Below are positions 1 to 64,000 of a stretch of DNA of 64,000 bases, in pieces. The notes beneath the pieces are model-generated. The model made no database searches. It saw only the letters and a program-made list of their open reading frames with translations, and was not told where the DNA came from. The stretch covers positions 1 through 64,000 of the forward strand of contig MKUE01000110.1 in the NCBI GenBank assembly GCA_001897675.1, read 5' to 3'. The DNA comes from Thiobacillus sp. 65-1059. GTDB taxonomy: Bacteria; Pseudomonadota; Gammaproteobacteria; Burkholderiales; Thiobacillaceae. Each line of letters begins with the position of its first letter. Within the stretch, counting starts at the first letter, position 1. The position numbers and the translations under genes are program-made.

Positions 1-601
1 TGTCGTCGGTGTACCAGTGTTCGATGTGGCCGTCGATCGAGATGCCGTTGTCGTCCCAGAAGGCGATCAGCTTGTTCAGCTTCCAGGTGCCGGCCAGCGC
101 GCAGGCTTCGTGCGAGATACCCTCCATCATGCAGCCGTCGCCCATGAACACGTAGGTGTGGTGGTCGACGATGGCGTGGCCGGGCTTGTTGAATTCGGCG
201 GCGAGGATCTTCTCCGCCATCGCCATGCCGACGGCATTAGTGATGCCCTGACCGAGCGGGCCGGTGGTGGTCTCGACGCCGGGGGCGTAGCCGTACTCGG
301 GGTGGCCCGGGGTCTTGGAATGCAGCTGGCGGAACTGCTTCAGGTCGTCCATCGACAGGTCGTAGCCGGTCAGGTGCAGCAAGGCATAGATCAGCATCGA
401 GCCGTGGCCGTTCGACAGCACGAAGCGGTCGCGATCCGCCCACTTGGGGTTGGTCGGGTTGTGGCGCAGGTGGTGGTTCCACAGCGTTTCGGCGATTTCC
501 GCCATGCCCATGGGGGCGCCGGGATGGCCGGATTTGGCTTTTTCGACTGCATCCATCGCAAGCGCGCGGATGGCATTGGCCAGGTCGTTACGGGTTGGCA
601 T
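1..601 (-). CDS. tkt: Transketolase, N-terminal part (runs off the left edge)
   Basis: Minus-strand translation [82 protein letters not shown]... is a typical transketolase N-terminus. Confidence 0.95.
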
Positions 602-835
602 TGCGTTCCCTTCAGCTAAGTAAAAACTGCCGCATTTCCATGCCCGGAAAAGCCGTGCAGCGACAGCTTGGGCAGAATATGCAAAAACCTTGATTATCCG
701 TCAGCAGGGCGGGCTTTCGCAAGCCGCGTCGAAACCGGGAAAAAGGGATTTTACGACAAGAGCTTAAACACCGAAGCTCAAGCGCTGACTCAGGGTCGTA
801 CTGTAAAAATCTTTTTATTGGTTCGATGGGGCTGC

Positions 836-1618
836 TTATGCGCCGGCGGCTTTCAACCAGTCGCGCCACAGCTCGAACAGTTCCGGACTGGCCGAAGCCA
901 CCACCGACCGCTCCCACACGTTGGCGATATCGAAGCTGCCCGACAGGCTGGCCAGCCGCCCGCCCGCCTCTTCCAGAATCAGCGCGCCGGCGGCGTAATC
1001 CCACAGCTTCTGCCCGCCGTGGACATAAACGTCGAAACGTCCGGCCGCGGTGTAGCACCAGTCCAGAGTGGATGCGCCGAAATTGCGCTGCGAGGCATAC
1101 GGCGGCCACGCCGCGAGCCGGCCGGCCAACTCGCGGTCGATGCGTTTCATTTCGACTCCGGCGAGCGCGCGCCGCAGTTCGGTGGCGGGGGTGCGCAAGG
1201 GCAGCGGGATGCCGTTGAGGTGCGCGCCGCGTCCGCGTTCGGCGGTGAACATCTCGTCGGCGACCGGATCGTACACCACGCCGAACTGACGCTCGCCCTT
1301 GTAGAGATAGGCCACCGACACGGCGAAGTAGGGCACCCCGGCGACGAAGTTGGAGGTGCCGTCGATCGGGTCGACGCACCACAGGCCGTCGCGGCCGGCC
1401 TCCCAGGCGTCGCGCTGCTGCTGCTCGGTCATTTCCTCGCCCAGCACCGGCACGTCCCTGATATGCGGCAGCGCCGCTTCCAGCGCGGCCTGCGTCGCCA
1501 CATCGGCTTCGGTGAACAGGCTGCCGTCCCGCTTGTGGCTGTGCGCCACCTTGAGGAAACGCGGCGTGACTTCGCTCTGCGCAACCCGCCTTACCAAGGC
1601 CTGGATCTGGTCAAGCAC
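836..1618 (-). CDS. Inositol monophosphatase family protein
   Basis: GEEMTEQQ and DPIDGTSNFVAGVPYFAVSVA motifs, and the C-terminal WDYAAGALILEEAGG motif; GTG start proposed. Confidence 0.88.
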   Translation of the reverse strand: MLDQIQALVRRVAQSEVTPRFLKVAHSHKRDGSLFTEADVATQAALEAALPHIRDVPVLGEEMTEQQQRDAWEAGRDGLWCVDPIDGTSNFVAGVPYFAVSVAYLYKGERQFGVVYDPVADEMFTAERGRGAHLNGIPLPLRTPATELRRALAGVEMKRIDRELAGRLAAWPPYASQRNFGASTLDWCYTAAGRFDVYVHGGQKLWDYAAGALILEEAGGRLASLSGSFDIANVWERSVVASASPELFELWRDWLKAAGA

Positions 1619-1620
1619 GA

Positions 1621-2235
1621 TCAGGTACGCAGGCAATAACAGTAAACAAATTCCTGCTCCTGTCCCGCGGGGGTGTGGTGGATTTCGGTTTCGTGCCCGA
1701 GCAGCCGGAAAGGCATGCCGAACTCGGCATGCAGCGCATCGGGGGCGTAGCGCATCACGTCGAGCCCCGAGCACTGCAACGGCCCGCCGGGGCCGAAGGC
1801 GGCGACGATGACATGCCCGCCGGGCTTCACGCTCTTCAGAACCTGCGCGACATAACGTGCGCGGTCGGCCGGATCGGTCAGGAAATGGAATACCGCGCGA
1901 TCGTGCCAGACGTCGTAGCGCGCGGCCGGCAATTCGGCCCGGGTGACGTCGCCGGCAATCCACTGCACCGGCTGCGCACGCGCACCGAGACGCGCGCGGC
2001 TGGCGGCCAGCGCCGGCTCAGCCAGATCGAGCACGGTCAGATGGCGGTAACCGGCGTCGAGCAGATCGTCCACCAGCACCGAAGCGCCGCCGCCCACATC
2101 GATGATCTCGGCATCGCGGCCCGCACAGCCCGCGATCAGGCGCAGCGATGAAGCGGCATGCAGCTGGAACCAGCTGACCTGGTCGGCCGCCTTGTTGCGG
2201 TAAACGGTTTCCCAATGCTGGCGACGGTCGACCAT
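1621..2235 (-). CDS. Class I SAM-dependent methyltransferase
   Basis: EIIDVGGGASVLVDDLL and VWHDRAVFHFLTDPADRARYV motifs. Confidence 0.85.
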   Translation of the reverse strand: MVDRRQHWETVYRNKAADQVSWFQLHAASSLRLIAGCAGRDAEIIDVGGGASVLVDDLLDAGYRHLTVLDLAEPALAASRARLGARAQPVQWIAGDVTRAELPAARYDVWHDRAVFHFLTDPADRARYVAQVLKSVKPGGHVIVAAFGPGGPLQCSGLDVMRYAPDALHAEFGMPFRLLGHETEIHHTPAGQEQEFVYCYCLRT

Positions 2236-2236
2236 C

Positions 2237-2794
2237 TCATTCCCCCTTCCATTTGATCGAGCAGCCCATGCTGGGAATCTGCCCGGCGGGGCCGCGCCCG
2301 GTGGCGGCGATTTCCTTCATCGCCTCGAACAGGTCGCGGCGCACGCCCTCGGGCGCGGTTTCCTTGCGCGACTCATCGAAGCGTCCGCGGTACTGCAATT
2401 CGAAATCGCGGTTGAAGCCGAAAAAGTCCGGCGTGCACACCGCCCCGTAAGCTTTCGCCACCTGCTGCGTTTCGTCGATCACGTAGGGAAAGGGGAAATC
2501 GAATTCCGCCGCCACCTTTTTCATGTTGCCGAAGGAATCCTCGGGATATTCGGCCGGGTCGTTCGACATGATGGCGATGGCGTGGATGCCGTGCTGGCGG
2601 AGCTCGGCCAGGTCGCGCACCAGCCGCGGACGGATCGCCTTCACATACGGGCAGTGGTTGCAGATGAACATCACCAGCAGGCCGTTCGGCCCCATCGCAT
2701 CGGCCAGCGTCCATACTTTTCCGTCTACGCCGGGCAGGCTGAAGCCAGGCGCTTTGCGGCCAAAATCGCACACGGGGGTGGTGAGGGAAACCAA
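2237..2794 (-). CDS. Thioredoxin-family / redoxin-domain protein
   Basis: FSLPGVDGKVWTLADAMGPNGLLVMFICNHCPYVKAI; CNHCPYV active-site-like motif. Start uncertain (TTG proposed). Confidence 0.8.
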   Translation of the reverse strand: MVSLTTPVCDFGRKAPGFSLPGVDGKVWTLADAMGPNGLLVMFICNHCPYVKAIRPRLVRDLAELRQHGIHAIAIMSNDPAEYPEDSFGNMKKVAAEFDFPFPYVIDETQQVAKAYGAVCTPDFFGFNRDFELQYRGRFDESRKETAPEGVRRDLFEAMKEIAATGRGPAGQIPSMGCSIKWKGE

Positions 2795-2839
2795 GATGCT
2801 CTCCGCAAGATCGCTCGACAATCCCGGCATAATACCAAT

Positions 2840-3568
2840 ATGTCCGCCCCGCGTTTCCATCTCGACCAGCCGCTCGCCCCGGGTGCCCGTTTCGGCCTGC
2901 CGCCGGGCCCCGCGCGCCATGCCGCGCGGGCGCTGCGGCTGGCGGTGGGCGATGCCGTCACCCTGTTCAACGGACAGGGCGGCGAATACGCCGCCCGCAT
3001 CGAACGCATCCAGAAAGACGAAGTCGCGGTCAGCGTCACCGGCTTTGCCGACGTCGAGCGCGAATCGCGCTTGCGCGTGATGCTGGCGCAGGGCATTTCG
3101 AGCGGCGAACGCATGGACTACACGCTGCAGAAAGCGGTGGAGCTGGGCGTGACGGCAATCCAGCCGATCGCCGCCAAGCGCAGCGTGGTCAAGCTGACGG
3201 CCGAACGCGCCGACAAGCGCGTCGCACACTGGCAGGGCGTAGTGGCCAGCGCCTGCGAACAATGCGGACGCAACCGGGTTCCGGCAGTGGCCGCGCCGCT
3301 GACGCTGGCCAACTGGCTCGGCCAGCGCACGGGCGGGCGCCTGCTGTTTTTATCGCCGTTGGCCGAGGCGCGGCTGGCCGACCTGCCGCCGCCGGCGGCG
3401 CAAGACTGCCTGGTCGCCGGCCCCGAAGGCGGGTTCGAAAGCGACGAGGTCGCCGCACTCCTGGCAGCCGGAGCGGTCGCCGTCCGCCTGGGGCCGCGCG
3501 TGCTGCGCACCGAGACGGCCGCGCTCGCCGCGCTGGCCGCGATGCAGACGCTATGGGGCGATTTCTAG
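2840..3568 (+). CDS. rsmE: 16S rRNA (uracil(1498)-N(3))-methyltransferase
   Basis: GERMDYTLQKAVELGVTAIQPI, GPEGGFESDEV and LGPRVLRTETAALAALA motifs of RsmE. Confidence 0.93.
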   Translation: MSAPRFHLDQPLAPGARFGLPPGPARHAARALRLAVGDAVTLFNGQGGEYAARIERIQKDEVAVSVTGFADVERESRLRVMLAQGISSGERMDYTLQKAVELGVTAIQPIAAKRSVVKLTAERADKRVAHWQGVVASACEQCGRNRVPAVAAPLTLANWLGQRTGGRLLFLSPLAEARLADLPPPAAQDCLVAGPEGGFESDEVAALLAAGAVAVRLGPRVLRTETAALAALAAMQTLWGDF

Positions 3569-3583
3569 GCGCGCAGCGGGCGT

Positions 3584-3611
3584 AAAAATCCGGGCCGGTT
3601 GCCCGGATTTT
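3584..3611. terminator. Bidirectional intrinsic terminator between convergent genes
   Basis: TAAAAATCCGGGC-CGGTT-GCCCGGATTTTA, perfect stem with A/T tracts on both sides. Confidence 0.85.
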
Positions 3612-3631
3612 ATGCCCGGCGAGGGGGCCGA

Positions 3632-4063
3632 TCAGGGACGCAGGTAAGTGTAGCCCTGCTTCTGGCGCTGCATGATTTCCACCACGCCCGAGGAAACATA
3701 GCCCACCTTGGCATGCATATCCTCCTTGTCGAGCTTCTGATTGCGCATGGTGTTCTGGCACGCCACCACCGACACCCCGGAATCGACCGTCTCGCTGATG
3801 CGGTTGGCCACTTCGGACTCGGCTTTCAGCATGTTGATGCCGGGGCCAAACGCCACGATTTCGAGTTCGACGCTGTCCTTGCCCATGTCCTTCTGGATAT
3901 TCCTGGCGTTGTTGAGCGCCAGATTCCAGGTGGCGGGGTCGTTTTCGCTGACCTGGATCACCATTTTCGACTTGTCGGCGGCCAGAGCGGCGGCGGGCAG
4001 CGCCAGCGCGCCCATCAGCAAAGCCCCGCCCAGCAGGGCACCCAGCGTATTCATGCGTTTCAT
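3632..4063 (-). CDS. Periplasmic DsrE-family protein
   Basis: Signal peptide, then MVIQVSENDPATWNLALNNARNIQKDMGKDSVELEIVAFGPGINML ... GVSVVACQNTMR, DsrE/DsrF-like fold pattern. Confidence 0.75.
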   Translation of the reverse strand: MKRMNTLGALLGGALLMGALALPAAALAADKSKMVIQVSENDPATWNLALNNARNIQKDMGKDSVELEIVAFGPGINMLKAESEVANRISETVDSGVSVVACQNTMRNQKLDKEDMHAKVGYVSSGVVEIMQRQKQGYTYLRP

Positions 4064-4232
4064 GTGTCGATCTCCAGCGGAAGATGGGTTGCGGTGCGAA
4101 CATGCGCCCCGTTTTCATATGACGTAAAGATTAAGCGATATATTCCGTTTATTCTCGTGGGCGTTGCCGCCCTGCGCCGCATGGAGGTTTTCTGTATCCT
4201 TCGCGTTAATCAACCCCGTTCAGGTCAAGCCG

Positions 4233-5600
4233 TTGAAAGACACCGCCGATTTCGTCCACTGGTTCCGCTCCGCCGCCCCCTACATTCACGGTTTTCGCGG
4301 CAAGACCTTCGTCATCGCCTTTGGCGGCGAACTGGTGGCGGACGGGGGTTTCGTGCAACTGGCGCATGACGTCAACCTGCTGAACAGCCTGGGCGTGCGG
4401 CTGGTGCTGATCCACGGCGTGCGGCCGCAGGTGGAAGCACGGCTGACCGAGAACGGCACTGCGATCCGCTACGTGAATGGACTGCGCGTCACCGACGACG
4501 CCGCGCTGGCTTGCGTCAAGGAGGCCGCCGGCACGGTGCGGGTGGAGATCGAGGCGCTGCTGTCGCTGGGATTGGCCAACACACCGATGGCGGGCGCCGA
4601 CATCCGGGTGGCCTCGGGCAATTTCGTCACCGCGCAGCCGCTGGGCGTGCGCGACGGCGTCGACCTGCTGCACACCGGCGAAGTGCGCAAGATCGACGCC
4701 GCCGCGATCCGGCGCCGCCTCGACCAGCACGATATCGTGCTGCTCTCCCCCATCGGCTACTCGCCGACCGGCGAAATTTTCAACCTCAGCCTGGAAGACG
4801 TGGCCACGCAAGCCGCCGTCGAACTGGCTGCGGACAAGCTGATCTTTCTGATCGACACCGAGGGAGTGCCGCAAGACGATGCCGACGCTGAAAGCCCGAA
4901 AGGACTTGCAAGGCCGCATCTGCCGGACACGGAACGGGCGATCCACAACGCCCTCACCGTGAACGAGGCGCGCCAGGTGCTGGAAAAAGCGCACGCGCTG
5001 CCGGAAGACATCACCTACTACCTGCCCTGCGCCATCGCCGCCTGCACCCAGGGCGTCAAGCGGGCACACTTCATCAGCCGCCACCGCGACGGCGCCCTGC
5101 TGTCCGAACTGTTCACCCGCGACGGCGTGGGCACGCTGATCACGCCGGCACCGCTGGAAACCCTGCGGCCCGCCACCATCGATGACGTCGGCGGCATTCT
5201 CGGCCTGCTCGAGCCGCTGGAACGCGAAGGCATCCTGGTGCGGCGTTCGCGCGAACTGCTGGAAATGGAAATCGAGCGCTTCCTGGTGCTCGAATCCGAC
5301 GGCGTCATCGCCGGCTGCGCGGCGCTTTATCCCTTCCCTGAGGAGCAGGCCGCCGAACTGGCTTGCCTGGCGGTATCCAGGGAATTTCGCGGACGCGGAT
5401 TTGGCGACCGGTTGCTGGCAGAAGCCGAGAAAAACGGCAAAAAAGCCGGCTTCGAGCGGCTTTTTGTCCTGACCACCCGCACTGAACACTGGTTCGAGGA
5501 ACGCGGCTTCATCGACAGCAGCCCCGACCATCTGCCCAAGCGCAAGCAAACGCTATACAACTACAAGCGGAAATCCAAGGTTCTGCAAAAAACCCTGTAG
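4233..5600 (+). CDS. argA: Amino-acid N-acetyltransferase (N-acetylglutamate synthase)
   Basis: Amino-acid kinase domain (FVIAFGGELVADGGF...LVLIHGVRPQVE) plus C-terminal GNAT domain (LACLAVSREFRGRGFGDRLLAEAE). TTG start proposed; ATG 4164 is the alternative. Confidence 0.92.
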   Translation: MKDTADFVHWFRSAAPYIHGFRGKTFVIAFGGELVADGGFVQLAHDVNLLNSLGVRLVLIHGVRPQVEARLTENGTAIRYVNGLRVTDDAALACVKEAAGTVRVEIEALLSLGLANTPMAGADIRVASGNFVTAQPLGVRDGVDLLHTGEVRKIDAAAIRRRLDQHDIVLLSPIGYSPTGEIFNLSLEDVATQAAVELAADKLIFLIDTEGVPQDDADAESPKGLARPHLPDTERAIHNALTVNEARQVLEKAHALPEDITYYLPCAIAACTQGVKRAHFISRHRDGALLSELFTRDGVGTLITPAPLETLRPATIDDVGGILGLLEPLEREGILVRRSRELLEMEIERFLVLESDGVIAGCAALYPFPEEQAAELACLAVSREFRGRGFGDRLLAEAEKNGKKAGFERLFVLTTRTEHWFEERGFIDSSPDHLPKRKQTLYNYKRKSKVLQKTL

Positions 5601-5615
5601 AAAAGGAAAGAGGCC

Positions 5616-6515
5616 TTGCGTCTATATGCCCAGCGTCCGGGATGGCCCTGCCGCGCCCGCCATGCACCGTTCCATGCCGCCGGCATGCGGTCCGGCCGTT
5701 TCAGTGGCTTCCGGATCTGGCTCGCCGCCCTGCTGCTGGCCGCTGCCGGCCACGCCGCCGCCAGCGCGGATCGGCCGCTGGTATTCGGCGTCTTTCCCAA
5801 CATGACGGCGAAGCAAACCGTCGAAATCTACCGCCCGCTCGCCAACGCGCTGGAGCGGCACCTGCAGCGCCGCATCGTCGTGTACAGCGCGCGTGACTTC
5901 AAAACCTTCGTCGAACGCACCCGCCAGGGCGAATATGACATGCTGCTGACGGCACCGCACCTGGCCTGGCTGGCACGCCAGGATGCCGGCTACCGGCCGT
6001 TGCTGAAGTACGTCCGCCCCACGCAGGGCCTGCTTGTGGTCAAAGAGGCTTCGGGATTCCAGACGCCGGATGAGCTGCGCGGCCGCACCATCGCCACCGC
6101 CGACGCCATTGCCGTGGCCGTATTGGCGGTGCAGGCGGAGTTGGCCGCCGACGGACTGCGGCACGACACCGATTACCGCACCGTGGATGCGGGCACCCAC
6201 TTCAATGCCGCGATGCAGGTGCTCAATGGGCGCGCCGACGCCGCCATGCTGGGCATGCATCCTTACTTGCTGCTGCCGCCCGAGGTGCGCCAGCAATTGC
6301 GCGTGCTCGCCAAAACCCCGCCTCTCTCAAGCCTGATGTACCTGACCCACCCGCGTCTGCGCGACCGCGAGGCGACGGCCATACGCCAGGCCTTGCTCGA
6401 TTTCGCCGCCACGCCCGAAGGGGCCGCCTTCATGCAGCACGGCGGCTACGGCGGCTTCGCCGCCGTGGATGGCAGCGAATTGCGCGCTTTCCGCCCCTAT
6501 GCCCTGCGGGCGTAG
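5616..6515 (+). CDS. PhnD-like phosphate/phosphite/phosphonate periplasmic substrate-binding protein
   Basis: VFGVFPNMTAKQTVEIYRPLANALERHLQRRIVVYSARDFKTFVERTRQGEYDMLLTAPHLAWLAR, PhnD family pattern; N-terminal signal sequence. Confidence 0.82.
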   Translation: MRLYAQRPGWPCRARHAPFHAAGMRSGRFSGFRIWLAALLLAAAGHAAASADRPLVFGVFPNMTAKQTVEIYRPLANALERHLQRRIVVYSARDFKTFVERTRQGEYDMLLTAPHLAWLARQDAGYRPLLKYVRPTQGLLVVKEASGFQTPDELRGRTIATADAIAVAVLAVQAELAADGLRHDTDYRTVDAGTHFNAAMQVLNGRADAAMLGMHPYLLLPPEVRQQLRVLAKTPPLSSLMYLTHPRLRDREATAIRQALLDFAATPEGAAFMQHGGYGGFAAVDGSELRAFRPYALRA

Positions 6516-6535
6516 GAAATATTGCGGGCAAGCCG

Positions 6536-9334
6536 ATGAAGGCATGGTTCGGGCGGCTCTCGTTGCGCTACAAACTCACCCTCGCCGCGCTGGGGGTGGA
6601 AGCCGCGATGCTGGCCTTTCTGATCGCCAACGGCGTCCAGCTCACCCGCCAGGAGTTGCAGCAGCAGGCCGAGTACCGCGTGCGGGAAGTCGGGGAAAAC
6701 CTTGCCGCGGCCCTGCTTGCGCCTTTGTCGCACCAGGATGACGCCAGCGTGCGCGACTTCATCGAAACCCTGCAGCGCGACGATGGCCTGAAAATGATCG
6801 CGGTGCGCGACAACAACAAGCGCATCGTGCATCAGGCCGGAACCGACGGCACCGAAGCCGATTTCCGGCTGCTGCAGCCGATCGAGCTTTCCGGCCAGCG
6901 CTATGGCGAAATCGCCCTGGTCCTGTCGGGCGACTTCATTCACGAGGCGCGCAGCCGCTACGTGCGGCAAAGCCTTTCCATCGCGGCTGCGGCCTTGCTG
7001 CTGACGGGCATCCTGCTGGCCTTGTCGACCGGCGGCGTGGTGCGCCGTTTCGAAGCGCTGACCCGTGCCAGCAAGCGCATGGCGCAAGGCGACCTCGACG
7101 TCAAGCTGGCTGGCGAAGGAGCCGATGAAATCGGCCAGCTGATCGGCACGTTCAACCGCATGGCCGAATCGGTCCGCTTCAATATCGACCGCGCACGCGA
7201 AAACGAAGCCCGCTTTCATGCGATCGCCGACTACACCCACGACCTGGAATTCTGGCTGTCGCCCGAAGGCCGGCTGCTCTGGATCAACCCGTCGGTCGAG
7301 CGCATGATCGGCCACAGCGTCGCCGAATGCATGGGACAACAGATGGACTTCCCGGCCGACGTCATCCATCCGGAAGACCGTGCCGCAGCCGAATTCCAGC
7401 TGCGCCAGGCCTTGCGCGGCACCTCCGGCCAGGGCTATGCGCTACGGGTATGCCGCAAGGATGGCGGCCATTTCTGGGCGGTGGTGAACTGGCAGCCGAT
7501 TCACGATTACAGCGGCGTTTACCAGGGCATCCGCGCCAGCATCCACAGCATCGACGACCTCAAGGCGACCGAGGCCAACCTGCGCCAGGCCATCAATGAA
7601 CTGCGGATGGCGGAAAGCCTGCAGGGCAAGTATCTGGAGGAAACCGAGCAGGAACGCGCCCGCCTGGTTTCGCTGCTGTCGGCGATGAACCTCGGCATTC
7701 TGTTCGTCGCCGCCGACAACCGCGTGATCTACCACAACCCCGCGTTCAGCCGCATGTGGATGATCGGGGAAGAGACCGCCCTGATCGGCCTGCCGGTGCA
7801 CGAAGTGCTGGCCAAATCCGCCTCGGTGCTGGCGCGCCCCGATCACTTTTCGCGCCACCTGCTGTCGGTGCTGGAAACGCGCGAGCTGTCCGACAGCTAT
7901 GAAATCCAGATGACCGACGGCCGCGTCATCACCGAACTCGACTACCCGGTGCGCGACCGCGAAGGCCGCTTCATCGGCCACCTGTGGATTTACGAGGACA
8001 TCACCCGCGAACGCCAGACCGCCGAACAGCTGGTGTATCTGGCCGAACGCGACGCCCTCACCGGGCTCTACAACCGCCACCGCTTCCAGCAGGAACTGGC
8101 GCGCACCATGCTGGAAAGCGACCGCCACCACATGCAGTGCGCGGTGATGTTTTTCGACCTCGACGAATTCAAAACCATCAACGACAGCTATGGCCACCGT
8201 GCCGGCGATGCGCTGCTGATCCGGGTGGCTGGCGAAATCAGCGCCCTGGTGCGGCGCAACGAGATTCTGGCGCGGCTGGGCGGCGACGAATTCGCCATCC
8301 TGATCCCGGCGGTGGAAGGCAACGAGGCCGAGGCGCTGGCCGAGCGCGTGGTGCGCGCGGTGTCGCAGATTCCTTTCCGTTTCGACGGGCAGAACCTGCG
8401 GCTTACCACCAGCCTCGGCATTGCCTACTATCCCGAGCACGCTACCGATGCCGACGACCTGGTCGCGCGGGCCGACATCGCCATGTACCAGGCCAAGGAT
8501 GCCGGCAAGAATACCTGGCGCGTATTTCGCGCTGACCGCGAGGCCGACAGCGAAATGCGCAGCCGCCTGTCGTGGGGCGAACGCATCAGCAACGCGCTCG
8601 ACAAGGGCCTGTTCCAGTTGCATTTCCAGGGCGTCTACCGGACGGACGACGGCACGCTGTCGCACCTGGAGGCGCTGATTCGCATGGTCGACGAGCGCAA
8701 TCCCGAGCAGCTCATCATGCCGGCGCATTTCATCCAGCTGGCCGAAAAAAGCGGCCGCATCCTCGACATCGACCGCTGGGTGATCCACGAGGTGCTGCGC
8801 ACGCTGTCGCACAACCCGGGCGTTCCCGCCATCGCCATCAATCTGTCGGGACGTTCGCTGTCCGAGCCCGGCCTGCCGCAATACATCGGCGACGAGCTGC
8901 GGCTGGCCGGCGTCAACCCCGGCCGCCTGATCATCGAAATCACCGAAACCGCCGCGGTTTCCGACCTGCACGACGCCCAGCGCATGATCGAAGCGATGCG
9001 CCAGTTCGGCTGCGGCGTCAGTCTCGACGACTTCGGGGTCGGCTTCGCCTCCTTCGCCTACCTCAAGCATCTGCATGTCGACACCATCAAGATCGACGGC
9101 ATTTTCATCCGCGACCTGCCCGCCGACCCCGACAACCAGGTGTTCGTGCAGGCCATGGTCAGCGTCGCCCTCGGGCTCGGCAAGTCGGTCGTCGCGGAAT
9201 ACGTCGAGGACAGCCAGACGCTCGCCCTGCTGCGCCGGTTCGGCGTCGATCTGGTGCAGGGCTATCACCTCGACCGCCCGGTCGCCGGCCATCCGGCATT
9301 GCAGGGCGCCGCCTGCGCCGAGGCCCCGGGCTGA
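6536..9334 (+). CDS. HAMP-PAS-GGDEF-EAL membrane protein (putative diguanylate cyclase/phosphodiesterase)
   Basis: Two TM segments, HAMP (FEALTRASKRMAQGDLDVKL), PAS (PSVERMIGHSVAECMGQ), RLGGDEFAIL, EALIR, DDFGVGFASFAYLKHLHVDTIKID. Confidence 0.92.
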   Translation: MKAWFGRLSLRYKLTLAALGVEAAMLAFLIANGVQLTRQELQQQAEYRVREVGENLAAALLAPLSHQDDASVRDFIETLQRDDGLKMIAVRDNNKRIVHQAGTDGTEADFRLLQPIELSGQRYGEIALVLSGDFIHEARSRYVRQSLSIAAAALLLTGILLALSTGGVVRRFEALTRASKRMAQGDLDVKLAGEGADEIGQLIGTFNRMAESVRFNIDRARENEARFHAIADYTHDLEFWLSPEGRLLWINPSVERMIGHSVAECMGQQMDFPADVIHPEDRAAAEFQLRQALRGTSGQGYALRVCRKDGGHFWAVVNWQPIHDYSGVYQGIRASIHSIDDLKATEANLRQAINELRMAESLQGKYLEETEQERARLVSLLSAMNLGILFVAADNRVIYHNPAFSRMWMIGEETALIGLPVHEVLAKSASVLARPDHFSRHLLSVLETRELSDSYEIQMTDGRVITELDYPVRDREGRFIGHLWIYEDITRERQTAEQLVYLAERDALTGLYNRHRFQQELARTMLESDRHHMQCAVMFFDLDEFKTINDSYGHRAGDALLIRVAGEISALVRRNEILARLGGDEFAILIPAVEGNEAEALAERVVRAVSQIPFRFDGQNLRLTTSLGIAYYPEHATDADDLVARADIAMYQAKDAGKNTWRVFRADREADSEMRSRLSWGERISNALDKGLFQLHFQGVYRTDDGTLSHLEALIRMVDERNPEQLIMPAHFIQLAEKSGRILDIDRWVIHEVLRTLSHNPGVPAIAINLSGRSLSEPGLPQYIGDELRLAGVNPGRLIIEITETAAVSDLHDAQRMIEAMRQFGCGVSLDDFGVGFASFAYLKHLHVDTIKIDGIFIRDLPADPDNQVFVQAMVSVALGLGKSVVAEYVEDSQTLALLRRFGVDLVQGYHLDRPVAGHPALQGAACAEAPG

Positions 9335-9472
9335 CGGCGCTTATGCGTTGACTTTCCCAGGGAGCCGCGCCATTCCGGCGCGCCCCCGCCCGCCTTTCCA
9401 TCCCACGTCCACTTTCGTGGTGGACAGGGCCTCCCTGGCGTCTATATCTAACAAGTCGACCAGGAGAAACCC

Positions 9473-10810
9473 ATGCGAGCAGAATCCCGTTTCGGGTACA
9501 AGCAGGCGCACGTTCTCAATCAAGGGCGGGGCGTCCCGTTTGCGCTGCTGTTGCTGGGCACGGTCGCAATGCCGGCGCATGCCTTGCCCAGCTATGCCCG
9601 ACAGACCGGGCAGGATTGCATCGCCTGTCACGTCGGCGGATTCGGCCCGCAACTCACGCCCTACGGCATCCGCTTCAAGCTGGGCGGCTACAGCGACAGC
9701 GACGGCAAGCCCGGGCACATCCCGCTTTCGGCCATGCTTCGGGGCTCCTGGACACACACCCGCCAGGACCAGGCCGGCGGCGCGGCACCGCATTACGGAA
9801 CGAACGACAATGGCACGCTGGACGAGGCATCGATTTTTCTTGCGGGCAAGCTGGTCGGCCAGATGGGGACTTTCATTCAGGCCACGTATTCCGGTGTCGA
9901 TCGCGTGAGTTCGCTCGACAACGTCGATGCACGCTACGCACACACGCTGACGCTCGCCGGCAAGGACGCGACGGTGGGCGTTTCGCTCAACAACAATCCC
10001 AGCATCCAGGATCCGTTCAACACCCTGCCTGCCTGGGGATTCCCGTACACCTCGTCGGATCTGGCGCCGACGCCCGCCGCAGCACCGCTGATCAATGGCG
10101 GCCTGGCCGGGCATGTGGCCGGCTTGTCCGCCTATGGTTTCTGGAACGACTCGGTGTATGCCGAGGTGGGCGCATACCGCACCCTCTCCGCCTCCGCGCT
10201 CAATGCGATTGGCATTCCCGACGACGGGGGCGTGCTGAGCTCGCCCGCGACTTACTGGCGTCTGGGCTTCTTCAACGATCTCCGGAAACAGAACTGGTCG
10301 CTCGGCCTGTTCGGACTGAATGCCGCCTTGCAACCCGACCGCAATGGCGGCCCCTCGGATAGATACAACGATATCGGCGCGGACGCGTCTTACCAGTTCC
10401 TGGGTACGCGTCGCCACATCGGCACGATCAATGCCCGTTATACCCACGAGCGGCAAACGCGCAACGCGTCCTTTGCCGTCGGCGAGGCAAGCAATCGGAA
10501 AGGATCGCTCAACGAGTTCCAGGTCAATGCCTCGTATTACTACAACCAGACCTGGGGAATGACCGCCGGTCATTTCACGATCAATGGAAGCCACGACGCC
10601 ACCCTGTACGACATCTCGGGCGCCCCGGATTCTGCCGGCTACCTCCTGCAGGCCGACTGGACGCCATTCGGGAAGGAAACCTCGTGGGGTGCGCCCTGGG
10701 TGAATGTACGGCTGGGCCTGCAATACACGATGTACACCAAATTCGATGGCACAGGCAGTCACGCCGGCGATAACGACACCACCTATCTGTTTGCCTGGAC
10801 ATCATTCTGA
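9473..10810 (+). CDS. Cyc2-like fused monoheme cytochrome / outer-membrane beta-barrel protein
   Basis: N-terminal signal region, single heme motif in ALPSYARQTGQDCIACHVGGFGPQLTPYGIRFKLGGY, then about 380 aa rich in alternating/aromatic strands ending in aromatic F (YLFAWTSF). Confidence 0.75.
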   Translation: MRAESRFGYKQAHVLNQGRGVPFALLLLGTVAMPAHALPSYARQTGQDCIACHVGGFGPQLTPYGIRFKLGGYSDSDGKPGHIPLSAMLRGSWTHTRQDQAGGAAPHYGTNDNGTLDEASIFLAGKLVGQMGTFIQATYSGVDRVSSLDNVDARYAHTLTLAGKDATVGVSLNNNPSIQDPFNTLPAWGFPYTSSDLAPTPAAAPLINGGLAGHVAGLSAYGFWNDSVYAEVGAYRTLSASALNAIGIPDDGGVLSSPATYWRLGFFNDLRKQNWSLGLFGLNAALQPDRNGGPSDRYNDIGADASYQFLGTRRHIGTINARYTHERQTRNASFAVGEASNRKGSLNEFQVNASYYYNQTWGMTAGHFTINGSHDATLYDISGAPDSAGYLLQADWTPFGKETSWGAPWVNVRLGLQYTMYTKFDGTGSHAGDNDTTYLFAWTSF

Positions 10811-10830
10811 ACTTACAAGAGGACATCACC

Positions 10831-11226
10831 ATGCGTTCCCGCCAGTCTCTTTCGGCAGTTTTTTTCGTCTGCCTGACACTCGCCGGGCTGTCCGGCATCA
10901 GCCCGGCTGCACATGCAGCCGGCGACCCAAAACGCGGGGCGGACACCTTTGCACAGGAATGCGCCGTATGCCACAGCGTCCTGGAAGGCCATAACAAGAT
11001 GGGCCCGTCGCTGTTCGCCGTCGTCGGCCGCAAGGCGGGCAGCATTGCAGATTACGTTTATTCAGCGCCGATGAAGCAAAGCAACTTTGCCTGGGGTCCC
11101 GACAAGCTCGATGCCTATATTGCGCATCCCGAACAGGTGGTGCCCGGCGACAAGATGCGCTACCACGGCCTGGCAGACGCGAAAGACCGGGCCGACGTCA
11201 TTGCCTATCTGAACACCCTACACTGA
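10831..11226 (+). CDS. Class I c-type cytochrome (cytochrome c2-like)
   Basis: Signal peptide, GDPKRGADTFAQECAVCHSVLEGHNKMGPSLFAVVGRKAGSIADYVYS...PGDKMRYHGLADAKDRADVIAYLNTLH. Confidence 0.92.
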   Translation: MRSRQSLSAVFFVCLTLAGLSGISPAAHAAGDPKRGADTFAQECAVCHSVLEGHNKMGPSLFAVVGRKAGSIADYVYSAPMKQSNFAWGPDKLDAYIAHPEQVVPGDKMRYHGLADAKDRADVIAYLNTLH

Positions 11227-11332
11227 ATCGCCGGATAGCGGCCTGCGCCTTGCCGGACCGGCCGACGTGAGCGGGGCACAAGTCAAAAACTGTTAAAATT
11301 CCCCGTTTTTCAAGCATTTCCGGGAATCCGCC

Positions 11333-12925
11333 GTGCTCACCGCTTCCAGCATCACCCTGCAATTCGCAGCCAAACCCCTGTTCGAGAACGTCAACGTCAA
11401 GTTCGGCGACGGCAACCGCTATGGCCTGATCGGCGCCAACGGCTGCGGCAAGTCGACCTTCATGAAAATCCTCGCCGGCGAACTCGAGCCCACTTCGGGC
11501 AATGTCTCGCTCGACCCCGGCGAGCGCATGGCCTGGCTGCGCCAGGACCAGTTCGGCTACGAGGACCAGCGCGTGCTCGACGTGGTGCTGCAGGGCCACG
11601 CCGAGATGTGGCAGGTGATGCGGGAAAAGGACGCCATCTACATGAACCCGGAGGCGAGCGAGGAAGACTACCTGCACGCCGCCGAACTGGAAGCCCGGTT
11701 CGGCGAGATGGGCGGCTACGACGCCGAGGCGCGCGCCGGCGAACTGCTGCTCGGCGTCGGCATCCCCACCGAACAGCACAACGGCACCATGAGCCAGATC
11801 GCGCCCGGCTTCAAGCTGCGCGTGCTGCTGACGCAGGCGTTGTTCTCCAACCCCGACATCCTGCTGCTCGACGAACCGACCAACAACCTCGACATCAACA
11901 CCATCCGCTGGCTGGAAAACGTGCTGAACGAGAGCAACGCCACCATCATCGTCATCTCGCACGACCGCCACTTCCTGAACCAGGTCTGCACCCACATGGC
12001 CGACCTCGACTTCGGCACCATCAAGGTCTACCCGGGCAACTACGACGACTACATGCTGGCCTCGACCCAGGCCAAGGAACGCCAGGCCAGTGCCAACGCC
12101 AAGGCCAAGGACAAGGTCGCCGAACTGCAGGAATTCGTGCGCCGCTTCTCGGCCAATAAGTCGAAGGCGCGCCAGGCCACCAGCCGCCTGAAGATGATCG
12201 ACAAGATCAAGATCGAGGACTTCAAGCCGAGTTCGCGGCAGAACCCCTACATCCGCTTCGAGCCGGAGAAGGCGCTGCACCGCCGCGCGCTCGAGGTCGA
12301 GAACCTCAAGTTCGGCTACGACGACACGCCGCTGTTCAGCAATCTCGGCTTCTCGCTGGAAGCCGGCGAAAAGATGGCCGTCATCGGCGGCAACGGGGTC
12401 GGCAAATCCACCCTGATGAAGCTCCTGATGGGCGAACTGACGCCGCAGTTCGGCGAGGTGCGCTGGAGTGAGAACGCCAACGTCGGCTACTTCTCGCAGG
12501 ACCACGTCGCCGACTTCGACATGGACAAGAACCTCACCGACTGGATGCACCAGTGGACCCAGCCGGGCGACGACGAACAGGTGCTGCGCGGCATCCTCGG
12601 GCGGCTCTTGTTCTCCGGCGACGACGTGAAGAAATCGGTGCGCGTGCTGTCCGGCGGCGAAAAGGGCCGCATGCTGTACGGCAAGCTGATGCTCGGCCGC
12701 CACAACGTGCTGGTGATGGACGAGCCGACCAACCACATGGACATGGAATCGATCGAGTCGCTCAACCTCGCGCTGGATCTGTTCAAGGGCACGCTGATCT
12801 TCGTTTCGCACGACCGCCAGTTCGTCTCGAGTCTGGCCACGCGCATCCTCGAAATCACCCCCGAGGGCGTCGAGTTCTACATGGGCGGCTACGACGAGTA
12901 CCTGCATTCGAAGGGCCTCGAATGA
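11333..12925 (+). CDS. ABC-F family ATPase (YbiT-type)
   Basis: Two ABC domains ([47 protein letters not shown]); GTG start. Confidence 0.93.
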
Positions 12926-13677
12926 GCGAAGTCGTCGTCATCGGCCTCGGCCAGCTCGGCCGCGTGTTCGCCGGCGGCCTGCTGCGCGCCGGGCGCACAG
13001 TCGTCCCGCTCAACCGCGGCGACGACATGGCGACGCTGGCGCAGGCCCACCCCGCGCCGGAGCTGGTGCTGGTGGCGGTGGCCGAGAACGACCTGCACGG
13101 CGTGCTGACGGCCCTGCCCGTGGCCTGGAAACCGCGCGTCGCGCTGATCCAGAACGAGCTGCTGCCGCGCGACTGGCAAGCGCACGGCTACGTGGACCCC
13201 ACGGTGATCTCGGTGTGGTTCGAGAAAAAGAAGGGCATCGACGCCAAGCCGCTGATCGCCTCGCCCGTGGCCGGCCCGGGCGCCGCGCTGCTGTGCCGCG
13301 CGCTCGCCGCCATCGACCTGCCGTGCCGCGAAGTCGCGCCCGGCGACGCGCTGCTGTTCGAGCTGGTGCGGAAGAACGTCTACATCCTCACCACCAATAT
13401 CGCGGGCTTGAAAACCGGCGGCACGGTATCGCAGCTGTGGACGCAGCACGAGGCGTTCGCGCGCCAGGTGGCAAACGAGGTGATGGACATCCAGGAGGCG
13501 CTCAGCTCCGTCAGACACGACCGCGACAAGCTCATCGCCGGCATGCTGGAAGCCTTCGACGGCGACCCCGATCACAGCTGTACCGGACGTTCGGCGTCGG
13601 CGCGGCTGGCACGCGCAATCGGGCACGCGGACGAGTTCGGCTTGGACGTGCCCGTCCTGCGGGCATTGGCGGGCTGA
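12922..13677 (+). CDS. NAD(P)-binding Rossmann-fold protein (ketopantoate reductase-like)
   Basis: [24 protein letters not shown] glycine-rich motif; ATGA overlap with the upstream gene. Confidence 0.65.
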
Positions 13678-13692
13678 GCCGCGCGCGGGCGG

Positions 13693-14172
13693 TCAGATTG
13701 CGCCGTCCCCGGGGCTTTTCGCGTCGCCGCCGACCACGCCCGCACGGTCGAACGGCAGCCAGCTGGGCGAGCGGTCGGTTTTGACGCGGCCCTTGATGCG
13801 GTAGGGCACCCCGTGCTTCAGCGATTCCGGCGGCAGGGTCTTGATCTGCTGGATCAGGTGCTTCGACTGCACGACCGCGTCCACCCGCAACAGCGTGCCG
13901 GACGTCGCCGCAATCAGCGTCGGCACGCGCGCCAGCCCCCGCGCAAACGGACGCCCGTTCACCTCCAGCTCGAAATCCAGCGCCTCGATCTTCAGATCGA
14001 AGTCGTTCGGATTGCTGATCCGCAAGCCCACGTCGAAGCGCTGCTCGAACAGGCCGAGGCTCTTGACGTCGATTTCGGCGACGCTCACCCTGGGGGCGAC
14101 GGCGTTCGGCGGCAGGCCGGAACAGGCGGCGAGGCCGAGCGCGAGAAGCAGAACGAGCAGACGCTGCAACAT
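13693..14172 (-). CDS. LEA type 2 family lipoprotein
   Basis: Lipobox LGLAACSG and VGLRISNPNDFDLKIEALDFELEVNGRPFARG. Confidence 0.82.
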   Translation of the reverse strand: MLQRLLVLLLALGLAACSGLPPNAVAPRVSVAEIDVKSLGLFEQRFDVGLRISNPNDFDLKIEALDFELEVNGRPFARGLARVPTLIAATSGTLLRVDAVVQSKHLIQQIKTLPPESLKHGVPYRIKGRVKTDRSPSWLPFDRAGVVGGDAKSPGDGAI

Positions 14173-14179
14173 GGAAAGC

Positions 14180-15058
14180 CTATCGAATCTGCGCCAGCAG
14201 CTGGGCGGCCATGCGCGCGGCTTGCGCCGCATAGCCGCCGCCGAACAGGTTGGCGTGGTTGAGGATGTGGTAAAGGTTGTAGAGCGTCTTGCGCACCGCA
14301 TAACCCGGGTCGAGCGGCCAGGCCGCACGATAGGCGGCGTAAAAATCCGCTGCGAAACCGCCGAACAGTTCGCTCATCGCGAGGTCGCATTCGCGGTCGC
14401 CGACATAGCTCGCCGGATCGAAAATCACCGGTGCTCCATCGGCGAGGTAGCCGTGGTTGCCGCCCCACAGATCGCCGTGCAGCAGCGAAGGCGCCGGCGC
14501 ATAACCGTCGAAGAAAGCGTCCAGCTCGTCCAGCAGCACCTCGCCGTCGCGCTGCAGCGCGCCGCCGTAGCCGTTCTGCGCGGCCAGCCGCAACTGGAAG
14601 CCGAGCCGTTCGTCGCGCCAGAACGCGATCCAGTCGCGCGCCCAGCCATTGCGCTGCGGCGTGCTGCCGATCCAGTTGTCGTGCGCCCAGCCGAATTGGG
14701 ATTGCGGCACGCGATGCTGCAGCGCCAGCCGTTCACCCAGGCAGGCGGCATCGCCGTTGCCGCGCAGGTCGAGATACTCCAGCACCAGAAAGGCCTGGCC
14801 CGCCGCCGCGCCCGTGCACAGCGGCTGCGGCACCCGTACCCCCTGCGCAGCGGCGAGCGCATGCAGCGCAGCCGCCTCGGCCTCGAACATCGGCAGGCGC
14901 TGCGCCCGATTCGCCTTGACGAAATAGCGGCGCGCACCGTCGCTCATGCCGAAGGCCTGGTTGATGTCGCCGCCGCCTATCGGGCTCAGCGCGCCCGCCG
15001 CGAACGGCGTGCCGCTGGCGGCAGCGATCGCTTCGGCAACGGCGGCAGCGAGCGTCAT
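14180..15058 (-). CDS. Fructosamine kinase family protein
   Basis: GGGDINQAFGMSDGARRYFVKANRA ... PSLLHGDLWGGNHGYLADGAPVIFDPASYVGDRECDLAMSELFGGF. Confidence 0.9.
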   Translation of the reverse strand: MTLAAAVAEAIAAASGTPFAAGALSPIGGGDINQAFGMSDGARRYFVKANRAQRLPMFEAEAAALHALAAAQGVRVPQPLCTGAAAGQAFLVLEYLDLRGNGDAACLGERLALQHRVPQSQFGWAHDNWIGSTPQRNGWARDWIAFWRDERLGFQLRLAAQNGYGGALQRDGEVLLDELDAFFDGYAPAPSLLHGDLWGGNHGYLADGAPVIFDPASYVGDRECDLAMSELFGGFAADFYAAYRAAWPLDPGYAVRKTLYNLYHILNHANLFGGGYAAQAARMAAQLLAQIR

Positions 15059-15070
15059 GCGGGCAGCGCC

Positions 15071-15097
15071 CAAACAAAACGCGCCCCGGAGGGCGCG
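15071..15097 (-). terminator. Intrinsic terminator downstream of the DUF971 gene
   Basis: Minus strand GCGCCCTCCGGGGCGC stem followed by GTTTTGTTTG. Confidence 0.65.
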
Positions 15098-15129
15098 CTG
15101 GGCAAGGCACGGCGGACGCGCATCGCGGC

Positions 15130-15528
15130 TTACTTGCCCCTGGGACGCTGCTCGAACATTTTGGCGATGCCGGGGTCGCGCGAGGCGCCGGCGGCCTCCA
15201 TGCGCCTGAGGTACTCGTCCCACAGCGCGGCCTGATTGGTGCCGAGGTCGTGGAGATATTCCCAGGAATAAATCCCGGTGTCGTGGCCGTCGGAAAAAAA
15301 GAAATTGATGCCGTAGAGGCCGACCGGCTCGGCGGCGTTGATCAGCACGTCGCGCTTGCCGACCTGCAGCACCTCCTGGCCGGGGCCGTGGCCGCGCACT
15401 TCGGCGGACGGCGAGTAGACGCGCAGGAACTCGAACGGCAGCTCGAACCGCGCACCGTCGGTAAACGCGATTTCAAGCTTGCGCGAAGCCTGGTGGAGCT
15501 TGATGTCGGTAGGAGTGGGAATGGCCAT
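15130..15528 (-). CDS. DUF971 / gamma-butyrobetaine hydroxylase-like N-terminal domain protein
   Basis: PTDIKLHQASRKLEIAFTDGARFELPFEFLRVYSPSAEVRGHGPGQ... GINFFFSDGHDTGIYSWEYL. Confidence 0.88.
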   Translation of the reverse strand: MAIPTPTDIKLHQASRKLEIAFTDGARFELPFEFLRVYSPSAEVRGHGPGQEVLQVGKRDVLINAAEPVGLYGINFFFSDGHDTGIYSWEYLHDLGTNQAALWDEYLRRMEAAGASRDPGIAKMFEQRPRGK

Positions 15529-15629
15529 GATTGAAGCGCTCGAAATGAATTTGGCCCCAAGTGTAAACCCGCGATGCAGAGATAAAACCCCGGCAAGGCA
15601 AGGGCTGAAACCGATGGTGACCTGAAAAC

Positions 15630-15706
15630 TGGCGCGCCCGGCGCGATTCGAACGCACGACCCCTGCCTTCGGAGGGCAGTACTCTATCCAGCTGAGCTAC
15701 GGGCGC
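15630..15706 (-). tRNA. tRNA-Arg (anticodon CCG)
   Basis: Minus strand GCGCCCGTAGCTCAGCTGGATAGAGTACTGCCCTCCGAAGGCAGGGGTCGTGCGTTCGAATCGCGCCGGGCGCGCCA; full cloverleaf, loop CTCCGAA, encoded CCA. Confidence 0.96.
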
Positions 15707-15787
15707 AAAGTCGGCGAAGCATAGCCGGTTTGCCGCGCGCCGTCCATCCGCCGGGGGCCCGCCCTTTCCTGTCGGGGCTGCTTTCCT

Positions 15788-15793
15788 TATAAT
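15788..15793 (+). promoter_or_regulatory. Candidate -10 element (TATAAT) upstream of the diheme cytochrome c5 gene
   Basis: Perfect TATAAT 38 bp before the ATG at 15831; no clear -35 assigned. Confidence 0.45.
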
Positions 15794-15830
15794 CGCGGCT
15801 TTCGATGCCACCCCCACTAAGGATAATTTC

Positions 15831-16616
15831 ATGGCCGATTCGCACGCCAAGATGACCCAAGCCACCCCGCAGGAAGTCATCATTTCCGTTGTCGCCGGAC
15901 TGTTCGCGCCCCTGCTGGCGATTTTCCTGATCGTGATGCTGGTGCTCGGCATCCAGGACAACCACAAGCCGGACACCACGAGCGATGCCGCCCAGAAAGC
16001 CACCCTCGCGCGCATCAAGCCGGTCGCGCAGCTGGCCGCGCTCGACGCCAGCGCCCCCAAGGTCGAAAAATCCGCCCAGGAAGTCTACGATGCCGTGTGC
16101 GCCGCGTGCCACGCCGCCGGCGCACTGGGCGCGCCCAAGTTCGAAAACAAGGGCGACTGGAGCGGCCGCCTCGGCCAGGGCTACGACACCCTGGTCAAGC
16201 ATGCCATCGAAGGCATTCGCCAGATGCCCCCGCGCGGCGGCGGCGACCTGTCCGACACGGAAGTGGCGCGCGCGGTGGCCTACATGGCCAACTCGGCAGG
16301 CGCCAGCTTCAAGGCGCCGGAAGCGGGCGCGCCGGCCGCACCCGCTGCGGCCGGCAAACCCGACCCGGCCAAAGGCAAGCTCGTCTACGAAGCCAATTGC
16401 GTGGCCTGTCACGCGAGCGGCGTAGCCGGCGCGCCCAAGCTGGGCGACAAGGCGGCCTGGGATGCGCGCGTGGCTCAAGGCTATGCGACGCTGTACAGCC
16501 ATGCGCTGAACGGCATTCGCGGCATGCCCGCCAAGGGCGGCAACGCCAGCCTGTCGGAAGCCGATCTGACGAATGCGGTGGCTTACCTGTTCGTCGAGGC
16601 CGGCGGCAAGCTCTAA
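15831..16616 (+). CDS. Membrane-anchored diheme cytochrome c (two c5-type domains)
   Basis: N-terminal TM helix; CAACH and CVACH motifs in two similar domains (GAPK...MPPRGG / MPAKGG). Confidence 0.92.
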   Translation: MADSHAKMTQATPQEVIISVVAGLFAPLLAIFLIVMLVLGIQDNHKPDTTSDAAQKATLARIKPVAQLAALDASAPKVEKSAQEVYDAVCAACHAAGALGAPKFENKGDWSGRLGQGYDTLVKHAIEGIRQMPPRGGGDLSDTEVARAVAYMANSAGASFKAPEAGAPAAPAAAGKPDPAKGKLVYEANCVACHASGVAGAPKLGDKAAWDARVAQGYATLYSHALNGIRGMPAKGGNASLSEADLTNAVAYLFVEAGGKL

Positions 16617-16655
16617 GGCGTGACGGGGCCATCCGGACAAGCGGCGTACAGTTCG

Positions 16656-17228
16656 ATGAAAACCACGGTTTTCCTGATCGCGTCGGCGGCGGCTGTGCTG
16701 CTTGCCTGCGGCCAAGCCGAAGAGGCCGTCGTGCCGCAACTCCCGCAGGCCGAACCGGCGCCTGTGGCCCAGCCCGTCGAAACGCCGCCTGCGCTGCAGG
16801 CCGCGGCGGCGCCCAGGCCGGAAGCGACCGCGGTAGCTGAAGCCACGCCTGCGCCACAGCCCGCAGCCGCCCCGGCGCCCCGGCCCGCTGCGCCGAGCAA
16901 GCCTGCGGCAGCCCAACCCGATGCAGCCGACCGCGCCCAACCGGCGCCTGCCGACGAGGCCGCGGCCAGCGCCGCCAAGCCCGACCCCGCGCACGGCCAG
17001 CAGGTTTATCGCCAGGCGTGCGCTTTCTGCCACGACAAGGGCGTGGCTGGCGCACCGAAAGCCGGCGATGCTGCCGCCTGGGGCCCACGCCTGGCACAGG
17101 GCCTGGACACCCTCTATGCCTCCGCCTTGCAAGGCAAGGGCGCAATGCCGGCCCGAGGCGGCAACCCGGCGCTGGCAGACACCGACGTCAAGGCCGCGGT
17201 GGATCACCTCGCCGCGCAGTCGCGCTAA
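16656..17228 (+). CDS. c5-type monoheme cytochrome lipoprotein with Ala/Pro-rich linker
   Basis: Lipobox-like AVLLACG, about 90 aa Ala/Pro-rich region, CAFCH...GAPKAGDAAAWGPRLAQG...MPARGG. Confidence 0.88.
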   Translation: MKTTVFLIASAAAVLLACGQAEEAVVPQLPQAEPAPVAQPVETPPALQAAAAPRPEATAVAEATPAPQPAAAPAPRPAAPSKPAAAQPDAADRAQPAPADEAAASAAKPDPAHGQQVYRQACAFCHDKGVAGAPKAGDAAAWGPRLAQGLDTLYASALQGKGAMPARGGNPALADTDVKAAVDHLAAQSR

Positions 17229-17236
17229 ACCTCATC

Positions 17237-17965
17237 ATGCCGCTCGTCTGCCCAAAGTGCGGGAGCGAGCAAGTCCGCAGCGCGGCGCTGCACGCCCACG
17301 ACGGGGTGCGCCGCATGCTGCTGCACACCCCGCTACGCTGCCGCGACTGCCGCCATCGCTTCTGGGTGTTCAATCCGCTCAAGCCCTTGTTGCTGCTGGC
17401 GAGCGTCGGCGCGCTGGTCGGCGTGACCGCCTGGTTCGCCCTCGATCAGCACACTGCCGCCATACCGGCAGCGCAAGCACCCGATAGACTGCCGCACACC
17501 CGTGCCGCGCAGGGCGATGCCGAAGCGCAATTGCAGCTGGGGCTGCGCTACGCCGAGGGCGACGGGGTGATCCAGAACGACAAGGAAGCCGCCAAGTGGT
17601 TTGCCCTGGCAGCCCGACAGGGCCTGGCCGAGGCGCAATATCAATACGGCCTTGCGCTGTTGGAAGGGCGCGGCGTGGTGCAGGATTATCGCGCGGCTTT
17701 CGGTTGGCTCGAAAAGCCGGCGCAGCGCGGCTACGCCAAGGCGCAATACAGCCTGGGCGAACTCTACCGCTACGGTACCGGCACCGCGGTCGACAAGGCG
17801 CGCGCCTACCTGTGGTTCAACCTCGCCGCTGCGCAGGGCGTGGACGCTGCCGCCAAGGCGCGCGACAGCCTGGTATGGCAGCTGAAACCCGAGCAGATCG
17901 CGGCCATGCAGGAAGAGGCGCGGCATATGAGCCGCAACACGGCCGCGCCCGCGGCTGCCCCCTGA
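17237..17965 (+). CDS. Zinc-ribbon, TM and Sel1-repeat protein
   Basis: CPKCGS...LRCRDCRHRF, one TM helix, then Sel1 repeats (EAQLQLGLRYAEGDGVIQNDKEAAKWFALAARQG...). Confidence 0.82.
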   Translation: MPLVCPKCGSEQVRSAALHAHDGVRRMLLHTPLRCRDCRHRFWVFNPLKPLLLLASVGALVGVTAWFALDQHTAAIPAAQAPDRLPHTRAAQGDAEAQLQLGLRYAEGDGVIQNDKEAAKWFALAARQGLAEAQYQYGLALLEGRGVVQDYRAAFGWLEKPAQRGYAKAQYSLGELYRYGTGTAVDKARAYLWFNLAAAQGVDAAAKARDSLVWQLKPEQIAAMQEEARHMSRNTAAPAAAP

Positions 17966-17981
17966 GCGACTTCTTCGCCAG

Positions 17982-19241
17982 TTACGGATGCGCGTGGGTC
18001 GCGTCCGCATCCACGTCCAGCGGCCACAGCCGATGCGCGTCCAGCTTCATCCGGGCATCGATGGCCAGCGCGCTCAATTGCGTCTGCTGCGCCTGCAGGC
18101 GCCCTTCCAGCGCCAGCCGGCGATTGAGCAGCACCTGATCGAGGCTGCCTTCGCCCAGGCTGTAAGCGCGCGCCGCCAGCCGTTCCGCTTCATCCAGCGC
18201 CTGCGCGGCACGGTCGGCCTGCTGCCAGTTGGCAGCCTGCGCCGCCGCCGCTTCGAAATCGGCGCGTGCCTCCTGGCGTAACCGCTGCTCCAGCCGGATG
18301 ACGGCATCCTGCGCGGCAGCGCTCAACTGCTCGGCAGCCTGCTGATCGAAACGCCGGGCCGCGCCCGGCAGGGTCAGTCCGAGATTCAGTCCCAGCACGT
18401 GTTCGTTGCCGCCGGCCTCGTTTTTGTAGAACACGCCGACGCTGGGATCGGCGCTGCGGTGCTGCGCCAGCTTGCGCGCCTCGGCCTGCAGCACCTCGGC
18501 CTGGCGGCGCGCGCGCGTGAGCTCGTGGTTGTGCGCCAGCACGGCGACGACGTAGTCCTCCGCCGTCCCGGCAGGCGGCAGCGGCAGCGGCAAGGCGCCG
18601 TCCGCCGCGACCGGCAGCGCGGGATATTGCGCCAACAGGCGGCTGCGCGCCTGCTGCTCGCGCGCGCTCGCCTGCTGCTGCTGCAGGCGGACCTGCGCCA
18701 GCGCCGCTTCGGCATTGACGCGCTCGGCGCGCGGCGACTCGCCCAGACGAATCCGCGCATTCACGACCGCGAGCTGCTGTTCGGCGAGCTGAAGCTGCGC
18801 CTGCCAGAGCTGCGACTGACTGGCGACACCCAGCCAGTCGAACCATAACGCGAGCAGTTGCCGCCCGCTTTCATGCAGCGCTTCGCCCAGGTTCGCTTCG
18901 GCATGCGCGGTGAGGGCGCCGGCCAGGGCGCGGTCGGCGGCGGCGCGGGCGGGCAGCCGCAATGGACGCGACAGCGCCACCCCCCACTCGGCCTGGTTGT
19001 CGCGCGGCGTCGTCTGGACACGGCGCTGCGCCAGGTCCGTCCCCACCAGCCATTCTTCGCGCCCGCGCTGCAGACTCTGCCCGCGCAGTGCCTGCGCGGC
19101 CAGTTCGCCGCGCGCCTGGGCCACCATGGGCGAGGCCCACAGGGCCGCTTCCGCCGCCGCCGGGTCGGGCAGATAATCGGCGCGCGCATTGGCTGCGAAC
19201 GCCAGCGCGAGTGCGAGGGTCAGTTTGTGCACGGCATTCAT
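17982..19241 (-). CDS. TolC-family outer-membrane efflux protein (CusC/CzcC-like)
   Basis: Signal peptide MNAVHKLTLALALAFAANARA, long helical repeats; 4-bp overlap with the RND gene. Confidence 0.85.
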   Translation of the reverse strand: MNAVHKLTLALALAFAANARADYLPDPAAAEAALWASPMVAQARGELAAQALRGQSLQRGREEWLVGTDLAQRRVQTTPRDNQAEWGVALSRPLRLPARAAADRALAGALTAHAEANLGEALHESGRQLLALWFDWLGVASQSQLWQAQLQLAEQQLAVVNARIRLGESPRAERVNAEAALAQVRLQQQQASAREQQARSRLLAQYPALPVAADGALPLPLPPAGTAEDYVVAVLAHNHELTRARRQAEVLQAEARKLAQHRSADPSVGVFYKNEAGGNEHVLGLNLGLTLPGAARRFDQQAAEQLSAAAQDAVIRLEQRLRQEARADFEAAAAQAANWQQADRAAQALDEAERLAARAYSLGEGSLDQVLLNRRLALEGRLQAQQTQLSALAIDARMKLDAHRLWPLDVDADATHAHP

Positions 19242-22200
19242 GCGCGCGCTCCTTTCAGAATGAATTGGCGATACAAGAGCGGCAGCATCACCAGCGTCAG
19301 CAAGGTGGCGCTGACCAGGCCGCCGATGACGACGATGGCGAGAGGCCGCTGGATTTCGGAGCCGGGCCCGCTGGCGAACAGCAAGGGCACCAGGCCGAAA
19401 GCGGCAATGCTGGCGGTCATCAGCACCGGGCGCAGCCGGCGCAGCGCACCGTCGCGGACGATGGCGTCGCCCTTCAGACCCTCGGCGCGCAGCTGGTTGA
19501 AGTAGCTGACCAGCACCACGCCGTTCAACACCGCGATCCCCAGCAAGGCGATGAAGCCGACCGAAGCGGGCACCGACAGATATTCGCCCGATGCTGCCAG
19601 CGCGAAAATGCCGCCGATCAGCGCCAGCGGCACGTTCATCATCACCAGCAGCGCCTGGCGCAGGTCGCCGAAAGTGACGTACAACAGAAAGCCGATCAGC
19701 AGCAGCGCCACCGGCACCACGATCATCAGGCGTTGCGCGGCGCGCTGCTGGTTTTCGAACTGGCCGCCCCAGGCCAGGTGATAGCCGGCAGGCAGCTTGA
19801 CCTGCGCAGCGACGGCGGCCTGGGCGTCGGTGACGAAGCTGACCAGGTCGCGCCCGGCGACGTTGGTCTGCACCACTGTAAAGCGCGCCGCGTTCTCCCG
19901 CTTCACCGCCACCGGACCGTTGGTGCGCTTGAGATGCGCCACCTGATCGAGGCTGATTTCGCGGCCGTCCCCCAGCACCAGGCGGATCGCCTGCAAGGCA
20001 TCCGGCGACTCGCGCAAGCCCGGCGGCCCGCGCAATTGCAGCGGTACGCGCCGCCCCTCCTGCTGGACCACGCCGATGACTTCGCCTTCCAGCTGGGTGC
20101 GCAGCAAGGCGGCGATGTCGTCGGCACTGAGGCCGAAACGGCCGGCGGCGTCGCGGTCGATTTCCGCCTGCAGATACTGCACCCCCTCGTTCTGCTGGGT
20201 GTACACATCGGATGCGCCGGAGACTTTCTCGACCACCCTGAAAATCTCGCCCGCCAGCCGGTTGAGCGTGGCAAGGTCGGGGCCGAAAATCTTGATCGCG
20301 ACGTCGCCGCGCGAACCGGTGAGCATCTCCGACACCCGCATGTCGATCGGCTGGGTGAAGTTGTGGGCGATGCCGGGAAAACCTTCGACCACCTTGCGGA
20401 TTTCCTCGGTCAGCCATTCCTTGTCCGGCTTGCGCCATTCGGCTATCGGCTTCAGCACCAGAAACGAATCGGTGTCGTTGAGGCTCATCGGATCCAGCCC
20501 GAGTTCGTCGGCACCGACGCGGGCGACGATGCGCCGGATCTCCGGCACGTTCTTCAGCAGCGCCTGCTGCACCCGCAGATCCTGCGCAACCGACTCTTCC
20601 AGGCTGATCGACGGCAGCTTTTCCAGCTGCACCAGAATGTCGCCCTCATCCATCACCGGCATGAAGGTCTTGCCGATCAGCGGATACACCCCGGCCGCCG
20701 CCAGCATCAGCACGCCGGCGGTGGCGTAAACGATTTTCGGGCGTGCCAGCGCGCGGTCGAGCAAGGGAACATAGATAGCCTGCGCCTTGCGCAGCAGCCA
20801 CGGGGCTTCGTGGGCGGTCTGCTTCAGCAGCCACGAGGCCAGCACCGGGATCACGGTAAGCGCCAGCAGCAGGGAAGCCGCCAGCGCAAACACGATGGTC
20901 AGCGCAACCGGCCTGAACAGCTTGCCCTCCAGCCCTTCCAGCGTCAGCAGCGGCAGAAAGACGATGGCGATGATGGCGATGCCCGACGCCACCGGGCTGG
21001 CGACTTCCTGCACCGCCCACAGCACGCGCTGGACCGGCCTGATTTCGGTGTTTTCCGGATCGTGCGCCAGGTGCGCGACGATGTTTTCCACCACCACCAC
21101 CGCGGCGTCGACCAGCAGGCCGATCGCGATCGCCAGCCCGCCCAGGCTCATCAAATTGGCCGACAGGCCGAACTGGCGCATCAGCACAAAGGTGGCCAGC
21201 ACCGACAAGGGCAGGATCAGCGCCACCACGATGGCGGCGCGCAGGTTGCCGAGGAACAGCAGCAGCAGGATCACCACCAGCACCGCCGCCTCCAGCAGGG
21301 CCTTGCTCACGGTGCCGACGGCGCGGTCGACCAGTTGCGCGCGGTCGTAAAACGGCGAAACGCTCACGCCCGCGGGCAAGGTGGCCTGAATCTCGGCGAG
21401 TTTGGCCTTGACGTTCTTGATGAGCTCGCCCGCGTTCACGCCCTTCAGGCCGATCACCAGGCCTTCCACCGCTTCGCCCTGGCCGTTTTGCGTCACCGCG
21501 CCGTAGCGGGTCAGCGCATCCATTTCCACGCGCGCGACGTCGCCTACGGTGACGACCACGCCGGCGACGGTCTTGACGCCGATATGGCGCAGGTCGTCCA
21601 GCGAACCGATGCCGCCGCTGACGCGCACCACCCAGGTCTCCTCGCCCTCGTTGACGCGCCCGGCGCCGTTGTTGCGGGTATTGGTTTCCAGCGCCGTGCG
21701 CAATTCGTCGAGCGTCACCCCGCGCGCGGTCAATGCGGCGGAATCGGGGCTCACGGCAAAAGTGGCGACGTGGCCGCCCAGCGCGTTGACGTCGGCCACC
21801 CCCGGCAATGCGCGCAGCTGCGGGCGGATCGTCCAGTCGAGCAGGGTGCGTTTTTCCGCCAGCGTCAACGGCCCTTCGATGGTGAACATGAAGAGTTCCG
21901 ACAACGGGGTGGAAATCGGCGCCAGTCCGCCCGACACGTTGGCCGGCAGGTCGCCCTTCACATTGGCGAAGCGTTCCGCCACCTGCTGACGCGCCCAGTA
22001 GATGTCGGTGCCCTCCTCGAAATCGACGGTGATGTCGACCAGCGCGTTCTTCGACAGGCTGCGCAGAATGGTCTGGTGCGGAATCCCCAGGAGCTCGGTT
22101 TCAACCGGCTGGGTGATGCGCGCTTCCACTTCTTGCGGGGTCATGCCGGGCGCCTTCAGAATCAGCTTGACCTGGGTGGTGGAAACGTCGGGAAAGGCAT

Positions 22201-22309
22201 CGATCGGCAGCAGGTGGAAGGCGCGTACGCCCAGCCCCGCCAGCGCCAGTGCGAGGACGAGCATCAGCCAGCGCCGCGCCAGCGCGAATTCGGTCAGGAT
22301 GTTGAGCAT
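19238..22309 (-). CDS. CusA/CzcA-family heavy-metal RND efflux pump
   Basis: 1023 aa; FPDVSTTQVKLILKAPGMTPQEVEARITQPVETELLGIP; GGLAIAIGLLVDAAVVVVENI TM4 motif. Confidence 0.93.
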   Translation of the reverse strand: MLNILTEFALARRWLMLVLALALAGLGVRAFHLLPIDAFPDVSTTQVKLILKAPGMTPQEVEARITQPVETELLGIPHQTILRSLSKNALVDITVDFEEGTDIYWARQQVAERFANVKGDLPANVSGGLAPISTPLSELFMFTIEGPLTLAEKRTLLDWTIRPQLRALPGVADVNALGGHVATFAVSPDSAALTARGVTLDELRTALETNTRNNGAGRVNEGEETWVVRVSGGIGSLDDLRHIGVKTVAGVVVTVGDVARVEMDALTRYGAVTQNGQGEAVEGLVIGLKGVNAGELIKNVKAKLAEIQATLPAGVSVSPFYDRAQLVDRAVGTVSKALLEAAVLVVILLLLFLGNLRAAIVVALILPLSVLATFVLMRQFGLSANLMSLGGLAIAIGLLVDAAVVVVENIVAHLAHDPENTEIRPVQRVLWAVQEVASPVASGIAIIAIVFLPLLTLEGLEGKLFRPVALTIVFALAASLLLALTVIPVLASWLLKQTAHEAPWLLRKAQAIYVPLLDRALARPKIVYATAGVLMLAAAGVYPLIGKTFMPVMDEGDILVQLEKLPSISLEESVAQDLRVQQALLKNVPEIRRIVARVGADELGLDPMSLNDTDSFLVLKPIAEWRKPDKEWLTEEIRKVVEGFPGIAHNFTQPIDMRVSEMLTGSRGDVAIKIFGPDLATLNRLAGEIFRVVEKVSGASDVYTQQNEGVQYLQAEIDRDAAGRFGLSADDIAALLRTQLEGEVIGVVQQEGRRVPLQLRGPPGLRESPDALQAIRLVLGDGREISLDQVAHLKRTNGPVAVKRENAARFTVVQTNVAGRDLVSFVTDAQAAVAAQVKLPAGYHLAWGGQFENQQRAAQRLMIVVPVALLLIGFLLYVTFGDLRQALLVMMNVPLALIGGIFALAASGEYLSVPASVGFIALLGIAVLNGVVLVSYFNQLRAEGLKGDAIVRDGALRRLRPVLMTASIAAFGLVPLLFASGPGSEIQRPLAIVVIGGLVSATLLTLVMLPLLYRQFILKGARA

Positions 22310-22312
22310 GGC

Positions 22313-23368
22313 TTATTCCCCCAACCATTGCGCCTTGAGCGCCGCCACGCCCTTGACGGCAACGCGGCTGCCCGCGGCCAGCCCGCCGACTTCCGCCTGG
22401 CTGGCGTTCTGGCGCAGCAGCCGCACCGGCGTCGGCTGGAAGCCCTGCGCGGTTTCGACGAACACATGCGGCTGCGCGTTTTGCCATACCAGGGCGGCGG
22501 CGGGCACGCTCAGGCTCTGCGCCGCCTGGGTGCCGGCAATCGCCGCCTGCACCGACTGGCCGGGGCGCAGCAGTTTTTGCGGATCAGCCAGACTGGCGCG
22601 CGCAAGCACGCTCTGCGCGGCATTCAGCTGCGGCAGCAGCGCGATGATGCGCCCGCCGGCATTGCTGCCCACCACGCTGACCGTCTGGCCGACGGCAACC
22701 TGCCGCGCCTGCGCGGTCGACAGCGGAATCTCCAGCGCCAGCTTCGACAGGTCGGCCAGCTTGGCGAGCGCCACTCCCGCATCCACCCGCTGGCCAGGCT
22801 CGGCCGCGCTCTCCGTCACCACGCCGGCGATCGGCGCCGTCAGCGTAAGCATGCTGCCGGATACCTTGCCGGCTCCCAGCAGCGACAACGCGGTTTGCGC
22901 GGCCGCTTGCGACGCGCGTGCCGACTGTGCCTCGGCACGCGCGGCACGCAGGCGCGATTCGGCGATCAGGCCTTCGCTGAACAGCTTTTCATCGCGCGCG
23001 GCATTGCCGGCAGCGAGCTGCGCTCTCAGCCGCGCCTGCGTCAGCGCATTCTGTGCGTCGGCGAGCCCCGGCATCGACAGGGTGACCAGCGGCGCCCCGC
23101 GCTTGACGCTATCGCCTGGCTGTACATGGAGCTGCGTGACCAGTCCGGCACCTGCCGCCGCGATCACGCGCACGCTGGCCGGTGGCAGCGTCACCCGCGC
23201 CGCATAGGTGAGCGCCGGGCTGGCGTTTTGGGTGGCCGCGGCCACGGTGGCAATGCCGAGATTTTTCTTCTGCGCGGCGGTCAGAGGCAGGACGTCGGCG
23301 GCAAAAGCGGGGGTGGCGCCCAACAGCGCCACGACGAGGATAGGGGTGGCAAAAAAACCAGTGGCCAT
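22313..23368 (-). CDS. RND efflux periplasmic adaptor subunit (CusB/CzcB-like)
   Basis: Signal peptide, GAGLVTQLHVQPGDSVKRGAPLVTL lipoyl half-motif, adjacent to the RND pump. Confidence 0.9.
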   Translation of the reverse strand: MATGFFATPILVVALLGATPAFAADVLPLTAAQKKNLGIATVAAATQNASPALTYAARVTLPPASVRVIAAAGAGLVTQLHVQPGDSVKRGAPLVTLSMPGLADAQNALTQARLRAQLAAGNAARDEKLFSEGLIAESRLRAARAEAQSARASQAAAQTALSLLGAGKVSGSMLTLTAPIAGVVTESAAEPGQRVDAGVALAKLADLSKLALEIPLSTAQARQVAVGQTVSVVGSNAGGRIIALLPQLNAAQSVLARASLADPQKLLRPGQSVQAAIAGTQAAQSLSVPAAALVWQNAQPHVFVETAQGFQPTPVRLLRQNASQAEVGGLAAGSRVAVKGVAALKAQWLGE

Positions 23369-23425
23369 GTTTGATCTCCATGAAAAAAAGGCAGGCGCGC
23401 AGCAGCAGACGCGCCGAAAGGGCGA

Positions 23426-23854
23426 TCAAACGAATGGCGGCGCTAAAGCATGGGGAAGCGTATGGGGAAGCGGTGCAAGACGCAACGGGGGCGGCGCGGG
23501 CAAGCCTGCGCGGGGGCTTGCCGCCGCGGCAGCCGGCAGCAGTTGCCACGGTGCGGCCGGCTGCACCGCGGCAACTGCGTCCGGCACCGCATGGCGCAGC
23601 CGCATGCCCTGCGCCACCGCAATTTCCGCACCGTGCTCATCGGCTGCAATCGCATGGTAGGGCACATCGGCCGGCGCCTTCTGATGCACATGCAGGAACC
23701 CGCCGTGGCCCGCATAGCCGCTCCCTGGCTGAACCGCGCCCGCGTGGGCATGGATGAACGGCGCCATCGCCTGCAAGGCGATGACGAACCAGAGCATCAA
23801 AAAGCGGGGCAATCGGCGGGTCACGGTGAACGGGGGAATCGGGCCTGTAAACAA
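23426..23854 (-). CDS. Small His-containing hypothetical protein at the head of the RND operon
   Basis: N-terminal hydrophobic segment FLMLWFVIALQAMAPFIHAHAG; His/Pro/Ala-rich; collinear with the efflux genes. Confidence 0.55.
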   Translation of the reverse strand: MFTGPIPPFTVTRRLPRFLMLWFVIALQAMAPFIHAHAGAVQPGSGYAGHGGFLHVHQKAPADVPYHAIAADEHGAEIAVAQGMRLRHAVPDAVAAVQPAAPWQLLPAAAAASPRAGLPAPPPLRLAPLPHTLPHALAPPFV

Positions 23855-23920
23855 TGGGAACGTTTTCGGAATCCGCGGGATTCCTTCCGCAGGATCATGG
23901 CTGCATCCTGCGCACCGCAG

Positions 23921-23937
23921 CTTAAGCCAGCCTTAAG
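23921..23937. promoter_or_regulatory. PmrA/QseB-type box 1
   Basis: CTTAAG-N5-CTTAAG, perfect direct repeat. Confidence 0.65.
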
Positions 23938-24048
23938 TCGCGGCCATGCGCCAGCTTAATCGGGGATTCCCCGCAGTTCAATTCGCGATTTCGTACCATG
24001 GCGGCTGCCAGGCCGGAAACGGAGTTGCGCCCGGCACCGTGACGACAG

Positions 24049-24065
24049 CTTAAGGCTCCCCTAAG
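24049..24065. promoter_or_regulatory. PmrA/QseB-type box 2
   Basis: CTTAAG-N5-CCTAAG about 47 bp upstream of the ATG at 24112. Confidence 0.6.
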
Positions 24066-24111
24066 AAAGCCCGCCTACAGTGGCCTCATCGCATGACAGC
24101 AGGAGGTCACC

Positions 24112-24738
24112 ATGTCGCATCCAACCACGATTCAAGCCCGCCGGGTATACGACCCGCTGCTGCGGCTGCTGCACTGGGCCATCGCGCTCTCCATCCTGGC
24201 GCTCATCGCCACCAGCCAGCTGGCCGAGCTGTTCGAACACGGCCCTTATGAGGACACGCTGTGGAATCTGCATATTGTCAGCGGCTACGTGCTGGCGGCC
24301 GGCTTGCTGACACGCCTGCTGTGGGGGCTGGTCGGGCCGGCCAGCGCGCGCTGGCGCGATCTGTGGCACCCCGCCGTATGGAAGGACAGCCTCAGAAACC
24401 TGCGCCTGCCGAGCGCCCATCGCAGCGGGCACGACCCGATCGCCAGCCTGGGCTATCTGTTTGCCTATGGCGTGATGGCGCTGATGGTCGTCACCGGACT
24501 GGGGCTCGCCGCCAGCGAATTCCAGGCTGGCCCGCTGGCCGCCTGGCTGGGCAATGCCGGCTGGCTGGAAGACGTGCTGGGCGATCCGCACGAAGCCGGC
24601 TTCGTCTTGCTGCTCGGCTTTATCGGCCTGCACATGGCGGCGCTGGTATTCCACCAGTGGCGTGGCGAACGGGTGGCGCAGAGCATGTTCACCGGCAAGC
24701 AATATCTCGATGCGGAAAATGAGGTGCAGCATGATTAA
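24112..24738 (+). CDS. Cytochrome b561-type membrane protein
   Basis: RVYDPLLRLLHWAIALSILALIATSQ... WNLHIVSGYVLAAGLLTRLLWGLVGP; multiple TM helices with His. Confidence 0.88.
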   Translation: MSHPTTIQARRVYDPLLRLLHWAIALSILALIATSQLAELFEHGPYEDTLWNLHIVSGYVLAAGLLTRLLWGLVGPASARWRDLWHPAVWKDSLRNLRLPSAHRSGHDPIASLGYLFAYGVMALMVVTGLGLAASEFQAGPLAAWLGNAGWLEDVLGDPHEAGFVLLLGFIGLHMAALVFHQWRGERVAQSMFTGKQYLDAENEVQHD

Positions 24739-25141
24739 GCGTCTTTTCTGCGGCGCAGTGGCGGCGCTCGGCATGGTGTCGGCCGCCTCGGCGGCCGACA
24801 CCCCGGCCAGCCTGATGGCGCACTATGCCCAGGCGGCGGGCATCCCGGTTGCGGCCCTGTCCGCCGCCCGCGGCGCAGCGCTGTATCGCGCCGAGCATCC
24901 CGGACGCAATGCGCAGACGGCGAGCTGCGCCAGCTGCCACACCGCCAACCCGCAACAGCCCGGCCGCAGCCGCGTCGGCAAGCGCATCGAGCCGCTGGCG
25001 CCGGCGGCCAATCCCGAGCGCTTCACCGATGCGGCCAAGGTCGAAAAATGGTTTCGCCGCAACTGCGGCGACGTATTGCAGCGCGAATGCAGCGCCCGCG
25101 AAAAGGGCGATTTCATCGCCTGGCTGAGCCAGGTTCAATAA
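24731..25141 (+). CDS. DUF1924/SHP-like monoheme cytochrome c
   Basis: Signal peptide; CASCHTANPQQPGRSRVGKRIEPLAPAANPERFTDAAKVEKWFRRNCGDVLQRECSAREKGDFIAWL. Confidence 0.85.
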   Translation: MIKRLFCGAVAALGMVSAASAADTPASLMAHYAQAAGIPVAALSAARGAALYRAEHPGRNAQTASCASCHTANPQQPGRSRVGKRIEPLAPAANPERFTDAAKVEKWFRRNCGDVLQRECSAREKGDFIAWLSQVQ

Positions 25142-25151
25142 AGGAGCGAGC

Positions 25152-25679
25152 ATGAACTATCTATTGCGTGGAATCGGTGTGCTGGCGGCGGTCGGCACGT
25201 TCAGCCTGCTGGCGTTTTCGCTGCCCTCGGGCGAGGCCCACGGCGACGGCGGCGGCGACGCCCTGCCGCGCCTGACCCACAAGGCCTGGCAGCAGGAATG
25301 CGCGAGTTGCCATATCGCCTACGCACCGGCGTTCCTGCCGAAGGCATCATGGCAGCGCGTGATGGGCGGACTCGGCCAGCACTTCGGCGAGGACGCCAGC
25401 CTTGATCCGGCGACGCAGGCTGATATCCTGCGGTTCCTGGAGATCAACGCCGCCGATGCCGGCAGCAGCCGCATCGGGCGCAAGGTGATGCAGCGCATGG
25501 ACGCGCAGGACGCGCCGCTGCGCATCACCGAATCCCGCTGGTTCGTGCGCAAGCACGACGAGGTGCCGCGTGCGGCATGGTCGCGCAAATCGGTGGGATC
25601 CGCCGCCAACTGCGCGGCCTGCCACCGGCAGGCGGAACAGGGCGTGTTCGACGACGACTCGGTCAGAATTCCGAAATGA
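25152..25679 (+). CDS. Diheme cytochrome c (DHC-type)
   Basis: CASCHIAYAPAFLPKASWQRVMGGLGQHFGEDASLDPATQADILRFLEINAAD and second CAACH. Confidence 0.87.
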   Translation: MNYLLRGIGVLAAVGTFSLLAFSLPSGEAHGDGGGDALPRLTHKAWQQECASCHIAYAPAFLPKASWQRVMGGLGQHFGEDASLDPATQADILRFLEINAADAGSSRIGRKVMQRMDAQDAPLRITESRWFVRKHDEVPRAAWSRKSVGSAANCAACHRQAEQGVFDDDSVRIPK

Positions 25680-25701
25680 ACCCGAAGGGCAAAACCTGGC
25701 G

Positions 25702-26373
25702 ATGCGCATATTGTTGGTGGAAGACGACCGGATGCTGGGCGACGGCCTGCAGGCCGGGCTGACCCAGGCGGGCTACGCCGTCGACTGGCTGCGCGACGGC
25801 GAGGCGGCGGTGGCCGCGCTGGGCGCCGAAACCTTTGCCGCCGTGGTGCTCGACCTGGGCCTGCCGAAACGCGACGGTCTGTCGGTGCTGCAATGGCTGC
25901 GCGGGCGCCACGATGCGACGCCGGTGCTGATACTCACCGCGCGCGACCAGTTGGAAGACAAGGTGCGCGGGCTCGACCTGGGCGCCGACGATTACGTGCT
26001 GAAGCCGTTCGACCTCGACGAGATCAGCGCCCGCTTGCGCGCACTGGTGCGGCGCGCCCATGGCCGCCCGGAACCGGTGCTCAGCCTCGGCGACGTCGAG
26101 CTGAATCCGGCGGCGCGCACGGTGACGCGCGCGGGCGAAGCGGTCGAGCTGACCGCGCGCGAATTCGATCTGCTGCATGTGCTGCTGGAAAACGCCGACC
26201 GGGTGCTGACCCGGCGCACACTGGAAGAGCAGCTCTATACCTGGAACGACGCGGTCGACAGCAATGCGCTGGAAGTCCACATCCATCATCTGCGGCGCAA
26301 ACTCGGCAACGATCTGATCCGCACCGTGCGCGGCGTCGGCTACACGGCGTCGGCGCGCCCGCCCGCCGCATGA
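25702..26373 (+). CDS. OmpR-family response regulator (QseB/PmrA-like)
   Basis: MRILLVEDDRMLGDGLQAGLTQAGYAVDW...VVLDLGLPKRDGL; C-terminal winged helix DLIRTVRGVGYT. Confidence 0.93.
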   Translation: MRILLVEDDRMLGDGLQAGLTQAGYAVDWLRDGEAAVAALGAETFAAVVLDLGLPKRDGLSVLQWLRGRHDATPVLILTARDQLEDKVRGLDLGADDYVLKPFDLDEISARLRALVRRAHGRPEPVLSLGDVELNPAARTVTRAGEAVELTAREFDLLHVLLENADRVLTRRTLEEQLYTWNDAVDSNALEVHIHHLRRKLGNDLIRTVRGVGYTASARPPAA

Positions 26374-27746
26374 ACCCGCCGGCACCCTATTCCCTGCGCC
26401 GCCGCCTGGTGTGGCTGCTGACCGGCGCAGTGGCGGTCGTCTGGCTGCTGGCCGCGCTCGCGGTCTACCAGCGGGCGCACCACGAAGCTGACGAAATGCT
26501 CGACGCCCAGCTGACGCAGCTTGCCGATACCCTGCTGGCGATCGTGGCGGGCGGCGAAGTCGAACATTTCGTGAAAGAACTGCGCAAACACGGCCATCGC
26601 TACCCGGTGCCGATCGCCTTCGAAGTGTGGCTCAGCGAGGACGGCGAGACGCGACGCCTCGTGACATCGCCCGGCCACAGCGGATTCGAAACGGGAATAA
26701 CGGCAGGCTTCAGCGAACATCGGCACCTCGGCGCGCACTGGCGTCTTTATGCGGTGCAGGATGACGACGCCGAATACCGGGTCGTGGTCGGCGAGGCCCA
26801 TGCCGCCCGCGAGGGGCTGGCGCGCGAGATGGGCTTGTCGCTGCTGCTGCCCGCCACGCTGGCGCTGCCGCTGATGGCGCTCGCGGTATGGTGGGGGGTG
26901 GGCCGCTCGCTGCGGCCGGTGGACGGCTTGGCGCGGCAGGTCGGCGCGCTCGACGCCCAGGCACTGGCGCCGCTCGACGAGTCGGCCGCCTTGCCGAGCG
27001 AAATCGCGCCGCTGCGCGCCGCGCTCAATGCGCTGATCCGGCGCGTCACCGAGGCCTTCGAAAACGAGCGCCGCTTCACTGCGGATGCCGCCCACGAACT
27101 GCGCACGCCGCTGGCGGCCTTGAAGGTACAGGCCCAGGTGGCGCTGCGCGCGCAAGCCGCCGACAGCCGCCAGCACGCGCTGGCGCAGGTGATCGCAGGC
27201 GTCGACCGGATGACCCATCTGGTCGAGCAATTGCTGACGCTGGCGCGCGTCGACCCTGCCAGCCAGGGCAGCGCGCCGCCGCTGCTGGACGCTGCCGAGG
27301 TCGTCGCCGCCGTGTGCGCCGAACTGCTGCCGCAGGCGCAGCGCCGGGGGCAAACCCTGGTGGTCGATGCGGCGCCCGGCTGCACGGTCGCGGTGACGGC
27401 AGCATGGCTGCAGGTCGCGGTACGCAACCTGGTGGACAATGCCCTGCGCTATGCGGGCGAGGGAGCCCGCATCGAGGTGCGCCTCGTCCGCAGCGGGTCG
27501 GCTTGCGCAATCACCGTCGCCGACAATGGCCCCGGCGTCGCAGCGTCTTTGCGATCGCAGCTGAGCGCGCGTTTTGTGCGCGGCGAGATCGAGGGCGATG
27601 GCTGCGGACTGGGCCTGTCCATCGTCGCGCGCATCGCCGCGCTATCGCATGCGCAACTCGAACTGGGCGACGGGCTGCCGCGCGCGGACGGCGGCCACGG
27701 ACTGGCCGCCACGCTCCGCTTCGGCGGCGCATCGGGCCCGGCCTGA
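26370..27746 (+). CDS. Sensor histidine kinase (QseC-like)
   Basis: HAMP region, FTADAAHELRTPLAALKVQAQV, DNALRYAGEGARI, GDGCGLGLSIV; ATGA overlap with the regulator. Confidence 0.93.
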   Translation: MNPPAPYSLRRRLVWLLTGAVAVVWLLAALAVYQRAHHEADEMLDAQLTQLADTLLAIVAGGEVEHFVKELRKHGHRYPVPIAFEVWLSEDGETRRLVTSPGHSGFETGITAGFSEHRHLGAHWRLYAVQDDDAEYRVVVGEAHAAREGLAREMGLSLLLPATLALPLMALAVWWGVGRSLRPVDGLARQVGALDAQALAPLDESAALPSEIAPLRAALNALIRRVTEAFENERRFTADAAHELRTPLAALKVQAQVALRAQAADSRQHALAQVIAGVDRMTHLVEQLLTLARVDPASQGSAPPLLDAAEVVAAVCAELLPQAQRRGQTLVVDAAPGCTVAVTAAWLQVAVRNLVDNALRYAGEGARIEVRLVRSGSACAITVADNGPGVAASLRSQLSARFVRGEIEGDGCGLGLSIVARIAALSHAQLELGDGLPRADGGHGLAATLRFGGASGPA

Positions 27747-27756
27747 AACGCTACCC

Positions 27757-27774
27757 CCGGCGGCGTGCCGCCGG
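27757..27774. terminator. GC-rich hairpin between convergent genes
   Basis: CCGGCGGCgtGCCGCCGG; no T tract, so the terminator role is uncertain. Confidence 0.4.
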
Positions 27775-27775
27775 T

Positions 27776-28114
27776 TCAGTAGCCGTAGCCGCCCCGCCCG
27801 CCGGGGCCCATTCCCTTGCCGCCCCCCGGACCCATGCCGGGACCACGGCCTGCGGGCGGCATGTCGGGCAAGCGCTTGCCCTGCGCCTTGGCGCGCTCCT
27901 GCATTTTCTGGTGGTGCTCCTGGCGGAAGGCTTCGCGCTCCTGCTCGGTTTTCAGCGCGCGCATGCGGTCGCGATACTCGGTGCGCTCCTGCTGCGTCAT
28001 TATTTCGGAACCGTAAACGCGTTCGCGTGCCTGCATGTGGGAGTCGGCGACGACCGGCACGGGAACGCCCAGCGCAACGAACAGGGAAATGGCCAAGATC
28101 GATAGGTGTTTCAT
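27776..28114 (-). CDS. Small periplasmic protein, CpxP/metal-sensor-like with Gly/Met/Pro-rich tail
   Basis: Signal peptide; MTQQERTEYRDRMRALKTEQEREAFRQEHHQKMQERAKAQG; tail PGMGPGGGKGMGPGGRGGYGY. Confidence 0.65.
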   Translation of the reverse strand: MKHLSILAISLFVALGVPVPVVADSHMQARERVYGSEIMTQQERTEYRDRMRALKTEQEREAFRQEHHQKMQERAKAQGKRLPDMPPAGRGPGMGPGGGKGMGPGGRGGYGY

Positions 28115-28216
28115 CGCAGTCTCCTGTGCAACGGGGAAAATGCTCCCTCACTCAAGCCTGAGCGCATCCGGAAGCATCGATTTTCAATCTAGTACAAAAG
28201 ACCCCGCCTCCCAACG

Positions 28217-28528
28217 CTACTGCACGGGCTGGATCGCCGTCACGGTATAGACGCCGTCGACTTTCTCGACATGGAATTTCACCGTGTCGCCCACTTTGAC
28301 GGCGTCCAGCAGCGCGGGAGGCTGCACCCGGAACACCATGGTCATGGCGGGCATGGCGAGGTTGGCGAGCGGGCCGTGCTTGAGGGTGATCTTGCCGTTG
28401 GCCGCATCGATCTTGCGCACCACGCCATCGCTCATCGCGCTGGCCGCGGCGGCGGACGGGGCGTGGGTATCGGCATAGAGCGGCGGCGCGATCGCCAGTG
28501 CGGCAAGCAATGGAATCAGCTTCTTCAT
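28217..28528 (-). CDS. cusF: CusF-like copper-binding protein
   Basis: GVVRKIDAANGKITLKHGPLANLAMPAMTMVFRVQPPALLDAVKVGDTVKFHVEKVDGVYTVTAIQP. Confidence 0.9.
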   Translation of the reverse strand: MKKLIPLLAALAIAPPLYADTHAPSAAAASAMSDGVVRKIDAANGKITLKHGPLANLAMPAMTMVFRVQPPALLDAVKVGDTVKFHVEKVDGVYTVTAIQPVQ

Positions 28529-28666
28529 TTTTCGGTTCCTTTCATGGGAGCGACGGTGAGGGTGCCGTGCATGGCATCGGCCATGGCGAGGGCAATGGTG
28601 CGCACCGGCTGGGCCGCCGTCAGGACGATCCACGACAGTGGTGGCGTTCATGCCGTCTCCTTTCGT

Positions 28667-30064
28667 TCAGTGGCCGGCATGGCCGGCGGGTTTGCGCACC
28701 GTCACCTCGACATCGCCCGGCGCGCCCGGCGGCGAAGCGGCTTGCGGCGCGCGTACCGGCGCGGCCAGCTCGCCGCCGTATTCATGCGCCTGCGCGCCGG
28801 CCGGATGCCGGTACCAGCCGGGATCGGAATAATCGCCGCGCGGCTGTTCGCGCCGCACCTTCATCACCGTGAACATGCCGCCCATCTCCAGCGGGCCGAA
28901 CGGCCCCTGCCCGGTCATCATCGGCAGGGTGTTGTCGGGCAGCGGCATGTCCATTTCGGCCATGTCGGCCATGCCGCGTTCGCCCATCACCATGTAGTCC
29001 GGGATGAGCTTGTTGATCTTGCCGGCGATGCCGGTGTGATCGACCCCGATCATGGTCGGCACCGCATGGCCCATCGCATTCATGGTGTGATGGCTCTTGT
29101 GGCAGTGAAACGCCCAGTCGCCCTCTTCCGTGGCCAGGAAATCGATCTGGCGCATCTGCCCCACCGCGATGTCGGTGGTCACCTCCGGCCAGCGCGAACC
29201 TTTGGGCGTCGGACCGCCGTCGGTGCCGGTGACCTCGAACTCCACCCCGTGCAGATGGATCGGGTGGTTGGTCATGGTGAGGTTGCCGATGCGGATGCGC
29301 ACGCGGTCGTTCAAGCGCACATTCAGGCTGTCGATGCCCGGAAAGGCGCGGCTGTTCCAGGTCCACAGGTTGAAATCGAGCATGGTGTTGACCTGCGGCG
29401 TGGCGCTGCCCGGCTCGATGTCGTAGGCATTGAGCAGAAAGCAGAAATCGCGGTCGACGGTTTCGATCAGCGGGTGCCGCCCCCTGGGGTGCGTCACCCA
29501 GAATCCCATCATGCCCATTGCCAGCTGCGTCATTTCGTCGGCATGCGGGTGATACATGAAGGTGCCCGGGCGGCGCGCGACGAATTCATAGACAAAGGTC
29601 TTGCCCGGCCGGATCGGCGGCTGCGTCAGCCCGCCGATGCCGTCCATGCCGCTGGGCAGGCGCTGGCCGTGCCAGTGGACGGTGGTGTGCTCGGGCAGGC
29701 GGTTGGTGACGAAAATGCGCACGCGATCGCCCTCCACCACTTCGATGGTGGGGCCGGGGCTCTGGCCGTTGTAGCCCCACAGATGCGCCTTCATGCCGGG
29801 AGCGATTTCGCGCACCACCGGTTCGGCGACGAGATGGAATTCCTTCACCCCGTCCTTCATCCGCCATGGCAGCGTCCAGCCGTTGAGCGTCACCACCGGG
29901 TTGTAGGGCCGCCCCGTCGGCGGCAGCAGCGGCGGCTGGGTATCGGGTTTGTCCATGCTGACAATTTCGGGAAGCGCCGCCATCGCCACGCTGCTGACTG
30001 AAGCGGCGCCGACGCCGGCGGCGGCCGCGCCGGTGAGCTTGAAAAAATCACGTCTTGAAGTCAT
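28667..30064 (-). CDS. Multicopper oxidase (Tat-exported)
   Basis: Tat signal TSRRDFFKLT; TVHWHGQRLPSGMDG, GTFMYHPHADE, HPIHLHG, FHCHKSHHTMNAMGH copper ligands. Confidence 0.93.
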   Translation of the reverse strand: MTSRRDFFKLTGAAAAGVGAASVSSVAMAALPEIVSMDKPDTQPPLLPPTGRPYNPVVTLNGWTLPWRMKDGVKEFHLVAEPVVREIAPGMKAHLWGYNGQSPGPTIEVVEGDRVRIFVTNRLPEHTTVHWHGQRLPSGMDGIGGLTQPPIRPGKTFVYEFVARRPGTFMYHPHADEMTQLAMGMMGFWVTHPRGRHPLIETVDRDFCFLLNAYDIEPGSATPQVNTMLDFNLWTWNSRAFPGIDSLNVRLNDRVRIRIGNLTMTNHPIHLHGVEFEVTGTDGGPTPKGSRWPEVTTDIAVGQMRQIDFLATEEGDWAFHCHKSHHTMNAMGHAVPTMIGVDHTGIAGKINKLIPDYMVMGERGMADMAEMDMPLPDNTLPMMTGQGPFGPLEMGGMFTVMKVRREQPRGDYSDPGWYRHPAGAQAHEYGGELAAPVRAPQAASPPGAPGDVEVTVRKPAGHAGH

Positions 30065-30075
30065 GGGAAATCCTT

Positions 30076-31491
30076 TCAATGCCCGCCCGCCGCGGCGGGG
30101 GCAGAGGAGACAGAGGTAGGCGCGGCGGTTTTGCCGGGCGTGCCGAGCAGCGCCATCCGCAAGTCCGCCTCGGCCAGCCAGAAGTCGCGCTGGGCGTCGA
30201 TGGCGGCGTTGACCGCGGCAATCTGCGAACGGGCGTCGGCCAGCAGCTCGAACACGCCGATCAGCATGCCGTTGTAGCGCAGCAGATTTTCGTCGGAAAT
30301 GCGTTTTTTCAGCGGCACCACCTCGTCGCGCAGATGCCGCGCGACGGCGTACTGGCTATGCTGCATGGCATAGGCTTCGCGCACCTCGGAACGCGCGTTG
30401 ATCGCGCTCTCGCGCGCGCGCTCAAGCGCCTGCCGGTAGCGCGATTCGGCCGCCGCCACCCGCGTCTGCCCCCAGTCGAACAGCGGCAGCTCGAAGCTGA
30501 TCTCATAGCCGCGTTGCTGCGGTTCCTCGTTCGAACCGTTATTGACGACACCGAGTTCCAGCACGTTGACGAAACGCGTACGGCGGGTCAGCCCGAGGTT
30601 TTTCGCCAGCGCCTCGGCCTGCAGCCGGGTCATCTGCAGATCCAGGCGCGACGCCATCGCCTGCTGCTCGACATCGGGCAGGGCCGGCAAGGCCGCGGGC
30701 AGATCCGGCAGACGCGGCGGCAACTGCAGCTTGTCCGCATTCGGCAGGCCCATCAGCCGGATCAGGCGCTCGCGGGTTTGCAGCTTGGCCTGCTCGCCGC
30801 GCGCCACCGCCAGTGCGGCGTCGGCATAGAACGATTGCTCGCGCGCCTGCTTCAGGCGGCTCCAGTTGCCCACTTGCGCCATGCGGCGCGCCAGTTCGGC
30901 GCCGGCGTCGGCGGCGTCCATGGCCTGCTGCCGGTATTGTGCAGTCTGGGTGGCCGCCACCGCGGTGTAATAGGCGCGGCGCGTGTCGGCCGCCAGACGC
31001 AGCACGTCGAGCACCAGCATGCGCCGGGTCTGCTCGAACAGGCGCTGCTCGATTCCCGCGCGCATCGGCAGCGTCAGCAGCCGCGCCAGATTGAGGTGCA
31101 GGCTGCGTTCCCATTCCACCTCGCTGCCGCGCGTCAGCCGGCCGATGGAAATCCCCGGGTTCGGCAGACGCTGCGCCGCCACCCGGTCGGCCTCGGCAAT
31201 TCCCAGCGTGTTGAATGCCGCCTGCAGGCCGGGATTGTTAAGGAGCGCAATCTGCACCGCATCGTCGGCCGAAAGCGGCTGCGCCAGCAGGGCGTCGATA
31301 CGCGACTGGATGTGCGGGCGGGCGGCCTCGTCGCGCGACCAGACGACATCTTTCTGGAGGTACGACCGGGCGGCGGATTGAATCGCCTCAAACCCGCCGT
31401 CCGGAGACAAGCTCGCACAGCCTCCCAGCAGCAATGCCGCAGACAGCACGGCAAGGGAGCGCGCGCGCGGGGGCCGAGGAAGCGTCCTCAT
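30076..31491 (-). CDS. TolC-family outer-membrane efflux lipoprotein
   Basis: Lipobox ALLLGGCASL; long coiled-coil TolC-like repeats (ALLNNPGLQAAFNTLGIAEADRVAAQRLPNPGISIG). Confidence 0.87.
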   Translation of the reverse strand: MRTLPRPPRARSLAVLSAALLLGGCASLSPDGGFEAIQSAARSYLQKDVVWSRDEAARPHIQSRIDALLAQPLSADDAVQIALLNNPGLQAAFNTLGIAEADRVAAQRLPNPGISIGRLTRGSEVEWERSLHLNLARLLTLPMRAGIEQRLFEQTRRMLVLDVLRLAADTRRAYYTAVAATQTAQYRQQAMDAADAGAELARRMAQVGNWSRLKQAREQSFYADAALAVARGEQAKLQTRERLIRLMGLPNADKLQLPPRLPDLPAALPALPDVEQQAMASRLDLQMTRLQAEALAKNLGLTRRTRFVNVLELGVVNNGSNEEPQQRGYEISFELPLFDWGQTRVAAAESRYRQALERARESAINARSEVREAYAMQHSQYAVARHLRDEVVPLKKRISDENLLRYNGMLIGVFELLADARSQIAAVNAAIDAQRDFWLAEADLRMALLGTPGKTAAPTSVSSAPAAAGGH

Positions 31492-31501
31492 GGCCGTCTT
31501 C

Positions 31502-31798
31502 CTAATGTCCATGGCCGGTATGCTCCGCGTCGTCGTTTTGCTGCTGCGATTCGCGCAGATAGGTGCGCCAGCCGCCGATTGCGCCGACGCGGTCGCTGGC
31601 CGCGCGCCAGTCTTGCAACGGCTCGTCGCGCCAGCCCTGATAGTGCCGGAAGGGAGCCACCGCCGCTTCCGGCGGCGCGGCCTCAGCGGCATAAGCCGCC
31701 GGCGTCAACGGACTCCATGCGCACGTCCACAGCGCGGACGCCCAGAAAAAACCTGCGCGCGCCGGCGGCGCCGCATGGCGAAAAAAAGCCTTCAACAT
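31502..31798 (-). CDS. Small hypothetical exported protein of the copper island
   Basis: N-terminal hydrophobic segment, C-terminus ...AEHTGHGH; collinear with the operon. Confidence 0.5.
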   Translation of the reverse strand: MLKAFFRHAAPPARAGFFWASALWTCAWSPLTPAAYAAEAAPPEAAVAPFRHYQGWRDEPLQDWRAASDRVGAIGGWRTYLRESQQQNDDAEHTGHGH

Positions 31799-31868
31799 GA
31801 TGAACCTCACACACGCGGCACGCGCCACGGTCAGAATCGATGAAACGTGCCCTTGCCCGGCACGGGAT

Positions 31869-32255
31869 TCAGGTGAGGCCGGGGCGGGGCGGTCGCTCGG
31901 GGCCGTCGGGAACGAAAGCGCCGAACGCTACGGCGGGATGGGGGGTGTAGCGGTGCGCGGCAGGCGCCGGCGAGGCGGCGTCGGCAGCCGGAATCGGCAG
32001 TGCCGAAGCCAGGGCGCAGGCTGCGCAGTGCGCGCAGTCGGGGGATGCCGAGGGGCTGCCCGGCTGTTGCTCCTGCTCATGGCAATCCGCCATCGCCGCG
32101 TCGGCCATCTGCGCCGCCGCGGCCGGAGGCGGCGCAACCAGGCAATCCAGCATGGCGGCGGACGCAAACGTCTGCAGCGGCACAGCCAGCATCAGCAGGA
32201 TCAGCAAAAATCGGGGGAATCGGGTAGGCACGCCGGCAGTGTAGTCAAAAATCAA
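31869..32255 (-). CDS. Small Cys/His-containing exported hypothetical protein
   Basis: Hydrophobic N-terminus FLLILLMLAVPLQTFASAAM; MADCHEQEQ...DCAHCAACALA. Confidence 0.5.
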   Translation of the reverse strand: MIFDYTAGVPTRFPRFLLILLMLAVPLQTFASAAMLDCLVAPPPAAAAQMADAAMADCHEQEQQPGSPSASPDCAHCAACALASALPIPAADAASPAPAAHRYTPHPAVAFGAFVPDGPERPPRPGLT

Positions 32256-32309
32256 TTCAGTTGAGAGACCGCAGTATCCCGCTCAGGTTCCCGATCCGGC
32301 TTCTCGCGA

Positions 32310-32756
32310 TCAGGAACGCCGTTTGCGCGGCTCGTAATGCGCCACGGCGCGCATGATCTCGGAGTAGGGAAAATCGGCGCTGCCGCCAAACCGCTGCTGG
32401 CCCTGCAGCACGGTGGCGGCGATGTCGGTGGTTGCGTCCGCCGCCCCGCCCATCGCGCCGGCCAATCCGCGCACGCCGCCGCACTGGGCGCGGATTTCCT
32501 TGCCGAACGGCCATGGCGCGGCGGGATTGATCTTCAGCGCGAACTGCGCATTCTCGTGCAGCGCCCGGTAGAACGCCAGGCAGTGTTCGCGCACCGCCGG
32601 GTCGCCGCAGGCGATCGCTTCGCGTTCGGCCAGGTTGAGCCTGCGCGAGCGGCTGCAGTCGGCGCAGCGCGACAGCAGCGCGCGCTCGAACGGGCAGCTG
32701 TGCTCGATATAGGCCTTGCGGGCCAGCTTGTAAGCGCTTTCGTCGTATTCAGCCAT
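32310..32756 (-). CDS. Cys-rich hypothetical protein
   Basis: MAEYDESAYKLARKAYIEHSCPFERALLSRCADCSRSRRLNLAEREAIACGDPAVREHCLAFYRALHE; coherent ORF. Confidence 0.6.
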   Translation of the reverse strand: MAEYDESAYKLARKAYIEHSCPFERALLSRCADCSRSRRLNLAEREAIACGDPAVREHCLAFYRALHENAQFALKINPAAPWPFGKEIRAQCGGVRGLAGAMGGAADATTDIAATVLQGQQRFGGSADFPYSEIMRAVAHYEPRKRRS

Positions 32757-32790
32757 GAGGCGTCGCCACACAAAGCCAGGTTGAACGGTT

Positions 32791-33018
32791 TTACCAGTCG
32801 TCGCCGGACAGGGTCTTGTCCAGTTCGCGCTCGGCAGTGAGCGTTTCCTGCGCGGCGATCTCGTTCTCCGCGAAGATCATCTTGTACTTGTCGCCGGACT
32901 TGGGATCGAGCGTCTTGCGCAGTTCGTTGACGTGGGCGCGGGCCTCCTTGAAGGTCGCCCATTCGCCCTGTTTTTCCAGCACTTTGAACATTCCCATGCG
33001 GAACACGTAGTAAGGCAT
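32791..33018 (-). CDS. Conserved small hypothetical protein
   Basis: MPYYVFRMGMFKVLEKQGEWATFKEARAHVNELRKTLDPKSGDKYKMIFAENEIAAQETL. Confidence 0.7.
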   Translation of the reverse strand: MPYYVFRMGMFKVLEKQGEWATFKEARAHVNELRKTLDPKSGDKYKMIFAENEIAAQETLTAERELDKTLSGDDW

Positions 33019-33027
33019 GGCCGCTCC

Positions 33028-35736
<2,709 letters not shown>

Positions 35737-35858
35737 GAGGAATCCGAAATGCCCGCAGGACGCGGTAAATCGTTGAATTTTAACATAGCGGAACGGGCTT
35801 CCCGTGACGCCTTCAAGACAGCGGCGCAGGCTTCCTGCGACGCCCGCGTGGCACGCCC

Positions 35859-36290
35859 ATGAGCGCCGCCAGCCTCGCCGACCTGCTCGCCAGCCAGCTG
35901 CCGCACGGCCTCGCGGTGCGCGCCCGCGCCCTGCTCAGCACCCAGGCGGCGCTCGAGCGCGCCCTGCCCGCCGCGCTGGCCGGGCACGTCCGCGTCATGC
36001 AGCTGGAAAACGGCCTGTTGAGCCTCGCCTGCGACAGCGGCGCCGTCGCCAGCAGACTGCGCCAGCAGACCGACGCGCTGATGGCCAGCCTCGGCAAGCG
36101 CGAAATCGCGGTGACGGCGGTGCGGATCAGCGTCAACCCGGAACTGCTTGCGCGCTACGCCCACCCGGTCGAAAAACACGGGCTGCCGCCCGCCGCGCTG
36201 GACGAACTCGCGCACCTGAACACGGAGATTGAAGATGGGCCGCTGAAGGAGGCCCTGGACCAGCTGCTGCGCCATCACCGGCACGACTGA
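35859..36290 (+). CDS. DUF721/DciA-family protein
   Basis: [43 protein letters not shown] pattern; divergent from secA. Confidence 0.75.
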
Positions 36291-36374
36291 TGGTGACTTT
36301 GGCATCACCGCCTATACTGGGGTGCATGCCAGCCAGTTTGCCTGGCTTTCTACTGAATTTCCCTGGAGCGCAAG

Positions 36375-37016
36375 ATGCGATCAACCACCCGCCTCATATT
36401 CATGGGGACCATGGTCATGGCAGCTTCAATCGCTGCGGCCGCCCCTCCTGCCATCGTCACCCAAGGCAAAGGGGCGGCAATTGCCTGTGCAAGCTGCCAC
36501 GGTGTGGATGGCGCCGGCAATGCCCAGGCCGGGTTCCCGGTGCTGGCGCAACTGCCGCCCGCGCACTTCGCCAAGCAGATCGCCGACTTCAAGGCCGGCA
36601 CCCGCGCCAATCCAGTCATGAGCCCCATTGCGATGGCGATGAGCGCCGAGGATATCGAAGCCAGCGCGCGCCATTATGCGGGCCAGGCGCGCCCGAAAGC
36701 CGCAGCCGCCCCGGCGGATCCCGCTGTCATTGCGCGCGGCAAGCAGCTGGCGATCAACGGCGCCTGGGACCGGGACGTGCCGCCCTGCTTCAAATGCCAT
36801 GCGGTTGACGGCCTCGGCGTCGCGCCGGCATTCCCGCCGATCGCGGGACAACACGCCGCCTATACGGTGAGTCAATTGCAGGCCTGGAAAACCGGCGCCC
36901 GGACCAATGATCCGCAGACGCTGATGAAGACGGTTGCGGAAAAGCTCACCGATGACGAAATCCGTGCAGTTGCCGACTACCTGGCAACGATCGGCACCCC
37001 GGGAGAAGGGAAATGA
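36375..37016 (+). CDS. tsdB: Diheme cytochrome c4-like protein (TsdB-type)
   Basis: CASCHGVDGAGNAQAGFPVLAQLPPAHFAKQI and CFKCHAVDGLGVAPAFPPIAGQHAAY; ATGA overlap with tsdA-like gene. Confidence 0.82.
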   Translation: MRSTTRLIFMGTMVMAASIAAAAPPAIVTQGKGAAIACASCHGVDGAGNAQAGFPVLAQLPPAHFAKQIADFKAGTRANPVMSPIAMAMSAEDIEASARHYAGQARPKAAAAPADPAVIARGKQLAINGAWDRDVPPCFKCHAVDGLGVAPAFPPIAGQHAAYTVSQLQAWKTGARTNDPQTLMKTVAEKLTDDEIRAVADYLATIGTPGEGK

Positions 37017-38020
37017 ATCAATCCATCGGGTATTTGTTGTGTGTGCTCGCCCTGGGCGGCATGGTCAGCGGGTGTGACAAGCCGCCGCCCCCGGCGGCCA
37101 CCGTGGCCGCGCCTGCGGCAACCGCTCCCGCTCCCGTTGCCGTTGCCCCGGCCCGATTCGCCCCGCCGGCCGAAAGCGACATTCCAGAAAACGAATTCGG
37201 CGAAGCGGTCTTGCTGGGCAAGAATATTTTTGTGAATACCCAGCAATACGCCAAGGATTTTGTCGGCAACGGCATGAACTGCGCCAACTGCCACCTGGAC
37301 AACGGACGCAAAGCCGATTCCGCCCCGCTATGGGCGGCTTATGTCCTCTATCCCGCCTACCGCCAAAAAACGGGCCAGATCGACACCATTCAAAGCCGCA
37401 TCCAGGGCTGTTTCCTTTACAGCATGAATGGCAAGCCGCCCGCCCTGGACAGCAAGGAAATGACCGCTCTGGTGACCTACCATTACTGGCTCGCCAAGGG
37501 TGCGCCGACCGGCGTCAAAATGCCGGGACAAGGTTATCTGAAGGTGGCGAAACCGGCGCAGAAACCCGACGTGGCGCGCGGACGAGCCGTCTACGAGAAC
37601 AATTGCGCGATATGCCATGGCGCCAACGGCGAGGGCATCCAAGCACGCGGCGAGTATGCGTTCCCGCCTTTGTGGGGCAATGATTCGTTCAACTGGGGCG
37701 CCGGTATGCATCGCGTGGACACGGCCGCGGGCTTTATCCAGGCCAACATGCCCTATGGGCTCGGCGGCACGCTGAGCGACCAGGAAGCCTGGGATGTGGC
37801 CTTGTTCATGAATAGTCATGAACGCCCACAGGATCCGCGCTTTTCCGGCAGCCTTGCACAGACGCGGGACCAGCATCACGAAGAAAACTGCCTGTATGGA
37901 CGCACCCCCGAAGAACTGGCGGCAGCGCTCGAAAAGCAGGCGAAAACCGCAACTGCTGCCGAAAAAACCAAGCCGGCAGCAGAACAATTGGAAGGGATTT
38001 CTCCGGCAATCTCGCACTAG
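37013..38020 (+). CDS. tsdA: Thiosulfate dehydrogenase / tetrathionate reductase (TsdA-type diheme cytochrome c)
   Basis: GNGMNCANCHLDNGRKADSAPLWAAYVLYPAYR...IQGCFLYSMNGK (candidate Cys heme ligand), second CAICHGANGEG, NMPYGLGG. Confidence 0.87.
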   Translation: MNQSIGYLLCVLALGGMVSGCDKPPPPAATVAAPAATAPAPVAVAPARFAPPAESDIPENEFGEAVLLGKNIFVNTQQYAKDFVGNGMNCANCHLDNGRKADSAPLWAAYVLYPAYRQKTGQIDTIQSRIQGCFLYSMNGKPPALDSKEMTALVTYHYWLAKGAPTGVKMPGQGYLKVAKPAQKPDVARGRAVYENNCAICHGANGEGIQARGEYAFPPLWGNDSFNWGAGMHRVDTAAGFIQANMPYGLGGTLSDQEAWDVALFMNSHERPQDPRFSGSLAQTRDQHHEENCLYGRTPEELAAALEKQAKTATAAEKTKPAAEQLEGISPAISH

Positions 38021-38120
38021 CGGCGACGCTTCGATCAAGCGCTGTCTGACCGGGCCCGATTCTAACGGCGTGAGAACGGATGCAGCGCTCGTCCGGCTCA
38101 CGCCACCTGACGATGCCGCA

Positions 38121-39430
38121 TCATGGCGTCAATGCCGCCAGCCCGCTGCGGATATGCAGGTCGCGCTGGGGATAGGGAATGACGATGCCGGCGTCCTTGA
38201 AGGCGCGCCAGATCGCCAGGTTGATGTCCGAGCGCACGCTCCCCAGGCCGGCCTCGGGATCCTGGATCCACACCCGCAGCTCCAGTTGAATTCCGCTGTC
38301 GCCGAAGGCCATCAGCCGGGTCGTCGGCACCGGGTCGGCGAGCACCCGCGGGTTGGCCCGCGCGGCTTCGGCCAGCAGGGCCAGCGCCTGTTCCGGATCG
38401 TTGTCGTAGCTGATCGAGACCGGGATCTTCAGGCGCACGTTGCGGTTGCTGTAGCTCCAGTTGATCACCTCGTTGGTGATCAACATCTCGTTGGGAATCA
38501 GCCGCTCGACCCCGTCGCGGTCCTGCACCACCACGTAGCGGGCGTGCAGTTCCTGCACCCAGCCGAGCTTGTTGTCGATGGTGATGACGTCGCCCGGCCG
38601 GATCGAGCGGTCGAACAGCACGATGAAACCGCTGATGAAGTTGCTGGCGATGCGCTGCAGGCCGAAGCCCAGGCCCACGCCCAGCGCGCCGCCGAACACC
38701 GTCAGCGCGGTGAGATCGATCCCCACCGCATCCAGCGCCAGCAGGAAGACCAGTACCAGCAGCACGAACTTGCTGAGCTTGACCAGCGCCACCTGCATGC
38801 CGGCGTTGGCGAACTCGGTGCGGTTGATGCGGTTCTCGATGACGCGGCCCAGCCACTGCGCCAGCAGCCATAACAGCGCCACGGCCAGCAGCAGCTTGAT
38901 GGTCGCAAGCGCCGAAATCCGGCTGCTGCCCACCTTCATGGCCATGCCATCCAGGCCTTCCAGCACGGCGGGCAGCCAGCCCAGCAGATGCAGCGCAACG
39001 ACGAGCCAGACCGACGTGGCAATGAGGTTTTCCCAGGCCTTGACCGCCGGCCCCGGACGGAAGGTCTTACGCAGGAAATAGATGAGAATGCGGATCGTGG
39101 CCAGCGAAACCAGCAGGGGTACTGCGAGATTGAGCAGATTCACCGTATAGCCGAAGTGCAGCAGCAGCGCCCGCCCTGCCAGCACCCCCAGCAACATGCT
39201 GATGGGGAACAGGATGCGCTGCAACGTCTTCAGCGCCAGATGCCGGACCGTGTATTCCGCGCCATCTTCCGCGCGCGCCACCAGGCTCTGGCTCAGCGTG
39301 CGGTGCACCAGCAACGCCCCGCCGCCGCCAGCAACAGCACCCCGATTTCCCACCAGAACCCAAGGTCGCCAATCAGGGCACGCCCACTGTCTAGCAGGGT
39401 CTGGAACTCAACGGGCAGGGCAAGCGACAT
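38121..39430 (-). CDS. MscS-family mechanosensitive channel with apparent -1 frameshift near 39322-39325
   Basis: MSLALPVEFQTLLDSGRALIGDLGFWWEIGVLLLAAAG joins ALLVHRTLSQSLVARAEDG only after a frame change; downstream GDVITIDNKLGWVQELHARYVVVQDRDGVERLIPNEMLI is the MscS core. Confidence 0.82.
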
Positions 39431-39486
39431 GGCGGGTTTCACGTAGGGGGTATTTCATCAACATACCGGACGCGGTCGAAAACAAG

Positions 39487-39507
39487 AACCCCCGCCGAAG
39501 CGGGGGT
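39487..39507 (-). terminator. Intrinsic terminator of the lpxC-end of the dcw operon
   Basis: Minus strand ACCCCCGC-TTCG-GCGGGGGT followed by TCTTGTTTTC. Confidence 0.7.
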
Positions 39508-39586
39508 CGGTTCACCGATTATGCCGGGAGCGCGGTGGCGAGGCGGGGAACGCCCTGCCTTGCATGAAGGCGCCCCCGCCATGGAT

Positions 39587-39769
39587 TCAGCGCAATACCA
39601 GTCGCTCCACCACAAAAACCAGTGCGACAACGAAGCCGACTACAACAGAGAAGCGCAGCACGCGGCCGAGGCTGCGCAGGTATTTGCGATTGCCGGTGAA
39701 CAGCCACGCCAGTCCGAGCGCCACCACCACAATCAGCAGGGCGACGAGCAGCAGGCGGACGAAGATCAT
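39587..39769 (-). CDS. Small two-TM hypothetical protein (60 aa)
   Basis: [64 protein letters not shown] overlap with lpxC. Confidence 0.65.
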
Positions 39770-40680
39770 GCGGTGAGGGGGTGCAGGCGCAGGAAGGCGA
39801 GGGGGACGTCCTCGTCACGCTCGAAGCTGACGTATTCCCAGGCTTCCTGGTGCTGCAGCAGTTCGCGCAGCAGGGCGTTGTTGAGCGCGTGGCCGGACTT
39901 GTAGGCTTCGAAGGCGCCGATCACGGGGTGGCCCAGCAGATAGAGGTCACCGATGGCGTCGAGCACCTTGTGTTTGACGAACTCGTCGTCGTAGCGCAGG
40001 CCGTCCTGGTTCAGCACGCGGAATTCGTCCATGACGATGGCGTTGTCGAGCGAGCCGCCCAGTGCCAGGCCACTGTTGCGCAGGGCCTCGACCTCGTGCA
40101 TGAAGCCGAAGGTGCGGGCGCGCGCGACCTCTTTCGTATAGGCGGTGTCGGCAAAGTCGATGCTGACGGTCTTGCCGCTCCTGTCGAACACCGGGTGCTT
40201 GAAGTCGATGGTGAACTCGACCTTGAAGCCGTTGTGCGGGACGAAGCGCGCCCACTTGTCGCCGTCGCGCACTTCGATCGGCCGGGTGATGCGCACGTAG
40301 CGCTTGGCGGCGTCCTGTTCGACGATGCCGGCGGATTGCAGCAGGAACACGAACGGCGCCGAGGAGCCGTCCATGATGGGAATTTCGGGGCCGGTGAGGT
40401 CGACCAGCAGGTTGTCGATGCCCAGCCCCGCGAGCGCGGACATCAGATGCTCGACGGTGGATACCTTGGCGTGACCGGATTCGAGCATCGAGCACAGCCG
40501 GGTGTCGGTGACGAGATAGGGGTCGGCCTTGAGCTCGACGGGCGGATCGAGATCCATGCGCCGGAACACGATGCCGCTGTCGGGGCCGGCCGGGCGCAGG
40601 GTCATCTCGACCTTGATGCCGGAATGCAGGCCGACGCCGGTCGCCTTGACCGGCGTTTTCAGGGTGCGTTGCTTGATCAT
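39766..40680 (-). CDS. lpxC: UDP-3-O-acyl-N-acetylglucosamine deacetylase
   Basis: [64 protein letters not shown]. Confidence 0.97.
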
Positions 40681-40717
40681 TTTGTCATTTTAACCGCTCG
40701 GGCAGGCAGGCAGCGGT

Positions 40718-40753
40718 TTGCCCGGGTTCCGTCCGCGGACGGAACCCGGGCAA
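40718..40753. repeat. 36-bp perfect palindrome between ftsZ and lpxC
   Basis: TTGCCCGGGTTCCGTCCGCGGACGGAACCCGGGCAA is identical to its reverse complement. Confidence 0.9.
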
Positions 40754-40778
40754 GGAGATGCATCGCCGTTGCACCGGC

Positions 40779-41924
40779 TCAGTCGGCCTGGCGGCGCAGG
40801 AAAGCCGGAATGTCCAGGGTGTCGATGCCGGAATCGGTCATCGCCTGGATGGTGCGGCTGCGGCGGCTGGTCATCACGCTGGGCAGCTCTTCGCTGCCGC
40901 TCGCCATCATCGGGGCATCGTCGGTGCCGGTGCGGATGATCTGCATCGGCTTCGCATGCTGGCGGGCAACGGGGTTGCCGAGGCCGGTGGCGACCATGGT
41001 GACGCGCAGGCTGTCTTCCATGCCGTCGTCGAGCACCTGGCCGACGATGACCGTGGCTTCCTCGGCGGTGAAGCTCTTGATGGTGTCCATCACCTCGTGG
41101 ATCTCGCGCATCTTCACGGTGGAGGATGCGGTGATGTTGACCAGCACGCCGCGCGCACCGGCCAGGTTGACGTCTTCCAGCAGCGGGCTGGCGACGGCCT
41201 GCTCGGCGGCGATGCGGGCGCGATTGTCGCCGCTGGCCTGGGCCGAGCCCATCATCGCCATGCCCATTTCGCTCATCACGGTGCGCACGTCGGCAAAGTC
41301 GACGTTGACCAGGCCGGGGCAGTTGATGACTTCGGCGATGCCGCCGACCGCGCCGTGCAGCACGTTGTTGGCGGCCTTGAAGGCGTCCAGCATGGAGACA
41401 TCGTCGCCCAGCACCTGCATCAGCTTTTCGTTGGGGATGATGATCAGCGAATCGACGTGGCGCGCCAGCGCTTCGATGCCGGCGTTGGCGGCACGCACGC
41501 GCTTGCCTTCGAACATGAAGGGCTTGGTCACCACCGCCACGGTGAGAATGCCGAGCTCCTTGGCGACCTCGGCCACCACCGGCGCGGCGCCGGTGCCGGT
41601 GCCGCCGCCCATGCCGGCGGTGATGAACAGCATGTCGGCACCGTCGATCAGCTCGGCGATGCGTTCGCGGTCTTCCAGCGCGGCCTCGCGGCCGACGTCG
41701 GGGTTGGCGCCGGCGCCGAGGCCCTTGGTCACGTTGTTGCCGAGTTGCAGTTGCAGCTTGGCCTGGTTGCGCTTCAGCGCCTGCGCGTCGGTGTTGACGG
41801 CGATGAATTCCACGCCGCTCAAGCCCGAGCTGATCATGTGGTCGACCGCATTGCCGCCGCAGCCGCCCACGCCAATCACCTTGATCACCGCATCCTGGGT
41901 ATCCACGTCCATCAGTTCAAACAT
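40779..41924 (-). CDS. ftsZ: Cell division protein FtsZ
   Basis: IKVIGVGGCGGNAVDHMI, GGGTGTGAAPVVAEVAKELG tubulin signature, C-terminal DIPAFLRRQAD. Confidence 0.98.
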   Translation of the reverse strand: MFELMDVDTQDAVIKVIGVGGCGGNAVDHMISSGLSGVEFIAVNTDAQALKRNQAKLQLQLGNNVTKGLGAGANPDVGREAALEDRERIAELIDGADMLFITAGMGGGTGTGAAPVVAEVAKELGILTVAVVTKPFMFEGKRVRAANAGIEALARHVDSLIIIPNEKLMQVLGDDVSMLDAFKAANNVLHGAVGGIAEVINCPGLVNVDFADVRTVMSEMGMAMMGSAQASGDNRARIAAEQAVASPLLEDVNLAGARGVLVNITASSTVKMREIHEVMDTIKSFTAEEATVIVGQVLDDGMEDSLRVTMVATGLGNPVARQHAKPMQIIRTGTDDAPMMASGSEELPSVMTSRRSRTIQAMTDSGIDTLDIPAFLRRQAD

Positions 41925-42048
41925 CTTGCTCTCCTCTTTTTTCCCGAATCAAAACCACACTCAAAAATCCTTTGACGCGTCTGCCACCCGTGGCACCACC
42001 GTCAAATCCCGTTTCGACGTCGCTGCGTTCAATCGCAGCGCAGCGGCG

Positions 42049-43284
42049 TCAGAAATTCCCCTTGAACCAGCTTTTCATGCGTTCGAATATGTCCTTGAAA
42101 TTGTTGCCGGACAGTTTCGGCGCATCGCGTCCGCGCGCTTCCAGCCCGGCCATCAAGAGGCCCATGCAGGTGGCGTAGCGCGGGTTGCGCATGACGTCCG
42201 CCAGCCCGCCCTCGTAGCGCGGCCAGCCCATGCGTACCGGCATGTGGAAGACTTCCTCGCCGAGTTCGACCATGCCCTGCATGCCCGCCGAGCCGCCGGT
42301 GATGACGATGCCGGACGACAACAGTTCCTCGAAGCCGCTGCGGCGCAATTCGGCCTGCACCAGCGAGTACAGCTCTTCCATGCGCGGCTCGATGAATTCG
42401 GCCAGCGTCTGCCGCGACAGCGTGCGCGGCGGGCGGTCGCCGATGCCCGGCACTTCGATCATGTCGCGCGCGTCGGCCAGCTGCCTGAGCGCGCAGCCGT
42501 ACTGGATCTTGATGTCCTCGGCTTCTTTCGGCGGCGTGCGCAGCGCCACCGCGATGTCGTTGTTGACCTGGTCGCCCGCCACCGGAATCACCGCGGTGTG
42601 GCGGATCGCGCCGTTGGTGAACACGGCGATGTCGGTGGTGCCGCCGCCGATGTCCACCAGGCAGACGCCGAGTTCCTTCTCGTCCTCGGTCAGCACCGCC
42701 ATCGCGGAGGCGAGCGGCTGCAGCACCAGGTCGCCGACCTCGAGCCCGCAGCGGCGCACGCACTTGATGATGTTCTGCGCCGCCGACACCGCGCCGGTGA
42801 CGATGTGCACCTTCACTTCCAGGCGCACCGCGCTCATGCCGAGCGGATCGCGCACGTCTTCCTGGCCGTCGACGATGAATTCCTGCGGGATGGTGTGCAG
42901 GATCTGCTGGTCGGTCGGGATGTTCACCGCGCGCGCGGTCTCCACCACGCGGTCGACGTCCATCTGACTGATTTCCTTGTCCTTGATGGCGAACATGCCA
43001 TGCGAGTTGAAGCTCTTGATGTGGCTGCCGGCGATCCCCGTGTAGACCTCGCGGATCTTGCAGTCGGCCATCAGCTCCGCCTCTTCCAGCGCGCGCTGGA
43101 TGGCGTTGACGGTGGCCTCGATGTTCACCACCACGCCGCGGCGCAGCCCGCGCGACGGACTCGTACCCATACCGATGATCTCCAGCATGCCCTCGTCGTT
43201 GATCTCGGCGACGATGCAGACGATCTTGGAGGTGCCGATGTCGAGGCCGACAACCAGGTTTTTGGGGTCTCTTGGCTTGCTCAT
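42049..43284 (-). CDS. ftsA: Cell division protein FtsA
   Basis: NLVVGLDIGTSKIVCIVAEI, VDIGGGTTDIAVF, GIVITGGSAGMQGM. Confidence 0.98.
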   Translation of the reverse strand: MSKPRDPKNLVVGLDIGTSKIVCIVAEINDEGMLEIIGMGTSPSRGLRRGVVVNIEATVNAIQRALEEAELMADCKIREVYTGIAGSHIKSFNSHGMFAIKDKEISQMDVDRVVETARAVNIPTDQQILHTIPQEFIVDGQEDVRDPLGMSAVRLEVKVHIVTGAVSAAQNIIKCVRRCGLEVGDLVLQPLASAMAVLTEDEKELGVCLVDIGGGTTDIAVFTNGAIRHTAVIPVAGDQVNNDIAVALRTPPKEAEDIKIQYGCALRQLADARDMIEVPGIGDRPPRTLSRQTLAEFIEPRMEELYSLVQAELRRSGFEELLSSGIVITGGSAGMQGMVELGEEVFHMPVRMGWPRYEGGLADVMRNPRYATCMGLLMAGLEARGRDAPKLSGNNFKDIFERMKSWFKGNF

Positions 43285-44069
43285 GTTTTACTCGATTTGA
43301 AGGGGGACGCGCCGTCCGGCATGCGCACGGCAAACCCGTCGCTGTAGCGCAGATCGACGGTGACGGGCGCAAGGGATGCTGCGGCCGCGGCGTCCGGGGC
43401 GGCCGCAGCGGCGCCCTGCAGCGCCGGCTGTGCGCCGAACAGGCGTGGATACAGGGCGGCGAAGCGCGCCAGCCGCGCCTCGGTCTGCAACCGCCCCAGC
43501 GCCAGGGACATGCCATTGTCCAGCCGCATGCGCCAGGCCCGGCGCGGCGACAGGCGCAGCTCGGCTATGCTCATGCCGAGCGGGGCGAGCGTCGCCTGAT
43601 GGCGGCGGTAGGCGGCGACCACCTCGGCGCTGCTGTCGTCGGGGCCGGACAGGCGCGGCAGGCTGCCCGCCGCCGCCGCCACGAATACCTCGCCGTCCGC
43701 GTTCACCAGCGCATTGTCGTTCCAGCGCGCCAGCGGCACATACTCGACCAGCGACACCACCAGGGTGTCGGGCCAGCGGCGTTCCACCCGCGCCTCGCGC
43801 ACCCAGGGCAGTTTTTCCAGGCTGCTGCGCACGCGCTCGAGATCGACGGTAAAGAACGTGCCGCGCACCTGGCGTTCGGCCACCAGCCGGATCTGCGCTT
43901 CGGTCACGTGCGTCGCCGGGGTTTTCACCTCGATGTTGCGCAGGGCAAACCACGGCTGCGCCGCCACCCAGCTGACCGCGCCATAGGCCAGCAGGCCGAG
44001 CGCGCCCCAGGTCAGCACGCGGGCGACCTGCGACAGCGGGTGGGCGGCAAGTTCGGGCGATGCGCTCAT
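43281..44069 (-). CDS. ftsQ: Cell division protein FtsQ
   Basis: POTRA-like [70 protein letters not shown]. Confidence 0.95.
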
Positions 44070-44980
44070 GCCAGCGTCTGCTCCAGAATTTTCAGGCACA
44101 GCGCATCGAAATCCAGCCCCGCCGCGCGCGCGGCCATCGGCACCAGGCTGTGGTCGGTCATGCCGGGCGAGGTGTTCACTTCCAGCAGGTAGGGATTGCC
44201 GATGCGGTCCAGCATCAGATCGACCCGTCCCCAGCCGCGCCCGTCGACCAGGCGGAAGGCTTCCAGCGCCAGCTTCCGCAATGCCGCTTCCTGCGCATCG
44301 GGCAGCCCCGCGGGGCAGTGATAGCGGGTGTCGTTGCGCAGATACTTGGCCTCGAAATCGTAGAAGGAGCGGTCCTGGGCGGGCTCCAGGCGGATCAGCG
44401 GCAAGGCGCTGTCGCCGAGGATGCCGACGGTGAACTCGGCGCCGTCGACGAACTTTTCCGCCAGCACCAGCGCGTCGTGTTCGGCGGCGGCTTCATACGC
44501 GGCCGCCAGCGTGCCGGCCTCGGTCACCTTGCTCATGCCGATGCTGGAGCCCTCGTGGGCGGGCTTGACGAAAATCGGCAGGCCGAGCTTCTCCTCCACT
44601 GCGGCGAAATCGCTGGCGGCGGCAAGCATCTCCCAGTCGGCCGTCGGCAGGCCGGCGGCGCGCCACAACAGCTTGGTGCGCCACTTGTCCATGCCGACGG
44701 CCGAAGCCATCACGCCGCTGCCGGTATAGGGAATGTTCAGCAGCTCGAGTGCGCCCTGCATGCAGCCGTCTTCGCCGTAGCGCCCGTGCAGCGCGATGAA
44801 GACGCGGTCGAATTCGCCGCCGATCAAGTCGCCGAGATTGCGGGTCGCCGGGTCGAACGGATGCGCGTCGACCCCCTGCCGCGTCAGCGCCGCCAGCACC
44901 GCGGCGCCGCTGTTGAGCGACACCGGCCGCTCGGCGGACGTGCCGCCCAGCATCACCGCGACTTTTCCAAACTTGCTCAC
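44066..44980 (-). CDS. ddl: D-alanine--D-alanine ligase
   Basis: [69 protein letters not shown] start. Confidence 0.97.
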
Positions 44981-45951
44981 TGCCGTTCTCCAATAATTCG
45001 CACTTCGCGGATCAGCCGCACATTGGTGCGCGCCTCCACGCTGTCTTCCACATGCTCGATCAAACGCTCGATGTCGGTCGCCGTGGCGTGGCCCAGGTTG
45101 ACGATGAAATTGGCGTGCTTCTCCGACACCTGCGCATCGCCGATGCGGAAGCCCTTGAGCCCGCAGCGCTCGACCAGCCGCGCCGCATAATCGTCCGGCG
45201 GGTTGCGGAACACCGAGCCGGCGTTGGGCAGGTTCAAGGGCTGCGAGGCGATGCGCTGTTTCAGCAAAGCCTTGATCGTTTCGCGCGAGGCGGCGCCGTC
45301 GCCGCGGGCCAGCCGGAACCAGCCGCCGATGAACCATTCCTGCTGCGCGTGCTTCAACGCCACATGGCGGTAGCCGGTGACGTATTCGTCCGGCCGCCGC
45401 TCGTTCAACTGCCCCTGGCGGTCGAGCGTCAGCACCTGCACCAGCTTGTCCCAGGTTTCGCTGCCATAGCAGCCGGCATTCATTGCAATCGCGCCGCCGA
45501 CGGTGCCGGGAATGCCGGCCCAGAACTCGCCACCGACCAGGTCGTGGTTGGCGGCAAAGCGCGCCAGCTTGGGCGAGGCGACCCCCGCCTGGGCATACAC
45601 CAGCGCCGTGTCGCCCCCCCCGGGCGCAGGCGGGAAGCCCTGCGTGCGGCTTTCAAGCGCAAGTTTTTTCAGCACGCCGTGCAGCAGGATCACCACCCCC
45701 TTCACGCCGCCGTCGCGCACCAGCAGATTGCTGCCCAGCCCGACCATGTGGATGTCCTCGTGTGCGGGCACCGAACGCACCAGCCAGACCAGGTCGTCGA
45801 GGTCGGCCGGGATGTAGGCGCGCTGCGCGGCGCCGCCGGCGCGCCACGACACGTGTTTCTTCATCGGCTCGTTGTAGAGGAAGCGCCCGCGCAGCACCGG
45901 CGCGGCGCCGCCCGCCATGTCGATCTCGCTCATGCGATAGTCATGCCGCAT
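44977..45951 (-). CDS. murB: UDP-N-acetylenolpyruvoylglucosamine reductase
   Basis: [55 protein letters not shown]. Confidence 0.96.
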
Positions 45952-47332
45952 GCTTCCCTCCCAGGATCGGCGCCACCTGGCCGATACTGCCGGCGCCCAT
46001 CACCAGCACCACGTCGTCCGCCCGCGCCAGATCGCGCACCGCGGCAGGCACCTCGGCGACGTTTTCCACGAATACCGGCTCGACCTTGCCGGCCACGCGC
46101 ACCGCGCGCGCCAGCGCGCGGCCATCCGCTGCGACGATCGGCGCCTCGCCCGCGGGATAGACTTCGGTCAGCACCAGCACGTCGGTTTCCGACAGCACCT
46201 TCACGAAGTCCTCGAAACAGTCGCGGGTGCGCGTGAAACGGTGCGGCTGGAACACCAGCACCAGCCGCCGCCCGGGGAAGGCGCCGCGCGCGGCGGCGAG
46301 CGTCGCCGCCATTTCCACCGGGTGGTGGCCGTAGTCGTCGACCAGGCAGTACCTGCCGCCGTCCTTGGCGGCCTGCTCGCCGTAGCGCTGGAAGCGCCGG
46401 CCGACGCCGTGGAATTCGGCCAGCGCCTTGACGATGGCGGCGTCGTCGGCGCCGATTTCGGTCGCCACCGCAATCGCCGCCAGGGCATTCAATACGTTGT
46501 GCATGCCGGGATGGTTGAGCACCACGCCGAGGTCGGCCATGCCTTCGCGCTTGACGGTGAAATGCATGCGGCCGTGCTCGAAGCGCGCATCGACCGCGCG
46601 CACCTGCGCCGCCTCGGCGAAGCCGTAGGTGGTGATCGGCTTGCTGATGCGCGGCAGGATTTCGCGCACCTGCGGATCGTCGATGCACAGCACCGCCATG
46701 CCGTAGAAAGGCAGGCGCTGGCAGAAGTCGACGAAGGCCTGTTTCAGCCGCTCGAAGTCATGGCCATAGGTGTCCATGTGATCGGCGTCGATGTTGGTGA
46801 CGATGGCAATCACCGGCGTCAGGTAGAGGAAGGAGGCGTCGGATTCGTCGGCCTCGGCCACCAGGAAATCGCCCTTGCCGAGCCGCGCATTGGTGCCGGC
46901 GGCGGTGAGCTTGCCGCCGATGACGTAGGTCGGGTCCATCCCGGCTTCGCCGAGGATGCTGGCGACCAGGCTGGTGGTGGTGGTCTTGCCATGGGTGCCG
47001 GCGACCGCGATGCCCTGCCGCAGCCGCATCAGTTCGGCCAGCATCAGCGCACGCGGCACGATGGGAATCTTCTTTTCGCGCGCGGCGATCACCTCGGGAT
47101 TGCTGTCCTGCACCGCAGTCGAGGTGACGACCGCATCGGCTTCGGCAATATTTTCGGCCGCGTGGCCGCGCTGGATGCGCGCACCCAGTTTCGCCAGCCG
47201 CTGCGTCACGGCGTTGTCGGCCAGATCCGAGCCGGACACCGCGTAGCCCAGGTTGAGCAGCACTTCGGCGATGCCGCTCATGCCGACGCCGCCGATGCCG
47301 ACAAAGTGGATGTGCTTGACGGCGTGTCTCAT
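45941..47332 (-). CDS. murC: UDP-N-acetylmuramate--L-alanine ligase
   Basis: [52 protein letters not shown]. Confidence 0.97.
47295..47332. repeat. murC 5'-end direct repeat, copy A (real murC start)
   Basis: ATGCCGACAAAGTGGATGTGCTTGACGGCGTGTCTCAT. Confidence 0.85.
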
Positions 47333-47472
47333 TGCGGCCTCCCCCACTGCGACAGCCGGCAGGTCGGCACCTGGCGCCGCTCGCGGCCGGTCGCATCCCG
47401 CAAGCGGGAACCCTGCTCCCTGCTCGCAGCGACCATGCCGACAAAGTGGAGGTGCTTGACGGCGTGTCTCAT
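47329..47472 (-). CDS. Mini-ORF (47 aa) starting with the duplicated murC N-terminus; coding status uncertain
   Basis: [53 protein letters not shown] 7 nt upstream of ATG; its TGA overlaps the murC ATG. Confidence 0.4.
47435..47472. repeat. murC 5'-end direct repeat, copy B
   Basis: ATGCCGACAAAGTGGAGGTGCTTGACGGCGTGTCTCAT, 37/38 identical to 47295-47332. Confidence 0.85.
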
Positions 47473-47493
47473 GCCGCGCACCTCCGGTACGCA

Positions 47494-47523
47494 GGCGAGG
47501 TGTGAGGCGTGAGGCGTGAGGCG
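47494..47523. repeat. Left arm of 30-nt inverted repeat (TGAGGCG heptamers)
   Basis: GGCGAGGTGTGAGGCGTGAGGCGTGAGGCG. Confidence 0.85.
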
Positions 47524-47606
47524 GACGACGCGCGGGGTTTGGCGCAGGCGCCTGTCCCATAGCCCGTCCCAATCAGATATGACGCATTCCGCACTCCGAC
47601 CCTCCG

Positions 47607-47636
47607 CGCCTCACGCCTCACGCCTCACCCCTCGCC
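47607..47636. repeat. Right arm of 30-nt inverted repeat, overlapping the murG 3' end
   Basis: CGCCTCACGCCTCACGCCTCACCCCTCGCC, 29/30 complementary to the left arm. Confidence 0.85.
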
Positions 47637-48727
47637 AATTCTTCACAAATATCCGCGACCTGCCGGGTCGCGTCGGGTTTCGCCAGCATGCGCGCCTTGT
47701 CCGACATCGCGGCGAGCGTGGCGCGATCGAGGCCGCCGATCAGCGCGGCGAGCTTTTCCGCGCTCAGCTCTTTCTGCTGCACCAGCCAGGCCGCGCCGGC
47801 GCCGGAGAGAAACTCGGCATTGCCGGTCTGGTGGTCGTCCACCGCGAACGGGAAAGGCACCAGCAGCGCGGGCACGCCGGCGCAGGCGAGTTCCGCCACC
47901 GTCATCGCGCCGGCGCGGCAGATGGCGAAATCGCAGTCGCGGTAGGCGGCGGCCATGTCCTCGATATAGTCGCGCACCTCGGCCTCCACCCCGGCGGCGG
48001 CGTAGTGGGCGCGCAGCGCATCGAGGTGCTGGCGGCCGGACTGGTGCACCACCCGCGGGCGCTGTCCGGCGGGCAGCAGCGCCAGCGCCTGCGGCACCCG
48101 TTCGTTCAGGGCCTGCGCGCCGAGGCTGCCGCCCACCACCAGCAGGCGCAGCGGACCGCTGCGGGCGGCGCGGGCGTCCGCCGGCACGGCGGCAATGTCG
48201 GCGCGCACCGGATTGCCCACCCATTCCGCCGCCACGCGGCGGCACGGAATGGGCTTGTCGTTCTCGTGCGTGAATACGTTCGGGAAAGCGGTCAGCACGC
48301 GGTCGGCCAGGCAGGCCAGCACGCGGTTGGTCAGCCCGCCGACCGAATTCTGTTCGTGGATCACCAGCGGCCTGTTGAGAAGGCTCGCCATCATGCCGCC
48401 GGGAAAAGCGGTGTAGCCGCCCATGCCCAGCACGACGTCGGGCCTGCGCCGCAGGATGGCGCGCAGGCTTTGCCAGAACGCGACCAGCAGCATGGCCGGC
48501 AGCAGCAGCTTCTTCAGCACGCCCTTGCCGCGCACCCCGCCCATCGACACCCACACCATGTCGATGCCCGCCTGCGGCACCACGCGCGCTTCGAGGCCGT
48601 TCCTGGTGCCGAGCCAGAACACCTCCCAGCCGCGCGCGCGCAGCGCGTCGGCCACCGCCAGCGCGGGGTAGACGTGGCCGCCGGTGCCGCCGGCCATGAC
48701 CATGAGGGTGCGGTTGGCGGCCGCCAT
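47618..48727 (-). CDS. murG: UDP-GlcNAc:undecaprenyl-PP-MurNAc-pentapeptide GlcNAc transferase
   Basis: [64 protein letters not shown]. Confidence 0.97.
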
Positions 48728-49884
48728 CAGAAGGTTTTCCCCCGCATCATCTGGCGGTGCTCCCAGTCGATGCGCAGCAGCACCGCGATCGCCAGGCAGT
48801 TGGCGACGATGCCGCTGCCGCCGAACGACAGGAAGGGCAGGGTCAGCCCCTTGGTCGGCAGCAGGCCGACGTTCACCCCCATGTTGATGAGCGCCTGCAC
48901 GCCGAGCCAGATGCCGATGCCCTGCGCCACCAAGGCGCAATAATTGCGTTCGAGCTGGGCCGCGCGATGGCCGATCAGGAAGGCCTTGACGATGAGCCAG
49001 GCGAACAGTCCGATCACCACCGCCACGCCGACGAAGCCGAACTCCTCGGCGATGACGGCGAGCAGGAAATCGGTATGCGCTTCCGGCAGATAGAACAGCT
49101 TTTCGATGCTGCCGCCCAGCCCCAGCCCCAGCCATTCGCCGCGGCCGAAGGCGATCAGCGCATGCGACAGCTGGTAGCCTTTTCCATACGGATCGGCGAA
49201 CGGGTCCATGAAGCCGAGCACGCGCTGCAGCCGATAGGGCGAGGTCAGGATCAGGATGACGAAACCGACCAGCAGCACCACCACCAGCCCGGCGAAGACT
49301 TTCCAGTTGAGGCCGCCGAGGAAGAGGATGCCCATGGCGATGGAGATGATGACGACGAAAGCGCCGAAGTCCGGTTCGCGCAGCAGCAGCGCGCCGGCCA
49401 GCATCATCACCGCCGCCATCGGCAGGAAGCCCTTCTTGAAATCGTGCATGAAGGCGGCCTTGCGCGTGGTGTAGTCGGCGGCGTACAGCACGGCGAGAAA
49501 CTTCATCAGTTCGGACGGCTGCAGGTTGGCGAAGCCGAGCGGAATCCAGCGGCGGCTGCCGTTGACTTCGCGGCCGACGCCGGGGATCAGCACCACCACC
49601 AGCAGCAGCAGGCCGGCGAGGAAGAGATAGGGCGCCGCCTGCTGCCACACCCGCATCGGCACCTGGAACGCGGCCATGCCGACGCCGACGCCGAGCGCGA
49701 TGAAGATGCCCTGCCGCAGCAAATAAAATTCGCCGTTGTGGCCGGTGTACCTGGCCGCCTCGGCGATCGCGATGGACGCGGAATACACCATCACCAGGCC
49801 GAGCGCCAGCAGGCCGAGCGCCAGCCACAGCAGGCTGAAGTCGAGTTCGGCACTGGGCTTGGGCGCGCGCGCGGTGTAGAGCAT
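48727..49884 (-). CDS. ftsW: Lipid II polymerase/flippase-family protein FtsW
   Basis: SEDS family, many TMs; [45 protein letters not shown]. Confidence 0.97.
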
Positions 49885-51308
49885 CAGCCCGCTGCCCTTT
49901 CTGCCGCCAGTTTTTTCACGGCGTCGATGAACACTTCGGCACGATGGGTGTAGTTGCGGAACATGTCGAAGCTGGCGCAGGCGGGCGACAGCAGCACGGC
50001 ATCGCCGGGCTGCGCCAGGCGATGCGCCTGCGCGACAGCATCGGCCATGCTTTCGACTTTGTGGCTATCGATGCCGCAGCCGGTAAGCGCGGCGGCGATC
50101 AGCGGCGCGTCGCGGCCGATCAGCAGCACCGCGCGGGCGTTGGCTTCGACGGCGGCCTTGAGCGGGCCGAAGTCCTGCCCCTTGCCGTCACCGCCCAGGA
50201 TCACCACCGCGCGGCGACGGCCCATGCCGTAGAGCGCGGCCTCGGTCGCGCCGACATTGGTGCCTTTGGAATCGTCGTACCAGGTCACGCCGTCGATTTC
50301 CGCGATCTTTTCCACCCGGTGCGGCAAGCCCTTGAAATGCACCAGGCCGCGCAGCAGCGCCTCCATCGGCAGGCCCAGCGCGCGGGTCAGCGCCAGCGCC
50401 GCCAGCGCGTTGGCGGCATTATGCAGGCCGGCCACCGGCAGCGCGGACAAGGGCAGCAGCATGTCGCCGCCGAGGCAAAGCTCGTCTTCGCAGAGGCCGA
50501 ACTGCTCGCCGCGCGGACAGCGGTCGAGGCCGAAGCTGACCACGGAACGGCCGGGCCGGGCCATGGCGAGGCTGCGCGCATCGTCGCGGTTCAGCACCTG
50601 CACGCCGTCGCCGCTGAAAATCCGCGCCTTGGCCGCCGCGTAGGCTTCCATGTCGGGATAGCGGTCCATGTGGTCTTCCGACAGGTTGAGCACGGTAGCG
50701 GCGTCGGCGTTGAGGCTGGTGGTCGTTTCCAGCTGGAAGCTGGACAGCTCCAGAACCCACACCTGCGGCGCGGGCGCCAGTCCCTGTTCGATTTCGGCCA
50801 GCGCATCCAGCACCGGCAGGCCGATGTTGCCCGCCACGCAGGTGGACAGTCCGGCCATGCGGCACATGTCGCCGCACATCGCGGTGACGGTGCTTTTGCC
50901 ATTGCTGCCGGTAATCGCGAGCATCCGCATCGGGCCACTTGAATTGGGAGACTCGGCGCGCTGGGCGTTGAGCGCATGGATGGCGCGGGCGAACAGTTCG
51001 ACGTCGCCCACCGCCTCGACGCCTGCGGCGATGGCGCGGGCGACCGCCGGATCGGCCAGCGGCACGCCGGGGCTCACCACCAGCAACTCGGCTGCCTGCA
51101 GCCGCGCATCGTCAAATGCGCCGGTATACAGCGGAACCTGCGGCAGCAGCTCGGCCAGCTGTGCGGCATGCGGCGGCGCTGCGCGGCTGTCGGCCACGCT
51201 CACCGCTGCGCCGCGCGCCGCCAGCCAGCGCGCGCACGACAGGCCGGTGTCGCCGAGGCCGAGCACCAGGACCTGCTTGCCGGCGAGTTGCAGGCTGTCG
51301 TAGTTCAT
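49884..51308 (-). CDS. murD: UDP-N-acetylmuramoylalanine--D-glutamate ligase
   Basis: [47 protein letters not shown]. Confidence 0.97.
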
Positions 51309-51466
51309 CTCAGTTTCAGGCTCGACAGGCCGATCAACACCAGCATCATGCTGATGATCCAGAAACGCACGGGCAGGTTCTGGTGTCGCCATAACGTGCC
51401 GGCTGCGCCAGCACGTGAGTCTCCCCCAAACCTTCCCGTAGTGCGTTTCATCCTGGTTGCGCTCAT
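51305..51466 (-). CDS. Mini-ORF (53 aa) carrying a duplicated MraY C-terminal helix; coding status uncertain
   Basis: [56 protein letters not shown] overlaps the mraY TGA and its TGA overlaps the murD ATG. Confidence 0.45.
51306..51370. repeat. mraY 3'-end direct repeat, copy A (adjacent to murD)
   Basis: CATCTCAGTTTCAGGCTCGACAGGCCGATCAACACCAGCATCATGCTGATGATCCAGAAACGCAC. Confidence 0.88.
51394..51416. repeat. Hairpin in the mraY-murD spacer
   Basis: ACGTGC-C-GGC-TGC-GCC-A-GCACGT. Confidence 0.6.
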
Positions 51467-52548
51467 CTCAGTTTCAGACTCGAAAGGCCAATCAGCACCA
51501 GCATCATGCTGATGATCCAGAAACGCACCACCACCTGGTTTTCCTTCCAGCCCTTGAGCTCGTAGTGATGGTGGATCGGCGCCATGCGGAACACGCGCTT
51601 GCCGGTGAGCTTGAACGAGGCGACCTGCACCATCACCGACAGGGTTTCCGCCACGAACACGCCGCACATGATGAAGAGGATGATTTCCTGGCGCACGATG
51701 ACCGCGACCACGCCGAGCGCCGCCCCCAGCGCCAGCGCGCCGACGTCGCCCATGAAGACTTCGGCCGGGTAGGCGTTGAACCACAGGAAGGCGAGTCCCG
51801 CCCCCGCCATCGCGGCGCAGAAGATCGCCAGTTCGCCGGCGCCCGGCACGAACGGTACGCCGAGGTATTTGGAGAACACCGCGTTGCCGGCGACGTAGGC
51901 GAAGATCGCCAGCGCGCCGGCCACCATCACGGTCGGCAGGATCGCCAGGCCGTCGAGGCCGTCGGTGAGGTTGACCGCGTTGCTGGCGCCGACGATGACG
52001 AAGTAGGTAAGGGCGATGAAAGCCGCCGCCGGCAACGCCAGGGTGGCGTGCTTGAGGAAGGGAATGATGAGTTCGGTGTGCGCCGGCAGGCTGGCGGTTT
52101 GCCACAGGTAGGCCGCGACCGCGAGGCCGATCACCGACTGCCAGAAATACTTCCAGCGCGAAGGCAGGCCGCGCGAGTTCTTTTCGACCACCTTGCGCCA
52201 GTCGTCGACCCAGCCGATGACGCCGAAGCCGAGCAGGGTGAGCAATGCCACCCACACGTAGTCGTTCGACAGGTCCGCCCACAGCAGCGTGGTGACGGCG
52301 ACCGAGACCAGGATCAGCGCGCCGCCCATGGTCGGCGTGCCGGCCTTGACCAGGTGCGTCTGCGGGCCGTCGCTGCGCACCGACTGGCCGATCTTCAGCG
52401 CGGTGAGCTTGCGGATCACCGCCGGCCCGACGATGAAGGAAATCGTCAGCGCGGTGAGCGTGGCCAGCACCGCGCGCAGCGTCAGGTAATTGAAGACGTT
52501 GAAGGCACGGATATCCTGGCCGAGTTGTTGGAATAGCCAAAGCAGCAT
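51463..52548 (-). CDS. mraY: Phospho-N-acetylmuramoyl-pentapeptide-transferase
   Basis: [60 protein letters not shown]. Confidence 0.98.
51464..51528. repeat. mraY 3'-end direct repeat, copy B (real mraY 3' end)
   Basis: 61/65 identical to 51306-51370. Confidence 0.88.
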
Positions 52549-52549
52549 G

Positions 52550-53959
52550 TCAGTGTCCTTGCCCCCGCGCGGGGGACATCAATGCCCCAGCCGTCTGGCC
52601 GTCGGGCGCTTCCGTAAAGCTTTTGACCACGCGCTCCATCTGCATGAAGCGCGACCCCTTCACCAGCACCGTGGTGTCGGGCGCAAGCTCGTTTTCGAGT
52701 TCGGCAAGCAATTCCTGGATGCGTTCGAAGTGCATCGCGCCGGCGCCGAATGCGACAGCGGTTTCTTTCGTCAACTCGCCCAGCGCCAGCAGCCTGTCCA
52801 CCCCTGCGGCGCGCGCGGCAAGGCCGATTTGCGCATGCATCGCCGCGGCGTCGCTGCCGAGTTCGCCCATGTCGCCCAGCACCAGCAGCTTCCTGCCGGG
52901 CTGCTGCGCCAGCACCGCCAGCGCGGCCCTGACCGAATCGGGGTTGGCGTTGTAGGTGTCGTCGATGAAGGTGCTGCCATGCAGCGCGGCCGTTCTTTGC
53001 AGACGGCCCTTGACGCCGCCGAAGCCGGCCAGGCCGGCGACGATGCTGCGGTGGCTGACGTCGAGCGCGAAGGCGGCGGCGGCGGCGGCAAGCGCGTTCA
53101 TCGCGTTGTGCTCGCCCGGCACCTGCAGTTCCACCTCGAGCTCGGCATTCGGCAAGACGATGGTCAACATCGAGCCGAATCCGCCGGGCCGATAGCGGCC
53201 ATGGATCGCCGCCGCCGGGGTCAGGCCGAAATCCAGCATGCAGCGGCGCGCATTGAGTTCGCGCCACATTCCGGCATACGCGCTGTCGGCGTTGAACACC
53301 GCGATGCCCGCATCGGTCAGGCCGGCGAAGATTTCGCCCTTGGCGCGCGCAATATTCTCAAGCGATCCGAGCAAGCCGATATGCGCCGCGAGCGCGTTGT
53401 TGAGCACCGCCACGTCCGGCCGCGCCAGATGCGTCAGATAATCGATTTCGCCGGCGTGGTTCATGCCCATTTCGAGCACCGCGAACTGGTGCGTCTCGCG
53501 CAGGCGCAGCAGCATCAGCGGCAGCCCGATGTCGTTGTTGAGGTTGCCTTCGGTATTGAGCACCGCCGCATCCGACCCCGCTTCCGCCCGCAGGATCGCC
53601 GCCAGCATTTCCTTGACGGTGGTTTTGCCGTTGCTGCCGGTGATCGCCACCACCGGCAGCCTGAAACGTGCGCGCCAGGCGGCGGCCAGTTTGCCAAGGG
53701 CGAGGCGGGTGTCGTCGACGCGGATGGCCGTTGCGATTTCCGGCGCCTGCGCGCGGTCGAGCACCACGCCGGCGGCGCCTTGCTGCAGCGCCTGCGCAGC
53801 GAAGGCGCCGCCGTCGAACCTTTCGCCGCGCAAGGCGATGAAGAGGTCGCCCGGCTGGATCGCCCGACTGTCGGTGGAGACGCGCAGCACCTCGGCGTCC
53901 GCGCCGGCAAACGGCACCTCGAGCATGGCCGCGGCCTCGGACAAACGCATCATGCTCAT
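52550..53959 (-). CDS. murF: UDP-N-acetylmuramoyl-tripeptide--D-alanyl-D-alanine ligase
   Basis: [53 protein letters not shown]. Confidence 0.96.
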
Positions 53960-55491
53960 GTCCATGCCTCCAGCGCCTTCTTCGCCACCGCGACATCGGA
54001 GAACGGCAGCCGTTCGCCGCCCGTTTCCTGGTAGTCCTCGTGGCCCTTGCCGGCGATCAGCACCACGTCGCCCTGATGCGCACCGCCGATAGCCTCGAAG
54101 ATGGCGCGCGCGCGATCCGCCTCGACGTGCGGCTTGCCGCTCGTGCCGGCGAGGATGTCGTCGATGATGTGGCGTGGATCTTCGTTGCGCGGGTTGTCGC
54201 TGGTGACCCAGACCTCGTCCGCGCCGTGGGTGGCCGCCTGCCCCATCAATGGACGCTTGCCCTTGTCGCGGTTGCCGCCGCAGCCGAAGACGCAGATGAC
54301 GCGGCCGCCGCCGACGATTTCGCGCAGGGTGGCCAGCACCTTTTCCAGCGCATCGGGGGTGTGGGCGTAATCCACCACCACCAGCGGATGCGCGTTGCCG
54401 CCGAACGCCTGCATCCGCCCCGGCGGCGGCGCGATGTGCGCCAGCGCCCGGCAGGCGTCGTCCAGCTTCACCTCCGACACCAGCAGGGCGGCGAGCGCGG
54501 CCAGCAGGTTGGCGGCGTTGAAGCGGCCCAGCAGCGGCACGTCGAGTTCGGCATCGCCCCAGTCGGTGTGCACGCGCAGATGCAGGCCGCTTTGCGACAG
54601 GCGCAGCTTTTCTCCCACCACGGCACCGCGCTGGAATCCGTAGCCGGCGACGCGCGACGGCCGCGTTTCGCTTTCCAGCTGCCGGCCGAAGGCATCGTCG
54701 ACATTCAATACGGCCCACTGCAGTCCCGGCCAGTTGAACAGGCGCGCCTTGGCATCGGCATAGCTGCCCATGTCGCCGTGGTAGTCGAGATGGTCGCGCG
54801 ACAGGTTGGTCAGCACCGCAACGTTGAAGCGGGTGCCATTGATCCGCCCTTGCGCGAGGCCGTGCGACGACACCTCCATCGCGCACCCCGCCGCGCCTTG
54901 CTGCCGGTAGAGCGCAAGGCGCTGCTGCAATTCGACGGCGTCGGGCGTGGTGTTGAGCGCCGGCGTGAGCGCGCCGGGCTGGTCTCCGACAGGGGGAAAG
55001 CCATTGCCGACGGTGCCGATGACGGCGGTTTTCCGCCCCAACTGCGACAATGCCTGCGCCACCCAGTGCGCCACCGAGGTTTTGCCGTTGGTGCCGGTGA
55101 CGCCGACCATATGCAGTGCGCGTGAAGGCTCGCCATAGATGTGGGCGGCGATTTCGCCGATACGGGTCTTCAGGTTGGGCACGCCCGCATTGGGGATGGC
55201 GAGCGCGGGGTCCCACTGGTAGTGGTCGGCCTCCCACAGCACGCCATCGACGCGCTGCGCCACCGCCTGCGCAATGAAGTCGCGGCCATCGCGGGTTTCG
55301 CCTGGATAGGCGGCGAACACCGTGCCTGGCACGGCCTTGCGGCTGTCGTTGACGAGCGCGTCGGCCGCGATGCCGAGCCGTTCCAGGATGTGCGGCACCG
55401 ATTCCCGGATTGCCCGGGACGCGGGCGAAGCCGGGGCGGGCTTGGCGCCTGCGCCCTTTGTGCGGCCCGTGTCCTTGAGGGTTCCTGCCAT
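53956..55491 (-). CDS. murE: UDP-N-acetylmuramoyl-L-alanyl-D-glutamate--2,6-diaminopimelate ligase
   Basis: VNDSRKAVPGTVFAAYPG, GVTGTNGKTSVAHWVAQAL, TSDNPRNEDPRHIIDDI (DNPR motif). Confidence 0.96.
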   Translation of the reverse strand: MAGTLKDTGRTKGAGAKPAPASPASRAIRESVPHILERLGIAADALVNDSRKAVPGTVFAAYPGETRDGRDFIAQAVAQRVDGVLWEADHYQWDPALAIPNAGVPNLKTRIGEIAAHIYGEPSRALHMVGVTGTNGKTSVAHWVAQALSQLGRKTAVIGTVGNGFPPVGDQPGALTPALNTTPDAVELQQRLALYRQQGAAGCAMEVSSHGLAQGRINGTRFNVAVLTNLSRDHLDYHGDMGSYADAKARLFNWPGLQWAVLNVDDAFGRQLESETRPSRVAGYGFQRGAVVGEKLRLSQSGLHLRVHTDWGDAELDVPLLGRFNAANLLAALAALLVSEVKLDDACRALAHIAPPPGRMQAFGGNAHPLVVVDYAHTPDALEKVLATLREIVGGGRVICVFGCGGNRDKGKRPLMGQAATHGADEVWVTSDNPRNEDPRHIIDDILAGTSGKPHVEADRARAIFEAIGGAHQGDVVLIAGKGHEDYQETGGERLPFSDVAVAKKALEAWT

Positions 55492-57230
55492 CACGCGCCC
55501 CCGCCCGCCCGCACCGCCACGGGCGCGCTCTGCGTCATCCGCGTCGCGGTTTCCGGAGCGTCGGGCGGCAATGCCAGCTGACGCAAGCTGGCTGCCATGA
55601 CCTGGGCGAACACCGGGCCGGCCACGCTGCCGCCGTAATACGTGCCGCCGGACGGCTCGTCGATTGCCACGCCGACGATGAGGCGCGGATTGGAGGCCGG
55701 CGCCATGCCGACGAAGGAAGACAGGTAACGGTCGGGCGCGTAGCGGCCGTCGACGATCTTGTGCGCGGTACCGGTCTTGCCCGCCACGCGATAACCCGGC
55801 ACCCGGGTGCGCGTCCCGGTGCCCCCCTCCTGGGTGACTGTTTCCATCATGGCGCGCACTTCGCGCGCCACCTCGGCGGAGAACACCCGCTCGCCGACGG
55901 TTTCCTGCGGCTCGCGCTTCAGGAACGACAGCGGCATCACTTCGCCATCGTTGGCGAATGCCATGTAGGCGCGGGTCAACTGCAGCAGGCTCACCGAGAG
56001 GCCGTAGCCATAGGCCATGGTGGCGTGCTCGACCGGCTTCCAGGTGCCGGCGTCGCGCAGCCGGCCGGCGGTTTCGCCGGGAAAGCCCGAGCCCGGCAGC
56101 TGGCCGAAGCCGGCGCGGTGCAATACCGCCCAGTATTGCTGCGGCGTCAGCATCATCGCCATTTTGGCTGCGCCGACGTTGCTCGATTTCTGGATGATCT
56201 CGGTCACCGTCATCTGCGGGCGCGGATGCTCGTCGCGCACCAGCTTGGTGCCGACGCGCCAGGTTTGCGGCGTGTCGATCACGCTGTCCGGGTGGAACAG
56301 GCCGCGCTCCAGCACCGCCGCCGCGACGAACGGCTTGATGGTGGAGCCGGGCTCGAAGGTGTCGATCACCGCACGGTTGCGCATCGGCCCCGGCTGGTAA
56401 TTGCGGCGGTTGTTGGGATTGAAGATCGGCTGGTTGGCCAGCGCGAGAATTTCGCCGGTCTTGGCGTCGAGCACCACCACGCTGCCGCCCTTGGCCTTGT
56501 GGGTGGCGATGGCGGCGGCGAGTTCGCGGTGCGCCAGGTATTGAATCTTGAGATCGAGCGCCAGCGCCAGATTGCCGCCCATTTGCGCGGTCTTGATCGG
56601 CGCCAGATCGCGGATGGTGTTGCCGCGGCGGTCGCGCAGAATCTGGCGTTCGCCCGCGCGCCCCGCCAGCCAGTCCTGATAGGCGCGTTCAACGCCCTCC
56701 TGCCCGAGGTCGTCCACATTGGTGAAGCCCACCACATGCGCGGCCACTTCGCCCGCCGGGTAGTAACGACGGAATTCGCGCCGCAGGTGCAGGCCGGGCA
56801 CCCCCATGGCGGCGATCTTGACCGCCTGTTCCGGCGTGACCGGGCGCTGCACGCTGAATTCACCGCGCGTCTTGCGCGTCAGCTTCTCCGCCAGCGCGGG
56901 CGCCGACAGGCCCAGCACCCTGGCCAGGTGCGCGTGCTGATCGACCGTCAGCCGGAGCTCGGCCGGGCGCGCCCACAGCGACTCGACCGGCGTGCTGATC
57001 GCCAGCAGCTGACCGTGACGGTCGGACACCTGGCCGCGGTGCGCGGGCAGGGTGAGGTTGCGGTTGGCCACCGCGTCGCCCTTGCCCTGCAGATAGTCGG
57101 TGTTCAAACCCTGCAAATAAAGCGCGCGTCCCGCCACCAGCACCAGCCCGGTGAGCAGCAGTCCGCCCACGGTCGCCATGCGCCAAGGCGCGAGGTTGAG
57201 CTTGAGCAGCTTGCGCGAATGGTAATTCAT
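55491..57230 (-). CDS. ftsI: Peptidoglycan D,D-transpeptidase FtsI (PBP3)
   Basis: TFEPGSTIKPFVAAAVL, KSSNVGAAKMAM, AGKTGTAHKIVDG. Confidence 0.97.
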   Translation of the reverse strand: MNYHSRKLLKLNLAPWRMATVGGLLLTGLVLVAGRALYLQGLNTDYLQGKGDAVANRNLTLPAHRGQVSDRHGQLLAISTPVESLWARPAELRLTVDQHAHLARVLGLSAPALAEKLTRKTRGEFSVQRPVTPEQAVKIAAMGVPGLHLRREFRRYYPAGEVAAHVVGFTNVDDLGQEGVERAYQDWLAGRAGERQILRDRRGNTIRDLAPIKTAQMGGNLALALDLKIQYLAHRELAAAIATHKAKGGSVVVLDAKTGEILALANQPIFNPNNRRNYQPGPMRNRAVIDTFEPGSTIKPFVAAAVLERGLFHPDSVIDTPQTWRVGTKLVRDEHPRPQMTVTEIIQKSSNVGAAKMAMMLTPQQYWAVLHRAGFGQLPGSGFPGETAGRLRDAGTWKPVEHATMAYGYGLSVSLLQLTRAYMAFANDGEVMPLSFLKREPQETVGERVFSAEVAREVRAMMETVTQEGGTGTRTRVPGYRVAGKTGTAHKIVDGRYAPDRYLSSFVGMAPASNPRLIVGVAIDEPSGGTYYGGSVAGPVFAQVMAASLRQLALPPDAPETATRMTQSAPVAVRAGGGA

Positions 57231-57499
57231 GGTGCGCCCACCAGCGTTTCGACGCGCACCCGTTCCGGCGGCGGCGCCACCAGGCCGAGCTGGGTGCGCG
57301 CGAGCGCGTCCACCCGCGCCGGATTGGCCCAGGTGCTCTGCTCCAGCTGCAGTTTCCCCCACTGCTCGTCGAGCACGCGCGCCTCTTTTTTCAAGCGTTC
57401 CAGTTCCACAAAATAGGTACGCGCACGGTGCTGCGCCTGGATCACGGCCAGCGCGCACGCCACCAGCACCAGCGCCAGGACGATATCGAGACGGCTCAT
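57227..57499 (-). CDS. ftsL: Cell division protein FtsL
   Basis: [74 protein letters not shown]; position in dcw. Confidence 0.93.
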
Positions 57500-58431
57500 G
57501 CCACCCCGCCCATGCGTTCCGCCACCCGCAACACGGCACTGCGTGCCCGCGGATTGGCCTCCACCTCGGCGGCGGTCGCGTGCTGGGCACGGCCCACCCG
57601 CTGCAGGCGGCCCGGTTTCAGCATCGCAGCCGGGATCGGCAGGCGGCGCGGCGCCTGTTCCCCCTGCGCCTCGTCGCGCATGAAGCGTTTGACGATGCGA
57701 TCTTCCAGCGAATGAAAGCTGATCACCGCGAGCCGTCCGCCGGGCCGCAGCCTGTCCACGCATTGCGGCAGCACGGCGCTCAGCTCTTCCAGTTCGCGGT
57801 TGAGATAAATCCGAATAGCCTGGAAGCTGCGGGTCGCCGGATGCTGCCCCGGTTCGCGCCGCCTGACCGCTGCGGCGATGAGATTCGCCAGCTGCCCGGT
57901 GCTGCGGATGGCCTCTGTTTGCCGCGCCGCAACAAGCGCGCGCGCAATCGATTTAGCAAACCGCTCTTCCCCGTAGGTGCGGATGACTTCACTGATCTCT
58001 CCCTCTGCCGCCGTCGCCAGCCAGTCCGCCGCCGACATCCCGCTGCCCGGGTCCATGCGCATGTCGAGCGGCGCGTCGAAGCGGAAGCTGAATCCGCGCG
58101 CGGCGTCGTCGAGCTGCGGCGACGACACCCCGATATCCAGCAAAATCCCGTCCACCTGCGCCACGCCCAGCTCGTCCAGCACGGCACCCAAGCGCGAAAA
58201 CGCACGCTGCACCAGGGTCAGCCGCGCATCCCGCAGGGCCGCGCCGGCACGGATGGCGTCGGGGTCGCGGTCCAGCGCGATCAGGCGCCCGGCCGGCCCC
58301 AGCTGCGCCAGGATCAGCCGGCTGTGGCCGCCACGGCCGAAGGTGGCGTCGACGTACACGCCATCGGGCTTGATCCCCAGCGCCGCCACCGCCTCCTGTG
58401 CCAGCACCGGCACATGGGCGGGCTCAATCAC
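57496..58431 (-). CDS. rsmH: 16S rRNA (cytosine(1402)-N(4))-methyltransferase
   Basis: [55 protein letters not shown] start. Confidence 0.97.
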
Positions 58432-58874
58432 AACGTGAACCCCTCCAGTTCGGGCGGCAGCGCGTCGTCGCTGAAGGTCAGCGCCTGGGCCACCTGGGCC
58501 TCCCAGCGCGACTCGTTCCACAACTCCACCTTGCTGCCCTGGCCCACCATCACCACGTTCTTGTCCAGCTCGGCGAATTTGCGCAGCATCGGCGGCAGCA
58601 GCACGCGGCCGGCACCGTCCATGTCCATATCGTGCGCATAGCCGACGAGCAGCTGTTTGAGGCTGCGGGTGCGGGGATTGAAGTCGGACAGGCCGTTGAG
58701 CTTCTTCTCGATCGGCTCCCATTCGGGCAGGGGGTAGAGCAGCAGGCACTGGCCGGGGTCGGCGGTGATCACCACGCGCCCGCCGCCGTTCACCAGAAGG
58801 GCGTCGCGATAGCGCGCCGGCACCACGAGCCGGTTCTTGCTGTCCAGACAGACTGTTGCGACCCCCCGAAACAT
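58428..58874 (-). CDS. mraZ: Transcriptional regulator MraZ
   Basis: [66 protein letters not shown]. Confidence 0.97.
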
Positions 58875-58920
58875 GCTCCCCCCGTTATTGAATTTTGGCC
58901 GTGTTTGGACGGGCGCATTC

Positions 58921-58955
58921 TCCCACAACTTCCCACCAATCACCACTTGCACCCA
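58921..58955 (-). promoter_or_regulatory. MraZ-binding repeat array
   Basis: Minus strand TGGGTGCAAGTGGTGATTGGTGGGAAGTTGTGGGA: four TGGNN boxes at exact 10-bp spacing. Confidence 0.8.
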
Positions 58956-58983
58956 CTATAGGGGATAGTTTTGGGGGGGTCAA
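58955..58983 (-). promoter_or_regulatory. dcw/mraZ sigma70-type promoter
   Basis: Minus strand TTGACC-17 bp-TATAGT directly upstream of the MraZ boxes. Confidence 0.78.
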
Positions 58984-58995
58984 GCCAAGGAACGC

Positions 58996-59029
58996 AAAAA
59001 AACCCCTATGCCTCAATGACTTAGGGGTG
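58996..59029 (-). terminator. Intrinsic terminator of rnpB transcript
   Basis: Minus strand ACCCCTA-agtcattgaggca-TAGGGGTTTTTTT. Confidence 0.82.
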
Positions 59030-59038
59030 GTTTTGGGT

Positions 59039-59047
59039 TGTGGATAA
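59039..59047 (-). promoter_or_regulatory. Consensus DnaA box
   Basis: Plus strand TGTGGATAA = TTATCCACA on minus. Confidence 0.5.
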
Positions 59048-59128
59048 GTTTCTGGAAAAACCGATGCTTAGCAGCTTGTTTTGTCATTACTTCGAGGACA
59101 AAACGCTAAGTAATTGAATTGCATGAAA

Positions 59129-59421
59129 AGTGGGAAAGTCGACCGATAAGCCGGGTTCTGTCGTGGACAACCATTCCTCTAGGCCGGCCATTGCTGACCG
59201 GCTCCAGCCACCTACCCGCAGACTCAGCGAGCCGCTTCATCGCCTGCCTATTTGGTGTTGCTCCGGATGGAGGTTACCGCGTTTCACCGTAACTTAATAC
59301 GCTCGTCTCTGTGGCCCTGTTCCTCGCCTCGCGGCGTCCGGCCGTTAGCCGGCATCCTGCTCTGTGGAGCCCGGACTTTCCTCTCCCACTTGCATGGCAG
59401 CGGTTGTCTGATCGGCTTTCC
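59129..59421 (-). ncRNA. rnpB: RNase P RNA (bacterial type A)
   Basis: GGGAAAGCCGATCAGACAACCGC...GAGAGGAAAGTCCGGGCTCC...CAGAACCCGGCTTATCGGTCGACTTTCCC; 5' and 3' ends pair (P1). Ends approximate. Confidence 0.95.
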
Positions 59422-59428
59422 CGTCGGG

Positions 59429-59434
59429 ATTATA
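59429..59434 (-). promoter_or_regulatory. rnpB -10 element
   Basis: TATAAT on the minus strand about 8 nt before the proposed rnpB 5' end. Confidence 0.65.
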
Positions 59435-59560
59435 AAGCCTTAGCTGGACCGAGGCTGCTGATTTGCTCACCCGCAGACGAGCCGGCCGACCGCCTCCCAT
59501 CAGCAGAGCCCTCGCGAGAAGACGGCTGCATTTCACGGGGCCGGGGTGGTGCCCGGTTTT

Positions 59561-60595
59561 TTATGCGGCGACGCGCCAGCGGATGGCCTCGCCCGCGCGC
59601 AGCGGCACCAGGCTTTCGCTGCCCAGCTTGAGGCGGGCCGGGGCGTCCCAGTTTTCGCGCCTGAGCGTGATGGTGCCGGTATTGCGCGGCAGGCCGTAGA
59701 AGTCGGCGCCGTGGAAACTGGCGAAGGCTTCGAGCTTGTCGAGCGCGCCGGCGTCCTCGAACGCTTCGGCGTACAGTTCGATGGCGGCATGCGCGGTATA
59801 GATGCCGGCGCAGCCGCAGGCGCTTTCCTTGGCGCCCACCGCATGCGGCGCGGAGTCGGTGCCGAGGAAGAAGCTGGGATTGCCGGAGGTGGCCGCGGCA
59901 ACCAGCGCCTGGCGGTGCTGTTCGCGCTTCAGCACCGGCAGGCAGTACAGGTGCGGGCGGATGCCGCCCTTGAACATGGCGTTGCGGTTGTACAGCAGGT
60001 GGTGCACGGTGACGGTGGCCGCGACGGTGGCCGGCGCGGCGGCGACGAACTCGGCGGCCTGGCGGGTGGTGATGTGCTCGAGCACGACTTTCAGCTTGGG
60101 GAAATCGCGCAGCAGGGGAATCAGATGGCGCTCGATGAACACCGCCTCGCGGTCGAACACGTCGACCTCGGGATCGACCACCTCGCCGTGCAGCAGGAGC
60201 GGCATGCCGGCTTCCTCCATCGCGGCGATCGCCTTGTAGGCGCGGGGCAGCTCGGTGACGCCGGAATCGGAATTGGTGGTCGCGCCGGCCGGATAATACT
60301 TCACCGCATGGAGGAAGCCGCTTGCCCGTGCGCGGCGGACTTCATCCGGCGTCGTGTTGTCGGTGAGATAGAGCGTCATCAGCGGCTCGAATGACGTCCC
60401 GTGTGCTGCGGCCAGCAAGCGCTCGCGGTAGGCGGCGGCATCGGCCACGCTGACCACCGGCGGCCTCAGGTTGGGCATGGCGATGGCGCGGCCGAATACG
60501 CGCGCGGTGTCGGGCAGCACGCTCTGCATGGCGGCGCCGTCGCGGAAGTGGATGTGCCAGTCGTCGGGGCGGGTGATCGTGAGGATGTCGGTCAT
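59561..60595 (-). CDS. pyrC: Dihydroorotase
   Basis: [67 protein letters not shown]. Confidence 0.97.
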
Positions 60596-61470
60596 GCTTT
60601 GTCCTGCTCGTGCGGCTTCAGTGCCAGCGCCATTTTATAGAGTTCGGCCTTGCTGCGTCCGGTGATCTGCGCGGCGAGCTTGGCGGCGAGCGTGGGCGGC
60701 AGCGCGCCCTGCAGGATGTCGAGCACGCGCAGCGCTTCCGCATCGACCATCGCGGCGGCGGCCGCCGGCGGGTGCACGACGACGACGAATTCGCCGCGCA
60801 CGTGGTTGGGATCGGCGGCGAGCCAGGCGGGCGCCTCGGCCAGCGGCAGGGTGACGATGCTCTCGAATTTCTTGGTCAGCTCGCGCGCCAGCGTCGCCAG
60901 CCGGCCAGCGTCCAGCACCGCGGCCATGTCGGCCAGCGTTTCCTCGATGCGGTGCGGTGCCTCGTAAAACACCAGTGCGCACGGCAGCGCCGCCAGGGTT
61001 TGCAGTTGCGCACGGCGCGCCCCGGCCTTGGGCGGCAGGAATCCATGGAACAGCCACGACCCCGACTCCACCCCGGCGGCCGACAGCGCCGCGGTCACCG
61101 CGGCGGCGCCGGGGATCGGCACGACCCTCAGCCCCGCCGCGCGCACCGCCGCCACCAGCCGCGCGCCGGGATCGGACACCGCCGGCGTGCCGGCATCCGA
61201 CACATAGGCGACCGCATCGCCGCCCGCAATCCATGCGGCCACCTTGTCGGCGGCTGCGCGCTCGTTGTGTTCGCGGACCGAAACCAGCGGCTTGGCGATA
61301 TTGAAATGCGCCAGTAGCTGGCCGGACACACGGGTGTCCTCCGCCGCCACGCGGTCCACGCGCTGCAGGATGTCGAGCGCCCGCAGGGTGATGTCGCCAA
61401 GGTTGCCGATGGGCGTGGCGACCACATAAAGCGCGGGCAGCAGGGGGGTATGATGGGACGTTTCGTTCAT
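60592..61470 (-). CDS. rsmI: 16S rRNA (cytidine(1402)-2'-O)-methyltransferase
   Basis: [63 protein letters not shown]. Confidence 0.96.
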
Positions 61471-61488
61471 GTGCCGCCATTGTCGCAG

Positions 61489-61839
61489 ATGTTGAAATCC
61501 CTGCTCGGGCAATCCGCCGAAGCGCGTGCCGAAGCCTTCCTGCAAACGCATGGACTGAAGCTGCTGGCACGCAACTGGCGCTGCCGCTTCGGCGAAATCG
61601 ATCTCGTCATGCAGGATGGCGCCACGCTGGTGTTCGTCGAAGTGCGGCTGCGCAGCCGCGCCGACTTCGGCGGGGCGGCCGCCAGCGTCACGGCGAACAA
61701 GCAGCGCAAACTGCTCGCCGCTGCGCGGCAGTACCTGGCCGCGCTGAAAACGCTGCCGCCGTGCCGCTTCGACGTGGTGGCGCTGTCAGGCGGCGCCCCG
61801 CCCGAGTGGATCATGAACGCATTCGACGATGTGGGATAA
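61489..61839 (+). CDS. YraN-family endonuclease-like protein
   Basis: AEARAEAFLQTHGLKLLARNWRCRFGEIDLVMQDGATLVFVEVRLRS. Confidence 0.92.
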   Translation: MLKSLLGQSAEARAEAFLQTHGLKLLARNWRCRFGEIDLVMQDGATLVFVEVRLRSRADFGGAAASVTANKQRKLLAAARQYLAALKTLPPCRFDVVALSGGAPPEWIMNAFDDVG

Positions 61840-61851
61840 TTCCAGCCGACC

Positions 61852-62445
61852 ATGCCTTTACACGACAGAATTCTCGGCCATTTCCAGGCCTCGGCGCAGA
61901 CCGCGCGGGAGGCTGCCGCGACGCTTGCGCCGGCGATCGAACAGGCCGCACGCCACATGGTGCATTGCCTCGCCCAGGGCGGGAAAATCCTCGCCTGCGG
62001 CAATGGCGGTTCGGCGGCGATTGCGCAGCGTTTCGCTGCCGCGATGATCAACCGTTTCGAACAGGAGCGCCCGGGGCTGGCGGCGATTGCGCTCACCGCC
62101 GACACGTCGACCTTGACGTCGGTCGCCAACGACTGCGCCTACGATCAGGTGTTTGCGCGGCAGGTGAAAGCGCTGGGGCAGCCGGGCGACCTGCTGCTGG
62201 CGGTCTCGGCCAGCGGCAACTCGCCCAGCGTATTGCAGGCGCTGGCCGCCGCGCGTACGCGCAGCATGCCGGTCATCGCCTTGACCGGCCGCAGCGGCGG
62301 CGGCCTGGCGGAACAAATGCAGGACGACGACGTCTTCCTGTGCGTGCCTGCAGAATCCACGGCGCGCATTCAGGAAATCCATCTGCTGTCCATCCATTGC
62401 CTGTGCGATGCGGTGGACAGCGTTTTACTAGGAGTCGAGGAATGA
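61852..62445 (+). CDS. SIS-domain phosphoheptose isomerase / DiaA-like protein
   Basis: GGKILACGNGGSAAIAQRFAAAMINRFEQERPGLAAIALTADTSTLTSVANDCAYDQVFARQ, SASGNSPSVLQAL. Confidence 0.9.
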   Translation: MPLHDRILGHFQASAQTAREAAATLAPAIEQAARHMVHCLAQGGKILACGNGGSAAIAQRFAAAMINRFEQERPGLAAIALTADTSTLTSVANDCAYDQVFARQVKALGQPGDLLLAVSASGNSPSVLQALAAARTRSMPVIALTGRSGGGLAEQMQDDDVFLCVPAESTARIQEIHLLSIHCLCDAVDSVLLGVEE

Positions 62446-63014
62446 ACAAACTGATATATGGCGCGCTGCTGGGTGCGGCGCTGGTGCAACTGGGCGGCTG
62501 CGCGGCCGTCGTCGTGGGCGGCGCCGCCACCGGTGCGGCGGCCGCCACCGACCGCCGCACCACCGGCGTCTTCGTCGCCGACCAGGAAATCGAATTGCGC
62601 GCAATGAACCGCCTGCGCGAAGCCATTCCGGAAAACACCGGGCGGATTTCCGCCACCAGCTACAACCGCCAGGTGCTGCTGACCGGCCAGGTGCCGGACG
62701 AATCCATCCGCGCGCGCGCCGCCGAGGTCGTCAAGGGCGTTCCCGACGTGCGCACGGTATTCAACGAACTCAGCGTCTCGGGCGTCATTTCGCTGACCTC
62801 GCGCACCAACGACACCGCCGTCACCGGCAGCGTCAAAACCCGCCTGCTGCGCGACGAACGCGTGCCCGGCACCAAGATCAAGGTCGTCACCGAGGCTGGC
62901 ACCGTCTACCTGATGGGACTAGTGACCCGCGGCGAAGCCGACATTGCCACCGAAATCGCACGCACCACCTCGGGCGTGGCCAAGGTCGTCACCCTGTTCG
63001 AACATATCAACTGA
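62442..63014 (+). CDS. BON-domain lipoprotein
   Basis: Lipobox QLGGCAA; two BON domains; ATGA overlap with upstream gene. Confidence 0.92.
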
Positions 63015-63072
63015 TGCCTCTGCCCGCGTTCGCCGCGTGCGCGGCCCGGCAGCGCGCCGTGAGCGGCCGCCC

Positions 63073-64000
63073 ATGATCTATCGCGACCTGCGCGACTTCA
63101 TCGCGCAACTCGAAACAATGGGCGAACTGAAACGCATCGCCGTCGAAGTCGACCCCAAGTTCGAAATGACCGAAATCGCCGACCGCGTGCTGCGCGCCGG
63201 CGGTCCGGCGCTGCTGTTCGAGAAGCCCAGGGGCGGCACGATGCCGGTGCTGGCGAACCTGTTCGGCACGGTCAAGCGGGTGGCGCTGGGGATGGGTGAG
63301 GACGATCCGGCGCGGCTGCGCGAAGTCGGCCAGCTGCTGGCCTATCTCAAAGAGCCCGAACCGCCGAAAGGGCTGCGCGACGCCTGGGACAAATGGCCGG
63401 TGCTGAAACAGGTGCTCAACATGGCGCCGAAGGAAGTGAAGAGCGCGCCGTGCCAGGAAATCGTGTGGGAAGGCGCCGACGTCGATCTGGCGCGCCTGCC
63501 GATCCAGCACTGCTGGCCGGGCGACGTGGCGCCGCTCGTCACCTGGGGGCTGACCGTCACCCGCGGCCCCCACAAGAAGCGGCAGAACCTCGGCATCTAC
63601 CGCCAGCAGCTGATCGCCCCGAACAAGCTCATCATGCGCTGGCTGGCGCACCGCGGCGGCGCGCTGGATTTCCGCGAGCATCAGCAGGCGCATCCGGGCG
63701 AGCCGTTTCCGGTCGCCGTCGCGCTCGGCGCCGACCCGGCGACCATCCTCGGCGCGGTCACCCCGGTGCCGGACTCGCTCTCCGAATACCAGTTCGCCGG
63801 CCTCCTGCGCGGCGCCAAGACCGAGGTGGTGCAATGCCTCGGCAGCGAGCTGCAGGTGCCGGCGTCCGCCGAGATCGTGCTGGAAGGCGTGATCCATCCC
63901 GGCGAGACCGCGCTGGAAGGCCCCTACGGCGACCACACCGGCTACTACAACGAGCAGGAGACCTTCCCGGTGTTCACCGTCGAGCGCATCACCATGCGGC
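63073..64000 (+). CDS. ubiD: UbiD-family 3-octaprenyl-4-hydroxybenzoate carboxy-lyase, partial at right edge
   Basis: [52 protein letters not shown] ... [25 protein letters not shown] ... [11 protein letters not shown]. Confidence 0.96.

Follow-up and report, generated by a model that had tools for sequence, protein, structure and literature searches.

A two-gene locus in Thiobacillus sp. 65-1059 encodes a member of the Cyc2 family of fused cytochrome-porins followed by a secreted class I cytochrome c (Table 1). The locus lies in the 64,000-nucleotide stretch of contig MKUE01000110.1 that was analysed here, hereafter the window. Our best reading, which we regard as probable, is that the outer-membrane barrel and its plug heme would act as an electron-uptake port that hands electrons to a dedicated periplasmic cytochrome c. 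We further propose, tentatively and with slightly more doubt than conviction, that beta- and gammaproteobacteria may possess a modular Cyc2 pathway, so far undescribed, of which the pair would be the minimal core. It would be made up of Cyc2, the class I cytochrome c, a cytochrome b561 or NapC/NirT cytochrome and a two-component system. Such a pathway would form a complete outside-to-quinone route in hosts that are not counted among the iron oxidisers. It would spread as a small cassette, which here would have equipped part of a Thiobacillus-related genus with a port for extracellular electrons that is absent from T. denitrificans.

Table 1 Features of the Cyc2-cytochrome c locus, in window coordinates.
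Feature	Position	Strand	Basis
cyc2-like gene, Cyc2-family fused monoheme cytochrome-porin, 445 aa	9473..10810	+	Open reading frame, translation, homologues, 16-strand model, profiles, tree
Signal peptide, residues 1-37, predicted cleavage after AHA	9473..9583	+	Reading of the sequence
Predicted cytochrome plug: Cyc2 motif ALPSYARQT, CIACH heme site, PQL, FKLGGY	9581..9691	+	Sequence; motif published in PMC8406198
Predicted 16-stranded outer-membrane beta-barrel, ending in an aromatic Phe	9725..10807	+	AlphaFold2 model; PDB porin folds
Partner gene, secreted class I monoheme cytochrome c (c2/c550-like), 131 aa	10831..11226	+	Pfam, PDB matches, conserved pairing
Segment of about 1983 bp, containing only the two genes and missing from the corresponding site of 11 genomes of the same genus	9308..11290		Empty-site comparison; present in G420 and G397

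A fused cytochrome-porin of the Cyc2 family

The porin gene starts at an ATG preceded by AGGAG, and the signal peptide of its product reads ...LLLLGTVAMPAHA, with LPS as the first residues after the cleavage site. A single CIACH occupies residues 49-53 within ALPSYARQTGQDCIACHVGGFGPQLTPYGIRFKLGGY, and the protein ends in ...LFAWTSF; the original prediction had pointed to one CxxCH near the N terminus and to a C-terminal aromatic residue, and both are there, the latter as the final Phe. Cyc2 proteins have been defined by the motif AxPxFAR[QK][TY], one CxxCH followed by PxL, a minimum length of 365 residues and a porin of 16 strands (Keffer et al., PMC8406198). The window protein exceeds that length with its 445 residues, has a secreted-type start and carries one N-terminal CxxCH, and its motif, ALPSYARQT-GQD-CIACH, fits the published form at eight of nine positions. 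The exception is a Tyr instead of the published Phe, and either residue is found at this position among the porin's close relatives. PQL lies five residues past CIACH (VGGFG-PQL) rather than the published four, a longer spacing that is the rule in the window's clade.

Searches of Pfam, NCBIfam and PDB sequences returned no match to the porin gene. Since rus-operon Cyc2 is likewise without any Pfam match, these empty searches signify only the absence of a model. Nor is the reading frame a chance product, because homologues occur in 42 of 369 genomes of the class, many of them full length and with E-values down to 1e-145.

Structure prediction with AlphaFold2 on the mature porin, from an input of 64 aligned sequences, yielded a model with a pLDDT of 94.3 and a pTM of 0.91. 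Three short helices surround the heme site and are followed by exactly 16 strands (mature residues 48-407), so that the long beta-strand-like body noticed in the raw sequence is modelled as a 16-strand barrel with an N-terminal heme domain. Foldseek matches of the model are 16-strand porins, including Omp32 and OprP (2o4v), the latter having served as the template for Cyc2 modelling in the literature (PMC8406198). The signal peptide and the modelled barrel together point to a location in the outer membrane, and the CxxCH site suggests that the protein carries a bound heme. Assignment to the Cyc2 family is thus supported by motif, single heme, signal peptide, length, predicted barrel, profile and tree, the last two of which are described below.

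Relationship to known Cyc2 clusters

As the rus-operon reference we used the Cyc2 gene of genome G263, presumably an Acidihalobacter, where it precedes COX2, COX1, CtaA, CtaB and a rusticyanin-like copper protein whose rusticyanin match falls under the curated cut-off of that family. The published gene order of Acidihalobacter rus operons (PMC10654088) is the same, except for cyc1, which was not seen in G263. In the comparisons below the rus-operon type is represented by loci L127, L143 and L144. A second set, L128-L136, is presumed to belong to Cluster 1 on account of its CHFQHFP motif.

Profile comparison with home-made Cyc2 profiles related the window porin to rus-operon Cyc2 over the full length (E=2e-73, 30-32% identity) and to the Cluster-1-like proteins with E=1e-19, mostly in the N-terminal part and most strongly in the cytochrome. 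A careful tree gave the same picture: the Cluster-1-like rows split from all others with 100/100 support, which excludes a Cluster 1 placement of the window porin, and the clade of the window was recovered with 100/98. An AU test rejected a topology that joins rus-operon Cyc2 and Cluster 1 without the window (p 0.018). The window porin therefore falls on the rus-operon side, apart from Cluster 1, and is likely a Cluster 2 Cyc2, as placed by sequence in a tree whose references lacked Cluster 3 (Leptospirillum Cyt572) and the Cyc2 of A. ferrooxidans. Eight barrel residues (T138, D149, R154, D180, W188, D300, E326 and W442) are invariant in all 23 sampled rows outside Cluster 1, rus-operon Cyc2 included, and are not invariant in the Cluster-1-like rows.

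The window porin and rus-operon Cyc2 (Acidithiobacillus type, Cluster 2) have in common a signal peptide, the motif AxP[AS][FY]ARQ, one CxxCH and a 16-strand barrel, besides full-length homology, the invariant barrel residues and their side of the tree. They differ in that the window porin has Tyr for Phe in the motif, two more residues between CxxCH and PxL (VGGFG-PQL versus TVE-PQL) and no adjoining rusticyanin or cox genes, its partner being a single-heme class I cytochrome c. Cluster 1 Cyc2 (Mariprofundus, Gallionellaceae) resembles the window porin in fold class, motif and single heme but forms a separate clade, differs at many barrel residues and has a PxL spacing of four as against five. 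A Cluster 1 copy was sought in the Gallionellaceae MAG of locus L061, where only the window's Cyc2 type was found. The MtrAB/MtoAB/PioAB and PCC3 conduits are alike in principle, in that an outer-membrane barrel with a cytochrome inside connects to a cytochrome of the periplasm and to an inner-membrane protein that reacts with quinones (PMC8406198, PMC5566968). By contrast, the window porin is one polypeptide with one heme, 16 strands rather than 26 and no multiheme wire, and by the evidence here these conduits are not homologous to it.

The original prediction of a divergent Cyc2-type protein therefore stands as to the family, on motif, heme, length, barrel, profile and tree. It can be refined in that the porin is no isolated, divergent sequence: it sits in a large, well-supported clade. 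The locus is a further member of an already known family, found in a genus whose type species lacks Cyc2.

A conserved partner cytochrome c

Only 20 bp separate the porin stop from the partner ATG, in line with the secreted monoheme cytochrome c that had been predicted about 20 bp past the porin gene. Pfam places the product in class I (Cytochrom_C, 4.9e-8), and its top PDB match is a cytochrome c2 (1e-26), with mitochondrial-type cytochromes c also among the matches. We compared 80 named loci, drawn from the matches listed of at least 596 pattern stretches in named genomes. A homologous cytochrome c follows the porin on the same strand in approximately 47 of these 80, comprising nearly all relatives above approximately 48% identity; locus L115, where the contig ends and no cytochrome c is visible, is counted outside the 47. 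In more distant relatives, such as those in Dyella and Rhodanobacter, the partner is missing. Furthermore, porin and cytochrome c diverge together (Mantel r 0.65, reached in 0 of 2000 permutations), although shared ancestry makes up part of this signal. Judged from these sequence comparisons, the cytochrome c is a conserved, dedicated partner of the porin in the window's clade.

Alternative inner-membrane cytochromes and regulators in relatives

Most of the approximately 47 paired loci also have an adjacent quinone-reactive cytochrome of one of two kinds. A cytochrome b561 gene (PF01292) lies immediately upstream in 33 paired loci, compared with 0 of 30 unpaired ones. In L054, L058, L064, L065, L069, L081 and L101 its place is taken by a NapC/NirT tetraheme cytochrome (PF03264), and L115 retains a NapC/NirT fragment with an altered heme site. 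The two kinds occur together in no locus, an exclusion expected by chance at 5e-5 among the 40 loci with enough flanking sequence, ignoring relatedness. In a larger quick tree the NapC loci appear at no fewer than three positions, next to b561-bearing kin, so that the exchange between b561 and NapC/NirT seems to have occurred repeatedly. The presence of two unlike quinone-reactive cytochromes in one slot argues that Cyc2, cytochrome c and b561 or NapC/NirT together connect the quinone pool with the cell exterior.

A response regulator and a sensor kinase are encoded upstream in approximately 34 paired loci, and the kinases scanned contain a 2CSK_N domain. A search of the linked sensor kinases for an Fe(II)-sensing RExxE motif found none; these kinases commonly have an acidic stretch, which proves nothing.

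Cyc2-like homologues in bacteria that do not oxidise iron have been noted before, in Uliginosibacterium gangwonense, Dechloromonas and Aquabacterium (PMC5566968), and U. gangwonense DSM 18521 is one of our loci (L067). The text of that study is without the partner cytochrome c, the exchange of b561 and NapC/NirT and the two-component system. A search of the literature that left most subscription journals outside found no description of this arrangement, and the conserved modular operon of the window's clade seems to be the undescribed part.

Several individual loci deserve mention. The U. gangwonense locus has two Cyc2-like genes (8001-9341 and 11117-12631), one of each subtype. A MAG named Chitinophaga pinensis (L082) carries a b561-cyc2-cytochrome c set that is nested among betaproteobacterial sequences, probably through an error of binning or naming. 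On a Paraburkholderia phytofirmans plasmid (NZ_CP014580.1, L041) the annotated start of the Cyc2-like gene, at locus position 8211, drops the signal and heme part, while the frame is open from about 7911. A distant Cyc2-like gene on an Acidithiobacillus ferrooxidans plasmid (CP084173.1, L039) adjoins a transposase and has a c-type cytochrome approximately 500 bp downstream, and Acidiphilium plasmids contain distant matches too.

A compact segment at a variable site

In the window the pair is bordered upstream by genes for a PhnD-like binding protein and a PAS-GGDEF-EAL protein and downstream by one for an ABC-F ATPase, and the rus-operon context (cyc1, cox and rus beside cyc2) is absent. Neither b561 nor NapC adjoins it; the genome has no NapC match, and its four b561 genes all lie away from the pair, one of them at 24.1 kb in the window with a diheme cytochrome. 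Among genomes of the same genus, G420 and G397 share the pair at the corresponding position (83% and 79% identity, respectively), while in 11 further ones only 34-383 bp separate the genes that flank it, compared with 1,983 bp in the window. The pair was thus apparently gained as a compact segment in some members of this Thiobacillus-related genus or, less simply, lost many times. Third-position G+C in the two genes is 0.77 and 0.70, against values of mostly 0.81-0.93, which agrees with a foreign origin but is weak on its own. A target-site repeat was looked for at the ends of the 2 kb segment, and none was found.

At the homologous site two relatives, L187 (G411) and L180 (G381), have other insertions, namely a short element whose ends are inverted repeats (GGCGTGTTAACACTAATTACACG) and a palindromic repeat; this intergenic site seems prone to insertion. 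Elsewhere in the genus, Thiobacillus sp. RI_561 (L072/L177; L072 is identical to the same-genus genome G408 over 9,888 bases) contains at 650-3642 a cyc2 of 51% identity together with its cytochrome c, accompanied by genes for a diheme cytochrome and a cytochrome c-prime. That set is located just upstream of DNA homologous to 15.6-20 kb of the window, a site different from the window's. A second Cyc2-like type, of approximately 39% identity, is present in G384, G395, G403, G421, G423 and G426, with the heme region ACHAGGQFPELT in those that were read.

The window itself contains further redox genes. At 24112-27674 a b561, a diheme cytochrome (DHC), a response regulator and a sensor kinase stand in a row, adjoined by open reading frames at 19241-23368 that were taken as RND-type efflux genes by reading only. 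We considered whether the b561 and two-component genes at 24.1-27.7 kb are a displaced part of the Cyc2 system and rejected this, as this b561 shares only 25% identity with the Cyc2-linked type and is accompanied by DHC. Two adjoining cytochrome c genes at 15831-17228 encode three CBB3-type domains in total.

Proposed function and alternatives

In the reading we favour, a small cytochrome plug with one heme would close the 16-strand barrel on the periplasmic side. A reduced donor, for which dissolved Fe(II) is the most likely candidate, would enter the barrel and pass an electron to the plug heme; the soluble cytochrome c would then contact the porin, take the electron from the plug and deliver it to the respiratory chain. 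The inward direction is suggested by the Cyc2 proteins that have been tested. In relatives, the link from the chain to the quinone pool is probably provided by the adjacent b561 or NapC/NirT. The window pair, lacking these, must use the general chain of its host, for example the bc1 complex or terminal oxidases. RuBisCO is encoded in the window genome, which fits a lithoautotroph.

Iron as the donor is an evenly poised call. Most of the named hosts (Zoogloea, Azoarcus, Derxia, Solimonas, Ideonella) are, to our knowledge, not iron oxidisers. Together with the lack of an adjacent rusticyanin-type partner and the published caution against assigning iron oxidation to Cluster 2 Cyc2 unless its context lends support (PMC10734462), this counts against Fe(II). 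The same wide occurrence would suit a different donor, be it Mn(II), U(IV), a reduced sulfur compound, a humic- or phenazine-type shuttle or another cell, as He et al. 2017 explicitly left open for such homologues (PMC5566968), and the window's genus is known for oxidising sulfur, Fe(II) and U(IV) (PMC3753534). We nevertheless think it rather unlikely that the donor is other than iron: no neighbouring gene indicates a particular one, and the window keeps the barrel residues conserved with rus-operon Cyc2, an iron protein.

Electrons could also run outward through the same pair, leaving the quinone pool by way of cytochrome c and the plug heme and reaching an acceptor outside the cell, in redox balancing or respiration. 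The b561 and NapC/NirT of relatives are both quinone-reactive, and iron oxidation is not known for many of the hosts. Enzymes of the NapC type usually oxidise quinol, so that outward flow is possible in NapC-bearing relatives. For the window this direction appears improbable, given that it has no b561 or NapC nearby and no NapC match in its genome, that the pair is present in a Gallionellaceae MAG and in Thiobacillus MAGs, and that biochemically tested Cyc2 proteins oxidise Fe(II) (PMC8406198). Least probable by far is an ordinary porin or transporter with a structural or sensing heme and no electron transfer, for despite a barrel similar to the general porins Omp32 and OprP, the heme site and Cyc2 motif are invariant, the cytochrome c partner is conserved and the neighbours are quinone-linked.

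Implications

The function of Cyc2 outside Cluster 1 is uncertain, and published work asks for genomic context before the label of iron oxidase is applied. The window's clade provides such context, in the form of a conserved partner cytochrome and the exchange of two unrelated quinone-reactive inner-membrane cytochromes. Fe(II) oxidation by T. denitrificans uses nitrate; the species lacks Cyc2, and none of its cytochromes has been linked to the process (PMC3753534, PMC11963766). As the cassette is patchy in the genus and absent from T. denitrificans, the genus offers a with-or-without comparison for Fe(II) oxidation.
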